Below are positions 1-64,000 of a stretch of 64,000 nt of DNA, piece after piece. The position numbers and the translations under genes were made by a program. Source of the stretch: Cliona cf. orientalis (lineage: Eukaryota; Porifera; Demospongiae; Clionaida; Clionaidae). Every line of letters begins with the position of its first letter. The first letter of the stretch is position 1. The notes under the pieces are model-generated. The model saw nothing but the letters and a program-made list of their open reading frames with translations, ran no database searches and was not told where the DNA came from. Location of the stretch: the NCBI GenBank assembly GCA_963930775.1, contig OZ005690.1, positions 10,504,411-10,568,410 on the forward strand. Direction: 5' to 3'.

Positions 1-66
1 AATTTCATTCCTTCATTCTCTCCCAGGGTGTAGGCTTACCTCACGACCACCTTATGGTCAACAACA

Positions 67-397
67 TAGGCGGCGGAAACGGGGGGGCCGGGGGGGCCAT
101 GGCCCCCCCACTTTTTCAAGGTGGACACACCCACTTTTGCCTTGTGCTAAGCAAAAAACAATGAACTTGTCAATTTTGCCTGTTTACAATAGCCTTCCAT
201 CAGTTCTGAGTCAAAAACATGCTAGTTTCATAGCTGCTTTCCTTGAAATCGACTGTTTTTTGCCTGTTGTCCATCGTTGTTTCTTCATTTTCACGGACGT
301 GATACCGCTAATTAGTGGGCGTGGCTTAAAATTTTGCGCGCGCGCGGGATCGTTTCACTTCTTGGCCCCCTCACGTTTAATATGCTTCCGCCGCCTA
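67..397. mobile_element. MITE-like element with GC-rich terminal inverted repeats
   Basis: The left end TAGGCGGCGGAAAC is matched by the inverted right end GCTTCCGCCGCCTA, one mismatch over 14 bp. The interior is GC-rich, with runs of G and C near the left end, and has no convincing coding potential. This is the architecture of a non-autonomous DNA transposon. No clear target duplication beyond TA is visible. Confidence 0.6.
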
Positions 398-589
398 TGA
401 ACAAATATAATATGGTTGGCTTGCATAATATGTACGTCAGTTGAAACTTGAGAAAAAGTGGCCGCGTGCCCACAAGTATTCCAAAATTGAAAATCAGTTA
501 TAAAGCCTCATACAAAGTATACACTTCTAAATAGTGTCACGAATACTACTTTTTTAATACTATAGCTATCTAAGTACAGCAGTGTGCTA

Positions 590-1810
590 GCAGGTGTGTA
601 TATATACATGTACATGTACATGTACGTACATGCATGTGTACTGGTACAAGATTTCTTTGATATTTGTGTGATTTCGAAAACAGTCATTCACAGCAAATGA
701 GCTAGAACATTAAAAAAGCAACTTACGTAGTATGTACATACGGATGTAGCTACATGTACATGCTATATGCTACATGCATGACGCATAATTATATGCTTTC
801 ATAATGGTTGCTAATATAATAAGCTAATATACAGCATGAAACATCACGATGCACGATCGTCACAAACACATGTACATGTACATGTACACCTACATGTACA
901 TGTACATGTACATGCATCTGATGGTTTCATAATGGTCGTTAATAATTAAGATATTTGGTATTCACAGCATGAAAGTGCTAGCAATAAAGTGGTTTGAAGC
1001 GACGCTCGGGCGCCTGGATTATTAAAGTTAAGTAAGTGTGAACGCATGTACGTGACGTGCCTAACTAATTTTGAACATGTACGGTTAAACTCAATACCAC
1101 AAGGCACATGCACTTATTAATATATGTACATGTACGGGTACATGTACATGTATGTATAGCCAAGTTAAAAGATGTTACATTTGGCAGGAGCTGGGGTGGG
1201 ATGGGGGAGGAGAGAAAGAGATGGAGAAACGGAGGCGTACAATTCCAAAAAAAACTCGTTCAGACATCTTCGAATTAGTGCTAAGTACATCATTATAATA
1301 ATACATGTATGCATAATACATGTACATGTACATGTACACGTACACGTAGGCAGGTCCACATGTACGTACGTAAAATTTAATCTAATCTTGTCTACTTGCC
1401 ATGACCACTATTATTCACGTAGGCCGACCCACATATTAAGTAAACCTGATATTGTCTATTTGGCCACGAGTCCATTTTGAAACTGCATATACGACATTGT
1501 TTAAATTGCACACATCTCGATACACACACACATGGACTTGCGTGGGAAATAGGCATGACAAAAAAATTATTCTTAAGATTTGCACGATTTGATAATTTTA
1601 GATTCGTGTGGGCACGTACATGTACACAAAAAAACTAAAAGATGTTGCACAACTCAGAACTGGGGGAGGCTAGCTTGCTTGGCCAAAAACCAAATCGATC
1701 AAGAAATAATATTTTTGAAGAATCAGGCCATTCATGTTGCGGCAATGCATACGTACACACATGTACATGTATGTACATGTACGTAGGTGTACACATGTAC
1801 ATGTACAATG
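590..1810. repeat. Clusters of TGTACA / ACATGT short repeats
   Basis: At least five clusters of self-complementary TGTACA repeats lie near 600-650, 870-915, 1120-1150, 1315-1350 and 1755-1810, separated by ordinary AT-rich DNA. Short reading frames rich in HVHVHV or CTCTCT across them are translations of this repeat, not genes. No exon of the minus-strand gene was found here. It is either intron or DNA downstream of it. Confidence 0.75.
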
Positions 1811-1881
1811 CCGTGTAACAATTTGTCATATTTGCTTGAATATGCCAGCTACACTGTATAGCTACATTGTACATGCACATA

Positions 1882-2062
1882 TACCGTGCATCCTGGACAA
1901 GCGCCCACTCCCGGGTAAGCACCCATGTATCTCATTTCAAGGGGCCACTACAGCAGCTTCTATACAAATGTATAGAAGTTGTATCCCAGGTAAGTGCCCA
2001 TGCGGGCCAAAAACGCAAGGTATGTTTAACACCCATGGGCGCTTACCTGGGACACTACGGTA
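1882..2062. mobile_element. Small inverted-repeat element
   Basis: TACCGTGCATCCTGG at the left is mirrored by CCTGGGACACTACGGTA at the right. Internal blocks around GGGTAAGCACCCATG and CATGGGCGCTTACCTG are also inverted copies. There is no coding potential. It resembles a MITE of about 180 bp. Confidence 0.5.
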
Positions 2063-2836
2063 TTATTTCAAATGTACTCTTGTGATGATTTCTAAAGTAC
2101 TGTCATTACAGTAAGCACAGCAATGAATATGTAGCAACACGTCAAAAAGCACTTAATTTCGGGTTTGAACGCTAGCGTATAGCGGAGGAGGGTTGTCATG
2201 GAAACAGAGATCAAATAACCAAACATGCCATAAATTAGGTAAAAACTCTATTTCTGAAAAGGATACATTATACACGTAGTAACTCTAAACACTGACATAC
2301 ATCTACGTATGTGCCTTGTGAAACGTTAAAAACAGATAAAATTGTAATTATAGCAATAGGATAGTACGTAGTTAATACATGTATGTATTACTGGTGTATA
2401 TCATCTTTTTTAAAGACCACTATTATTGTATTATAGCAACCACCAGACATACCCACATTCAATATTTAGGTCAAACCCATCCTTGGAAAAAAATCCCCAG
2501 ATTTGAAGCAACTAACTGCCAACTAACTTTACAACTTATAAATGCAGAGCTTAGGCAGTTTTAAAAAAGTTCAAAGAAAGTTGAACTTAATAAACTGCCG
2601 TTTTTGCCAAACTTCAAAGGTTCAGATCAGGCAATAAAGCTACGACAGGAAATGTTATTTTAACACTCTCATCTTTCCTTGACGATATCAAAATGAATTC
2701 AATGGTCAAAAGGCCCCCCCCCCCACTGTATTATGTATTTATAAACTAGCATGTCCATGCAAGATTATGCTTTGATAGACTTTGCCTACATTTCGTCTAC
2801 ATTGTGTATTACTAAGTGTGTTAATTTAAATCTGAC

Positions 2837-2933
2837 CTTTGCCACAAGGTAGATGAACTCGGAGTCTTTGGTGTTCTTCTCAATGATGGCACCAAATGGA
2901 TACTGATGGAGGGAGAGAGAGGGAGGAAGGGGG

Positions 2934-2978
<45 letters not shown>

Positions 2979-5900
2979 AGGGAGAGAGAGAGAGAGAGAG
3001 GGAGAAGAGAGAAAGAAAACATGAAGAAGCTTAAGAGCCTTGAAAACACAATATCCACAGACTAGAGTACCTGATTTCTTTTGCTGACGAGGCAAAGATC
3101 GTTCAGCGCTTTCTCTGGCCAGTCTTTGAAAAGCTCAGTGAACCTGTAATCAGCAAAAAAAAAAAAAAAAAAAAAAAATCAACATGTGATACATACATGC
3201 ATGATAGTCCAGGCATATATAGTCTAATATAAATGGAGGCCTTAATTCACATTCATTCATTCATTCAGATAGCAGCCCAACAGTACTAGAGCACCACAGA
3301 CCCTCTGCCCATATAATATATACATGTATCTGTGTTAATGGAGCCTAAACTACATGTATACCAGACCCTTCCATATTATATACATTCCTGGACCAACTGA
3401 ATATACAGTAGGTAAAGGTCGTCAGAGAATGGGACAGTAACTGTTATAATATGTACACGTACATGTATGTAGAGACACACACCTCATATTTTCGAGAGTG
3501 AGGTTGTACTCTCTATTTATCTCCTCCGGGAATATCCTGAAGCAGGTGGGCGGGTCCACCACCAGTACCTCAATGTTCTCCCGGGCTATGATGTTGGCAG
3601 TGCGGGGCACCTTATGGATAACGGCAATCTCCTGTAATATGCGATACGGTACAATAAATTATTATTATGCACAAATATACAGTATGGTACAAATTTTTCA
3701 TAACTGCAACGATTGAGGTGCTGGCATCAATTGATGTGGCTTGTAGACTGTGTGCATGCACATATTATATTGACGACCCTTACCATATACAACATTAGTA
3801 GCTACTTGTAGGGACGTGGTCAAGTGTTTCAGATATAAGTATGGTGCATTTTTTTCATAACTACAACTCTCCCCCCCTCCCCCCTCTCACTTCCTTTCAT
3901 ATTGCATTTGGATGAAAATTTTCGCCAATTTCACCACCTGCTCTGATTGGTGAAACTTTTACCCCACTAAACAAGAAGGGTGGCGCTGCCAAGAAAGACA
4001 GTGAGAGTGGCAGTAGTACAGGTAGCGAAGCCTCAGACTTGAGTGACCAATCAGATCACAGTATTTGTTACAACTATACGGTAATGTAGGTATAGTAGGT
4101 ATCGTATTTTGGGTTATTTCCATTCAAAAATTATTCAAATTTTAAATTTCATGTAAAGTAATTTTTGTACGCGGTGACCCCTTACCGTATACATTAACGT
4201 TATGAATACGCATGCGTTTACATTTCGTATTTCTAATTTTTGTTTGTGTTATGACATACGAAAATAAAACGATGACGGAAATAACCAAAAATACGGTATT
4301 GTAGGTATTGTAAGGTATTGTAAGGTATTGTAGGGTAAAGTAGGTCAGGAATCTGATTGGTCAGTTGGTGGTCCACTATTTCATTTCGCTTGTCATAGTC
4401 TCGGGCCTCTGAGTGATCAATCGGATCACAGTATTTGTTACAACTATACAGTAATGCAGGTATTGTAGGTATTGTAGGGTATTGTAAGGTATTGTAGGGT
4501 AAAATAGGTCAGGAATCTGATTGGTCAGTTGGAGGTCCACTATTTCACTTTGCTTGCCACAGCCTCAGGCCTCTGAGTGACCAATTGGATCACAGTATTT
4601 GTTACAACTATACAGTAATGCAGGTATTGTAGGTATTGTAAGGTATTATAGGGTAAAGTAAGTTAGGAATCTGATTAGTCAGTTGGAGGTCCTGTATTTA
4701 TTCATTTAGGATAAGCTAACAGCATGCTGTAGTGCCAGTTAGTATAGTGCACATACGCAGATGAAAGCAGCAAAGAACTTTGAATTTATGCTATTAAGGT
4801 GTAGACCACACCCCTCACTGCAGGCCAAGAGCAGCTGCTCAAGCTCACCGTGCAATGGCGATGTTCGAGCGGAGTGAGAACGTCAAATCTACCACCAGAC
4901 CATGACAAAGAGCAGATATCGCCTCTAGCTTTGCTTGAAGCTCGGTGGGCCTTTCGAAATGCGCGGCACTTGCGCCGCTCACTCGAGCTCGAAAATGCAT
5001 CTCTATGGCCCCTAGGCCCTGGCAACCTTGTTTGTGCACACGGCACAATAATTCTGACCAATCGTGAGTCTTCTAAACTTGTAGGAGAGCACAATAATAC
5101 TTTCGTTGTATAATATAGTATTATGATTGCATGGAGGATATGGGACCTTTTAATTACTGCATTGGCGAAATACAATACAATTTTATCCAGTCCCTGCAAT
5201 ATAAAGGTTACCGAGTTTGGCTAAATTTGTTACCCAGCGAAAATTTTACAGTAATTAATACTATGCTACAAATTGCATCTCCACTGCACTAATAGACTCA
5301 CCCCAAACACTGTTCCCTTGCCCAGCACGGCCGCGGTACGGTAGTACTTCTTTCCGTTCTCCGAATCATTCTCCTCAATGTTGACAAACACAGAGCCAGA
5401 GAAGAGGAGGTATGTGAACTGAGAGAGATGTCCGGTACGAATCAGCACTCGCTGCTTCTCATACCTGCATTGGATAAATTAGCTTTAGTAGAAATTTCAT
5501 TGTAATGTGTTAATAATACACAATGTAATTATAGTTGATCACTCCTCCTTTTTTTTTTTAATTGCATTGGCAATTATTGGTGAGTGCAAATAATCATTTG
5601 GAGGGATGAAATATATCCTCCACTCGTTCGTCCTCTTATCATCTCTCTCTCTCTCTCTCCCTCCCCCTCTCTCCCTTTCTCTCTCACTCTCTCTCTCTCG
5701 CTCTCCCCCCCCCCTCCCTACCATGTACCCCTATAAAATATGTGAATATAATAATACTATTACCTGTTATAGGTGCAGTGCCTCTCTCTCCCTCCCTCAC
5801 CCTTTCTCTTTCTCATTCTCCCCACCACCCCCACCCCCCCCCCCCCACCCATAAAAATGTGAACATAATATTATTACCTGTGATAGGAGCAGTGCCTGCA

Positions 5901-8900
5901 CAGGTCACAGATCCTGTCCATCTGGATGCCATCCTTGAAGAACTTCATAGCCTTGAGCATGGTGGCAAGGTGATGGATGTCTTTCGAGTTCCGCTCACTG
6001 GGAGGGAGAGCAAGCATACGCCTAGCCCATGGTGGCATATGAACCTGCAGGAACAGAGACGAGCTATATAGTGTATATGTACCGTATAGTGGGAAATTTT
6101 AGAGGGGTTCACAGAAAGCCAGTCTTCAAAGTTTTCACAGTTTAATTTTGGTGGACGCATGTACGCACTCATGTCCATTAGGCGTGACAAACTAAATTCA
6201 CAGTTTATCGTCACAAAGATTTCGATTTTGCATGCGGGCGGGCGGTCATTTTTCATATTTCAAACCAGTAGAGAGTGCTGGAAAGCTATGCTCGAACCTC
6301 GAAATCGCCGAGGCCCCGCCCTCTAATTAACGCGATCGGTGGGTGGGGCTCAAAGTGCCATATGTTTACTGTATTGAATATGAAATCTGAAAAATTTTGA
6401 GAAAATCTGAAAATCCATGCGGGCGGTGACGATAAACAGCGAATTCAGTTTGCCCCGCCTTATATACTGTACAATCGTGCTTATTTCACGGGTCTGATTT
6501 TCGTGGACAGTAGCTTATCCGCGAAAATTTCCCGCTATATGGTATCAAGAGTATATACTCTTGACGGTATGTATGTATGCATGTACATACATATGTACAT
6601 ATTGAAGTGTGTGTGTGCAAAACAACACAGCCCAAACAACAATTGGTAAAGGTCGTCAACGTCTACATGTACAAGCACGTGTGCGGATTTTTTTTACACT
6701 TTAATAAACCCGAGTCTATGGTACGAAAATTTGACAGAAACAGACTTACAATGAACTACGGCGCCAAAGATATGACAGACCATAGCTCAGTATGCAGATA
6801 TCCACGAGTGCAGCCATCACAGTGCAGTGTCCAGCAGCTGTTTTTCTTAGAATGGAACCAAACCATGGCCAACATAAATCGGAACGGAACGCGGACAACG
6901 CAAAAGCATCTAACGACCTTTACCATATTGTGCAATGATGTGCAGCTATTTAATATGTACTACAGATGTTTGGATAACTCACAACATTAGTTGCTGCAAA
7001 GTTGGTTTTGTTGAAAACAAGTTTCTCTGAGGAAAACGCTGCCTCCCTACTGTAGTAGTTCAGCTGGAAAGGAAAATTATTGTGAGTGCAACAGTATCAG
7101 TGATACATACAATAATAGTTATCTGATAGTATTAAATTGGGGTGCATGAGATGCATGGTTGAATGCACCCCAATTACTATCAGATAACTATTTTGTTGGT
7201 AGTTGACCTCTGTTCATCATCCAACCCCTTCCCATAGCCACAGTAACTTGCATTGCAATATTTGGATACCTGTTCAATAGTCTGCTGTTGGTCAACGTTT
7301 CTTGAATAATGTTTCAGCGATAGCTCTAGTCTCACCATAAATCTTATCATCCTCAGAGCATAGCGAAACTTGGCCATTAGCTGCATTTACATGGGACATC
7401 AAACAACGAAAATCAATAAAACGTAATTATAATGCAGTGACCTATTGCGATTTAATAGACCTAGCTAGCTATCAAATACGATAATATTATCATGGAGATG
7501 TTTCATTTCACCATTTCTCCAAACCTGATGAACTGTAATAAATTCATTCCAAGTAGCTATATACCTAAATCTTAAGCTAACACAGATCTAGATCATTATT
7601 CAGCAAATTTTGTTACCTCTTCTTTTGAAAATCGTCTTTTGCTCTCCTGCATCTGCATCAGCTGTCTTCTAGTGAAGGAACGATTCAGCGAAGCTCTGCT
7701 CAGGGAACGAGAGAAAGGGTTGGGTGAGAAAACTCTCCGGCTTGATGATCGACTTAAGGAAGTCCCTGGGGATAATGCTTTCTGGCGATGAAGCCTCCGA
7801 CTCTGGCTCTCGATAATACTGAAGTTACTTCCAGTGCTGGCTACAGACTCGCTATTAAAAAAGGACAGAATTAAAATTTATTAAGATCATAGCCATGGCA
7901 ATAATTCCCCTCCAGGGAAATTTTTAGACACGTACTAGAAGTGTTCCCCCAGGAAATGGTTTTAGGTAGACATTCACAAGTCTATTATCCTTACAATACA
8001 AGTACTGATATAAGTTTCTCTATCTTGCTAATGAATTGGGGCTACATGCATATAGCTAGATAAACTATATGTAGTGACCTGACCTATTAAATCAGCTACA
8101 TTCATTTGATTCAAATTCTTCTAATCTTACCCATCTGAGCTCATAGCGGAGTTAAAGCCACTACTTGCATCAGGTGTTGTCAACAGCTCGATTGATTGTC
8201 CCAGCGTAAGGCCGGTTTTTTGCCGTGTCATTCTTCTTTCTAAAACCCCGGCCCCCCCGTGCTTCCTTTCAGATTGAAAATCCGGTAAACTGCAGATGGA
8301 GTCGGAATTTCTGTGGCGTCTCCTTTGTGCCTGAAGTGACCGTAACGTGTCATATCTATGAAGCGAGGAGCCTCGCCATTTGCCACCACATGGAGATGAT
8401 GTGATGTTTCTGTTGCTTATCCGAGGTAAAAGTGGAGATTTTAGAGGTGGTAGAACTGAAGGAGAGTAAGGCTCGTTGTCGTCCTGATAATAACTTGGAT
8501 CTCGACTGAGTTTGGACTCGCTGGATTTTGTCTTCGTCAGAGTGGTGGGTCGAACATCAGGGATACCACAACTAATGGCTCGATCGTCTGGGATGGGTGT
8601 TAGTGGACACACTTGTCCATCGATACTAGAGTGAGATCGAAGATGAAATAAAAGGTGACTACTGTTTAAGTTATTGTTATCAGCACCACGTGGTTTCAAT
8701 TGGGAGGGACCCCAGTCATCATGGAAATTTGCTGTTGATGATTGAGAGGGGCTCCTATCGTTACGGGAATGTGGTTTCAATAACTGGGAGGGACTCCTGT
8801 CATCATGGGAATGTGGTTTCAATAATTGAGAGGGACTGCTTTCATTAAGAGTAGGAAGATTTGATTGCTGGGGGCTCCTATCATCACGGCGATGAGGTAT

Positions 8901-9728
8901 CAGCTGCGAGGAACTCTTTTCATTTTCGGAATCTGGAGCCCTGTCATCATTGGAATCAGTTTTCAATTGAGGGGGACCCCTATCATCATTTGAATGCTCT
9001 TCTACCAATTGAGAAGGATCATTGGAATCAGTTTTTAATTGAGGGGGACTCTTGCTGTCAATAGTGGAAAGCGATTTCATTAATATACGGTGGCAGCTCC
9101 TATCATAGAAAGATTCCTCTTTCTCTAATCGAGAGTGATTTGTGTTATAGAAGGATCTGAGTTTCAATTGAGGGGGATTCTTGTTTTCAATGGAGGAGTA
9201 GGATTTCACTAATTTACGGTGGTGATTCTTGTTGTCGTTTGAATGTGTTTTTAAATTGGAGGAACTACTGTCATCATGGGAATCTGATTTCAACGTCGAA
9301 GGACTCATCTCCACGTCCAATTCAACATTCGAATTGTTGTCATTATCAGAGGGCAGTGGCTTTTGTTGCAATGCGCTTCCACTATCTTCCTGTTTGAATT
9401 GACCTTCTGTACCACTAATGTCATCCTTGGAATCGCGGTGAAGATTTGACTTTGAGAGATTACGATCGTCATCATCAACTTCAACTTGCGAGTGACTCTT
9501 ATCTTCGCTATCCTCCACAAGAGGGCTAAGGCACCATTCACGATTTGCCACTTTGTCAGTTGTCGGTAGATCCAGGCTCGGCATTGAAAATTCCTTCATC
9601 AGTTTTCCGCGTAAGACTTTGGAGTCGATTCGCCAAAGAGCTGGTTTAGCTGTCTTCGCTTCTAGTTCAATGCCTGGTAGCTCGAGCTGTGTGCTCTTTC
9701 TTCTTTCAATTTTCTTATTTGCTGCCAT
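2837..9728 (-). CDS. CNBD2-like cyclic nucleotide-binding domain protein, 3' end beyond window
   Basis: Nine exons join in frame through GT-AG introns: 9728-8131, 7851-7617, 7380-7270, 7063-6983, 6044-5878, 5464-5302, 3631-3483, 3143-3071 and 2902-2837. They give at least 881 residues. Residues 1-610 are a low-complexity, Ser/Asp/His/Arg-rich region with degenerate DDRSPSQL-type repeats. A basic helical stretch (about 612-650) and the PPWARRML...LPPSER block follow. A cyclic-nucleotide-binding domain spans about 700-835: RTGHLSQFTYLLFSGSVFV, then the phosphate-binding cassette FGE (784-786) and PRTA (794-797). The Glu and Arg that normally contact the ribose and phosphate are both present, so ligand binding is plausible. 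A second such domain begins at YPFGAIIE and leaves the window. The order of blocks resembles animal CNBD2, described in sperm function; that family assignment is from memory. The first ATG of the large exon is taken as the start. The first coding exon alone supplies over half of the visible protein. Confidence 0.78.
2911..3017. repeat. (GA)n purine microsatellite in intron
   Basis: This is an almost pure GA/GGA tract just upstream (on the minus strand) of the acceptor of the exon at 2902. On the coding strand it supplies the polypyrimidine tract before that acceptor. SLSLSL reading frames here are artefacts of the repeat. Confidence 0.8.
3411..3784. promoter_or_regulatory. Inverted pair of a recurring 14-bp motif flanking an exon
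   Basis: GGTAAAGGTCGTCA at 3411-3424 and TGACGACCCTTACC at 3771-3784 lie on opposite strands either side of the cyclic-nucleotide-cassette exon. The same motif recurs elsewhere in the window. Its function is unknown; a protein-binding site or a transposon remnant are both possible. Confidence 0.4.
4030..4700. repeat. Minisatellite of about 165 bp in an intron
   Basis: Three imperfect copies begin at GAGTGACCAATCAGATCACA (about 4040), at about 4411 and at about 4575. Each contains short GGTATTGTA repeats and a block around TCTGATTGGTCAGTTGG. The array sits in the 1.67-kb intron that interrupts the cyclic-nucleotide-binding domain. The first copy is interrupted by a MITE. Confidence 0.75.
4102..4296. 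mobile_element. TA-flanked MITE nested in the minisatellite
   Basis: The ends TCGTATTTTGGGTTATTTCC and GGAAATAACCAAAAATACGG are inverted repeats, flanked on both sides by TA. The disrupted repeat unit resumes after the element, so this is a clean insertion. A TA target suggests a Tc1/mariner-type non-autonomous element. Confidence 0.65.
5636..5850. repeat. CT/TC microsatellites and C tract in intron
   Basis: Two pyrimidine-rich simple-sequence tracts (about 5641-5715 and 5780-5850, the second ending in a C run) fill the short intron between the exons at 5464 and 5878. No gene is encoded here. Confidence 0.8.
6080..6544. mobile_element. MITE-like element in intron
   Basis: The left end TACCGTATAGTGGGAAATTTT and right end AAAATTTCCCGCTATATGGTA are inverted repeats with few mismatches. 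The interior includes further partial inverted matches (GCGGGCGG, CGATAAAC). It is non-coding and lies in the intron upstream of the PPWARRML exon. Confidence 0.6.
6645..6924. promoter_or_regulatory. Second inverted pair of the 14-bp motif
   Basis: GGTAAAGGTCGTCA (6645-6658) faces TAACGACCTTTACC (6911-6924) about 250 bp away, the same convergent arrangement as at 3.4-3.8 kb. The DNA between is open in one frame, but I see no splice sites, domain or homology supporting a gene. Confidence 0.4.
7115..7191. repeat. Short near-perfect palindrome
   Basis: TAGTTATCTGATAGT plus TTGGGGTGCAT is mirrored by ATGCACCCCAA plus ACTATCAGATAACTA around a loop of about 15 bp. It could form a hairpin of about 30 bp in intronic DNA. 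It resembles a solo foldback of a small transposon. Confidence 0.65.
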
Positions 9729-10581
9729 TTTCAGCTATACAGCAAGTAAGATGATTTAGTGCTGAGATATACTGGTATTGGGAAGATAATGCTTAACTTG
9801 GCGCAGCACTAAATGACACAAGGTACGTACTTGTATATGTATTTCCATGGCAACGTTGTGCACATACGAAGGTGTAAATTACTTGCACATTTTTACCTAC
9901 CATTGACAAGTGATTTAGCACTTGTGCTTAACCTGTCACTATTAAGTGCTAATTATGTTATTAGCAGTTACATAACTAATAATAATATATAGTACTCATG
10001 TACTATACTGTGACGTCCTATGTACCTAACGCTTATGTCACGGTCAGCCTCGGACTAATGAGTGCAGTATCCAGTGAGTGCATGAGACATGGAGAAAAGT
10101 GTCCAAAGCTCAAGTTTGTAAGGTAATTACCCCTATACTGGTAATGCTTCCTAGTAGTCCACTAGGATCTTGGCCTATAATAATATATTATTATACTAGA
10201 TCGGATGATAATGTTTGTATCATTGATGACCTTCAAGTCTGCTTCTGTGCATGTGCAAAACTTCTAGAATTCATGATCTAATCTGCTCAAACCAGTTTTA
10301 ACAATATTAATTTAATCGTACCTGAACTTACCCTAGTGCCCTCCATGGCCAGTAAGTACTGTGACAGTTCAGTGGCTCACTGCTGCAGTGATCTAATAAG
10401 TAAATGAGATCATGATAGAGACACTCTATAGAACCATAAAAGCAGCTAAGCACAGCCTCAAAAAGCATATTATAGTATCTCCACTGACCTGTGTGAGCAT
10501 TAATTTTGCTGGATATTCGTGTGGAACGTAGCTACTACTTTAGAAAAAAAAGTGATTTTTATCTGAATTAAATATTCAAAC
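9729..10581. promoter_or_regulatory. Divergent intergenic region between CNBD2-like and VEGF-like genes
   Basis: About 850 bp separate two start codons pointing away from each other. It contains GTGACGTCC, a CRE-like core, near 10011 and a TATA-like CATAAAAG near 10435, about 145 bp before the VEGF-like ATG. No other gene is seen. A shared or adjacent promoter is likely from the layout but is not proved. Confidence 0.4.
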
Positions 10582-13771
<3,190 letters not shown>

Positions 13772-14580
13772 GGTCGCCATTGTACGTGTATATAAATGAA
13801 ATGGCTATCTAGCTGATAATAATAATTTGGCTGACTCTATAATTATGCTTGCAAACTACCAGTAGTCAGAGCATAGAGAGGTATACTATTATAATTATAT
13901 ATAGTGCCTCATAATCTGTGTGAGTAACATTAATTAAGCTGTACGTTGTATAAAGCTATTATTATCCTGATTACATTTTAAATTGATAAAGCCTTCTCCA
14001 GCTACTTTGAGGAAAGTGAGGGATAATTAAAACAGAATCGATACGTATACTGCAGCATGCATTATGACATTGTAACTACTATGAACTGATAGTTAATTAC
14101 TTGCTCGTATAATATAATATCATGTGCAATATTATTGATGATGTGTTTTTCACACTCTGCAACGTTTAGTTATTAACTAATTAATGTAGTAATTAAAATA
14201 AAACAATCACTTATAGGGGAACTACTATTGAACAGTATTAAGTGCATTATGGGACTGTTGCACACTTTATCTTTCATTGAGGCGATTAGCAAAACATTAA
14301 TTAGCTTTTCAAAAATAATTATGGATAAAATCGTCATGAAATATAATAAGCAATACCATTATTATCATGCACATACTATACCTGACATTGTGATGGTGAT
14401 GTTTTGATTTTGATGCTGAGTAATTATTAACAGTTATTGTTAGCATGTCTAAGATACATGACAGTTATTGTTAGCATGTCTAAGATATATATATCTAGTA
14501 ATAATTACTAGAATCTAGTAGACATGTTAACAATAACTGTTAATAATTAATAATCCTGCTGTTATGTAACTTTACTCTAA
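13772..14580 (+). promoter_or_regulatory. Conserved 5' flank of A genes (first copy)
   Basis: From just after the VEGF-like stop codon to the A1 promoter, this 0.8-kb non-coding block recurs upstream of most A copies. Shared segments include the ATGAAATGGCTATCTAGCT start, a block near CACTCTGCAACGTTTAGTTA, and ATTATTAACAGTTATTGTTA near 14430. A hairpin between about 14425 and 14550 repeats that last block in both orientations. A possible AATAAA for the VEGF-like transcript is at 14197-14202. Confidence 0.55.
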
Positions 14581-14604
14581 CACGTCACTGCACTTGTTAT
14601 ATAA
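14581..14604 (+). promoter_or_regulatory. A1 core promoter: CRE-like site and TATA box
   Basis: CACGTCAC (14581-14588) lies 10 bp before TATATAA (14598-14604), with the conserved GATTCTGCAGCTC block just downstream. The ATG is about 120 bp further on. In other copies the CRE-like site is in the opposite orientation (GTGACGTG). Confidence 0.6.
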
Positions 14605-14725
14605 GAGCAGGATTCTGCAGCTCTGATTGTATACATTAATAATTATTAAATTTTTAGCCAGCTCACTAGCTACAACTGTAATTGTTTTATATACCTATCC
14701 CAGGAACAATTAAGTTTTCTTGAAT

Positions 14726-16597
14726 ATGGATCTACATTTTCTACAATTATTATTGCTGATATTGCAGTGCAGGATCGGTTATTTTGCTGGATTTGAAAAC
14801 TCTGTTTCACCGGTACCAGAATCAGTTTATTCAATAAGTGGGATTCAAAACTTATCGAATCATACCGAGTGTCCAATGTGGTTTAACTATAGCTCGGCTA
14901 CAAATGATTGCCAGTGCTTCCAATTTCAGCCACTGAAGTGTGATAATAACTATAAACATGCTTCTGTCGACCAAGATCATATACTGACATACAATTTGAA
15001 TAAAGAGTTAATCTCATTGATTAAAATACAGCACCGATATCTAGGAGGGTACAATCTGACAGAGACAGGATATGTATTAATACCAGATGAAATTTCTGAG
15101 CTCAATTCGTACATGTGTGGGCCATTGAACAGAAAAGGTTACTTATGCGGTGAGTGTAAGAGTGGATATGGGCCTGGACCGTTTTTGACATCGTGTACAA
15201 ATGTATGCCATTTTTGCCAAGACACCTGGCATGAGATTATACTGTATCTAGCGCTGGAATTTATTCCAATAACTGCATTTTATCTTCTCATCCTTATCTT
15301 TCAAATTCGACTAACATCAGCACCAATGACATGTTTCATCATGTACAGTCAGTTAACTGTGCAGGCATTTAATGAGGAGTGTGCAAACCAATGGGCACCG
15401 TCATTTTTCAGTAAAATAAAATATGGTTACCACAGTGAAACTCTTAGAATGGGCACTAAGAGCCTTCTTACTGTATATGGAGTGTTTAATCTCGACTTCT
15501 TTCACTACGTTTTGCCTCCATTTTGCATCAGTAGCAAGTTAAGACCTATTCATGTTGTATTTCTTGGCTATATTTCAGCATTCTACCCTTTTCTACTAAT
15601 TCTCTTCACATGGTTTTGCGTTGAGCTCCATGATCGTAATTTTAGACCAATCGTGTGGCTATGGAGGCCATTTCATCGATGTTTCACTCGACTAAGGAGA
15701 GGCTGGAACACCAAAAGTGATCTCATCGATGTCTTTGCTTCTTTCTTTCTCCTTTCTTATAGCAAAATTTTGTACCAGATTATTCTTACAGTGCAGGTTA
15801 CAGAAGTATATAACTATTCTTTAGTTGATGGTCATGGTTCTCGAGAAAATTATGTACTTAGTGTTGATACCAGTATTGACACAAAAAGTGCAAGATACCT
15901 GTTGATTCTTTTTATTATCATTTTACTTTGTCTTTCATTTGCCATTTTCCCACCATGTTTGCTGCTGCTATATCCTGTAGGAATATTTCAGAGGTTGTTA
16001 TCAAAATGCACTTCAAATCGATTCAGAATAATCCTTCACATCTTTGTTGAGAAATTCCAGTCTTGTTACCGAGACGGACTCAATAACGCAAAAGGTATAA
16101 GGAGTTTCTCAGGGTTTTATTTTCTGTTGAGGCTTATAATTTATCTTGCTAACATAATAAATCGCTCAACTTTTCATTTTGAGATGTGGTTTGTTTGTGG
16201 ATTTGTACTCTCAGTGGCTGTCCTTCTTATTGCACTCTGCCGACCTTATAAGGAAACTACAATGAATGTTGTTGATAGCATCTTCTTGACACATTTGGCA
16301 ACATTCTGCTATATAGCATCTTCAAATAATGAAGGTCGAACATTTGTGAATTTTTATCAGATAGTGATTGCTTTTCCATTTATAATACTTAGTTTGACAA
16401 TCACCTACAGAATAGCAAGAGGAATCTGTAATAATTGCAAAGTGCACTTTCCGAAACGATTGTTCCGGTGGCGATTTTTCAAAGTTAGTGGTCATGATGG
16501 TTTGATAACTGCTGATAATAATAATATTATAGATCAGCAACAAGATGTCAATATTCAACCAACAGCTACTTATGGCACCATTTCAGACTTACCATGA
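14726..16597 (+). CDS. A1: multi-pass membrane protein with Cys-rich ectodomain, subfamily A
   Basis: This is a single-exon gene of 623 residues; the first in-frame ATG follows the promoter. It has a signal peptide (about 1-20) and a Cys-rich extracellular region to about 165, with NLSNHT and NYS glycosylation sites. That region contains C-P-M-W, D-C-Q-C and M-C-G-P-L-N-R-K-G-Y-L-C-G-E-C, then a G-Y-G-P-G-P segment. Some nine or ten hydrophobic segments follow (about 171-194, 203-217, 250-268, 275-301, 333-354, 390-420, 464-480, 487-505, 513-533, 541-565). A loop of about 35 residues carries another NYS site. The CRPYKETTMNVVDS block resembles the RPYK..N..D pattern of some TRP/Flc-like proteins, a weak hint only. 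The C-tail ends with TYGTISDLP, a potential phosphotyrosine site. I do not recognise a named family. It is not a rhodopsin-type GPCR, since it has too many segments and no DRY or NPxxY. Confidence 0.8.
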   Translation: MDLHFLQLLLLILQCRIGYFAGFENSVSPVPESVYSISGIQNLSNHTECPMWFNYSSATNDCQCFQFQPLKCDNNYKHASVDQDHILTYNLNKELISLIKIQHRYLGGYNLTETGYVLIPDEISELNSYMCGPLNRKGYLCGECKSGYGPGPFLTSCTNVCHFCQDTWHEIILYLALEFIPITAFYLLILIFQIRLTSAPMTCFIMYSQLTVQAFNEECANQWAPSFFSKIKYGYHSETLRMGTKSLLTVYGVFNLDFFHYVLPPFCISSKLRPIHVVFLGYISAFYPFLLILFTWFCVELHDRNFRPIVWLWRPFHRCFTRLRRGWNTKSDLIDVFASFFLLSYSKILYQIILTVQVTEVYNYSLVDGHGSRENYVLSVDTSIDTKSARYLLILFIIILLCLSFAIFPPCLLLLYPVGIFQRLLSKCTSNRFRIILHIFVEKFQSCYRDGLNNAKGIRSFSGFYFLLRLIIYLANIINRSTFHFEMWFVCGFVLSVAVLLIALCRPYKETTMNVVDSIFLTHLATFCYIASSNNEGRTFVNFYQIVIAFPFIILSLTITYRIARGICNNCKVHFPKRLFRWRFFKVSGHDGLITADNNNIIDQQQDVNIQPTATYGTISDLP

Positions 16598-16941
16598 ATG
16601 CATGTGCATCAATTTTTGATCATGCACGACATTAATTCACAAATTTTTTGTAGGTGTGAGTATTGTATTGTCTGACCTAGTTTAATGTTAGTCACTCTAC
16701 GTTTATTGGATTTGTATACTAAGGTGTTCTAATTATTAGTTTAAGGTTGCCACCTCCTAAATTTTATTGTAGCCTTTTAGGTATATGTTTCAGTAACTGT
16801 TATCTTTCTTAAAGATACACTGTATTATATTAGTATTATTGAGAATATTCCCAATCCTTATCTCAATGCACAATCATGCATGCACATGATGTACTCACAC
16901 ATAAACTGCAATTTGTATAATAATATTATATCTATACAATA

Positions 16942-17078
16942 GCCACCTTCAGGTTGATGATCAAACCAAGGCACACACTTGCAAGAGCTATAGCTATCAT
17001 CCAGATAATTCCCAAATGGACATTCGATATCAGTAGGGCATTGATACTCACACGAGGTAGGATCTCGCTCCAAATTAA
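16942..17078 (-). pseudogene. Inverted relic of the VEGF-like gene's final exon (upstream of A2)
   Basis: On the minus strand this encodes ERDPTSCEYQCPTDIECPFG and a WFDHQPEG-like end. It matches the last two cysteine units of the VEGF-like protein with substitutions (the DCQC equivalent is now EYQC) and an in-frame insertion in the last unit. The source lies on the plus strand, so the piece is inverted. It is flanked by TTGAGAATATTCCCAATCC on one side and the conserved A 5' flank on the other. Confidence 0.8.
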
Positions 17079-17701
17079 TGGTGAAATGACTATCTAGCTA
17101 ATAGTAATATTTTAATTTGACTGACTCTATATAATAGCTATAATTATTGTTATGCTTTCAAAATACCAGTAGTCAGAGCTTATTAAGTGAGGTATTAGCT
17201 ATAGTGCCACACAAGCTATGTGAGCAATATTAAGCTGTTATTTGAAAGTGATTAAGATTTAAGTTGACAAAGCCTTATTCAGCTTTAATTTGAGGAGAGT
17301 GAGGAGTAGCTAGTTAAAAATTTATGTTATAAACTGATAGTTACATGTATGCTCATATGCATAATAGTATGAATGATGTATTTTTCATACTCTGCAATGT
17401 TTAGTTAATTAAGCTGATAAATCGAAAATGAAAAAGAATCAATCATAATAATGAATAGTATTGAGTGCAATAATTATTATGGGGCTGTTACCTTCATTGA
17501 GGAGATTATCAAAACATTAGCATTTCGTAAAAATTAATGGATAAAATCAATTTGCAACATAATAAGCTACTTGACGATGTGATAATGATAATAAAAGAGT
17601 TTCAATTTTCATGCTAAGTAATTATTAACAGTTATTGTTAATTAGCAGTAATATCAAGGTAATAATTAATTAGTATGTTTAAGGTACATCTAGCATGTGC
17701 A

Positions 17702-17736
17702 GTGACGTGTTCGAGTGAATCCACTAACCTATATAA
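17702..17736 (+). promoter_or_regulatory. A2 core promoter: GTGACGTG and TATA box
   Basis: GTGACGTG (17702-17709) is 20 bp before TATATAA (17730-17736), followed by CAGCAGGATTC. The ATG is about 83 bp downstream of the TATA box. The 620 bp upstream is the conserved A-type flank, including a copy of TTATTAACAGTTATTGTTA near 17625. Confidence 0.65.
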
Positions 17737-17818
17737 CAGCAGGATTCTTCAGCTCAGATCAGCCAGCCAATTAGCTATAACTCTATATGAATCCCGGCAG
17801 GAAGAATTTTATTTGAAT

Positions 17819-19681
17819 ATGGATCTACATTTTCTACGAATATTATTGCTGATATTGCAGTGCAGGATCACTTATTTTGCTGGATCTGCAAACTCTGTTT
17901 CACCGGTACCAGCATCAGTTCATTCAGTAAGTGGCATTCAAAACCTATCAAATCATACCGAGTGCCCAATGTGGTTTAACTATAGCTCGGCTACAAATGA
18001 TTGCCAGTGCTTCCAATTTGAATCGCTTAAGTGTGATAACTATAAGCATGTATCTATAGACCCAGATCTGATACTGACGTACAATTCGGACAAAGGGTTA
18101 ATCTCGTCGATTCAAATACGGCACCAATATCTAGGAGGGTACAATCTGACAGAGACAGGATATGTATTATTGCCAGATGAAATTTCTGAGCTCAATTCGT
18201 ACATGTGTGGGCCATTGAACAGAAAAGGTTACTTATGTGGTGAGTGTAAGAATGGATATGGGCCTGGACCGTTTATAAAATCGTGTACAAATGTATGCCA
18301 TTTTTGCCAAGACACCTGGCATGAAATCATACTGTATCTAGCACTGGAATTTATTCCAATAACTATATTTTATCTACTCATTCTTATCTTTCAAATTCGA
18401 TTAACATCAGCACCAATGACATGTTTCATCACGTACAGTCAGCTAATTATGCTGGCATTTTATATGGATTGTGCAAGCCAATGGGCACCATCGTTTTTCA
18501 GTAAAATAAAATATGGCTACTACAGTGGAACTCTTAGAATGGGCACTAAGAGCCTTCTTACTGTATATGGAGTGTTTAATCTCGACTTCTTTCACTACGT
18601 TTTGCCTCCATTTTGCATCAGTAGCAAGTTAAGACCTATTCATGTTGTATTTCTTGGCTATATTTCAGCATTCTACCCCTTCCTTCTAATTCTCCTCACA
18701 TGGTTTTGTGTTGAGCTCCATGGTCGTAACTTTAGACCAATCGTATTCTTATGGAGGCCATTCCATAGATGCTTTGCTCGACTAAGGAGAGGCTGGAATA
18801 CCAAGAGTGATCTCATCGATGTCTTTGCTTCTTTCTTTCTCCTTTCTTACAGCAAAATTTTGTATCAGATTATTCTTACAATGGATGTTACAACAATATA
18901 TAACTATTCTTTAGTTGATGGTCATGGCTCTCAAGAACATGTGCACGTTCTTAAAGTTGATACCAGTATTGACACAAAAAGTACAAGATACTTAGTGATT
19001 CATTCTATTATCGTTTTATTTTGCCTTTCATTTGTCAGTTTCCCACCATGTTTGCTGCTGCTATATCCTGTAGGAATATTTCAGAGATTTTTGTCAAAAT
19101 GCATTTCAAATCGATTCAGAATAATCCTTCACATCTTTGTCGAGAAATTCCAGTCTTGCTACAGAGACGGACCCTATAGCGCAAAAGGTATAAGAAGTTT
19201 CTCAGGATTTTATTTTCTGTTGAGGTTTGCTGTTTATCTTGCTCCATCAATAAATAGTTCTACTTTTCATTTTGAGATATGGCTTACTTGCGGATTCGTA
19301 CTCTCAGTGGCTGCCCTTCTTATTGCACTCTGCAGACCTTATAAGGAAACTACAATGAATGTTGTCGATAGCATCTTCTTGACACATTTAGCAACACTCT
19401 GCTATATAGCGTCTTCAAATAATGAAGGTCAAATCCATGTGAATTTTTTTCAGACAGTGATTGCTTTTCCATTCATAATATTTAGTTTGACAATTGCCTA
19501 CAGAATAGTAAGAGGAATCTGCAATAATCACAAAGTGCACTTTCTGAAATGGTTGTTCCAGTGGCGATTTTTTAAAGCTTGTGATCATGATGGTTTGATA
19601 ACTGCTGATAATGTAGATCAGCAACAAGATATCAATAGTCAACCAAAAGCCACTTATGGCACCATTTCAGACTTACCATGA
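17819..19681 (+). CDS. A2: multi-pass membrane protein, subfamily A
   Basis: An intact single-exon copy of 620 residues. The frame is open further upstream, but the ATG preceding DLHFLRILLLILQ matches the start of the other copies and gives a proper signal peptide. The earlier ATG at 17675 lies before the TATA box and is unlikely to be used. Ectodomain cysteines, the MCGPLN block, the transmembrane segments and the TYGTISDLP end are all kept. It differs from A1 mainly in the ectodomain (ESLKCDNYKH, RHQYLGG), the short YYSGTLRMG loop, and the loop near NVTTIYNYS-like residues, where EHVHVLKV replaces ENYVLSV. Its 5' flank holds the inverted VEGF-tail relic, linking it by descent to A4 and A6. 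Confidence 0.8.
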   Translation: MDLHFLRILLLILQCRITYFAGSANSVSPVPASVHSVSGIQNLSNHTECPMWFNYSSATNDCQCFQFESLKCDNYKHVSIDPDLILTYNSDKGLISSIQIRHQYLGGYNLTETGYVLLPDEISELNSYMCGPLNRKGYLCGECKNGYGPGPFIKSCTNVCHFCQDTWHEIILYLALEFIPITIFYLLILIFQIRLTSAPMTCFITYSQLIMLAFYMDCASQWAPSFFSKIKYGYYSGTLRMGTKSLLTVYGVFNLDFFHYVLPPFCISSKLRPIHVVFLGYISAFYPFLLILLTWFCVELHGRNFRPIVFLWRPFHRCFARLRRGWNTKSDLIDVFASFFLLSYSKILYQIILTMDVTTIYNYSLVDGHGSQEHVHVLKVDTSIDTKSTRYLVIHSIIVLFCLSFVSFPPCLLLLYPVGIFQRFLSKCISNRFRIILHIFVEKFQSCYRDGPYSAKGIRSFSGFYFLLRFAVYLAPSINSSTFHFEIWLTCGFVLSVAALLIALCRPYKETTMNVVDSIFLTHLATLCYIASSNNEGQIHVNFFQTVIAFPFIIFSLTIAYRIVRGICNNHKVHFLKWLFQWRFFKACDHDGLITADNVDQQQDINSQPKATYGTISDLP

Positions 19682-19964
19682 ATTATCATGCATGATATCA
19701 ATTCACATAATTAATTATTATTGTAGGTGTGAGTAATACATAATGTCTTACCTAGTTCAATATTAGTCACTCTACGTATGTTGATCGGATTTGTTTAATT
19801 AAAGTGGTGTTAAGGTTGCCATCCTCTTATTGTAGCCATTAATTTTACATGTATTATCTATGTGGGTTTCTTATAAATTAGCTGGTAACTGTTATCCTTT
19901 TAGAAGACACACTATAATATTACAATAATATTATTTTCCCAATTAGAGTATTTTAAATGCAACC

Positions 19965-20275
19965 TGTAATAGTACTACGAATAGAAATTGAAGGATGAAG
20001 GATAATCGATCATGCCCACTATACTTCTAATAGCTACATCCCTACACTTGCTTGTCTTGACTAGTTTATTGTGATCCCCCTAGCTATTATTATGGCTCGT
20101 AGGGGTGGGGGCATCACATTACTGCCTGGTTAGTTATTCCTGTATAGCTACCTATACTCAAAAAGCAAGTGTAGGGTATGCTAACTTCAAATTTAAGGCC
20201 CTACGCTTGTTTTTCTCAATCATATTATACTTCTGATTTAATATGTAAAAAAGCAAGCGTACTGGTATTCAGAAA
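19965..20275. repeat. Inverted-repeat element between A2 and A3
   Basis: CCTACACTTGCTTGT near 20041 is mirrored by AAGCAAGTGTAGG near 20164. A second pair, CCTACGCTTG near 20200 and AAGCAAGCGTA near 20251, lies beside it. The block occupies the place where other A units carry the VEGF-tail relic, so it marks an insertion or replacement. Similar wording near 30445-30530 may be a related copy. Confidence 0.5.
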
Positions 20276-20619
20276 AAAAAAATTATATTTCACACTCTGC
20301 AATGTTTAGTTAATCAACTGATAAAAATAATCACAATGACATATAGGGGAACTACTATTGAACAGAATTGAGTGCATTATGGGGATGTCGCACACTTTAT
20401 CTTTCATTGAAATGATTAGCAAAATATTAATAATTACTAGCTTTTTGTAAATATTTATTAGATAAATTTAAACCATCACGCACCAACATAATAAGCTATA
20501 TTTTATCATGTAGCTACTATACTTTACAGTGTGAGATATTGATGTTTCAGTTCTGATATTGAGTAATTATTGACAGTTATTATTAGCATGTGTAAGGTAA
20601 TACACATCTAGTAAGTACA

Positions 20620-20646
20620 GTGACGTGTTAGAGAAAAGCTATATAA
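20620..20646 (+). promoter_or_regulatory. A3 core promoter: GTGACGTG and TATA box
   Basis: GTGACGTG (20620-20627) precedes TATATAA (20640-20646) by only 12 bp, about 8 bp closer than in A2, A4 and A8. The downstream CAGCAGGATTCTGCAGC block is kept and the ATG follows about 97 bp later. Confidence 0.65.
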
Positions 20647-20742
20647 CAGCAGGATTCTGCAGCACATCAATTTTAGCCAGCCAACTACGTAGCTACAACT
20701 GTAATTGTTTTATACTTAACCCAGGAACAATTTTACTTTAAA

Positions 20743-22602
20743 ATGGAACAGTTATTATGTTCTCTGCAAATATTGCTGATATTGCAGTGTAGGTTCGCAT
20801 TTACTGGATCTGAAAACTCTGTTTCACCGGTAACAGCTTCAGATTATTCAGTAAGTGGCATTCAAAACCTATCAAATCATACCAAGTGTCCAATGTGGTT
20901 TAACTATAGCTCGGCTACAAATGATTGCCAGTGCTTCCAATTTCAACCGCTTAAGTGTGATGATAAGCATGCATCTATCGACCCAGATCATAATATTATA
21001 GTGACATACAATCCAAACAAAGAATTAATCTCGTCAATTAAAATATGGTATTACTACTTAGGAGGGTACAATATTACGGCAGAGACAGGATATGTATTAT
21101 TACCGGATGAAATTTCTGAGCTGAATTCGTACATGTGTGGGCCATTGAACAGAAAAGGTTACTTATGTGGTGAGTGTAAGAGTGGATATGGGCCTGGACC
21201 ATTTGTAACATTGTGTACAAATGTATGCCATTTTTGCCAAGACACCTGGCATGAGATTATACTGTATCTAGCACTGGAATTTATTCCAATAACTATATTT
21301 TATCTTCTCATTCTTATCTTTCAAATTCGACTAACATCAGCGCCAATGACATGTTTCATTATGTACAGTCAGCTAATTGTGCAGGCATTTAATGGGGAGT
21401 GTGCAAGCCAATGGGCACCGTCACTTTTCAGTAAAATAAAATATGGTTACGGCAGTGGAACTCTTAGAATGGGTACTCAGAGCCTTCTTACTGTATATGG
21501 AGTGTTTAATCTTGACTTCTTTCATTACATTTTGCCTCCATTTTGCATCAGTAGCAAGTTAAGACCTTTTCATGTTGTATATCTTGGCTGCATTTCAGCG
21601 TTCTACCCTTTCCTACTAATACTTCTCACATGGTTTTGCGTTGAGCTCCATGGTCGTAACTTTAGACCAATCGTGTGGCTATGGAGGCCATTTCATGGCT
21701 GCTTCACTCGATTAAGGAGAGGCTGGAACACCAAGAGTGATCTCATTGATGTCTTTGCTTCTTTCTTTCTCCTTTCTTACAGCAAAATTTTGTACCAGAT
21801 TATTCTTACAGTGCAGGTTACAGAAGTATATAACTATTCTTTAGTTGATGGTCATGGTTCTCGAGAAAATTATGTACTTAGTGTTGATACCAGTATTGAC
21901 ACAAAAAGTATAAGATGCTTAGTGATTCTTTCGATTATTGTTTTACTTTGTCTTGTATTTGTCATTTTCCCACCATGTTTGCTGCTGCTACATCCTGTAG
22001 GAATATTTCACGGACTGTTGTCAAAATGCATTTCGAATCGGTTCAGAATAGTCATTAACATTTTCGTCGAGAAATTTCAGTCATGTTACAGAGGCGGACT
22101 TGATGGCGCGAAAGGTATAAGGAGTTTCTCAGGATTTTATTTTCTGTTGAGGCTTGTCATTTATCTTGCTATCCTAATAAATCGCTCAACTTTTCATTTT
22201 GAGATGTGGTTTGTGTGTGGATTTGTACTATCAGTGGCTGCCCTCATTATTGCAATCTGCAGACCTTATAAGGAAACTACCATGAATGTTGTCGATAGCA
22301 TCTTCTTGACACATTTGGCAATATTCTGCTATATAGCATCTTCAAATAATGAAGGTCGAATCTATGTGAATTTTTATCAGACAGTGATTGCTTTTCCATT
22401 TATAATATTTAGTTTTACAATTGCTTACAGAATAGTAAGAGGAATCTGCAATAATTGCAAAGTGCACTTTCCGAAATGGTTGTTCCGGTGGCGATTTTTC
22501 AAAGCTAGTGGTCGTGATGGTTTGATAACTGCTGATAATATAGATCAGCAACAAGATGTCAATATTCAACCAAAAGCTACTTATGGCACCATTTCAGACT
22601 AA
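20743..22602 (+). CDS. A3: multi-pass membrane protein, subfamily A
   Basis: An intact single-exon copy of 619 residues with the subfamily plan: signal peptide, Cys-rich glycosylated ectodomain, nine or ten membrane segments and a short tail. The N-terminus is the most divergent of the A copies (MEQLLCSLQILLILQ instead of MDLHFLQ). The ectodomain carries small in-frame insertions (DHNIIVTYN, YNITAETG). A TTA-to-TAA change ends the protein two residues early, at YGTISD, leaving the tyrosine motif intact. The 3' flank is interrupted by a 4.6-kb retrotransposon. Confidence 0.8.
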   Translation: MEQLLCSLQILLILQCRFAFTGSENSVSPVTASDYSVSGIQNLSNHTKCPMWFNYSSATNDCQCFQFQPLKCDDKHASIDPDHNIIVTYNPNKELISSIKIWYYYLGGYNITAETGYVLLPDEISELNSYMCGPLNRKGYLCGECKSGYGPGPFVTLCTNVCHFCQDTWHEIILYLALEFIPITIFYLLILIFQIRLTSAPMTCFIMYSQLIVQAFNGECASQWAPSLFSKIKYGYGSGTLRMGTQSLLTVYGVFNLDFFHYILPPFCISSKLRPFHVVYLGCISAFYPFLLILLTWFCVELHGRNFRPIVWLWRPFHGCFTRLRRGWNTKSDLIDVFASFFLLSYSKILYQIILTVQVTEVYNYSLVDGHGSRENYVLSVDTSIDTKSIRCLVILSIIVLLCLVFVIFPPCLLLLHPVGIFHGLLSKCISNRFRIVINIFVEKFQSCYRGGLDGAKGIRSFSGFYFLLRLVIYLAILINRSTFHFEMWFVCGFVLSVAALIIAICRPYKETTMNVVDSIFLTHLAIFCYIASSNNEGRIYVNFYQTVIAFPFIIFSFTIAYRIVRGICNNCKVHFPKWLFRWRFFKASGRDGLITADNIDQQQDVNIQPKATYGTISD

Positions 22603-23215
22603 CCATAAATGCATGTGCATCAATTTTTGATCATGCATGACATTAATCCTGTGACCACATAATTATTGTAGGTGTGAGTATTGTATTGTCTGACCTAGTT
22701 TAATATTAGTCACTCTACGTTTATTGGATTTGTATACTAAGGTGTTTATAAGGTTGCCACCTCCTTAATTTTATTGTAGCTTTTTATTTACGTAGGGAGA
22801 ATAATATGTTTCAGTAACTGTTATCTTTCTTGAAGATACACTGTACTGTATTAATATTATTATTGTCCATCCATGCTGGCATCGCTTAGTTATGGCATGC
22901 ATATGCATGAATGCAAGACGCTGCGCTGCGAGCTATGAGTTGTCGTTATTACATTTGCGAATCATGAGGGGCCACCCGAGCTCATACCCCCTAAGCTGTC
23001 CGGAGTGCTGACCCCACAGGCGTGTCGGGAGCGCTGGCTCGCCGAAGCTAAGCCTGTTTGCAGGACAGCCCGCAGGGGCTGACGCCCAAGGTGAAACCCC
23101 CCAAAGAGGCTAAGCGTAGGTGAGGTTAGCTGTTTGTCGACTAAATGCAATTAAACTATGAGCTAAATGAATTAGAACAAAGTTAATGTAAATGAATAAC
23201 AATGAGAAATAAAAG

Positions 23216-24283
23216 TTACTTAGATGCAATGTTAGCCAGGCTGCTGGCTGCTGATTTGAGGGCTTTCTTTCCCGTGCGTGTGTACCGTTGGTAGGCGGAG
23301 CTGTGCCAACGCCCCAAAAATTTGATTTGTGCGGTCGGAATTCCTGCTTGAGCTGCAGAGGTGGCTGCACCAATGCGAAAGCTATGGGTATTGAATGTGA
23401 GAGGTTGATAACCTGCTGCTGCGAGGATGCTACGCATGTGTTTCAGACAGCTGTGCCTAGTGAGTGGCTGGCCATTCTTGAAAGAGAAAAGGGGGGCATG
23501 TTTGAGCGATTTGTCGAGTCCATGGGAACGGAAGTACCGGCGCACTGCCGTAAAAGGACAGATTTCCCTACGTGATTTGGTTATGTAGAGTGCTTGCCCA
23601 TAGCAAAGTTGGTCCGTTTTAGAGGACTTGATTGTGAAAATAAAGTGATCTTCTTTCCATTTGATGCTAGTAACTGAGGCATGCTTCCAAGGATTGAACG
23701 ACTGCTTTGATGGGACAGTGAATTCACTAATACGTAGCAAGCCAAAGAATGCTAATGTGAAGGCGGCTGCAAGCATTCTTTTATCGTGCTGGCAGAGGTG
23801 GTATGAGGGCTTCCAAACTTCTTGGAGCATGTGCTTCAAAATTCTCGCCGTTATTGGCTGTCTTGTAGATTTACGGTTGCTCTTAAAAGCATGCTGTTTC
23901 CTAGCACCCTTTATGATTAAGCTCAACATTGGGTTGTGGCTAGTAGGGCTCTTGTATCCATTTTGCTGGTGCCATGAGCTGATGGCGGAGAGGTAGACTT
24001 TGATAGTTGCTGGAGAAAGAGCTCGACTCATTGTTACTGTAAAATAGATGATTGTCTCCTTATCTGCTGGCAAGGCTGGCATTCTGTAGAGAAGGCAGAA
24101 CCGCTTAAATCTGGAAATTGCTGCCGCATATGTTGCTCTAGTAGAAGGAGCAAAAGCCAGTCGCAGAAGATCTTCTAAACTAGCCTTCAAATCGTGCTTA
24201 GAATTCCAGGTGTTGCAATTGGTCTTGGATTTGCCTGTGGAGCAAGAGCATAAAAGCGAGTAACTGGCGTCTAGATATTGCAT
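23216..24283 (-). CDS. Tyrosine recombinase of the DIRS-like element
   Basis: A 355-residue phage-integrase-type recombinase that would join reverse-transcribed circles to the genome without a DDE integrase. An N-terminal core-binding region (APSTRATYAAAISRFKRFC) is followed by the catalytic domain: LLRISEF with the first Arg, HSFR as the H-x-x-R box, GRWHS, and the nucleophile region YQRYTR near the C-terminus. All catalytic signatures appear intact. Its start overlaps the end of the RT-RNase H frame by 86 bp, as is common in this order. Either in-frame ATG near the start could be used. Confidence 0.85.
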   Translation of the reverse strand: MQYLDASYSLLCSCSTGKSKTNCNTWNSKHDLKASLEDLLRLAFAPSTRATYAAAISRFKRFCLLYRMPALPADKETIIYFTVTMSRALSPATIKVYLSAISSWHQQNGYKSPTSHNPMLSLIIKGARKQHAFKSNRKSTRQPITARILKHMLQEVWKPSYHLCQHDKRMLAAAFTLAFFGLLRISEFTVPSKQSFNPWKHASVTSIKWKEDHFIFTIKSSKTDQLCYGQALYITKSRREICPFTAVRRYFRSHGLDKSLKHAPLFSFKNGQPLTRHSCLKHMRSILAAAGYQPLTFNTHSFRIGAATSAAQAGIPTAQIKFLGRWHSSAYQRYTRTGKKALKSAASSLANIASK

Positions 24284-26057
24284 CGGCTATGGCATTGTGC
24301 CGACCTGGTAAGTGGCTTAACAATACTGTAAAGTTATGCTGCGCCGCAACGAGGAATAGTCTCCTCATCAGGGACATTATCCGTGGCTCTTTGGCTGATT
24401 TGCCTTGCCACGCTTGCACAATAGCCAGATTATCACAATTAAATCTGATACGCTTCCTCTGCCATTTGTGTCCCCACGTGAGGGTGGCTGCTAGTATGGC
24501 GAAGAGCTCCTGCCATTGAATGGAGATATTAGTGGATAGCTGCTGATGTGGTTGCCAGGAATAGTGAAACCAAGAACCTTGGAAGTATGCCCCACATCCT
24601 AGGGTTCCTGATGCATCTGTGAAGAGCTCAAGATCATGGGCATCAGTGGTTCCAGACTCGAGAAATGATGCCGTCCCGTTCCACGATGGAAGAAATGAGT
24701 GCCACCACAGGATGTCAGCTCTGGCGTCTTTGGTGAGTCTCAGATGGTGGTGGAGACATCTGACCTTCGTACTGAGGGTGATCAACCTGCGCAGAAAAAG
24801 GCGCCCTGCGGGAACTGCTCTGGCTGCAAAGGCTAGCTTACCAATGAGCGAAAGTAGCTCTCTCTTGGTAGTTTTTCTGCGACAGAGCCAGTGTGTTAGT
24901 TCCATTAGAATTTCTTCCAGTTTTGCTTTTGGGAGCCTTATTTGCTTGAGGACCGAGTCTAGTTCCAAACCAAGAAAAATGAGTGTGGTTGCCGGCCCTT
25001 CAACCTTGTCCATTGCTACTGGGAAACCAAGCCGCATGCACACTTTCAGAAAGCATTGTAGATGATCGTGGCATATCGACGAGTTGGGAGGGCCAGCAAG
25101 AAAGTAGTCATCCAGATAGTGTATAAGCCAGTGTAGATCGTAGTTATTGCGAAGGATCCACTCTAGTGCATCGGTAAACTGGTTGAACAGGAAGGGTGCA
25201 GAACGCAGGCCGAATGGGAGGCATGTATCCACATAAAATCTATCCTTCCATTTAATACCAAGAAATTGCCAGTCCTCCTTACGGACGGGTACCATCCTGA
25301 AGGCTGACTTAAGATCGACTTTTGCCATGTTTGCACCCTTGCCAAGGGATAGAAGTAAGTTAACAGCATCGTCAATGGAAGCGTAGTGTAGGGAAAAATC
25401 ATCTTTTGGGATATAATCGTTTATGCTGTTGCCCGCTGGGGCAGACAGGTGCATGATCATCCTCCATGTATTATTCTTCTTAGGGACAACCCCAACCCCA
25501 GAGCAACGCAAGTGTGTTAGTGGTCGAGCACGGAAAGGGCCAAGTATGCGACCGGCAGCACATTCCTTGGCTAACTCAGCATCTATGACATGAGGGTGTT
25601 GCACGGCAGACGGTAAGTTTTTTGCATTATTAGGACCGACTGGGCCCTTGTAGCCTATGTTCACTCCATGCTGGAGTGCCGTAAGAAGCTGCGAAGTGAA
25701 AGCTTTGTCGGGGTGATGTGCTAGCTCCCTCTCAAACTGAGAGTGTCGTAGTGATGTGTGAGCTCGCTGGAGCTCAAAAGCGTTTTGGGCATCCTTTGCC
25801 AGGGTGGTCACCCTGGCAGTTGGAGTGCCAGCAGTTGTGGGCAAAGATACAGTCTTCACCTTTGGTACATTTGCCGAGGTTAAAGCGCTTGCAAATCTCT
25901 TTGCCGCTGGGCAAGTGTGTTGCTCTGTCAGTGTTGGGGGTGTTGGGTTTGACTGGTGGGCCCAAGCGTGCCGCAATAGGTACCCGGTCGCGAAAGGACT
26001 GGCTGGTACTGTTTCCCCCAGACAGGTTATTCCCTGTGCTAAAGTGCGAAGCCACAT
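24198..26057 (-). CDS. Reverse transcriptase-RNase H of the DIRS-like element
   Basis: An open frame of 619 residues. The recognisable reverse transcriptase runs from about residue 150 (SGVGVVPKKNNTWRMI) through KVDLKSAFRMVP and CLPFGLRSAPFLFNQ to the YLDDYF active site. RNase H follows, with LFTDASGTLG, a Glu in WQELFA, NCDN and GRHNAIADAISR. The first 70-100 residues overlap the gag frame and probably are not a domain. How the frame is reached (re-initiation, frameshift or splicing) is not visible. It copies the element RNA into cDNA and removes the RNA strand. There are no internal stops, which suggests recent activity. Confidence 0.85.
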   Translation of the reverse strand: MWLRTLAQGITCLGETVPASPFATGYLLRHAWAHQSNPTPPTLTEQHTCPAAKRFASALTSANVPKVKTVSLPTTAGTPTARVTTLAKDAQNAFELQRAHTSLRHSQFERELAHHPDKAFTSQLLTALQHGVNIGYKGPVGPNNAKNLPSAVQHPHVIDAELAKECAAGRILGPFRARPLTHLRCSGVGVVPKKNNTWRMIMHLSAPAGNSINDYIPKDDFSLHYASIDDAVNLLLSLGKGANMAKVDLKSAFRMVPVRKEDWQFLGIKWKDRFYVDTCLPFGLRSAPFLFNQFTDALEWILRNNYDLHWLIHYLDDYFLAGPPNSSICHDHLQCFLKVCMRLGFPVAMDKVEGPATTLIFLGLELDSVLKQIRLPKAKLEEILMELTHWLCRRKTTKRELLSLIGKLAFAARAVPAGRLFLRRLITLSTKVRCLHHHLRLTKDARADILWWHSFLPSWNGTASFLESGTTDAHDLELFTDASGTLGCGAYFQGSWFHYSWQPHQQLSTNISIQWQELFAILAATLTWGHKWQRKRIRFNCDNLAIVQAWQGKSAKEPRIMSLMRRLFLVAAQHNFTVLLSHLPGRHNAIADAISRRQLLAFMLLLHRQIQDQLQHLEF

Positions 26058-27282
26058 TATTAGATGTGGAGTTAGACTGAGTCAAGGCCCACACATAAAT
26101 ATCTTCCTTTGGGGAGTCCCATCGCATTGCGCGGTCCCTAGCCGCTGCCTGGCGGAAGAGGCGATCATATTCAATAACCGAGGGTGCGAGATATCGTGAA
26201 AAGAGTAAGGCTACCACTGTTTGATACTTGACTAATTCTAGGGCCATTGTTGGATCTGACGCAATTCTGCAGGTCGCATACCGATTCCATGCCTCCAGCC
26301 AGGAGTTGAGGTCTGTAACCTGCCGTTTCTCAAGTTTACGCTTCTTGGAGGATTTATGGCTACCCGCAAATAGTGGTGGTGTGTGGGGGGGGAGTAAGAG
26401 TTTATCAAAGTTTACGTACTTACCCCGCTTTATCCGGTCTTGCAGGTGTCCTGATAAAGGCGGGGCACATGAGATGGATGCCACACCTGTTGTACTAGAG
26501 GTGTGACGTCTGCTGCGTCGGCTGCGGTGTTTACGACTGCGACGGTAGCGTCGATGATGAGATGAAGATGAGGTGCTTGTAGAAAATGTGTACGAAGATG
26601 TTGAGGTAGATGACAGGGAGCTGTCCCTATGGCGGTGATGTCTGTGTCGACGTGGTGACTCGGAGGAAGTGCTACGCGAACGTCTGTACCTCCGATGTTT
26701 CGGCGGTGGCGCATGAGAGTGACTTGCATGGCGCTTCCGTGCCCTAGTACTGTGCTCCTTACTGGATGCACTGGATTGGCTGTCACTGAGGGAATGTTCC
26801 TCTGATGAGGTGCTATGAGAGCGCTGTCTGCTGCGGTGCCTTGAATAGGGTTTTGCCCTACGGGACCTGCTTTTGCGACCACCACTGGGTGGACTTCTGG
26901 GGCTGCCTTGCTCTCCGCTGGGAGATTCCTGGCTGCCAGTATCCTCTTCTGAATCGCTGGATTCATGGGGGGTAGGTTCGCGTGGGGGCGGAGCCTCGGG
27001 TTGAGTGCTTTTTTGTCTCTTTTTGCCCCCAGCTCTGGAGTTCTTTTGCTGCCCGCTAGATCGCTGGATCTTTTTAGCGGCAATGGAACGGAGGTGGTAC
27101 GTAAGGCGCTCGGCCAGCTGTTGCTTTGTACCGGTGGTTGGTAACTGGTAGCTGGCGAGATACCCACGGAGCATGTCCACGCGTAATTTCTTCACCGACG
27201 CTGGTGATGGACCTACTGGAACCAAAGGACGACGGCGTGCTCCGCTCCGAAGTCTTTTTGGTGTGGTAGTGAGTCGTGGCAT
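25774..27282 (-). CDS. Gag-like protein of the DIRS-like element (SAP region and CCCH finger)
   Basis: A protein of 502 residues from the ATG at MPRLTTTPKR; the frame is open 33 bp further upstream but only from a non-ATG codon. Residues about 30-65 look like a SAP motif (LRGYLASYQLPTTGTKQQLA). A long Ser/Arg- and His-rich disordered segment follows. A conserved helical region then begins near YVNFDKLLLPP and includes DLNSWLEAWNRY. A CCCH-type zinc finger sits near the C-terminus (CKRFNLGKCTKGEDCIFAHN-C). The expected role is packaging element RNA. The arrangement resembles gag proteins of marine-invertebrate DIRS elements. Confidence 0.75.
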   Translation of the reverse strand: MPRLTTTPKRLRSGARRRPLVPVGPSPASVKKLRVDMLRGYLASYQLPTTGTKQQLAERLTYHLRSIAAKKIQRSSGQQKNSRAGGKKRQKSTQPEAPPPREPTPHESSDSEEDTGSQESPSGEQGSPRSPPSGGRKSRSRRAKPYSRHRSRQRSHSTSSEEHSLSDSQSSASSKEHSTRARKRHASHSHAPPPKHRRYRRSRSTSSESPRRHRHHRHRDSSLSSTSTSSYTFSTSTSSSSHHRRYRRSRKHRSRRSRRHTSSTTGVASISCAPPLSGHLQDRIKRGKYVNFDKLLLPPHTPPLFAGSHKSSKKRKLEKRQVTDLNSWLEAWNRYATCRIASDPTMALELVKYQTVVALLFSRYLAPSVIEYDRLFRQAAARDRAMRWDSPKEDIYVWALTQSNSTSNNVASHFSTGNNLSGGNSTSQSFRDRVPIAARLGPPVKPNTPNTDRATHLPSGKEICKRFNLGKCTKGEDCIFAHNCWHSNCQGDHPGKGCPKRF

Positions 27283-27540
27283 CACTACTGACAAACAGCG
27301 AGCTTTTCTTAGCAAAAATAGCTGCCAAAAAGCACATGGAAACTGCGCATGCGCAGAACCATACTAGAATTAGGCATTACATCATCAGAATGCCACCATG
27401 TTAACATTAACCACAGTTTAGAGTCCCTAAACCAAATTTATTGAGAATATTCCCAATCCTTATCTCAGTGCACAATCATGCACATGATGTATGCACACAT
27501 AAACTGCAACTTATATAATAATATTATATCTATACAATAG

Positions 27541-27674
27541 CTACCTCCAGGTTGATGATCAAACCAAGGCACACACTTGTAAGTGCTATCATCCAGATAA
27601 TTCCCAAATGGACATTCGATATCAGTAGGGCACTGATACTCACACGAGGTAGGATCTCGCTCAAAATTAATGGT
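27541..27674 (-). pseudogene. Inverted relic of the VEGF-like gene's final exon (upstream of A4)
   Basis: On the minus strand it reads FERDPTSCEYQCPTDIECPF then GNYLDDSTYKCVPWFDHQPG, the same two terminal cysteine units and the same DCQC-to-EYQC change as the relic before A2. It therefore descends from one inversion followed by duplication. The DIRS-like element inserted 0.1 kb to its left. Confidence 0.8.
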
Positions 27675-28329
27675 GGCTACCATGGTATATATGTGCCAGT
27701 GTATAAATGAAATGACTATCTAGCTAATAGTAATATTTTTAATTTGGCTGACTCTATATAATAGCTATAATAATTATTATGCTTTCAAAATACCAGTAGT
27801 CAGAGCTTATTTAGTGAGGTATTAGCTATCTGAGTGCCACATATTAAGCTATGCCAGTGAGCAATATGTTAAGCTATTTTTGAAGGTGATTAAATTTAAA
27901 GTTGACAAAGCCTTATTCAGCTTTGAGGAAAGTAAGGAGTAGCTAGTTGAAAATTTATGTTGTAAACTAATAATTACTCATATGCGTAATAGTATGAATG
28001 ACGTAATTTTCATACTCTGCAATGTTTAGTTAATTAAACTGATAAATCGAAAATGAAAAATCACAATCATAATATGAATAGTATTGAGTGCGATAATTAT
28101 TATGGGGCTGTTACCTTCATTGAGGAGATTATCAAAACATTAGAATTACGTAAAATAGATAAAACCAATTTGCAACATAATAAGCTACTTGACGATGTGA
28201 TAATGATAATGAAAAATTAAAGGAGTTTCAACTTTCATGCTAAGTAATTATTAACAGTTATTGTTACTAATAGCAGTAATATCAAGGTAATAATTAATTA
28301 GTATGTCTAAGATACATCTAGCATGTGCA

Positions 28330-28364
28330 GTGACGTGTTTGAATGAATCCACTAAGCTATATAA
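28330..28364 (+). promoter_or_regulatory. A4 core promoter: GTGACGTG and TATA box
   Basis: GTGACGTG (28330-28337) is 20 bp before TATATAA (28358-28364), identical in spacing to A2 and A8. The promoter is intact although the gene behind it is frameshifted. Confidence 0.6.
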
Positions 28365-28448
28365 CAGCAAGATTCTGCAGCTCAGAACAGTCAGCCAACT
28401 AGCTAGCTGCAACTGTAATCGTTATCCCAGGAAAAATTTTACTTGAAG

Positions 28449-30313
28449 ATGGAACTACGTTTTCTACAATTATTGCTGATATTGCAGTGTAGGATTGCTT
28501 ATTATGCTGGATCTGCAAACTCTATTTCACCGGTACCAGCATCAGTTCATTCAGTAAGTGGCATTCAAAAACTATCGAATCATACCGAGTGTCCAATGTG
28601 GTTTAACTATAGCTCGGCTACAAATGATTGCCAGTGCTTCCAATTTGCATCACTTAAGTGTGATAACTATAACCATGTATCTGTTAACCCAGATCTGATA
28701 CTGACATACAAATCGAACAAAGGGTTAATCTCGTCAATTAAAATACGGCACCAATATCTAGGAGGGTATAATCTGACAGAGACAGGATATGTAGTATTAC
28801 CAGATGAAATTTCTGAGCTCAATTCGTACATGTGTGGGCCATTGAACAGAAAGGGTTACTTATGTGGTGAGTGTAAGAGTGGATATGGGCCTGGACCGTT
28901 AGTAACATCGTGTACAAATGTATGCCATTTTTGTCAAGACACCTGGCATGAGATTATACTGTATCTAGCACTGGAATTTATTCCAATAACTGTATTTTAT
29001 CTTCTCATTCTTATCTTTCAAATTCGACTAACATCAGCACCAATGACATGTTTCATCACGTACAGTCAGCTAATTATGCTGGCATTTTATAAGGATTGTG
29101 CAAGCCAATGGGCACCGTCGTTTTTCAGTGAAATAAAATATAGCCGCAGTGGAACTCTTAGATTTGGCACTAAGAGCCTTCTTACTGTATACGGAGTGTT
29201 TAATCTCGATTTTCTTCACTACATTTTGCCTCCGTTTTGCATTAGTAGCCAATTGAGGTCCATTCATGTTGTATTTCTTGGCTATATTTCACCATTTTAC
29301 CCTTTCCTACTAATACTTCTCACATGGTTTTGTGTTGAGCTCCATGGTTGTAACTTTAGACCAATCGTGTGGCTATGGAGGCCATTCCATGGATGCTTTG
29401 CTCGACTAAGGAGAGGCTGGAACACCAACTTGCAAGAGCGATCTCATCGATGTCTTTGCTTCTTTCTTTCTCCTTTCTTACAGCAAAATTTTGTATCAGA
29501 TAAATTGTTCTTACAATGGATGATACAAGAATATGTAACTATTCTTTAGTTGATGGTCATGGCTCTCGAGAAAATTTTGTATTTAGTGTTGATACCAGTA
29601 TTGACACAAAAAGTGCAAGACACGTATTGATTCTTTCTATTGTTTTACTTCATCTTGCATTTGTCGTTTTCCCAGTATGCTTACTGCTTCTATATCCTTT
29701 TGGAATATTTCAGAGATTGTTATCAAGATGCACTTCAAATCGATTCAGAATAATCATTCACATCTTTGTTGAGAAATTCCAGTCGTGTTACAGAGATGGA
29801 CCCGATAGCTCAAAAGGTATAAGAAGTTTCTCAGGATTTTATTTTGTGTTGAGGTTCATAATTTATCTTGCTAACGTGATAAATCACTCAACTTTTCGTT
29901 TTGAGATGTGGTTTGTTTGTGGATTCGTACTCTCAGTGGCTGCCCTTCTTATTGCACTCTGCAGACCTTATAAGGAAACTACCATGAATGTTGTCGATAG
30001 CATCTTCTTGACACATTTGGCAACATTCTGCTATATTATAGCATCTTCAAATAATGAAAGTCGAGTCTATGTGACTTTTTTTCAGATAGTGATCGCTTTT
30101 CCATTTATAATATTTAGTTTGATAATTGCCTATAGAATAGTAAGAGGAATCTGCAATAACCACAAAGTGCACTTTCTGAAACAGTTGTTCTGGTGGCGAT
30201 TTTTCAAAGCTAGTGGTCATGATGGTTTGATAACTGCTGATAATATAGATCAGCAACAAGATGTCAACATTCAACCAACAGCTACTTATGGCACCATTTC
30301 AGACTTACCATGA
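28449..30313 (+). pseudogene. A4: frameshifted subfamily A copy
   Basis: It opens normally (MELRFLQLLLILQC) and matches the family to RRGWNT near 29425. There a 7-bp insertion shifts the frame, and 4 extra bases near 29503 do not restore it (net +2). The rest of the family sequence continues in another frame to TYGTISDLP. The promoter and most of the sequence are otherwise well kept, so inactivation is recent. If expressed, it would give a protein truncated after the fourth or fifth membrane segment. Like A2 and A6, it carries the inverted VEGF-tail relic upstream. Confidence 0.8.
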
Positions 30314-30639
30314 TTTTGCATCAAATTTTTGATCATGCACGACATTAATTTACATAATATTATATTGTATTGTATTGTATTATATAGTCACTCTATGCTG
30401 ATGGGATTGTATTAGTATAGAGGATTAGTATAGTGGACATTATTATCCCTACAAATCTTGTTTGTGTACTTTTTGGACCTGTCATCCCTACTTCATCCTT
30501 CAATTTCATTGCTTTTTGTACTTGTAGTATTAGAAATTGCATTATTATAATATAATCTGTGCGTGTGTGCATTAAGGCAAGTATAATTATATTTGGAATA
30601 TTCTCAATATAATATAATAATATTATTATTCTATAGTGT

Positions 30640-30735
30640 GTCTTCAAGAAGAATAACAGTTACCAGCTGATTTATAAGAAACCCATTCTCCTGTTAATAA
30701 TACATGTAAAATTAATGGCTACAATAAGAGAGTGG
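30640..30735 (-). repeat. Inverted copy of an A-type 3' flank
   Basis: Reading the minus strand recovers the segment found after A2: GTTGCCA, CTCTTATTGTAGCC, the ACATGTATTA block, then GGTTTCTTATAAAT and AGCTGGTAACTGTTAT. Together with the inverted A5 start at 31.8-32.07 kb, it brackets an inverted block of about 1.4 kb. The stretch 30314-30639 otherwise holds only AT-rich non-coding DNA. Confidence 0.6.
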
Positions 30736-30839
30736 CAACCTTTTTATTATCAAATTCATGCAGCTAGCTAGTAACTGTATACATTGTATAGCTACTTGGT
30801 AAAATCTTTGCTTATGTCTTAAAATCACAATGATTCTGT

Positions 30840-31815
30840 TCATTTATGTAATGATGCTATACAATTGGTCCATAGGCAACATTCCCTTTTAGTTCAACCA
30901 GGTCCTGATGGTCTGATGTTGATCTCTGTTGTAATTCTTCATATATAGAGGTCCTGGAGTTTGAGAATGTTCAGATCCTTCAATGTGGCGTAAATTATTC
31001 TCCTTGTGTGAATTGGATGCTGCTTTCCTTGTACGTGATTGCTTATGCTTATGACCAAACCAGCAACAAGCACATCCAATGGAAAGGAAAATTATTGAGC
31101 TTATGGCACACACGGCGATCATAATTATTATGATCCATGAGAACACAGGTATCAAAGTAGCAGTTCCAGTTGTAGGTATCATTAACGAGGCTTCTGCATT
31201 TGAGAAAAGAAATGTTAAATTTGGAGATCTCGTAATTAGAAATCTTCTAATTAGGATGAGAAATGTGTCTGATTTGAATGGCAATTATCAGCCACCGTAT
31301 CATTACTGTATATGTGGCTACTGTTTACTGTGGATATTAAATGGGTGGATATTTCCTATTATCAATAATTTCGAATTGTCTCATTAGTTTTCTGACTTCC
31401 AGCAATACATTTCTCTTCTTTTCAATTGATAGACACATATCATAGACTAAGTGTCATTACTTCCTATTACCAAATTTGATATTGTTTTTCCAAATTTGAC
31501 ATTTCCTGTTAGCTATAGGCTTAAAAGGTCCTCTTGGAGTTGGCCATGGGGGAAGATACCACTCTCAGATTTCATCTATTGATTTTTTGTACTGAATTCT
31601 ATCAAAATTCAATACCCATGCACAGAATTTATATATAGCATGCAATGTTTTTAACATTCATGCTGTTTATATGTACAACGTGAAGTTCTTTCTTTAATAA
31701 TGTTTTTGGTTGACTTTGGCAAAACATAAAAAATCAATGGAGCATAATATATATTATAGGATGTCAGCATGTTTGTAAGGTTGAACGTGCTTCGATCAAC
31801 AGCATCTCCATGGTG
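30840..31815 (-). pseudogene. Partial duplicate of the Ig-FN3 receptor's membrane/tail exon and intron
   Basis: This matches 39.56-41.12 kb in direct orientation. From the acceptor equivalent at 31193 the minus strand reads ASLMIPTTGTATLIPVFSW, a transmembrane helix and the CCWFGHKHKQS basic stop-transfer region, then HSQTPGPLY. A 2-bp insertion shifts the frame there, and the QDLVEL..NVAYGPI repeat follows out of frame. Only one tail repeat is present, against five in the main copy. The Ig and FN3 exons are missing. Upstream of the exon the intron sequence is also duplicated, so this is DNA duplication, not retroposition. Confidence 0.75.
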
Positions 31816-31822
31816 ACATTTG

Positions 31823-32066
31823 AATGGCTGAGCTATAGTTATACCACATTGGACACTCGGTATGATTTGATAGGTTTTGAATGCCACTTACTGATGCTGG
31901 TACCAGTGAAACAGAGTTTTCAGATCCAGCATATGCAATCCCACACTGCAATATCAGCAGTAGTTGTAGAAAATGTAGTTCCATCTTCGAGTAAAATTCT
32001 TCTTGGGGTAAGTATAAAAATAATGATTACAGTTGTGCACTTGCTAGATGTATCTTAGACATACTT
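31823..32066 (-). pseudogene. A5, 5' portion in inverted orientation
   Basis: On the minus strand this is an A-type start: 5' flank, ATG at 31984, signal peptide (MELHFLQLLLILQCGIAYAG) and ectodomain through SNHTECPMWYNYSS, where homology stops abruptly. Its 5' flank has the same deletion as A6: TCTAGCAAGTGCA joins directly to CAACTGTAATCATT, removing CRE and TATA. It therefore shares an ancestor with A6. Confidence 0.75.
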
Positions 32067-32126
32067 CCTATTACCAAATTTTTCCAAATTTGACATTTCC
32101 TGTTAGCCAGGCTTAAAAGGTCCTCT

Positions 32127-33700
32127 TGGAGTTGACAGAGACAGGACGTGTATTATTACCAGATGAAATTTTTGAGCTCAATTCGTACATGTGTGGGCCA
32201 TTGAACAGAAAGGGTTACTTATGTGGTGAGTGTAAGAGTGGATATGGGCCTGGACCGTTTGTAACATCGTGTACAAATGTATGCCATTTTTGCCAAGACA
32301 TCTGGCATGAGATTATACTGTACCTAGCGCTGGAATTTATTCCAATAGCAGTATTTTATCTTCTCATTCTTATCTTTCAAATCCGACTAACATCAGCACC
32401 AATGACATGCTTCATCACGTACAGTCAGCTAATTGTGCAGGCATTTAATGAGGAGTGTGCAAGCCAATGGGCACCATCACTTTTCAGTAAAAATTAATAA
32501 AATATGGTTACTACAGTGGAACTCTTAGAATGGGCACTAAGAGCCTTCTTACTGTATATGGAGTGTTTAATCTTGACTTCTTTCACTACATTTTTCCTCC
32601 ATTTTGCATCAGTAGCAAGTTAAGACCTATTCATGCTGTATTTCTTGGCTGTATTTCAGCGTTCTACCCTTTCCTACTAATACTCCTCACATAGTTTTGC
32701 GTTGAGCTCCATGGTCGTAACTTTAGACCAATCGTGTGGCTATGGAGACCATTTCATGGATGCTTTGTTCGACTAAGGAGAGGCTGGAATACCAAGAGTG
32801 ATCTCATCGATGTCTTTGCTTCTTTCTTTCTCCTTTCTTACTGCAAAATTTTGTATCAGACTGTTCTTACAATGCATCATACAAAAATATGTAACTATTC
32901 CTTAGTTGATGGTCATGGCTCTCAAGAATATGTTTTTAGACTTGATATTACCAGTATTGGCACAAAAAGTGCAAGATACTTATTGATTCATTCTTTACTT
33001 TGTCTTTCATTTGTCAGTTTCCCACCATGTTTGCTGCTGCTATATTTTATTATCCTGTAGGAATATTTCAGAGGTTATTGTCAAAATGCACTTCGAATCG
33101 ATTTAGAATAATCCTTCACATCTTCGTCGAGAAATTCCAGTTTTGGTACAGAGAGGACCCGATAGCGCGAAAGGTATAAGAAGTTTCTCAGGATTTTTTT
33201 TTCTATTGAGGTTCATAATTTATCTTGCTAATGCACTAATTTAAAATCACTTAATGTTTCATTTTGAGATGTGGTTTGTTTGCGGATTCGTACTCTCAGT
33301 GGCTGCCCTTTTTATTGCACTCTGTAGACCTTATAAGGAAACTACCATGAATGTTGTTGATAGCATCTTCTTGACATATTTGGTAGCTAACACTCTGCTA
33401 GCTATATAGCGTCTTCAAATAATGAAGGTCAAATCTAGCTATGCGAATGTTTTTCAGACAATGATTGCTTTTCCATTTATAATATTATTAAGTTTTACAA
33501 TTGTCTACAGAATAGTAAGAGGAATCTGTAATAGCTAATTGTAAATTGCACTGAGGCTTTCCAAAACGGTTGTTCCGGTGGCGATTTTTCAAAGCTAGTG
33601 GTCATGATGGTTTGATAACTGCTGATAATATAGATCAGCAACAAGATGTCAATATTCAACCAAAAGTTACTTACGGCCACACCATTTCAGACTTAATTAG
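32127..33700 (+). pseudogene. A5, 3' portion: degenerate subfamily A copy
   Basis: Family sequence resumes at LTETGRVLLPDEI and can be followed to the tail. The copy is broken by an insertion giving a stop near 32497, a TGG-to-TAG change near 32693 in the WFCVEL segment, an insertion near 33045, and several small indels between 33200 and 33560. About 190 bp of ectodomain is missing between this part and the inverted 5' part. It is the most decayed A copy and clearly non-functional. Confidence 0.85.
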
Positions 33701-33846
33701 TACCATGATTTGCATCAAATTTTTGATCAAGCATGATATTTTATTAACCCTCGCCGCAAAGCGTAGGCGGAGGGTTACTGCAGTTGTTTGGCGATTTTTG
33801 TTCGTCCGTCCGTCCGTCCGTGCGTCGCAACCCTCCTTTACTAAAT

Positions 33847-33860
33847 GGTAAGGGTCGTCA
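33847..33860 (+). promoter_or_regulatory. Recurring 14-bp motif inside the inserted element
   Basis: GGTAAGGGTCGTCA lies just inside the element's left end. A one-base variant (CACGATCCTTACC) occurs near 34280 and its mirror near 34826. Presence within a mobile element suggests transposition as one way the motif spreads. Confidence 0.4.
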
Positions 33861-33950
33861 TAGAGAAAGTACGCATTCTCGGTATACGTAGCATAAAGGA
33901 AGAGTGGTCATGTTAAGTCCTGCCCAGTGGTGTAGTAGTGTGTACCTGTT

Positions 33951-35210
33951 GTATGGCATTCCAACACTGACAAAATTGGCAAGCTCAAATATATGGTCAA
34001 ACTCAAATATGTGGTCAAAATTGTTGCCTATATATGGTCAAAGCCAAATATATGGTCAAATTTTATATGATCAAACTCAAATACATGGTCAAACGAAAGT
34101 TATGGTCATTTTTCCCATATATGGTCAAACATGCAGCAAATATATGGTCAAAATTCAAGAAAATCCCCTTACATAATAGTCACGGATATGACGTATCTAT
34201 TAGTTAATTGGACCGACGTGACGTCAACAGAATCCGCGTTTGCGAATAAAATTCGCGATCGCGCGCACAAACGTACACTCACGATCCTTACCTTATGTAG
34301 TCTCGTTCACGGACCGGCCCCCTTTAGGGCGGAGTCTGGGGACTTGATCATTTCGCTCCGCTCCTACGTGGGAGGGCTGGTGCGCGAGACTAGGTACAAT
34401 CGGACATTGTATTGTATGGCAAAGCAGTATGGTAAGCATGAATGAAACTACTAGCTATTCATGTACTATAATATATCCTTCTGCACCTGGTGTGTCTTAC
34501 CTTAGTCTCGAAACCAGACCGCTCCCACTGCAGCGTTCAGTTCATCCTGAAAGAACTGAACGCTGCGGTGGGAGCGGTCTGGTTTCGAGACTAGTCTTAC
34601 CTGGGCTAGCCTTATCCCCAGGCCCTCTCTCGATCTCCCAGTATTAATTATGAAAGATAGAGAGAGGGCCATGGGACACGGCTAGCTCAGCTAACCTTAC
34701 AATGTCCGATTGTACCTAGTCTCGTGCGCCAGCCCTACGATCTACGAAGGAGGTAGCGGAGCGAGATGGCCAAGTCCCCAGACTCCGCCCCAGAGGGGGC
34801 GGGTCTGTGAACGAGATTACATGTACATAGCGGGTAAAGGATCGTTTGTGTGCGCGATCGCGAATTTTATTCGCGAACGCGGATTCTGGCTATGATTCTG
34901 TTGACGTCACGTCGGTCCAATTAACTAATAGATACGTCATATCCGTGACCATTATGTAAGGGGATCTTCTTGAATTTTGACTATTATATTTGCTGCATGT
35001 TTGACCATATAATATTATGGGGAAAATGACCATAATTTTCGTTTGACCATGTATTTGAGTTCGATCATATAAAATTTGACCATAATATATTTGGCTTTGA
35101 CCATATATAGGCAACAATTTTGACCACATATTTGAGTTTGACCATATATCTGACTCAAGTTTGACCATATATTTGAGCTTGCCAATTTTGTCAGTGTTGG
35201 AATGCCATAC
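33951..35210. repeat. Foldback palindrome of about 1.26 kb with tandem ATATGGTCAAA units in the arms
   Basis: The left outer end GTATGGCATTCCAACACTGAC is mirrored exactly near 35190-35210. Each arm contains about nine short units of the ATATATGGTCAAA type (33985-34150, mirrored 34980-35170). A GC-rich block with GTCTCGTTCACGG and a second block with TACAATCGGACATTGTA then follow. The centre holds two further hairpins, about 34504-34592 and 34600-34690. Tandemly repeated inverted arms recall Foldback-type elements. Confidence 0.75.
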
Positions 35211-35760
35211 TGTTGCAACTTGCCAGTCTGTGTTTACATGGCACCTACCTCAACTACATGACTGATTGTCATTCTGTGCTTTTCTGGTCAGTTGTCAATG
35301 CAGTGACAGTGTAAACAGGCAGTGGCTCTCAAGTGCATAATTCAGTTGAAATATGTCACAGAGGGTTTCAGTTTATATAGTGGCAGAGCCAGGTGCCTTC
35401 CCCCAACTCTTAGATCACTGATCATGATTCTAAGGAAAATAGCTAGTTCCAGAACCCTGTTTAGGTGTAGGGTATGTACTAGTTTAGTAGTACCACAACC
35501 CTGTTCAGGTGCAGGGCAATACTCCTGGCATTGAATAGTATACACAGTGAGCCATGCAATACATCTCCAGCTATATTATATGCATGCATGTAGCGGTGAG
35601 GGTTCTGCACTCCTGTGCATTCATTGTAGGTGTAAGTATATTTGACCTATAGTTTAATATTATAGTCACTCTACGTTGATTGGATTTGTATACTAATTAA
35701 GTAAATGTTTATTATTTTAAGGTTGCCACCTCCTTATTGTAGCCTTGTATTTGTATTACA

Positions 35761-36030
35761 GGCCCGTAGCCAGATTTTTTAAAAGGGGGGGGGGGGGGGG
35801 GTGCACACGTGTATGGGTTTAGTGACTACTATAATAATTATGCATGTATTGGTCACAACTGCTTATTGATTGAGGTATGATGTTAATTAGCTGCACTAAG
35901 TGTGGTTTTGTCAAGCTGATAGAGAGGATAGCGTGCAGCCTCAGTCTATTGCTCATGCAATTAAGAACTTCTGTGAAATGACATGCGATTAAAAAAAGGT
36001 GGTACACGTGCACCCCCCTGCATACGGACC
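35761..36030. mobile_element. hAT-like MITE in the A5 3' flank
   Basis: GGCCCGTAGCCAG followed by a G run and GTGCACACGTG is mirrored at the right by CACGTGCACCCCCCTGCATACGGACC. TGTATTA occurs directly at both edges as a probable 7-8 bp target duplication. A3 has the uninterrupted flank sequence. It is non-coding. Confidence 0.65.
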
Positions 36031-36201
36031 TGTATTATTACATAATTATCTATATAGGGAGAATAATAGGTTTCAGCAACTGTTATCTTTCTTGAAGATA
36101 CACTGTATTATATATTAATATTATTGAGAATATTCCCAATCCTTATCTCAATGCACAATCATGCACATGATGTATGCACACATAAACTGCAACTTGTCAA
36201 T

Positions 36202-36345
36202 AGCACCTTCAGGTTGATGATCAAACCAAGGCACACACTTGCAAGTGCTATATCACCCAGATAATTACCAAACGGACATTCGATATCAGTAGGGCATTGA
36301 TACTCACACGAGGTAGGATATCGCTCAAAATTAATGGTGGCTATC
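36202..36345 (-). pseudogene. Inverted relic of the VEGF-like gene's final exon (upstream of A6)
   Basis: The minus strand reads FERYPTSCEYQCPTDIECPF then GNYLGD, with a further small insertion that breaks the last cysteine unit. It has the shared EYQC change and the same flanks as the relics before A2 and A4. Confidence 0.8.
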
Positions 36346-36973
36346 ATGGTATATGTGCCAGTGTATAAATGAAATGGATATCTAGCGAACAGTAATATTT
36401 TTATTTGGCTGACTCTATATATAGCTATAATTATTATTATGCTTGCAAAATATCAGTAGTCAGAGCTTATTTAGTGAGGTATTATTATTATAGTGAGGAA
36501 AGCGAGGAGTAGCTAGTTGAAAATTTATGTTACGAGCTGATAATTATAGTTATTCATATGCGTAATAGTATTGATGACGTATTTTTATACCCTGCAATGT
36601 TTAGTTAATTAAGCTGATAAATCGAATTCAAAATGAAAAAATCACAATCGTAATTATGAATAGTATTGAGTGCAATAATCTTTATGGGGCTGTTACCTTC
36701 ATTGAGGAGATTATCAAAACATTATAGCGTTTCGTAAGATGGATAAAACCAATTTGCAACATAATAAGCTATACTATATTTTCCTGTATACTTAACGATC
36801 TGATAATGATAGTGAAAAATTAAAGGAGTTTCAATTTACATGCTAAATAATTATTAACAGTTATTGTTAGCAGTAATATCAAGGTAATAATTAGTATGTC
36901 TAAGATACATCTAGCAAGTGCACAACTGTAATCATTATTTTTATACTTATCCCAAGAAGAATTTTACTCGAAG

Positions 36974-38391
36974 ATGAAACTACATTTTCTACAACTACTG
37001 CTGATATTGCAGTGTGGGATTGCATATGCTGGATCTGAAAACTCTATTTCACCGGTACCAGCATCAGTTTATTCAGTAAGTGGCATTCAAAACCTATCAA
37101 ATCATACCGAGTGTCCAATGTGGTATAACTATAGCTCAGCCACAGATGATTGCCAGTGCTCCCAATTTGCATCGCTTAATAAGTGTGATAACTATAAGCA
37201 TGTATCTGTGCACCCAGATCTGATACTGACATACAATTCACACAAAGAGTTAATCTTATTGATTAAAATACGGCACCAATACCTAGGAGGGTACAATCTG
37301 ACAGAGACAGGATATGTATTATTACCAGATGAAATTTCTGAGCTGAATTCGTACATGTGTGGGCCATTGAACAGAAAAGGTTACTTATGTGGTGAGTGTA
37401 AGAGTGGATATGGGCCTGGACCGTTTTTGACATCGTGTACAAATGAATGCTATCTTTGCCAAGTCACCTGGTATGAGATTATACTGTATCTAGTGCTGGA
37501 ATTTATTCCAATAACTGTATTTTATCTTCTCATCCTTATCTTTCAAATTCGACTAACATCAGCACCAATGACATGTTTCATCATGTACAGTCAGCTGATT
37601 GTGCTGGCATTTTATAAGGAGTGTGTAAGCCAATGGGCACCGTCGTTTTTCAGCAAAATAAAATACAGCCACAGTGGAACTCTTAGAATGGGCACTAAGA
37701 GCCTTACTGTATATGGAGTGTTTAATCTCAACTTCTTTCACTATACTTTGCCACAATTTTGCATCAGTAGCAAGTTAAGACCTAATCATGTTGTATTTCT
37801 TGGGTATATTTCAACGTCTACCCTTTCCTACTAATTTTCCTCACATGGTTTTGCGTTGAGCTCCATGGTTGTAATTTTAGACCAATCGTGTGGCTATGGA
37901 GGCCATTCCATAGATGCTTCGCTCGACTAAGGAGAGGCTGGAACACCAAGAGCGATCTCATCGATGTCTTTGCTTCTTTCTTTCTCCTTTCTTACAGCAA
38001 AATTTTGTATCAGATTATTCTTACAATGAATGTTACAACAATATATAACTATTCTTTAGTTGATGGTCATGGCTCTCAAGAACATGTGCATGTTCTTAGA
38101 GTTGATACCAGTATTGACACAAAAAGTACAAGATACTTAGTGATTTGTTCTATTATCGTTTTATTTTGCCTTTCATTTGTCATTTTCCCACCATGTTTGC
38201 TGCTGCTATATCCTATGGGAATATTTCAGAGGTTATTGTCAAAATGCACTTCGAATTGATTCAGAATAATCCTTCACATGCATTTTTGTCAAGAAATTCC
38301 AGTCTTGTTCAGAGACGGACCCAATAGCTCGAAAGGTATAAGGAGTTTCTCAGGATTTTATTTTCTATTGAGGTTTGCTATTTATCTTACA
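36974..38391 (+). pseudogene. A6: promoterless, frameshifted and 3'-truncated subfamily A copy
   Basis: It starts with a good ATG and signal peptide (MKLHFLQLLLILQCG). A 1-bp deletion near 37818 (ISTSTLSY) shifts the frame. The membrane region continues in the next frame until a CGA-to-TGA stop at about 38257. Homology ends near 38391, losing the last three membrane segments and the tail. The 5' flank lacks about 100 bp including the CRE-like site and TATA box. A substitution inside the ectodomain changes CHFCQDTW to CYLCQVTW. The frame defects alone make a full product impossible. Confidence 0.85.
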
Positions 38392-38946
38392 ATAACAGTT
38401 GCGTACCATGCATGATTCATCCAGGAATTTTGCCACTGAGGCCAGGCTACTCTGACTAGCTACTACATGTATGTAGCTATAGAATTTGTCACTACTAAAA
38501 TTAAAATTTAGATTATAACGTAGTCCTTGCACCCAGACTATAGGCCTAGCCTTCACTTTTGCTGTAGATACTTGTACTGATGTTTTACCATTTCTTGTTT
38601 TCTAGCAGTCTACTCGAATGGATGCAAGCTGCATCTTTTGGTGAGCTATATTTAGAGTTAAAACACGGCTAACGTTGACTATTTTTACCGCGATAATTTG
38701 CGCATGCGCTGTGAGCTAGCGAGCACATGTTTGACGTATCGCTACATACAAACATACATACCATGGCATACATACATACATAAGTACAGCAGTTTTCTCA
38801 TAGTACTGATTAGTGTGGGGTGAGCCTGATACTATATGTAGAAAAAATAGCTAAATCTCTGAAAAGCTCCTGATTAATTATTATTGATATCGAGGTGCCC
38901 TGGCATATTATGACCACATGTACTAGTAGTAGCTACCTATAGCTAG

Positions 38947-39284
38947 CTCACAGTAAAAACAAGTGGATCATATTAAACTAATGTGGGTTACTTCAGTTGC
39001 ACACACTATATATAAATATTATATACATGTATATACCTCCACATCATAGTTCTCATAATACTACTATTAAAACTATATGTCAAAACCAGTTAACTTTGTG
39101 AATAACAAACAGGCATAGTTGCACGTACCACTTGTCCAATGAGTATTATCAAATTCATGTAGCTAGTAACTGTACCTCATAAACTGGCAAGTTTGAGATA
39201 GTATCTAATATTCTATAATAATGTACCAGTGCAACTGCATGAGGCAACCCATATTTAGTGTGATCCACTTGTTTTTGCTGTGAG
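38947..39284. mobile_element. MITE with AAAAACAAGTGGATCA ends
   Basis: CTCACAGTAAAAACAAGTGGATCA at the left is mirrored by TGATCCACTTGTTTTTGCTGTGAG at the right, so about 24 bp of inverted ends carry one or two mismatches. Related single ends recur near 43390 and 63829, so the family is dispersed at least three times in the window. There is no coding potential. The interval 38392-38946 upstream is unremarkable AT-rich DNA. Confidence 0.7.
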
Positions 39285-39583
39285 TATTTATAGAAGCACG
39301 CTCACAATTATAGTTAAGGGTATACTGCATGGCAACCTGAATTCTTTTTGCTACTAAAAATTTAATTATTGGAGCCATAATACAAGCATGCAATAACATA
39401 ATATTATACAATTATTAGGAATATTCTCCACCCTGACCTTTTAATCAACTAATGATTAATAAGTTACGCAGTTAATAAATGAGAACTTTTTAGTAACTTA
39501 TGACATTGAATAGCTACTTGGTAAAGTCTTTTGCTTATATCTTAAAGTCATAATGATTCTGTTCATTTAGCTACATAATAATG

Positions 39584-42500
39584 CTATGCAATTGGTCCAT
39601 AGGCAACATTCTCTTTTAGTTCAACCAGGTCCTGATGGTGTACATTTGTTCCATAGGCAACATTCTCTTTTAGTTCAACCAGGTCCTGATGGTCTAGATT
39701 TGTTCCATAGGCAACATTCTCTTTTAGTTCAACCAGGTCCTGATGGTCTACGTTTGGTCCATAGGCAACATTCTCTTTTAGTTCAACCAGGTCCTGATGT
39801 TCTGATGTAGGTCTCTGTTCTAATTTTTCGTATGGAGATCCTGGAGTTTGAGAATGTTCAGATTCTTCAATGTGGCGTAAATTATTCTCCTCGGCTGCAA
39901 TTGGTCCATAGGCAACATTCTCTTTTAGTTCAACCAGGTCCTGATATTCTGATATTGATCTCTGTTCTAATTCTTCGTATAGAGATCCTGGAGTTTGAGA
40001 ATGTTCAGATCCTTCAATGTAGCGTGAATTATTCTCCTCAGCTGAATCGGATGTTGCTTTTCTTGTACATGATTGCCTGTGCTTACGACCAAACCAGCCA
40101 CAAGCACATCCAATGGAAAGGAACACTATTGAGCTTATGGCACACATGATAATTATTATCAATGAGAACACAGCTATAGCTATCGAAGTAGCAGTTCCAG
40201 TTGTAGGTGTCATTAATGAGGCTTCTGCATTTGAGAAAAGAAATGTTAAACTTGGAAATCTCAAAATTGTCAACCACCGTATCCTTACTGTGTATAATAT
40301 TCACTGTTGGACAAATGGGTGGATAATATTTCTTATTACCAGTTTTGAATTACCTTATTTAAAATTAATTATAATTTTCTGCATGACTTCCAGCAATACA
40401 TTTATCTTCTTTTCAATATAGACACATGTCATAATGTCATTAGCTACTTCCTATTACCAAAGGGCAGTGGCTGCAGTTCACTCTCCCTGGATTCTGGCTT
40501 TGAAGATATGATTTTCAATTATACAATCGCCTGTGACTAGCTATAATAATATTATTATTATAAAATATATTATGCCGGTAACTCTATTATAGTTATACTA
40601 GCTCTCTACTACACCTTGTTGTTGGTGTGTCATATATCGAATACCGGTATTAAATAATAAGAACCACGGGCTGTGGGCCGCAGGCTGCTGGGGGGGGGGG
40701 GGGGGGGGGCTACTTGTGATAATATTCATGATTGCTAATAATTAATGACTATTATCACTGCATGTACACACTTTAATCTTGACCCTATATACAAAATATT
40801 ACAATACATCTTACAAGGTTCTATCACTCGGTGACACATGATACCACTCTCAGATTTCATCTATTGATTTTTGTATTGAATTCTATTATATATCAAATAC
40901 CCATGCACAGAATTTATAGCAATGTTTTAACATTCATGCTATTTGCATATACAATTTGAAGTTCTTTCTTTACTATAATAATTCTTAGAAGTGTTTTCGG
41001 TTGACTTTGGCAAAACGTAAACAATCAATGGAGCATAATAATATATTAAAGGATGTCGGGATGTTTGTCAGGTTGAACGTGCTTCGATCAACGTACAGCC
41101 ACTCCATGGTGACATTTGAATGCTGCATGTCATTCAGTACTTATACTGTATCTTTCCTTCACTTGCCATTGTTATGTGATAGCAATTGCATGCTAGTATT
41201 GATCAGTAGTCACACTACTGCAGTCCATGCATTTAAATTTTAGTTCCAAAAGCATGTGAATTAATTTTTTAAGATAACTTAAAGTCACACGTTTTTCAGA
41301 ACTTAGATTAAGTATAGAAAGCAGTACTGAGCTTATAATTGATTGATACTATGGAAATAATATAATCATAGGTGTACAAAAGAATATGCATGGTAATTTC
41401 TTATCAGCATTTTGTTGATTCGCATGCATGTGACTAGAAGTGAGTGCAACTGAGACAATCCATGTTAGGTTAATATGACCAACTACTTTTTGTAGTTAAC
41501 ATAATACAATATTACGTACGTATACGTATGTAAACAACTCTCCTTCTTTTGTGGGTTGCTGAACGCCCAAAATTTAATATAACATGAACAATCGGGTGCA
41601 TGCAGCAGGGGATATCGATGAACAAAGCAAACTAGCTCACCTGCTATCATACAAATTAAATATTATTACTGTAACAGGTCTGCAAAAACTATTGGGTCAT
41701 GTTAACCTAACATGGGTTATCTCAGTTGCACTCATGCACTTCTAGTCACATGCAAATCAACAAAATGCTAACAAGAATTAAATCAGTGACCATATTCTTT
41801 TGTACACCTACTACATGAGTATGTACATTAATACTGCTTTCTATACTTGGCATTATCTAATCTAAATTCTGAAAAATATGTGATTTATCTTAAAATAATT
41901 GATATATTTTTCAGAACTAAAATTTAATCTATGGACTGCAGTATTGTGATTACTGATCAATACTGTGTAAACCATTGCTATCACTGTGACACAACAATGG
42001 CAAGTGAAGGAAACTTAAGGATCTGATGATTTCTTGTCGGCTATTTTTGTTGACTTACATGTGCTAGAAGCAAGTGCAACTCAGATGACCCATATTAGGT
42101 TAATATGATCCTGGGCCACCGGTTTTGCAGAGATATTATAACAGATATGTACATGTATAACACACTATGATGGCCGGCTTTCAGTGATATCATAATTATA
42201 ATTTACTACTGACCATGATTAACTTTTAAATACTTACTAGAAGTAGAAGCAGATCCACCTTCAGTAGTAGTAAATAATAGACTTGCCTGCACTTCAACAT
42301 TTGGTCCTTCACAGCCAAAATGATTTACAGCAGCAATTTGTATATAAACATCATCATTATGACAGTTTGGTATTATGTGAAGAAAGTGTACAGAAGGAGC
42401 AGATGTAGAGTCAGCTGTGATGTTTTGTGATGTAACATTAACTATAATAATATTATACTGAGCAATGTCAGATGGATTGGAGTTAGCAGGAGGATCCCAA

Positions 42501-43152
42501 GTAACCAAAATGATGCAGATATTATCAAGAGGTTGTGGAATTTCTGCTGCACTGATCCCCTGCGGTACCCCAGGAACAGCTAAAATGTGTGTCATATGTG
42601 TGAAATAATTAAACTGAGGTACAAGCTTTACTATTATGGAGGGAGCATGCATAGTGACTGCATGTGGAATGTCCCCAACACCACTCTTTTCCCAGTGGAA
42701 CCTCCGAGTGCCAGACTGTTAGTCTCACAAAAAGGAGTAATAATAATACTGAGCTAATTGTATGCATGCACCTGAGATAGAAAACCTGATACTTGCTGGA
42801 CCTCCACTTGTACCATTGCATGTCACCACAGAAGCCTCAACGGCAGTAATACGTAACGTGGACTCCAGTACAAGTTCTCCGCTGACATTAGATGAATTGT
42901 TTGTCACTGTTGCAGTTGCTGTTATATTCCCATCCATAATTATACTATTTAAAACTGTTCCAAGCACTGTTAAGAATCGAAGTGAGCCACCTTGCCCAAT
43001 GTACTCAGTGCTACTCCAATCAAGAACTAAGACTGACAAATTTGATGGGGCTCTTATTGTACAAGTGAAGATGACCTCTTCTCCTTGACATGTGCGATTT
43101 CCCTCACGTAGTGTACTAGTTAACTCTTGACATGATACACATACTGCTGCAG
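39584..43152 (-). CDS. Ig-FN3 single-pass receptor with ITAM-like and repeated tyrosine motifs in the tail (5' exons unresolved)
   Basis: Three exons join in phase 1: 43152-42772, 42579-42238 and 40224-39584. Exon 1 is an Ig-like domain (EEVIFTC, LDWSS, VVTC) with many N-glycosylation sites. Exon 2 is a fibronectin type III domain (VPGVPQGISAAEI, LVTWDPP, AAVNHFG). Exon 3 has a short Thr-rich linker, one transmembrane helix (about IAVFSLIIIIMCAISSIVF), a GWFGRKHRQ stop-transfer and a tail of about 160 residues. The tail holds SLYEEL, YQDLVELKENVAYGPI, SPYEKL and four further HQDLVELKENVAYG copies. YQDL-x8-YGPI fits the ITAM consensus; SLYEEL, SPYEKL and VAYGPI fit the ITIM pattern. Phase 1-1 exons are typical of shuffled Ig/FN3 modules. 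A signal-peptide exon must lie upstream. A candidate donor near 43976 has the right phase, but no start codon was found in that frame. Function as a signalling cell-surface receptor is inferred. Confidence 0.75.
39586..39800 (-). repeat. 54-bp tandem coding repeat in the receptor tail
   Basis: Four consecutive units of 54 bp each encode an 18-residue unit ending in QDLVELKENVAYG. A separate, longer duplication of about 46 residues (HSQTPGS..YE.LEQR..SE) lies before it at 39800-40010. Repeat copies are nearly identical at DNA level, indicating recent expansion or homogenisation and likely copy-number polymorphism. Confidence 0.85.
41153..42013. repeat. Large inverted repeat inside the receptor intron
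   Basis: The outer ends TTTCCTTCACTTGCCATTGTT and its mirror near 41992-42013, together with inner segments such as TAGTATTGATCAGTA, CTTTCTATACTT and CATGTTAACCTAACATGG, form arms of roughly 330 bp around a spacer at about 41484-41692. Pairing is imperfect but extended. It lies between the FN3 exon and the membrane exon. A third partial arm follows at 42045-42110. Confidence 0.65.
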
Positions 43153-44590
43153 CTAAATATAATAATATGCAAAGTGTGGAATATGCAAGGAGCTGTTACA
43201 GTATTAATTATATCATTGAATATACATGATAAGTTGATACAAATTAAATGTGCAGGCAGTTAATTGGATCCAATGGGCAAGTTACCTTAAAAGCTTCTAT
43301 AATTGAATAATGGATCATTCAATATGCCATGCATTGGGATCACCAGATTCACCACACATTCATAATAATAACTATTATAATAAAATATTATCACAGCAAA
43401 AACAAGTGGATTACAGTTAGCTACTGTAATCTAATATGGGTTGCCTCAGTTGCTCTCCATGGCATGCACATTCGCATCATAGTTATCATAATCCAGTTAA
43501 TTACAGATATCAGTATGTCAAACTTGCCAGTTTATGAGTAGTTATTAAAACTGGCATATTCTACTACATACTTCTATAGTATGATGTATGATTGCAACAT
43601 TAAATTTGTGTGCTCTGCCTAATAGCCTTTATGTAACTATATATGCACATTCACTGAGTGTAATACAGTTACTATAATATTATATAAATTCAAGAACATT
43701 CGATCATGAGATATTAAGTGGTAGCATGCCAGTTGTATTCTAGAACATGCATGCACTCATGGGACAAGTGGTACGTGCAAGAATGCCAGTTTGTTATTCA
43801 CAAACTGGCTTGCATGTAATTTGATATACTTATAGAGTTACTTTTAGTATTATGAGACTCAGATAGGAGGTAATAATATTATAGTGTATGCAACTGAAGC
43901 AATCCACAATATATAATAATATAGCTTTTGTAAATTCAAGATAATGACTAATTTATTGCACTCACCACACAAAAGTGTCCACGACAAACACAGTTGCTTG
44001 AACCAGTCCTGTACATGTAGCTATCATAATTATTATAGTAGCTATATACAAGAATAATGAAAATGTAGCTATTATTATACGTAAGCTCAGTCATTCTGAG
44101 TAAAATCGCATCACAGTAGCCGGTAGCTATAGTAGCTAGCTATATATCACTAGCTAATATTAATTTTATCATGCTATTAATCGTCTTTCTGCATGCCATT
44201 CAATATACGGTGTATAGCTACGACACAGGAGATATATATAAGGAGGTAATCCAACCTCCACCAAACGTTTAAATTTCTTGCATTGGCATCATTGGACGTC
44301 GACCATGCATATAGCCTGTAACTATTAATTGCGAAACTACAACAGGCAACCCACCCAGTAGCTAACTGACGCTTGGCCGTGACCAAGCGTGAATTTTGGG
44401 CTTAATACTCACGGCAGGTAGCTATAGTAGCTAGCTACCCAAGCAACGGGCAGGGTTTTTTTTTTTTTCTTGACTACCTTTATAAACTCACCATATGCAT
44501 CTTATCCACAAATCTAGTGTCTCGTAGCTAATGGGAGTAGTCGAAGTGGTCCTATTATTATGATGACCCATCATACAATATTATAGCTCC
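43153..44590. other. Upstream region of the Ig-FN3 receptor, no resolved gene
   Basis: It contains a single MITE end related to the element at 38947 (near 43390) and CACAAACTGG/GCCAGTTTGTG inverted fragments near 43785. A possible splice donor on the minus strand near 43976 is preceded by a short Trp/Leu/Cys-rich stretch that could belong to a signal-peptide exon. No start codon could be assigned. The rest is AT-rich DNA without open frames of note. Confidence 0.35.
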
Positions 44591-44603
44591 ACCCCCTGTT
44601 TGG

Positions 44604-44668
44604 GCGGAGCGCAACTTCCGCGAAACCGTTTCTTGCGGGGTTTTTTCGGCGCGGAGGTTGCGCTCCGC
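44604..44668. repeat. GC-rich hairpin
   Basis: GCGGAGCGCAACTTCCGCG and CGCGGAGGTTGCGCTCCGC are inverted copies with one mismatch around a 27-bp loop. It stands out against the AT-rich surroundings and probably is a terminal or solo fragment of a small transposon. Confidence 0.7.
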
Positions 44669-44835
44669 GTTCTATCTTTCCCTACTACGGTATATCCTTA
44701 TATTTCATCCTTCTTTCCCCAAATATTGAGGCAGGAGAATGCTCGGGACGAGCCTGCTGTATGAGCGAGTTCCGAATACACGAGAGACAGGAAGCGTTCT
44801 TATTCTGTTTGTGGAGAGAGATTTTGAGCGCGTAA

Positions 44836-45655
44836 GGTAATGGTCGTCAATACGCTGCACGCTCTGCGGTATTACTAGTATTGTTCGAAGGCGTGGTAAC
44901 GAGCGTTTTTTGCTTCCGTGTAACTTAGCGTATAAAGACCGAATCGGTCTCCGCGTCGATTGCCAAGCAGAGGACACCCCAAAGTAACCTTTGCATTAAA
45001 AAACTCAATTTTAGCGGTCGTGGAATAATCTTCGATTTCTACCCGGGACTGCCACATACTTGTATGTATGTTTGTGGGGTGATCATTTCAGTGAGAAGAT
45101 TGTTAAAATTTGAACGCGTACGGTAATGGTCGTCATGCGCATGCGCATATGCCCGCACTGCATCATCGATCTGAAAGATAACTCGAGTGTGGGCAAGGTA
45201 TAAAACTGGAAAGGTGAGTGCTGTACGACTCTGACAAGGCTCAGGTCCACGATTAACTAATAACATCACTGGTAGACTCCACTTTCCTGAGCATGAAGAT
45301 AACTCAGGGCCTGGCTACAGGTACTTCCGGGGACTCATGGTCACGGCATGTAGACTACTAAATTATATAGTATAGGTGATCAATATTATTAGACTTAGCT
45401 ACCATACTATATAGCAATCTGTGATACTTTCGATCACTGTCGTGGTAGCTTCTCAGGCCTAGCTATTGGGGTACCAACCCAATGTGCGCATGCATGCCTG
45501 TGTGCTTTCAAAGTAATCTTGTGACTTTTGCGAAGGCTCGCCCCGCACAGATGATTTGCATCACCATTAGTTATAGTGTCTAGATCTAAAGTGATATTGC
45601 AATAATCTCCTCCCATATTATATACGCACGAGACTGCCGCATGACGACCCTTACC
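44836..45655. promoter_or_regulatory. Three copies of the 14-bp motif in a gene-free segment
   Basis: GGTAATGGTCGTCA occurs at 44836-44849 and again at 45122-45135. The mirror TGACGACCCTTACC occurs at 45642-45655. The 44.67-45.80 kb segment is less AT-rich than its surroundings and has no supported coding frame. It could be a decayed mobile element or a regulatory region. Confidence 0.4.
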
Positions 45656-45803
45656 TATCCCACGAAGCTCTATCGCCAGCGTTTAAGTACGTGTCAGCCA
45701 ATATACTGGTAGCTAAGGGGCTATCTTCTGAATCAGCGAGCTAGATTTTGATTCAGTGAGTGTATACAGGCGTATATTGGTAATATCAGTGCCTCCAAGT
45801 ATA

Positions 45804-46261
45804 AGGCCACTCCAAATGAGAACGTAGTTTCCCGTCCACCGCCCGCCTCTCTCTGATGCTACCGCTTCATTTGACCATTATGTCCTGATTATTTATGGTT
45901 GTAGCTAGCTAGGAGCAGTACTGCTTCATGAATTTGAAGCTAGTAACTAATGGTGATGTGTGTACTTACCTTGCTTTCATGATATAAATAATGCCGTCGA
46001 ATAATGCCCCTTCTTGTCAAGGTGCTGCTATCAGCGCGCTAGCTAGCTGGCAGTACATGCAGTACTGTAGCGCTGGCTAGGTATAGGCTAGGCTGCATGC
46101 TCTCCTTGTACGCACGTGCACAGTTGTGGGATCAAGAATTTTAATTATATTCATTGTGCTCATAATGATATTCATAATAATGATTAATGGTAATGGGCGC
46201 CCACCCGCATGTAAAATGCAGGAAGCCAGGACGGGAAACTATATTCCCATTTGGAGTGGCC
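45804..46261. mobile_element. MITE with long terminal inverted repeats
   Basis: AGGCCACTCCAAATGAGAAC, then GTAGTTTCCCGTCC, at the left is mirrored at the right by GGACGGGAAACTAT, then ATTCCCATTTGGAGTGGCC. That is about 35 bp with few mismatches. A short open frame in its right half is not supported as a gene. Confidence 0.7.
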
Positions 46262-46318
46262 TAATAGATTTATCAATATTTTTACTGAATTCTGACCATA
46301 AATACTGCATGATAAATA

Positions 46319-46397
46319 CTATCAAGCTAGACCCCTTTTTCGCCCGACGACCTTTACCCACTCTATCCACACGATAAAAAGGGGTCTAGCTTGATAG
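46319..46397. repeat. Hairpin enclosing the 14-bp motif
   Basis: CTATCAAGCTAGACCCCTTT is exactly mirrored by AAAGGGGTCTAGCTTGATAG. The loop contains CGACGACCTTTACC (46345-46358), the recurring motif. The motif's position in the loop of a 22-bp stem is striking. Confidence 0.7.
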
Positions 46398-46503
46398 ACT
46401 AGATAAATACCGAAAACTGGGGGAATTCAGTACATACATCATATCGCATAGGTCACTATTGAAATGAAATGGCTATCTAGCTAATAATAATTTGGCTGAC
46501 TCT

Positions 46504-48306
46504 TATGCTGGATCTGCAAACTCTATTTCACTGGTACCAGCATCAGTTTATTCAGTAAGTGGCATTCAAAACCTATCAAATCATACTGAGTGTCCAATGT
46601 GGTTTAACTATAGCTCGGCTACAAATGATTGCCAGTGCTTCCAATTTGAATTACTCAAGTGTGATAACTATAAGCATGTATCTGTTAACCCAGATCTGAT
46701 ACTGACATACAATTCACACAAAGGGTTAGTCTCGTCGATTAAAATACGGCACCAATATCTAGGAGGATACAATCTGACAGAGATAGGATATGTATTGTTA
46801 CCAGACGAAATTTCTGAACTCAATTCGTACATGTGTGGGCCATTGAACAGAAAGGGTTACTTATGTGGTGAGTGTAAGAGTGGATATGGGCCTGGACCGT
46901 TTGTAACATCGTGTACAAATGTATGCCATTTTTGCCAAGACACCTGGCATGAAATCATACTGTATCTAGCACTGGAATTTATCCCAATAACTGCATTTTA
47001 TCTTTTCATTCTTATCTTTCAAATTTGACTAACATCAGCACCAATGACATGTTTCATCACATACTGCCAGCTAATTGTGCTGGGATTTTATAAGGATTGT
47101 GCAAGCCAATGGGTACCATCGTTTTTCAGTGAAATAAAATATGGTTACTACAGTGGAACTCTTGGAATGGGCACTAAGAGCCTTCTTACTGTATATGGAG
47201 TGTTTAATCTCGACTTCTTTCACTACATTTTTCCTCCATTTTGCATCAGTAGCAAGTTAAGACCTATTCATGTTGTATTTCTTGGCTATATTTCAGTGTT
47301 CTACCCTTTCCTACTAATACTCTTTACATGGTTTTGTGTTGAGCTCCATGGTCGTAACTTTAGACCAATCGTGTGGCTGTGGAGGCCATTTCATGGCTAC
47401 TTCACTCGACTAAGGAGAGGCTGGAACACCAAAAGTGATCTCATCGATGTCTTTGCTTCTTTCTTTCTCCTTTCCTATAGCAAAATTTTGTACCAGATTA
47501 TTCTTACATTGCAGGTTAAAGGAATACATAACTATTCGTTAATCGATGGTCATGTCTCTCGACAAAATTATGTACTCAATTTTGATACTGGAATTGATAC
47601 AAAGGGTGCAAGATACTTATTGCTTCTTTCTATTATTGTTTTACTTTGTGTTGCTTTTATCAGTTTCCCAGCATGTGTACTGCTGCTATATCCTGTAGGA
47701 ATATTTCAGAGATTGTTGTCGAAATGCACTTCGAATCGATTCAGAATAATCCTTCACACCTTCGTCGAGAAATTCCAGTCTTGTTACAGAGACGGACCCG
47801 ATAGCGCAAAAGGTATAAGAAGTTTCTCTGGATTTTATTTTCTGCTGAGATTTGCTATTTATCTTACTCCATCAATAAATCGTCATATTTTTTATTTTGA
47901 TATGTGGCTTGTTTACGGATTCATATTCTCAGTGGCTGTCCTTCTTATTGCACTCTGCCGACCTTATAAGGAAACTATAATGAATGTTGTCGATAGCATC
48001 TTCTTGACACATTTGGCAACACTCAGCTATATAGCGTCTTCAAATAATGAAAGTCGAATCCATGTGAATTTTATTCAGACAATGATTGCTTTTCCATTTA
48101 TAATATTTAATTTGATAATTGTCTACAGAATAGTAAGAGGAGTCTGCAATAATCACAAAGTACACTTTCCGAAACGGTTGTTCCGGTGGCGATTTTTCAA
48201 AGCTAGTGATCATGATGGTTTGATAACTACTGATAATGTCGATCAGCAACAAGATGTCAATATTCAACCAAAAGCTACTTACGGCACCATTTCAGACTTA
48301 CCATGA
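46504..48306 (+). pseudogene. A7: subfamily A copy lacking promoter and signal peptide, with a nonsense codon
   Basis: The conserved flank that follows the VEGF-like stop codon (ATGAAATGGCTATCTAGCT, GGCTGACTCT) joins directly to the ectodomain at YAGSANSIS. This deletes the whole promoter, the ATG and the signal peptide (about 0.9 kb). A CGA-to-TGA change near 47026 then stops translation inside the first membrane segment region. The remainder (from TCFITYCQL to TYGTISDLP) is a single open frame and well conserved. Without promoter, start or secretion signal the copy is very likely dead. Confidence 0.8.
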
Positions 48307-48417
48307 TTTTGCATAAATTTTTGATCATGCACGACATTAATTATTCTACGTTCATCGGATTTGTATAATTAAAGTAGTGTTAAGGTTACCACCCTCTTAT
48401 TGTAGCCATTAATTTTA

Positions 48418-48887
48418 CTTGTAGGTTAAGTCTGAGTGATGTGCACATTGATTCCCATGATGAAGTATACTATCAAGAGGTAGACGATACTCCTGGTTTG
48501 TGTGTTGAGCACAGTGATGGGTCGAGCAGTTGGTCTCCTATCAAACTGAATCGAAAGGCTGTGAAGCCTGCTAGTGCTGAGTCAAGCGATTGTGGTTTGG
48601 ATGTGTCTGAGTGTCTCTGCCTCGACGTTCAGCTGTGTGAGAATGTACCTGGTGTAGAGATCGAGACCCATGATGAAAGCTTTTGGGTGCTAGTTTCCCA
48701 TCGAACTCGTTCCCGCCTGAAGTCATCTACCTGAATTCTGTGCTATGTTTATTACCTATGAACAGTACCCTTCTGGAATTTAATTTTTACTTTACTATAG
48801 GGTCGTTGCACCTGTTGTGGTGTATTATTCAAATCAATAATAATAATAATAATAATAATAATTATTATTATTATTATTATTAATGTA
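48418..48887 (+). mobile_element. Inserted fragment with partial coding sequence and (AAT)n tail
   Basis: The A-type 3' flank is interrupted between ATTAATTTTAC and the TATGAAGGGAGAATGGGTT block. The insert contains about 100 codons of open frame ending at 48734 (SHDEVYYQEVDDTPGLCVEH near its start, SRLKSST at its end). A short untranslated stretch and an (AAT)n/(ATT)n tail of about 50 bp follow. A coding C-terminus plus simple-repeat tail is typical of a 5'-truncated non-LTR retrotransposon or a retrocopy. I do not recognise the protein. Confidence 0.5.
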
Positions 48888-49440
48888 TCTATGAAGGGAG
48901 AATGGGTTTCTTATAAATCAGCTGGTAACTGCTATCCTTCTTGAAGACATATCACACTGTATAATAATTGAGAATATTCCCAATACTTGTCTCAATGTAC
49001 CTTGTAATATATACTATATTATTATATGAAAATTCATTAAAATACTTATTATAGCCGATTATCTACTTACTTTTGAAAACATAGTGAGTGGTATTTTAGC
49101 TCTTAGGAAAACCTCAGATAATGGATTAACTTTTGTTTAGTTTATAGTAGAAACAAACATCCAATTCTAAGCAGGTTTACATAATATACAAGTATTATTA
49201 TTCTATTCATCTGTGTTATAGTTATATAACAGGTTAGAAGGATATACAAACTATAATAGTAATAGCTACATGCATAAATTGGTCAGATTCTGTGAGCTAC
49301 AATCAGTAGGGGGCTATCGGCTAGATTATATGATTCAGTGAGTGCACAGCTGGCGTAAACAACTAGCTATAACTAAATAGTCCAGCAAACATTAGCTAGA
49401 AAGCTTTGATTACTGAGCACTTTATAGCAAATTATATAGA
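48888..49440 (+). promoter_or_regulatory. 5' flank of B1
   Basis: The last 180 bp (GTCAGATTCTGTGAGCTACA, GGGGGCTATC, GATTCAGTGAGTGCACAG, GTAAACAACTAGCTATAACT) are shared with B2, and in part with B3 and B4. There is no TATA-CRE module like that of the A genes. The earlier part is A-type 3' flank, then AT-rich DNA. Confidence 0.45.
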
Positions 49441-51318
49441 ATGAAGTTTTTGAAGGTAGTGATCATATTATTACAGTTTCAGTCAGCGGCACATCACGCA
49501 GTTGCCTTGTCAACGCATGCTCAATATTCTCAGAGAGACAGCCATGCTCTGTCGAATCAAAACAGCACTGAGTGCCCATCAGTTTGGTTTGAGTACAATC
49601 AGGTTACACAAGATTGTGAATGCATAGCTTATCTATTCTTGAATTGTGAAGGAGAAATTGTGTACGCTGACACTCATCAAATATTGACATTTGACTCTAC
49701 CGGAGGAATAATCTCTGCTTTTAAGATGAGGCATGAATACTTAGAAGGCTACAATTTAACAGTCACAAAAGATGGATCAACTGGTATACTGCTGCCGAAT
49801 AATATCTCTGAACTCAATTCGTACATGTGTGGGCCTCTGAATAGGGAAGACTATCTGTGCAATAAATGTAAAAGTGGATATGGACCACCTGTGATATCCG
49901 AGTCAGCGTCGTGTGCAAATGTGTGCTATTTGTGCAAAGATTCATGGATTCCAAAAGATTTATTGCTCTATCTGTCTCTCACTTTTATTCCGCTCACTCT
50001 GTTCTATCTTCTCATTCTTGTATTTCAAATCAGGCTAACCTCCGCTCCAATGACATGCTTCATCATGTACAGTCAGCTAGTGGTTTTGGGATTCTATGAA
50101 GAGTGTGGCCTCAAACCTTCAGATTATATACTTAGTCAGATAAAATTTATGGAAAATGGAAATACTCTTAGAATAGGTACTAAAATCCTTCTTAACTTAT
50201 ACGGAGTCTTTAATCTCGACTTCTTTCACTACGTTTTGCCTCCATTTTGCATCAGTAGCAGGTTAAGACCTATTCATGTCTTCTCTCTAGGCTACATAAC
50301 GGCATTTTACCCTTTCCTACTAATACTTCTCACATGGTTTTGCATTGAGCTCCATGGTCATAATTTTAGACCAATCGTGTGGCTGTGGAGGCCATTTCAT
50401 GGATGTTTTGTTCGACTAAGGAGAGGCTGGAACACCAAAAGTGATCTCATTGATGTCTTTGCTTCTTTCTTTCTCCATTCCTACAGCAAAGTTGCGTATC
50501 AGATTAATATGTTAACTTTTGATACTGAAGAGATAATAAGTCATTCTTTGATGGATGGCAAAAAATCTCGTGGTTATGTACTCAGTGCTGATCTTAGTAT
50601 CTTGACGCCTACGAGATTTGATGGTTATATGATTTTTATGGTCTGTTTTTCGGCTCTTTTGGTTCTCTTATTCGTAGTCTTGCCGATATTTTTGCTGTGT
50701 TTTTATCCAACAAAAATCCTTCGAAATCTTCTCTCAAAGTGTTTGAGCAGCAGATTCCTGATTTTCCTTAACATTTTCATGGAGAAATTTCACTGTAGTT
50801 ACAGAGACGGATTAGATGGTACAAAAGACATGAGGAGCTTTTCAGGAATCTACTTTCTACTCAGAATAATGATTTACTTTACTGTGGCTTTTAGCAGAGC
50901 AACTCTCAATTTGGATCCATATTTTGCTCGAGGATTTATTTTCTCAGTTGCTGCTCTCATCATCGCTTTAAGTCAACCTTACAAAAGGAAGTACATGAAT
51001 ATCATGGACTGCATCTTGCTATTTCAGTTGGCAACATTCTGCTATGTAATAGCGTCAACTACCAGCTTAAATGGCAAGCCTGCCATTCTTCTGCCAATGA
51101 TGTATGTGATACTGGCTTTCCCCTTTGTCTTCATTTTCCTGTTAGCTATTTATAGAATGACTTATGGCATTTTGATAAGATCATGCTTCAGTCAGTGGTC
51201 ACCACTGCCACAATGTTCAGCATGTCTGAAAAGCGCAAAAGTTGAGATCTGTAGCAGTTTTATATCTCAGAACCTATCATCACCAGAGACTACAATGTCA
51301 TATGGAACCATAAATTAA
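49441..51318 (+). CDS. B1: multi-pass membrane protein, subfamily B
   Basis: An intact single-exon gene of 625 residues. It has a signal peptide (about 1-23) and an ectodomain with CPSVWFEYNQVTQDCEC, NCEGE, a YNLT glycosylation site, MCGPLNREDYLCNKCKSGYG and a CANVCYLC pair. The same nine or ten membrane segments as subfamily A follow. The ectodomain and distal membrane region are clearly diverged from A. The stretch from about 265 to 350 is nearly identical to A (HYVLPPFCISSRL, RGWNTKSDLIDVFASFFL). B1 keeps A-like HYVLPP where B2-B4 have SYFLP or SYFLH. The tail contains extra cysteines (CFSQWSPLPQCSACLKSAK) and ends SYGTIN. The function is unknown, as for A. Confidence 0.8.
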   Translation: MKFLKVVIILLQFQSAAHHAVALSTHAQYSQRDSHALSNQNSTECPSVWFEYNQVTQDCECIAYLFLNCEGEIVYADTHQILTFDSTGGIISAFKMRHEYLEGYNLTVTKDGSTGILLPNNISELNSYMCGPLNREDYLCNKCKSGYGPPVISESASCANVCYLCKDSWIPKDLLLYLSLTFIPLTLFYLLILVFQIRLTSAPMTCFIMYSQLVVLGFYEECGLKPSDYILSQIKFMENGNTLRIGTKILLNLYGVFNLDFFHYVLPPFCISSRLRPIHVFSLGYITAFYPFLLILLTWFCIELHGHNFRPIVWLWRPFHGCFVRLRRGWNTKSDLIDVFASFFLHSYSKVAYQINMLTFDTEEIISHSLMDGKKSRGYVLSADLSILTPTRFDGYMIFMVCFSALLVLLFVVLPIFLLCFYPTKILRNLLSKCLSSRFLIFLNIFMEKFHCSYRDGLDGTKDMRSFSGIYFLLRIMIYFTVAFSRATLNLDPYFARGFIFSVAALIIALSQPYKRKYMNIMDCILLFQLATFCYVIASTTSLNGKPAILLPMMYVILAFPFVFIFLLAIYRMTYGILIRSCFSQWSPLPQCSACLKSAKVEICSSFISQNLSSPETTMSYGTIN

Positions 51319-52117
51319 TGTGTGGATGAAGCATATTAATAGCTACATTGTACAGAACAGTAAGGTTATAGTTTTCCCTATGTCATCACATCATGTTTCA
51401 CCAAAATATTTGTACATAGCATTGTACATAGCTAGCTATATACTCAGAACGTGTGAAAGTTTATTAAGCATATTAATAGTAGATTATCTACTCACTTTTG
51501 ATAACTTGTTAATTATTATTATCATTAGATTTAATGTACAATCCCATAATTTTTATTATTAATAGTATCAGATATTAACTGAGGGTTTTATGCAGGGGGT
51601 ATAGAGTACATGCTTGCATGGCGGCATACACATGAATAACCAAAGGAGTCGTTTGAGGGGGTCCAGTGGGGCCTTGGCCCTACCAACTTTGTAGCCAGGT
51701 GACCCTACCCCTACCCTACATTTAACTAAATCATCTTTAAAACAATTAGTTGGAATAATTTAAGGTCTGCTGGCCAACTCGAGCCTGTGTGGCCCTACCA
51801 AGTTTGACTCCATGTGACGCCAGTGTGAATAACTATATCACTCACCTTGGGCCATGCATGTATAGACAATTATTATAATCATACCGGTATTATGATACTT
51901 TGACTTATCAACAAGTATGAAGTATTATCTATGCAAAATTTATTATGTAGACATCCATGCCTTCACAATGTATGATTATTGTGCACAGCACTAACTCTGT
52001 GTTTTCATACTTATGTATTCAAGGAGCATCTGTATACACCTACATGTACATTGTATGTATTAGCGACACTGATAATTGAATTTCCAGCAGAGATCGCTGA
52101 AAGTGAAATCAGTGACT
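51319..52117. other. B1-A8 intergenic region, part one
   Basis: A B-type 3' flank (TCATCACATCATGTTTCACC, CGTGTGAAAGTTTATTA) runs to about 51560. A GC-richer block at about 51575-51830 with GGCCCTACC repeats follows; it may be an inserted element but has no clear ends. AT-rich DNA follows. The AATAAA present after B2-B4 is mutated here to GATGAA, so B1 must use another polyadenylation signal if it is expressed. Confidence 0.4.
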
Positions 52118-52256
52118 CGATGATACCGTATGAGCCACCATTTGAGCAAGATCCTGAGTTTTGATGCCCTACTGATATCGAGTGTCCATATAGGCATTTT
52201 CTGGATGATAGCACTTGTGAATGTGCACCTTGGTTTGATCATCAACCTGAACACTA
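52118..52256 (+). pseudogene. Relic of the VEGF-like gene's final exon in original orientation (upstream of A8)
   Basis: It reads YEPPFEQDPEF, a stop, then CPTDIECPYRHFLDDSTCEC and APWFDHQPEH with a stop. This matches the last two cysteine units of the VEGF-like protein after a small deletion that removes the SCDCQ segment. The downstream flank (AAATGAAATAGCAATCTAGCT) matches that of the source gene. Unlike the other three relics it is not inverted. Confidence 0.8.
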
Positions 52257-52879
52257 AGGTTGCTATTGTATATGAGTATAAATGAAATAGCAATCTAGCT
52301 ATTGATTTGGCTGACTCTATAGCTATATAATTATTATTATGCTTACAAAAGTCAGAGCTTAGAGAGGTATATTATAGTGCCACATAAGCTATGTGAGCAA
52401 TGTTAAGCCGTTGTGTAAAGATGATTAAATTTTAAGTTGACAAAGCCTTATTCAGCTTTGAGGAAAGTGAGTAGTAGCTAGGTAAAAATTTATGTTATGA
52501 GCTGATGTAGTTAGCTACTCATAATATTATGCGTAATAGTATTGATGACGTATTTTTCATACTCTGCAATGTTTAGTTAATTAAGCTGATGAATCAAAAG
52601 TGAAAAAATCACAATCATAATATGAATAGTATTGAGTGCAATAATTATTATGGGGCTGTTACCTTCATTGAGGAGATTATCAAAACATTAGCATTTCGTA
52701 AAATGGATAAAACCAATTTGCAACATAATAATCTACTTGACGATATGATAATGATAATGAAAAATTAAAGGAGTTTCAACTTTCATGCTAAGTAATTATT
52801 AACAGTTATTGTTACTAATAGCAGTAATATCAAGGTAATAATTAATTGGTATGTCTAAGATATACATCTAGCATGTGCA
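52257..52879 (+). promoter_or_regulatory. Conserved A-type 5' flank of A8
   Basis: This is collinear with the flank after the VEGF-like gene and those of A2 and A4. It includes CATACTCTGCAATGTTTAGT, CCTTCATTGAGGAGATTATC and ATTATTAACAGTTATTGTTA (near 52794). It is non-coding. Confidence 0.55.
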
Positions 52880-52914
52880 GTGACGTGTTCGAATGAATCC
52901 ACTAAGCTATATAA
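52880..52914 (+). promoter_or_regulatory. A8 core promoter: GTGACGTG and TATA box
   Basis: GTGACGTG (52880-52887) and TATATAA (52908-52914) have the same 20-bp spacing as in A2 and A4. The ATG lies about 96 bp after the TATA box. Confidence 0.6.
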
Positions 52915-53009
52915 CAGCAAGATTCTGCAGCTCATGGATCAGATCAGCCAGCCAACTAACTACAACTGTAATTGTTTTATACTTATCCCAGGAAGAATTT
53001 TACTCGAAG

Positions 53010-54865
53010 ATGGAACTACATTTTCTACAACTACTGCTGATATTGCAGTGTGGGATTGCATATGCTGGATCTGCAAACTCTGTTTCACTGATACCAGCAT
53101 CAGTTTATTCAGTAAGTGGCATTCAAAACCTATCAAATCATACCAAGTGTCCAATGTGGTTTAACTATAGCTCGGCTACAAATGATTGCCAGTGCTTCCA
53201 ATTTGAATCGCTTAAGTGTGATGATAACTATAAGCATGTATCTGTAGACCCAGATCTGATACTGACATATAATTCACACAAAGGGTTAATCTCGTCAATT
53301 AAAATACGGCACCGATATCTAGGAGGATATAATCTGACGGAGACAGGATATATACTATTACCAGATGAAATTTCTGAGCTAAATTCATACATGTGTGGGC
53401 CATTGAACAGAACGGGTTACTTATGTGGTGAGTGTAAGAGTGGATATGGGCCTGGACCGTTTGTAACATCGTGTACAAATGTATGCCATTTTTGCCACGA
53501 CACCTGGCATGAGATTATACTGTATCTAGTACTGGAATTTATTCCAATAACTGCATTTTATCTTCTCATTCTTGTTTTTCAAATTCGACTAACATCAGCA
53601 CCAATGACATGTTTCATCACATACTGCCAGCTAATTGTGCTGCTATTTTATATGGAGTGTACAAACCAATGGGCACCATCGTTTTTCAGTAAAATAAAAT
53701 ATGGTTACCACAGTGGAACTCTTAGAATGGGCACTAAGAGCCTTCTTACTGTATATGGAGTGTTTAATCTCGATTTCTTTCACTACATTTTGCCTCCTTT
53801 TTGCATTAGTAGCCAACTGAGGTCCATTCATGTTGTGTTTCTTGGCTATATTTCAGCGCTCTACCCTTTCCTACTAATACTTCTCACTTGGTTTTGCGTT
53901 GAGCTCCATGGTCGTAATTTTAGACCAATCGTGTGGCTATGGAGGCCATTCCACAGATGCTTTGTTCAACTAAGGAGAGGCTGGAACACTAAGAGTGATC
54001 TCATCGATGTCTTGCTTCTTTCTTTCTCCTTTCCTATAGCAAACTTTTGTACCAGATTATTCTTACATTGCAGGCTAAAGAAATACATAACTATTCTTTA
54101 GTTGATGGTCATGTCTCTCGACAAAATCATGTACTTAATTTTGATACTGGAATTGATACAAGGGGTGCAAGATACTTATCGATTCTTTCTATTATTGTTT
54201 TACTTTGCCTCACATTTATCAGTTTCCCAGCATGTTTACTGCTGCTATATCCTGTCGGAATATTTCAGAAATTGTTATCGAAATGCATTTCAAATCGATT
54301 CAGAATAAATCCTTACATCTTTGCCGAGAAATTCCAGTCTTGCTACAGAGACAGACCCGATAGCGCGAAAGGTATAAGAAGTTTCTCAGGATTTTATTTT
54401 CTGTTGAGGTTTGCTGTTTATCTTGCTCCATCAATAAATAGTTCTACTTTTCATTTTGAGATATGGCTTGTTTGCGGATTCGTACTCTCAGTAGCTGCCC
54501 TTCTTATTGCACTCTGCAGACCTTATAAGGAAACTACCATGAATGTTATCGATAGCATCTTCTTGACACATTTAGCAACAATCTGCTATATAGCGTCTTC
54601 AAATAATGAAGGTCGAAACTATGTGATTTTTTTTCAGATAGTGATCACTTTTCCATTTATAATCTTCAGTTTGACAATTGCCTACAGAATAATAAGAGGA
54701 ACCTGCAATAATCACAAAGTACACTTTCTGAAACGGTTGTTTCGGTGGCGATTTTTCAAAGCTAGTGGTTGTGATGGTTTGATAACTGCTGATAATATAG
54801 ATCAGCAACAAGATGTCAATATTCAACCAAAAGCTACTTATGGCACCATTTCAGACTTACCATAA
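53010..54865 (+). pseudogene. A8: subfamily A copy with a single 1-bp deletion
   Basis: Promoter, ATG (MELHFLQLLLILQCG), ectodomain and membrane region are intact up to RRGWNTKSDLIDV. A single T is missing from GTCTTTGC near 54013. The downstream sequence continues in the shifted frame without further damage to TYGTISDLP. One frame error in an otherwise clean copy could be a real recent inactivation, a polymorphism or an assembly error. The ectodomain carries an extra residue (KCDDNYKH) and CHFCHDTW. Confidence 0.75.
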
Positions 54866-55582
54866 TTATGCATAAACTCTTGATCATGCACGACATTAAT
54901 TCACATATATAATTATATTGTAGGCGTGAGTATCTGACATAGTTTAGTCATCTACATTGATCATGATCAGATTTGTAAAATAAAAGTTAATTTATTGTAG
55001 TCATCAATTTTATATAATTAAAGTATCTTTAGAACGTACTGGAAGGAGCCACTCCCAGTGGTAGGCAGTAACAATTAAGATTGAGTCAGTCAAGGATTGC
55101 CACGCATGCGTGATACCATAACTGCCTCATGCTTGAGGTAATTAAATTAACTCATACAGTGAGTAATAATATTATTATTGAGAATAATATTCCCAATGTT
55201 TGTATCAATGTACATGCATGCACAGAGTATATACAGACTAAGAGCAACTTAACTTGTTATTATTATGTGAAAGTTTATTAAAACGTATAATATGTGTTAT
55301 ATAGCAGATAATTATGAAACTATTAATAATACATGCATAAATTGGTCAAACTCTGTGGAGCTACATTATCGTTACAATCAGTAGTAGGGGGCTATCAGCT
55401 AGATTATGATTCAGCTATCAGCTATCAGTTGTGATTCAGCTATCAGCTAGATTAGCTATGATTCAGTGAGTGCACAGTTGGCGTAAACAACTAGCTATAA
55501 CTACTTAGTCCAGCAAACATTTAATTTAGTACAATTAGCTAGCAAGCTTTGATTAGTAAGCACTTCATAGCAAATTATTAGA
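54866..55582. other. A8-B2 intergenic region with B-type 5' flank
   Basis: It starts with a short A-type 3' flank. From about 55330 it is the B-type flank shared with B1 (GGTCAAACTCTGTGGAGCTA, GTAGGGGGCTATCAGCTAGA). A small tandem expansion of the GATTCAGCTATCAGCTA type lies at 55395-55465. There is no gene in the interval. Confidence 0.45.
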
Positions 55583-57469
55583 ATGAGATTTTTTAAGGTG
55601 GTGATCACATTATTACAGTTTCAGTCAGTGTCATATGCACTGCCAGCTGCCTTGTCAATGAACGCTCAATTTTCTCAGAGAGATACTCATGTTCTGTCAA
55701 ACCAAAACAGCTCTGATCACAAGTGTCCATCAGTTTGGTTTGAGTACAACCAGGTTACACACGATTGTCAATGCATAGGTTATCTATTTGTGAATTGTGA
55801 AGGAGAGAGTGTGTACGCTGACACGCGTCACATATTGACGTATGATTCTACTAGAGAAATAATCTCTGCTGTTAAGATGAAGCATAAATACTTGGAAGGT
55901 TACAATTTGACAGTCACAAAAGATGGATCAAGTGGTATACTGCTGCCTAATAATATCTCTGAACTCAATTCATACATGTGTGGGCCTCTGAATAGGGAAC
56001 ACTATCTGTGCAATAAATGTAAAAGTGGATATGGACCACCTGTGACATCCGAGTCAGCATCATGTGCAAATGTGTGCTATTTGTGCAATGATTCAATGAC
56101 ATGGATTCCAAAAGATTTATTGCTATATGTGTCTCTCAATTTTATTCCACTCACTCTGTTCTATCTTCTCATTCTCATATTTCAAATCAGGCTAACCTCC
56201 GCTCCAATGACATGCTTCATCATGTACAGTCAGCTAGTAGTTTTGGGATTCTATGAAGAGTGTGGCCTCGAATCTGCTATTTCAGAGTCTGTATTTAGTC
56301 AGATAAAGTTTACGGACAAGGGAAACACTCTTAGAACAGGTACTAAGATTCTTCTTACCTTATATGGAGTGTTTAATCTCGACTTCTTTAGCTATTTTTT
56401 GCCTTTGTTTTGTATAAGTAGCAGGTTAAGACCTATTCATGTCTTCTCTCTAGGCTACATAACGGCATTTTACCCTTTCCTACTAATTCTACTCACATGG
56501 TTTTGCGTTGAGCTCCATGGTCGTAACTTTAGACCAATCGTGTGGCTATGGAGGCCATTCCATAGATGCTTTGTTCGACTAAAGAGAGGCTGGAACACCA
56601 AAAGTGATCTCATCGATGTCTTTGCTTCTTTCTTTCTCCTTTCCTACAGCAAAGTTGTGTATCAGATTATGTTAACTTTTGATTCTGAAGAGATAATAAG
56701 TCATTCTTTGATTGATGGCAAAAAATCTCGTGGTTATGTACTCAGTGCTGATCTTAGTACCTTGACGCTTACAAGATCTGATGGTTATATGATTTTTATG
56801 GTCTGTTTTTCAGCTCTTTTGGTTCTCTTATTTGTAGTCTTGCCGCTATTTTTGCTGTGTTTTTATCCAACAAAAATCCTTCGAAATCTTCTCTCAAAGT
56901 GTTTGAGCAGCAGATTACTGATATTTCTCAACATTTTTATGGAGAAATTTCACTGTAGTTATAAAGACGGATTAGATGATACAAGAGATATGAGGAGCTT
57001 GTCAGGAGTCTACTTTCTTCTCAGAATAATAATTTACTCTGCTGAGGCTTTTAGCATAGTAACTCTCAAGTTGGATCCACATTTTGTTCATGGATTTATT
57101 TTCTCAGTTGCTGCTCTCATCATTGCTTTATGTCGACCTTATAAAAGGAAGTACATGAATATCATGGACTGCATCTTGCTATTTCACATGGCAACCTTCT
57201 GTTATATAATAGCATCAACTACCAGCTTAAATGACAAGCCTGCCATTTTCCTGCCAATGATGTATGTGATGCTGGCTTTTCCCTTTATCTTCATTTTCCT
57301 GCTAGCTATTTATAGAATGACTTATGGCATTTTTAGAAAATGTTTCAGTCAGTGGTCACCACTGCCACAGTGTTCAGCATATCTGAAAAGTGCAAAAGTT
57401 AAAATCTGTGGCAGTTTCACATCTCAGAACCTAACATTACCGGACACTACGTATGGAACCATGAACTAG
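55583..57469 (+). CDS. B2: multi-pass membrane protein, subfamily B
   Basis: An intact single-exon gene of 628 residues, the longest copy. Signal peptide, CPSVWFEYNQVTHDCQC ectodomain, MCGPLNREHYLCNKCKSGYG and CANVCYLC are kept. Small insertions distinguish it from B1 (SSDHKCPS, NDSMTW, ECGLESAISES). The conserved core ELHGRNFRPIVWLWRPFHRC-F is essentially that of subfamily A. The tail ends TTYGTMN, with Met in place of Ile after the tyrosine. A consensus AATAAA follows the stop by 10 bp. Function is unknown; context suggests a surface receptor or channel. Confidence 0.8.
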   Translation: MRFFKVVITLLQFQSVSYALPAALSMNAQFSQRDTHVLSNQNSSDHKCPSVWFEYNQVTHDCQCIGYLFVNCEGESVYADTRHILTYDSTREIISAVKMKHKYLEGYNLTVTKDGSSGILLPNNISELNSYMCGPLNREHYLCNKCKSGYGPPVTSESASCANVCYLCNDSMTWIPKDLLLYVSLNFIPLTLFYLLILIFQIRLTSAPMTCFIMYSQLVVLGFYEECGLESAISESVFSQIKFTDKGNTLRTGTKILLTLYGVFNLDFFSYFLPLFCISSRLRPIHVFSLGYITAFYPFLLILLTWFCVELHGRNFRPIVWLWRPFHRCFVRLKRGWNTKSDLIDVFASFFLLSYSKVVYQIMLTFDSEEIISHSLIDGKKSRGYVLSADLSTLTLTRSDGYMIFMVCFSALLVLLFVVLPLFLLCFYPTKILRNLLSKCLSSRLLIFLNIFMEKFHCSYKDGLDDTRDMRSLSGVYFLLRIIIYSAEAFSIVTLKLDPHFVHGFIFSVAALIIALCRPYKRKYMNIMDCILLFHMATFCYIIASTTSLNDKPAIFLPMMYVMLAFPFIFIFLLAIYRMTYGIFRKCFSQWSPLPQCSAYLKSAKVKICGSFTSQNLTLPDTTYGTMN

Positions 57470-57479
57470 TTATTGTGTG

Positions 57480-57485
57480 AATAAA
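57480..57485 (+). terminator. Polyadenylation signal of B2
   Basis: AATAAA lies 10 bp after the stop codon, in a block (TGTGTGAATAAAGCCATGAT) conserved after B4 and nearly so after B3. This implies a very short 3' UTR. Confidence 0.55.
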
Positions 57486-57616
57486 GCCATGATAGCTATA
57501 ATAATATATATACATTGTTGTAACAGTTTACCCATTGCATATGTCATCACATCTAGTTTCACTATAATTGTCTTCATGCATGTCTGTCCTTCATTAGTTA
57601 CTGCTGTTCATCTATT

Positions 57617-57990
57617 AGTCAATCAGAATGTGCAAGTGTGAACATTAAGTTGTACAGTCACGTGTATTGGTTTACCATTGTATGCTGTTAGCTACTCGGA
57701 ACGTGTGAAAGTTTATAAAACCATAACTGATGATCTACTGATTTTCAACAACATGTTAATTATCATGCTTAGCCTAGTAGATGTGATAATTATTATGACT
57801 GTACAAGACTATAGTGTGAACATTAAGTTGTATAGTCACGTGTATTGCAATTGGTTTACCATTGCATGCTGTTAGCTACTCGGAACGTGTGAAAGTTTAT
57901 AAAATCACAACAAATTATCTACTGATTTTCAACAACATGTTAATTTATCATGCTTAGCCTATAGTAGACGTGATAAAGTGTATAATTATT
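57617..57990. repeat. Tandem duplication of about 195 bp downstream of B2
   Basis: Two copies begin at GTGTGAACATTAAGTTGTA (about 57617 and 57813). Both run through GTATGCTGTTAGCTACTCGG (GCATGC in the second) and a block ending near CATGCTTAGCCTA. One copy is present after B4. From 57990 to 58910 the DNA is AT-rich flank; part of it (from about 58297) is repeated upstream of B4. Confidence 0.7.
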
Positions 57991-58910
57991 ATGATTGGTA
58001 TATACTATTATAGCCTAGCTCTCAATAGCTACATTACCACTCACTGCACACTGTGAGTTCGTACATCAGGTACTGGATAATAATAGTGCCTGGTATACAT
58101 GTTCTTTGCTATTATAACATGGAATGCTTAAGTTTGTCTATAATTACAGTTCAAGTAAGATGTCGGGAGTGAGTGGGGAGGGCACTCTTAGTATTGATAG
58201 CATTTGTGTGTATGGTTTCAGTGGCTCTGGAAGGGGTGTGGGGATTGGGGGGTTCTGTTATCGGTTTATAGGAGAAACAAAACATAATTCTGAGTAGTCT
58301 TATGCATTATACTACTTCACAACTAGTATTTTATGTTCTTGATAACATGGAGAATTCGAAGATTAATATTACAATTATGCATTTCGACATCATATAATAG
58401 TAGCCTAATTAATATTACATACGGTAGTTAGCTAACAGCAGTTGTCAATGAGTATATAATACAATCATACTAGTGTACATGAAAGTATAGATCGTCATGA
58501 ATATTATACTGATTATTATACTGATTATACTGGCAGCCATGCAGTAGTTAGTTCATAATTAGCTATCAATCTAGCTATAATATTATTGTGTAAGGTACAG
58601 TACTATAACTACAGTCTATTGGGGGGATCTAGATTTTGATTCAGTAAGTAAACAACTAGTGTGTTATAATTGTTCTTATACTCCTTGCATGCAACCAGTT
58701 TCCATGTATGCAATATGGATGCACATAACAGTTTATTTTTAATGTCATAAAAATATATCCATTGCATATGGACGATAACATACTCTGTTGATTGACTGGT
58801 AGCTACCAACCAAGAACTTTTCAGTCTGTGTAAACAACTAGCACCTAGTACTTAGTCTAGTATTAGTACAGATCAGTCGAGCCTCAGAGTCTAACACTTC
58901 ATACGTTGTC

Positions 58911-60802
58911 ATGGCTGAGTTTAGCATAAGAATGAAATTTTTGCAGGTGGTGAGGATAATACTATTACTTCAGTCAGTGTCACATCACACAGTTGCTTTG
59001 TCAACATATACTCAATATTCTCAGAGAGATAGCCGAGCTCTGTCGAATCAAAACAGTTATGAGTGCCCATCAGTTTGGTTTGAGTACAATCAGGTTACAC
59101 ATGATTGTCAATGCATAGCTTATCCATTTTTGGATTGTGAAGGAGAAAGTGTGTACGCTGACACTCGTCAAATATTGACATATGATTCTACTAGAGAAAT
59201 AATCTCTGCTGTTAAGATGAGGCACATATATTTGGAAGGCTACAATTTGACAGTCACAAAAGATGGATCAACTGGTATACTGCTGCCGAATAATATCTCT
59301 GAACTCAATTCGTACATGTGTGGGCCTCTGAATAGGGAAGACTATCTGTGCAGTAAATGTAGAAGTGGATATGGACCACCTGTAATATCCGAGTTAGCAT
59401 CGTGTGTAGATGTGTGCTATTTGTGCAAAGATTCATGGATTATGAAGAATTTGTTACTCTATTTGTCTCTCAATTTCATTCCACTCACTCTGTTCTATCT
59501 TCTCATTCTTATATTTTAAATCAGGCTAACTTCCGCTCCAATGACATGCTTCATCATGTACAGTCAGCTAGTGGTTTTGGCATTCCACGAAGAATGTGAC
59601 ATTGAACCTTCAAAAACTGTATTAAGTCAGATAAAGTTTACAGACAAGGGAAACACTCTTAGAACAGGTACTAAGATCATTCTTACCTTATTTGCAGTGT
59701 TTAATCTCGACTTCTTTAGCTATTTTTTGCATCTATTTTGCATTAGTAGCAGGTTAAAACCCATTCATGTCTTCTTTCTAGGCTACATAACGGCATTTTA
59801 CCCTTTCCTACTAATACTTCTCACATGGTTTTGCGTTGAGCTCCATGGTCGTAACTTTAGGCCAATTGTGTGGCTATGGAGGCCATTTCATGGATGTTTT
59901 GTTCGACTAAGAAGAGGCTGGAACACCAAGAGTGATCTCATCGATGTCTTTGCTTCTTTCTTTCTCCTTTCCTATAGCAAAATTTTGTATCTGATTATGC
60001 TGACGTTTGATTCTGATGAGATAAAGAATTACTCTTTGATGGATGGCAAAGAATCTTATGATTATGTACTCAGTGCTGATCTTACTACTACTATCGCATT
60101 AAAGAGATCTGATAGTTTTATGATATTTATGGTCTGTTTTTCAGTTCTTCTGCTTCTTCTGTTCTTCATCTTGCCTGTATTTCTGCTATTCTTTTATCCG
60201 ACAAGAATCCTTCGGAATCTTCTCTCAAAGTGTTTGAGCAGCAGATTACTGATTTTTCTTAACACTTTTATGGAGAAATATCATTGTAGCTATAAAGACG
60301 GATTAGATGGTACAAAAGACATAAGGAGCTTTTCAGGAATCTACTTTCTTCTCAGAATAATAGTTTACTTTGCTGAGACTTTTAGCAGAGCAATTATCAA
60401 GTTGGATCCATATTTTGCTCGAGGATTTGTTTTCTCAGTTGCTGCTCTCATTATTACCTTATGTCGACCTTACAAAAGGAAGTACATAAATATCATGGAC
60501 TGCATCTTGCTATTTCACATGGCAACCTTCTGCTATATATTAGTATAACTACCAACTTAAACAAGCCTGCCATTTTTCTGCCAATGATGTACGTGATGCT
60601 GGCCTTTCCCTTTATGTCCATTTTCCTGTTAGCTGTTTATAGAATGACTTACGGCGTTTTTAGAAAATGCTTCAGTCAGTGGTCACTACTAGTACTGCCA
60701 CAATGTTCAGCATGTCTGAAAAGTGCAAAAGTTAAAATCTGTGGCAGTTTCACGTTTCAGAACCTAACATTACCAGAGACTACATATGGAACCATAAACT
60801 AG
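58911..60802 (+). pseudogene. B3: subfamily B copy with nonsense codon and frameshift
   Basis: It opens at MAEFSIRMKFLQVVRIILL; an internal Met seven residues later aligns with the B1 and B2 starts. A CAA-to-TAA change at 59517 stops translation within the first membrane segment (LLILIF then stop). The family frame continues from TCFIMYSQL to CYILV, where a second defect near 60540 (loss of the AS of IASTTS plus a frame change) separates the last segment and the TTYGTIN tail. Everything else is well conserved. It is a recently inactivated duplicate closest to B4. Confidence 0.85.
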
Positions 60803-60812
60803 TTAGTGTGTG

Positions 60813-60818
60813 AATAAA
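60813..60818 (+). terminator. Polyadenylation signal of B3
   Basis: AATAAA sits in the same position relative to the stop as in B2 and B4. Confidence 0.5.
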
Positions 60819-60842
60819 TCCATGATAGCTATATACACTGTT

Positions 60843-61649
60843 GTAATTACGCATTATACTACTTCACAACTGGTATTTAATGTTCTTGATAACATGGCAG
60901 AATTCGAAGGTTAATATTTTTATGCATTTCGACATCATATTATAATAGTAGCCTAATTAATAATATTATTACATACGGTAGTTAGCTAACAGCAGTTGTC
61001 AATGAGTATATATAATACAATCATACTAGTATACATGAAAGTATAGATCATCATGAATATTATACTGGCAGCCATGCAGTAGTTAGTTCATAATTAGCTA
61101 TCAATCTATATTAAGTGAGGTACTATGGCTACAGTCAGTTGGGGGTATTATATTAACTAATTTTGTAAACAATTAGTAGACTTATAAGTGTTACAGTATT
61201 TTTTACTCCATGCAACCAGTTTCGATCCATATAATATTATGCAATGGATGCACATAGCAGTATCTAGTTCACATAATATTCAAGATAGCTATAGTCAGCT
61301 ATCAATTGAGGTACTACGGCTACAGACAGTTGGGGGCTATTAACTAAATTATGATTCAGTAAGTGAACAACTAGACTAAGTGTGTTATTGCTCATAATAT
61401 AGTACATGCAACCAGTTTCCGTATACAATGGGAGCACGTACTAACAGTTTATTGTTAAGTGTTACATGTCTCCATAATATTATTATTGCATATATGGAAA
61501 AGGTTGGAGTATAAGAACGATAACACACTCTGTTGATTGAACAACCATGAACCTCTTTGCGTAAACAACTAGCACCTAATATTGAGTCTTAGTAGCATTA
61601 GTATATACAGATCAGTCAAGCCTCAGAATCTAACACTTCATACGTTATT
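60843..61649. repeat. Duplicated B3-type 5' flank upstream of B4
   Basis: About 60850-61080 repeats 58297-58540 closely (TTCTTGATAACATGG, CATACGGTAGTTAGCTAACA, ATACAATCATACTAGT). This defines a duplication unit of roughly 2.6 kb that produced B3 and B4. Within 61130-61390 a shorter segment with CAGTTGGGGGCTATTA-type sequence is itself repeated. The last 40 bp before the ATG (TCTAACACTTCATACGTT) are shared with B3. No gene is present. Confidence 0.6.
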
Positions 61650-63509
61650 ATGGCAGAGTTTAGCGTAAGAATGAAAGTTTTGCAGGTGGTGAGGATAATA
61701 CTATTGCTTCTGTCAGTGCAGCCACATCACGCAGTTGCCTTGTCAATGTATACTCAATTTTCTCTCAGAGATAGCCATGCTCTGTCGAATCAAAACAGCA
61801 CTGAGTGTCCATCGGTTTGGTTCGAGGTTACACACGAATGTAAATGCATAGATCATCTATTTTTGAATTGTGAAGGAGAAAGTGTGTATGCTGACACGAA
61901 TCATATATTGACGTATGATTCGACTAGAGAAATAATCTCTGCTGTTAAGATAAGGCATAAATACTTGAAAGGCTACAATTTGACAAAGAATGGTATACTG
62001 CTGCCGAATAATATCACTGAACTCAATGCGTATATGTGTGGGCCTCTAAATAGGGAAGATTACCTGTGCAATAAATGTAAACGTGGATATGGTCCACCTG
62101 TAATATCCGAGTCAGCATCATGCATTGACACGTGCTATTTGTGCAAAGGTACATGGATTACAAAAGGCTTTTTATTTTATCTTGCTGTCAAGTTCATTCC
62201 ACTCACTCTGTTCTATCTTCTCATTCTCATATTTCAAATCAGGCTAACCTCCGCTCCAATGACATGCTTCATCATGTACAGTCAGTTAGTGGTTTTGGCA
62301 TTCTATGACAAATGTGGCCTTTCAGAGTCTGTATTCAGTCAGATAAAGTTTACGAACAAGGGAAACACTGATCTTAGAACAGGCACTAAGATTCTTCTTA
62401 CCTTATATGGAGTGTTTAATCTCGACTTCTTTAGCTACTTTTTGCCACAGTTTTGCATTAGTAGCAGATTAAGACATATTCACGTCTTCTTTCTAGGTTA
62501 CATAACGGCATTTTACCCATTCCTACTAATACTCCTCACATGGTTTTGCGTTGAGCTCCATGGTCGTAACTTTAGACCAATCGTGTGGCTGTGGAGGCCA
62601 TTTCATGGATGCTTTGTTCGATTAAGGAGAGGCTGGAATACCAAAAGTGATCTCATCGATGTCTTTGCTTCTTTCTTTCTCCTTTCCTATAGCAAAATTT
62701 TGTATCTGATTATGGTGACATTTGATTCTGAAGAAATAAGGAATTACTCTTTGGACGGCAAAAAATCTTATGATTATGTACTCAGTGCTGATCTTACTAC
62801 TCTCACATTAAAGAGATCTGATAATTTTATGATATTTATGGTCTGTTTTTCGGTTCTTCTGCTTCTTCTGTTCTTCATCTTGCCTGTATTTCTGCTATTC
62901 TTTTATCCAACAAGAATCTTTCGGAGTCTACTCTCAAAGTGTTTGAGCAGCAGATTACTAATTTTTCTCAACACTTTTATGGAGAAATTTCACTGTAGTT
63001 ATAAAGATGGATTAGATGGTACAAGAGACATGAGGAGCTTTTCAGGAATCTACTTTCTTCTCAGAATAATAGTTTACTCTGCTGAGGCTTTTAGCAGAGC
63101 AATTATCAAGTTGGATCCAGATTTTGCTCGAGGATTTGTTTTCTCAGTTGCTGCTCTCATTATAGCTTTAAGTCGACCTTACAAAAGGAAACACATGAAT
63201 ATCATGGACTACATCTTGCTATTTCACATGGCAACCTTCTGCTACATGATAGCATCAACTACCAGCTTAAGTGACGAGCCTGCCATTTTTCTGCCAATGA
63301 TGTACGTGATGCTGGCCTTTCCCTTTATCTTCATTTTCCTGTTAGCTATTTATAGAATGACTTACGGCGTTTTTAAAAAATGCTTCAGTCAGTGGTCACC
63401 ACTGCCACAATGTTCAGCATGTCTGAAAAATGCAAAAGTTAAAATCTGTGGCAGTTTCACATCCCAGAACCTAACATTACCAGAGACTACATATGGAACA
63501 ATAAACTAG
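61650..63509 (+). CDS. B4: multi-pass membrane protein, subfamily B
   Basis: An intact single-exon gene of 619 residues from MAEFSVRMKVLQ, or 612 from the second Met, which aligns with B1 and B2. The longer start is shared with B3 only. Ectodomain length changes mark it: the YNQ of WFEYNQVTH is deleted (WFEVTHECKC), and the KDG-S segment is shortened to YNLTKNGILL. MCGPLNREDYLCNKCKRGYG, CIDTCYLC and the membrane core are kept. The distal membrane region is close to B3 (LTLKRSDNFMIFMVCF). The tail ends ETTYGTIN. Function is unknown. Confidence 0.8.
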   Translation: MAEFSVRMKVLQVVRIILLLLSVQPHHAVALSMYTQFSLRDSHALSNQNSTECPSVWFEVTHECKCIDHLFLNCEGESVYADTNHILTYDSTREIISAVKIRHKYLKGYNLTKNGILLPNNITELNAYMCGPLNREDYLCNKCKRGYGPPVISESASCIDTCYLCKGTWITKGFLFYLAVKFIPLTLFYLLILIFQIRLTSAPMTCFIMYSQLVVLAFYDKCGLSESVFSQIKFTNKGNTDLRTGTKILLTLYGVFNLDFFSYFLPQFCISSRLRHIHVFFLGYITAFYPFLLILLTWFCVELHGRNFRPIVWLWRPFHGCFVRLRRGWNTKSDLIDVFASFFLLSYSKILYLIMVTFDSEEIRNYSLDGKKSYDYVLSADLTTLTLKRSDNFMIFMVCFSVLLLLLFFILPVFLLFFYPTRIFRSLLSKCLSSRLLIFLNTFMEKFHCSYKDGLDGTRDMRSFSGIYFLLRIIVYSAEAFSRAIIKLDPDFARGFVFSVAALIIALSRPYKRKHMNIMDYILLFHMATFCYMIASTTSLSDEPAIFLPMMYVMLAFPFIFIFLLAIYRMTYGVFKKCFSQWSPLPQCSACLKNAKVKICGSFTSQNLTLPETTYGTIN

Positions 63510-63519
63510 TTAGTGTGTG

Positions 63520-63525
63520 AATAAA
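63520..63525 (+). terminator. Polyadenylation signal of B4
   Basis: AATAAA lies 10 bp after the stop codon in the conserved B-type 3' block. Confidence 0.55.
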
Positions 63526-63729
63526 GCCATGATAGCTATATTGTACATTGTTGTAACAGTTCACCCATTGCATGTGTCATCACATCTAGTTTCACTATAA
63601 TAATTGTCTTCATGCATGTCTGTCTTTCATTGGTTACTGCTGTTCATCTGTTAGTCAATCAGAATGTGCAAGTGTGAACATTAAGTTGTACAGTCACGTG
63701 TATTGGTTTACCATTGTATGCTGTTAGCT

Positions 63730-64000
63730 CAGTGGCGTAGCTACACCAGGGCCTACCAGGGCACAGGCCCAGGCCAAACTGGCCTGTGCCCTGGTAAAAT
63801 AGCCAATTTAAGGATCAAGTGCCTCAAAGCAAAAACAAGTGGATCATGTTAGCTTATAATGAGGGTATACTTCAGTTGCACACACGTTTTAATTCTCCCA
63901 TGATAGCTCTCAATATAATCCAGTTAATCATAGTAATTAACACAGTATTCACTCCACCACACATAATTAGCTATGTCAAGCATGCATGTCAGTCTGGCAT
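63730..64000. mobile_element. Probable transposon end with hairpin and dispersed MITE sequence
   Basis: CAGTGGCGTAGCTAC begins a GC-richer segment with a hairpin (ACCAGGGCACAGGCC at 63755, mirrored by GGCCTGTGCCCTGGT at 63781). It is followed by GCAAAAACAAGTGGATCATG, related to the ends of the element at 38947. The right end lies beyond the window, so its class is uncertain. Confidence 0.4.

Follow-up and report, generated by a model that had tools for sequence, protein, structure and literature searches.

A two-tyrosine tail conserved in a clustered family of probable receptors of the sponge Cliona cf. orientalis, with ITAM spacing as a rare variant

A locus in the demosponge Cliona cf. orientalis raises the question of whether an early-branching animal has receptors of an immunoreceptor-like kind and, if so, which tyrosines of the tail would carry the signal. 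The stretch of DNA analysed here, called the window, comprises 64,000 nucleotides (C2:10504411-10568410) of a genome of 216.8 Mb in 149 contigs, and positions given without a contig count from its first letter. The original prediction for it was a receptor with an Ig/FN3 ectodomain and a tail in which two tyrosines have the spacing of an ITAM. The features of the window gene are as follows.

39584..40224, minus strand: last exon, encoding the membrane helix and the cytoplasmic tail up to the stop codon (open frame, acceptor AG before a phase-1 start)
40091..40186, minus strand: membrane helix SIAIAVFSLIIIIMCAISSIVFLSIGCACGWF with a basic stretch after it (read from the translation)
39968..39979, minus strand: YEEL, with the first tyrosine of the conserved pair (kept in all 28 stop-free paralog tails)
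39899..39946, minus strand: YQDLVELKENVAYGPI, with ITAM spacing through a His-to-Tyr change, the conserved part being ENVAYGPI (translation and paralog comparison)
42238..42579, minus strand: FN3-like exon, phase 1-1 (Pfam fn3 below cut-off; paralog alignment)
42772..43152, minus strand: Ig-like exon, phase 1-1 (alignment with 29 paralog Ig-like exons)
43967..44008, minus strand: uncertain candidate piece of a signal-peptide exon, DWFKQLCLSWTLLC (phase-1 donor, no in-frame ATG)

As predicted, YQDLVELKENVAYGPI is encoded at 39946-39899 on the minus strand after a membrane helix, and it lies within a 238-aa open frame. The helix, a run of 32 hydrophobic residues located upstream of the motif in the same frame, is followed by GRKHRQSCTRK and, read from the sequence, this basic stretch after the helix (positive-inside) implies that the tail should be cytosolic. 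The upstream exons have AG acceptors and GT donors with every junction in phase 1, and those of the ectodomain are an Ig-like and an FN3-like exon only, without a Sushi-like exon. By the search settings used, the 3.5 kb ahead of the Ig exon of the window gene had no ATG-initiated signal-like exon, and DWFKQLCLSWTLLC is the only candidate for a signal-peptide exon.

The predicted Ig/FN3 ectodomain is suggested by exon layout, phases and paralog alignment, with domain profiles giving at most weak matches. Pfam fn3 matched the window FN3-like exon at E 0.012-0.023, scoring 15-16 bits where the cut-off is 25, and the exon is for this reason named FN3-like only; the paralog FN3-like exon tested had no Pfam fn3 match, and the window exon aligned with paralog FN3-like exons at 13-20%. 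The window Ig-like exon had no Pfam match and owes its assignment to the alignment with 29 paralog exons, at 18-26% identity, with three Cys and one Trp invariant over the 30 rows. Pfam ig and Ig_3 each matched one of these 30 rows weakly (E 0.018 and 0.042), and an unrelated Pfam model matched five members of the same set. A profile search with the Ig-like exons gave 12 weak matches with antibody and TCR chains among them (best E 0.15), and tblastn of the window Ig-like and FN3-like exons against 20 paralog loci gave no match at E 0.01. Among the exons tested only the first Sushi exon scored above the Pfam cut-off (E 5.5e-5), and the names of all other domains are tentative, resting on weak matches and layout.

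A genome search with the TM-tail region returned many paralogs. There are about 120 tail-exon matches (E <=0.001), of which 100 lie on C2 in a span of 3.4 Mb (10.5-13.9 Mb) and 14 on C11, counted by similarity as merged rows, some partial, of three queries (51, 97 and 21), namely the window TM-tail region and two distant tails. An ENVAYG codon pattern occurs 121 times in the genome and its reversal not once, and the 100 sites listed of these 121 form 87 groups, nine of which have more than one site, indicating that the family is large and that repeated ENVAYG units recur elsewhere. At C2 11.04-11.45 Mb, ENVAYG sites stand in twos or threes at eight places, with 99-218 bp from one to the next, so that other members there also seem to have repeated tails; three of these distances (103, 109 and 218) are not divisible by three. 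Of 33 cluster tails in the loci examined, 22 have Ig-FN3-Sushi-Sushi exon matches upstream, two of these with a divided second Sushi match; another 2 have Ig-FN3-Sushi and 2 have Ig-FN3, and for the remaining 7 the exon set is incomplete within the stretch examined. In 17 of the 27 cluster genes tested, the 600 bp ahead of the Ig exon contain a signal-like exon with similar counterparts in three or more other genes, which argues for a tail inside the cell. The window gene is an outlying member of this large clustered family of cell-surface receptors, which are probably type I.

The window holds a second member of the family, which is likely degraded, since a frame shift lies inside its tail.

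30845..31284, minus strand: frame-shifted TM-tail exon of the second family member

About 15 TM-tail exons at C11 2.22, 6.67 and 8.85-8.89 Mb and C14 3.22 Mb make up a subfamily of their own, related to one distant member (L055); the tail of L055, the one member of this subfamily read, ends VYEEV...ENVAYGHI.

On the strand opposite the receptor tails, the window carries a multi-TM family in multiple copies, whose ectodomain is Cys-rich. A regular expression for a YGxI/M end picked out ten of its frames, which finish with ATYGTISD(LP), TTYGTIN, TTYGTMN or MSYGTIN, an ending that resembles the receptor tails, and a further frame at 33555-33851 has YGHTISDL and then reads on.

14714-16597, 17666-19681, 20677-22602, 29504-30313 and 47029-48306, plus strand: multi-TM frames 1-5
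49417-51318, 53999-54865, 55571-57469, 60386-60802 and 61602-63509, plus strand: multi-TM frames 6-10

The conserved pair of the receptor tails consists of YEEL and ENVAYGPI, with a distance between the tyrosines of 20-23 residues in the 31 of 33 tails that have both. This motif set comprises tails, in the loci examined, with ENVA and the helix pattern, including that at C11 8885331, with one overlapping duplicate removed and the tail of L042 not counted. Both the YEEL and the YGPI tyrosine are invariant in all 28 stop-free paralog copies, a set defined as stop-free matches covering at least 85% of the composite query, with partial or shifted copies and C2:12824895 left out. Over the approximately 34 columns of the tail motif in these copies pN/pS was 0.15 (pS 0.19 vs pN 0.03), which shows purifying selection, with values of 0.71 for the TM and juxtamembrane part, 0.59 for the Ig-like, 0.62 for the FN3-like and 0.63 and 0.64 for the Sushi-like exons. 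A second set, in which the window copy is included (n=29), gave 0.157 for the tail, 0.807 for the TM and 0.705 for the juxtamembrane part. The YEEL tyrosine is encoded by TAC in 18 and TAT in 10 of the 28 copies, and with such synonymous variation recent copying alone does not explain the conservation.

The motif extends beyond the cluster. Y(E/D)(E/D)(L/V) and ENVAYG are both present in two C2 tails and one C11 tail that are 30-37% identical to a cluster tail, a fourth tail (L056, 29% identical) has ENVAYGPL with the first tyrosine absent, and the related tail of L042 reads KNAAYGPL, also without a tyrosine at the first place. Across 12 aligned tails, chosen by hand as diverse, E, N, V, A, Y and G are invariant and are preceded by ELK in 9; the conserved block thereby reaches several residues ahead of the second tyrosine, beyond the need of a plain SH2 site, and a hydrophobic residue at +3 from that tyrosine is present in nearly all tails of the 33-tail set. 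The second tyrosine fits the ITIM expression (S/I/V/L/T)xYxx(I/V/L) in 31 of the 33 tails, the misses being C2:12824895, with a stop just before the tyrosine, and one tail ending VAYGPT. The first tyrosine fits in 2, the window copy being one of them, with the misfit mostly due to Pro at -2. Two ITIMs in one tail were rejected on this count, and of the motifs originally remarked on as ITIM-like, VAYGPI holds up across the family but the first tyrosine does not.

The window tail matches YxxL/I-x(6-8)-YxxL/I, as do two other family tails (3 of 33 in all), and contains a second pair of ITAM spacing through the same tyrosine, YEEL-x7-YQDL. Shuffled window tails had the pattern in 333 of 20000 cases, and the expression occurred 14 times in the open frames of the window of at least 80 aa. 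As 11 of these matches fall in a single hydrophobic stretch of the unrelated multi-TM family, the pattern alone is weak evidence. Within the window gene the tyrosine stands in a tail that has been copied in tandem.

39754..40044, minus strand: 147-bp unit, spanning the whole tail unit, duplicated in tandem (TRF, 2 copies, 93% matches)
39592..39803, minus strand: 54-bp tandem repeat of xQDLVELKENVAYG, 3.9 copies (TRF)

The two 147-bp units are identical at 134 of 147 bases, and the five xQDLVELKENVAYG units differ in their DNA core at the first base only. The opening codon is TAT (Tyr) in the first unit and CAT (His) in the remaining four, which bears out the original observation of His in the other repeat copies.

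The ITAM spacing of the window receptor arises from a rare single-base change, the codon of the first tyrosine being one C>T step from His. The pattern (H/Y)QDL(V/I)ELK occurs at 38 sites in the genome, all on C2, these being sites and not genes; six are inside the window, five of them units of the window gene and one in a paralog. The codon at the first position, read in 35 of the 38, was CAT in 32 and TAT in 3. A Tyr-specific pattern, spanning fewer codon choices, found the same 3 sites genome-wide and no further one, and did not match the three unread sites. Among the 28 stop-free paralog tails, from which the window copy is excluded, the position is His in 25, Tyr in 2 and Asp in 1, and it was Tyr in none of the four distant tails read. 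An ITAM pair conserved in the family was rejected on these counts, and conservation of the first tyrosine in relatives, set beforehand as a test of the prediction, largely fails.

The three Tyr sites have a single identical 20-base match in common. A tree of 29 TM-tail sequences does not unite the three Tyr copies in one clade; well-supported branches reject such a grouping and force at least two changes, and a shuffle test on the same tree gave no sign of clustering of the Tyr copies. The copy with its tail at C2:13311262 has a full Ig-FN3-Sushi-Sushi set upstream, and in that at C2:13393430 the second Sushi-like match is frame-split, suggesting that this copy may be damaged. With three Tyr copies in existence and at least two changes to Tyr, a working ITAM in the window copy or in these few copies is possible, and would be derived and rare.

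A protein with paired SH2 domains would be the partner of the tail under the ITIM-like and the ITAM reading alike. The genome has 103 SH2 matches, and by Pfam SH2 and PTP domain coordinates there are three SH2-SH2-phosphatase loci, each on one strand, of which one is on C8 (about 9.936-9.938 Mb) and two are on C4 (7.445-7.514 Mb); at one C4 locus the two SH2 matches are 9.8 kb apart. No SH2-SH2-kinase arrangement was found among the 119 of 2511 kinase candidates scored. The adjacency scan covered all 103 SH2 rows, 58 picked kinase rows and 10 picked phosphatase rows, with the other listed kinase rows inspected by eye. A Syk-family sequence of the sponge Amphimedon has been used as an outgroup, as given in the available text of PMC9601881.

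We give roughly even chances to the reading that this is a diversified receptor family with a conserved two-tyrosine, ITIM-like docking tail bound by a two-SH2 protein, the ITAM spacing being a by-product. The ectodomains would vary, with the tail serving as a docking site of the form Y(E/D)(E/D)(L/V), 20-23 residues and ENVAYG(P)(I/L). Upon ligand binding Src-type kinases would most likely phosphorylate both tyrosines and a two-SH2-domain protein would bind the pair, in the manner of vertebrate ITIM/ITSM receptors. An SHP-like phosphatase is the first choice for this protein, given the ITIM fit of the second site, the nearly fixed distance within the pair and the presence of phosphatase loci. 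Weighing against this reading are the poor ITIM fit of the first tyrosine, the tails of L056 and L042 with no tyrosine at that place, the cluster copies with a stop or VAYGPT at the second site, the length of the conserved block and the wide gap between the SH2 matches of one C4 locus. In the window gene, the His-to-Tyr change and tandem copying of the tail would have generated extra tyrosines and, as a by-product, ITAM-like spacing. Phosphorylation of the tail, binding and the sign of the signal are what we infer from the family and its conservation. Of the immunoreceptor-like receptor first proposed, the data support an Ig/FN3 receptor, probably of type I, whose tail has conserved tyrosines; they do not support the ITAM pair as its functional motif.

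Other readings of the tail have to be weighed against the same data. It is unlikely that a PTB or SAP-like domain docks on the residues ahead of the tyrosine (LELKENVAY, of NxxY form), phosphorylated or not; the invariant ENVAYG of the 12 diverse tails, with ELK ahead in 9, would suit such docking, but the NPxY place has no Pro and the nearly always kept +3 hydrophobe better suits SH2 or YxxPhi. By the YxxPhi consensus both YEEL and YGPI could be AP-2 endocytic sorting signals instead of phosphotyrosine sites, a rather improbable reading that also draws on the neighbouring multi-TM frames finishing in YGTI or YGTM; a Tyr and a +3 hydrophobe would suffice for sorting, but some 34 columns are held at a pN/pS of 0.15. 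Least probable is a functionless motif conserved only through recent duplication and gene conversion. Identical DNA cores of the window-gene units, save for the His/Tyr base, and the one identical 20-base match of the three Tyr sites are what recency would leave, but it is largely contradicted as the sole cause by the excess of pS over pN among paralogs and by survival of the motif in tails, including one from a different contig, that otherwise share only 29-37% identity with a cluster tail.

There is a slim chance that YQDL-x8-YGPI works as an ITAM, activating the cell through recruitment of a Syk-type kinase with tandem SH2 domains. Its spacing is exact and YEEL-x7-YQDL fits also, Tyr has been reached at three loci through at least two changes by the tree, the Tyr copy at C2:13311262 has its full Ig-FN3-Sushi-Sushi set, and a Syk-family sequence is known from Amphimedon (PMC9601881, as available). 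Set against this are the His at 32 of the 35 sites read, the absence of Tyr at this place in the four distant tails read, the single C>T step by which it is reached, the possibly damaged copy at C2:13393430 with its frame-split Sushi-like match, and the kinase candidates scored (119 of 2511), none in an SH2-SH2-kinase arrangement. Similarly doubtful is a toggle between His and Tyr by one base, acquired on more than one occasion, that would turn an inhibitory two-tyrosine tail into an activating ITAM tail and so give paired receptors within one clustered family. Paired activating and inhibitory receptors are known among NK receptors, and if the toggle were true an early animal would have such a paired set.

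Under the preferred reading of an ITIM-like docking tail, a close comparison is with the vertebrate ITIM/ITSM receptors PD-1, Siglecs and BTLA, which have two tail tyrosines about 20-25 residues apart. Like these, the sponge family appears to have type I Ig receptors with two spaced tail tyrosines, the second fitting an ITIM, and a genome with SH2-SH2-phosphatase loci; unlike them, its first tyrosine misfits the ITIM in 31 of 33 tails and the conserved block at the second is longer. The likeness is one of analogy, with no homology claimed. With ITAM receptors and adaptors such as CD3 and FcR gamma, the window copy and two others share the spacing, but the pair is not conserved across the family.

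Among invertebrates, the fester co-receptors (FcoR) of Botryllus are described as a clustered multigene family of type I proteins with Ig and Sushi domains, a TM and tails with an ITIM, a hemITAM or a core YxxI/L/V motif (PMC12065747, in the text available). The sponge genes are similarly clustered, with Ig-like, FN3-like and Sushi-like exons, a TM and an ITIM-like tail, a likeness by description and not by sequence; they differ in having an FN3-like exon and another domain order, in the missing Sushi-like exon of the window gene and in that a link to allorecognition is not known here. The Alr family of Hydractinia is given 41 members in one complex (PMC11999971, accessible part), and Hydractinia candidate allorecognition genes are stated to carry ITAM/ITIM motifs (PMC12065747); compared by description, the sponge differs in having one tail common to nearly all members of a subfamily. 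The available portions of the literature treat sponge IgSF proteins as adhesion molecules (PMC11999971), describe sponge, cnidarian and ascidian candidate allorecognition proteins as not conserved, and give cnidarian and ascidian families ITIM or ITAM-type tails (PMC12065747, a 2025 review). A sponge ITIM/ITAM receptor is not given in the accessible text of PMC9505182, and that of PMC8242945 reports diverse receptor families in Halichondria panicea with no statement on ITIM or ITAM. Searches of the open-access literature turned up no description of sponge ITAM/ITIM receptors as a family. Sponge receptors of immunity or self-recognition with a defined signalling tail seem poorly known, and a clustered family of about 120 matches with variable ectodomains and a tail under strong purifying selection would place the logic of the cnidarian and ascidian systems in a sponge, with the conserved tail offering a short, testable peptide.

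Several minor features were seen in passing. The minus strand of the window at 23216-27363 has retroelement-like frames, judged by eye to encode reverse-transcriptase-like and recombinase-like proteins. The genome has 172 reported SRCR matches, with 150 of 2082 candidates scored; this abundance, the SH2 proteins and the genome size are in keeping with a sponge. Weak tail-repeat matches (E 0.008-9) lie amid kinase-domain matches at C15 6.72-6.94 Mb and C7 0.26-0.60 Mb, and may be receptor kinases with similar tails. At C17:2316562-2325288, on the minus strand, a single open frame of 2925 aa contains an SH2 match and ten consecutive tyrosine-kinase-type matches.
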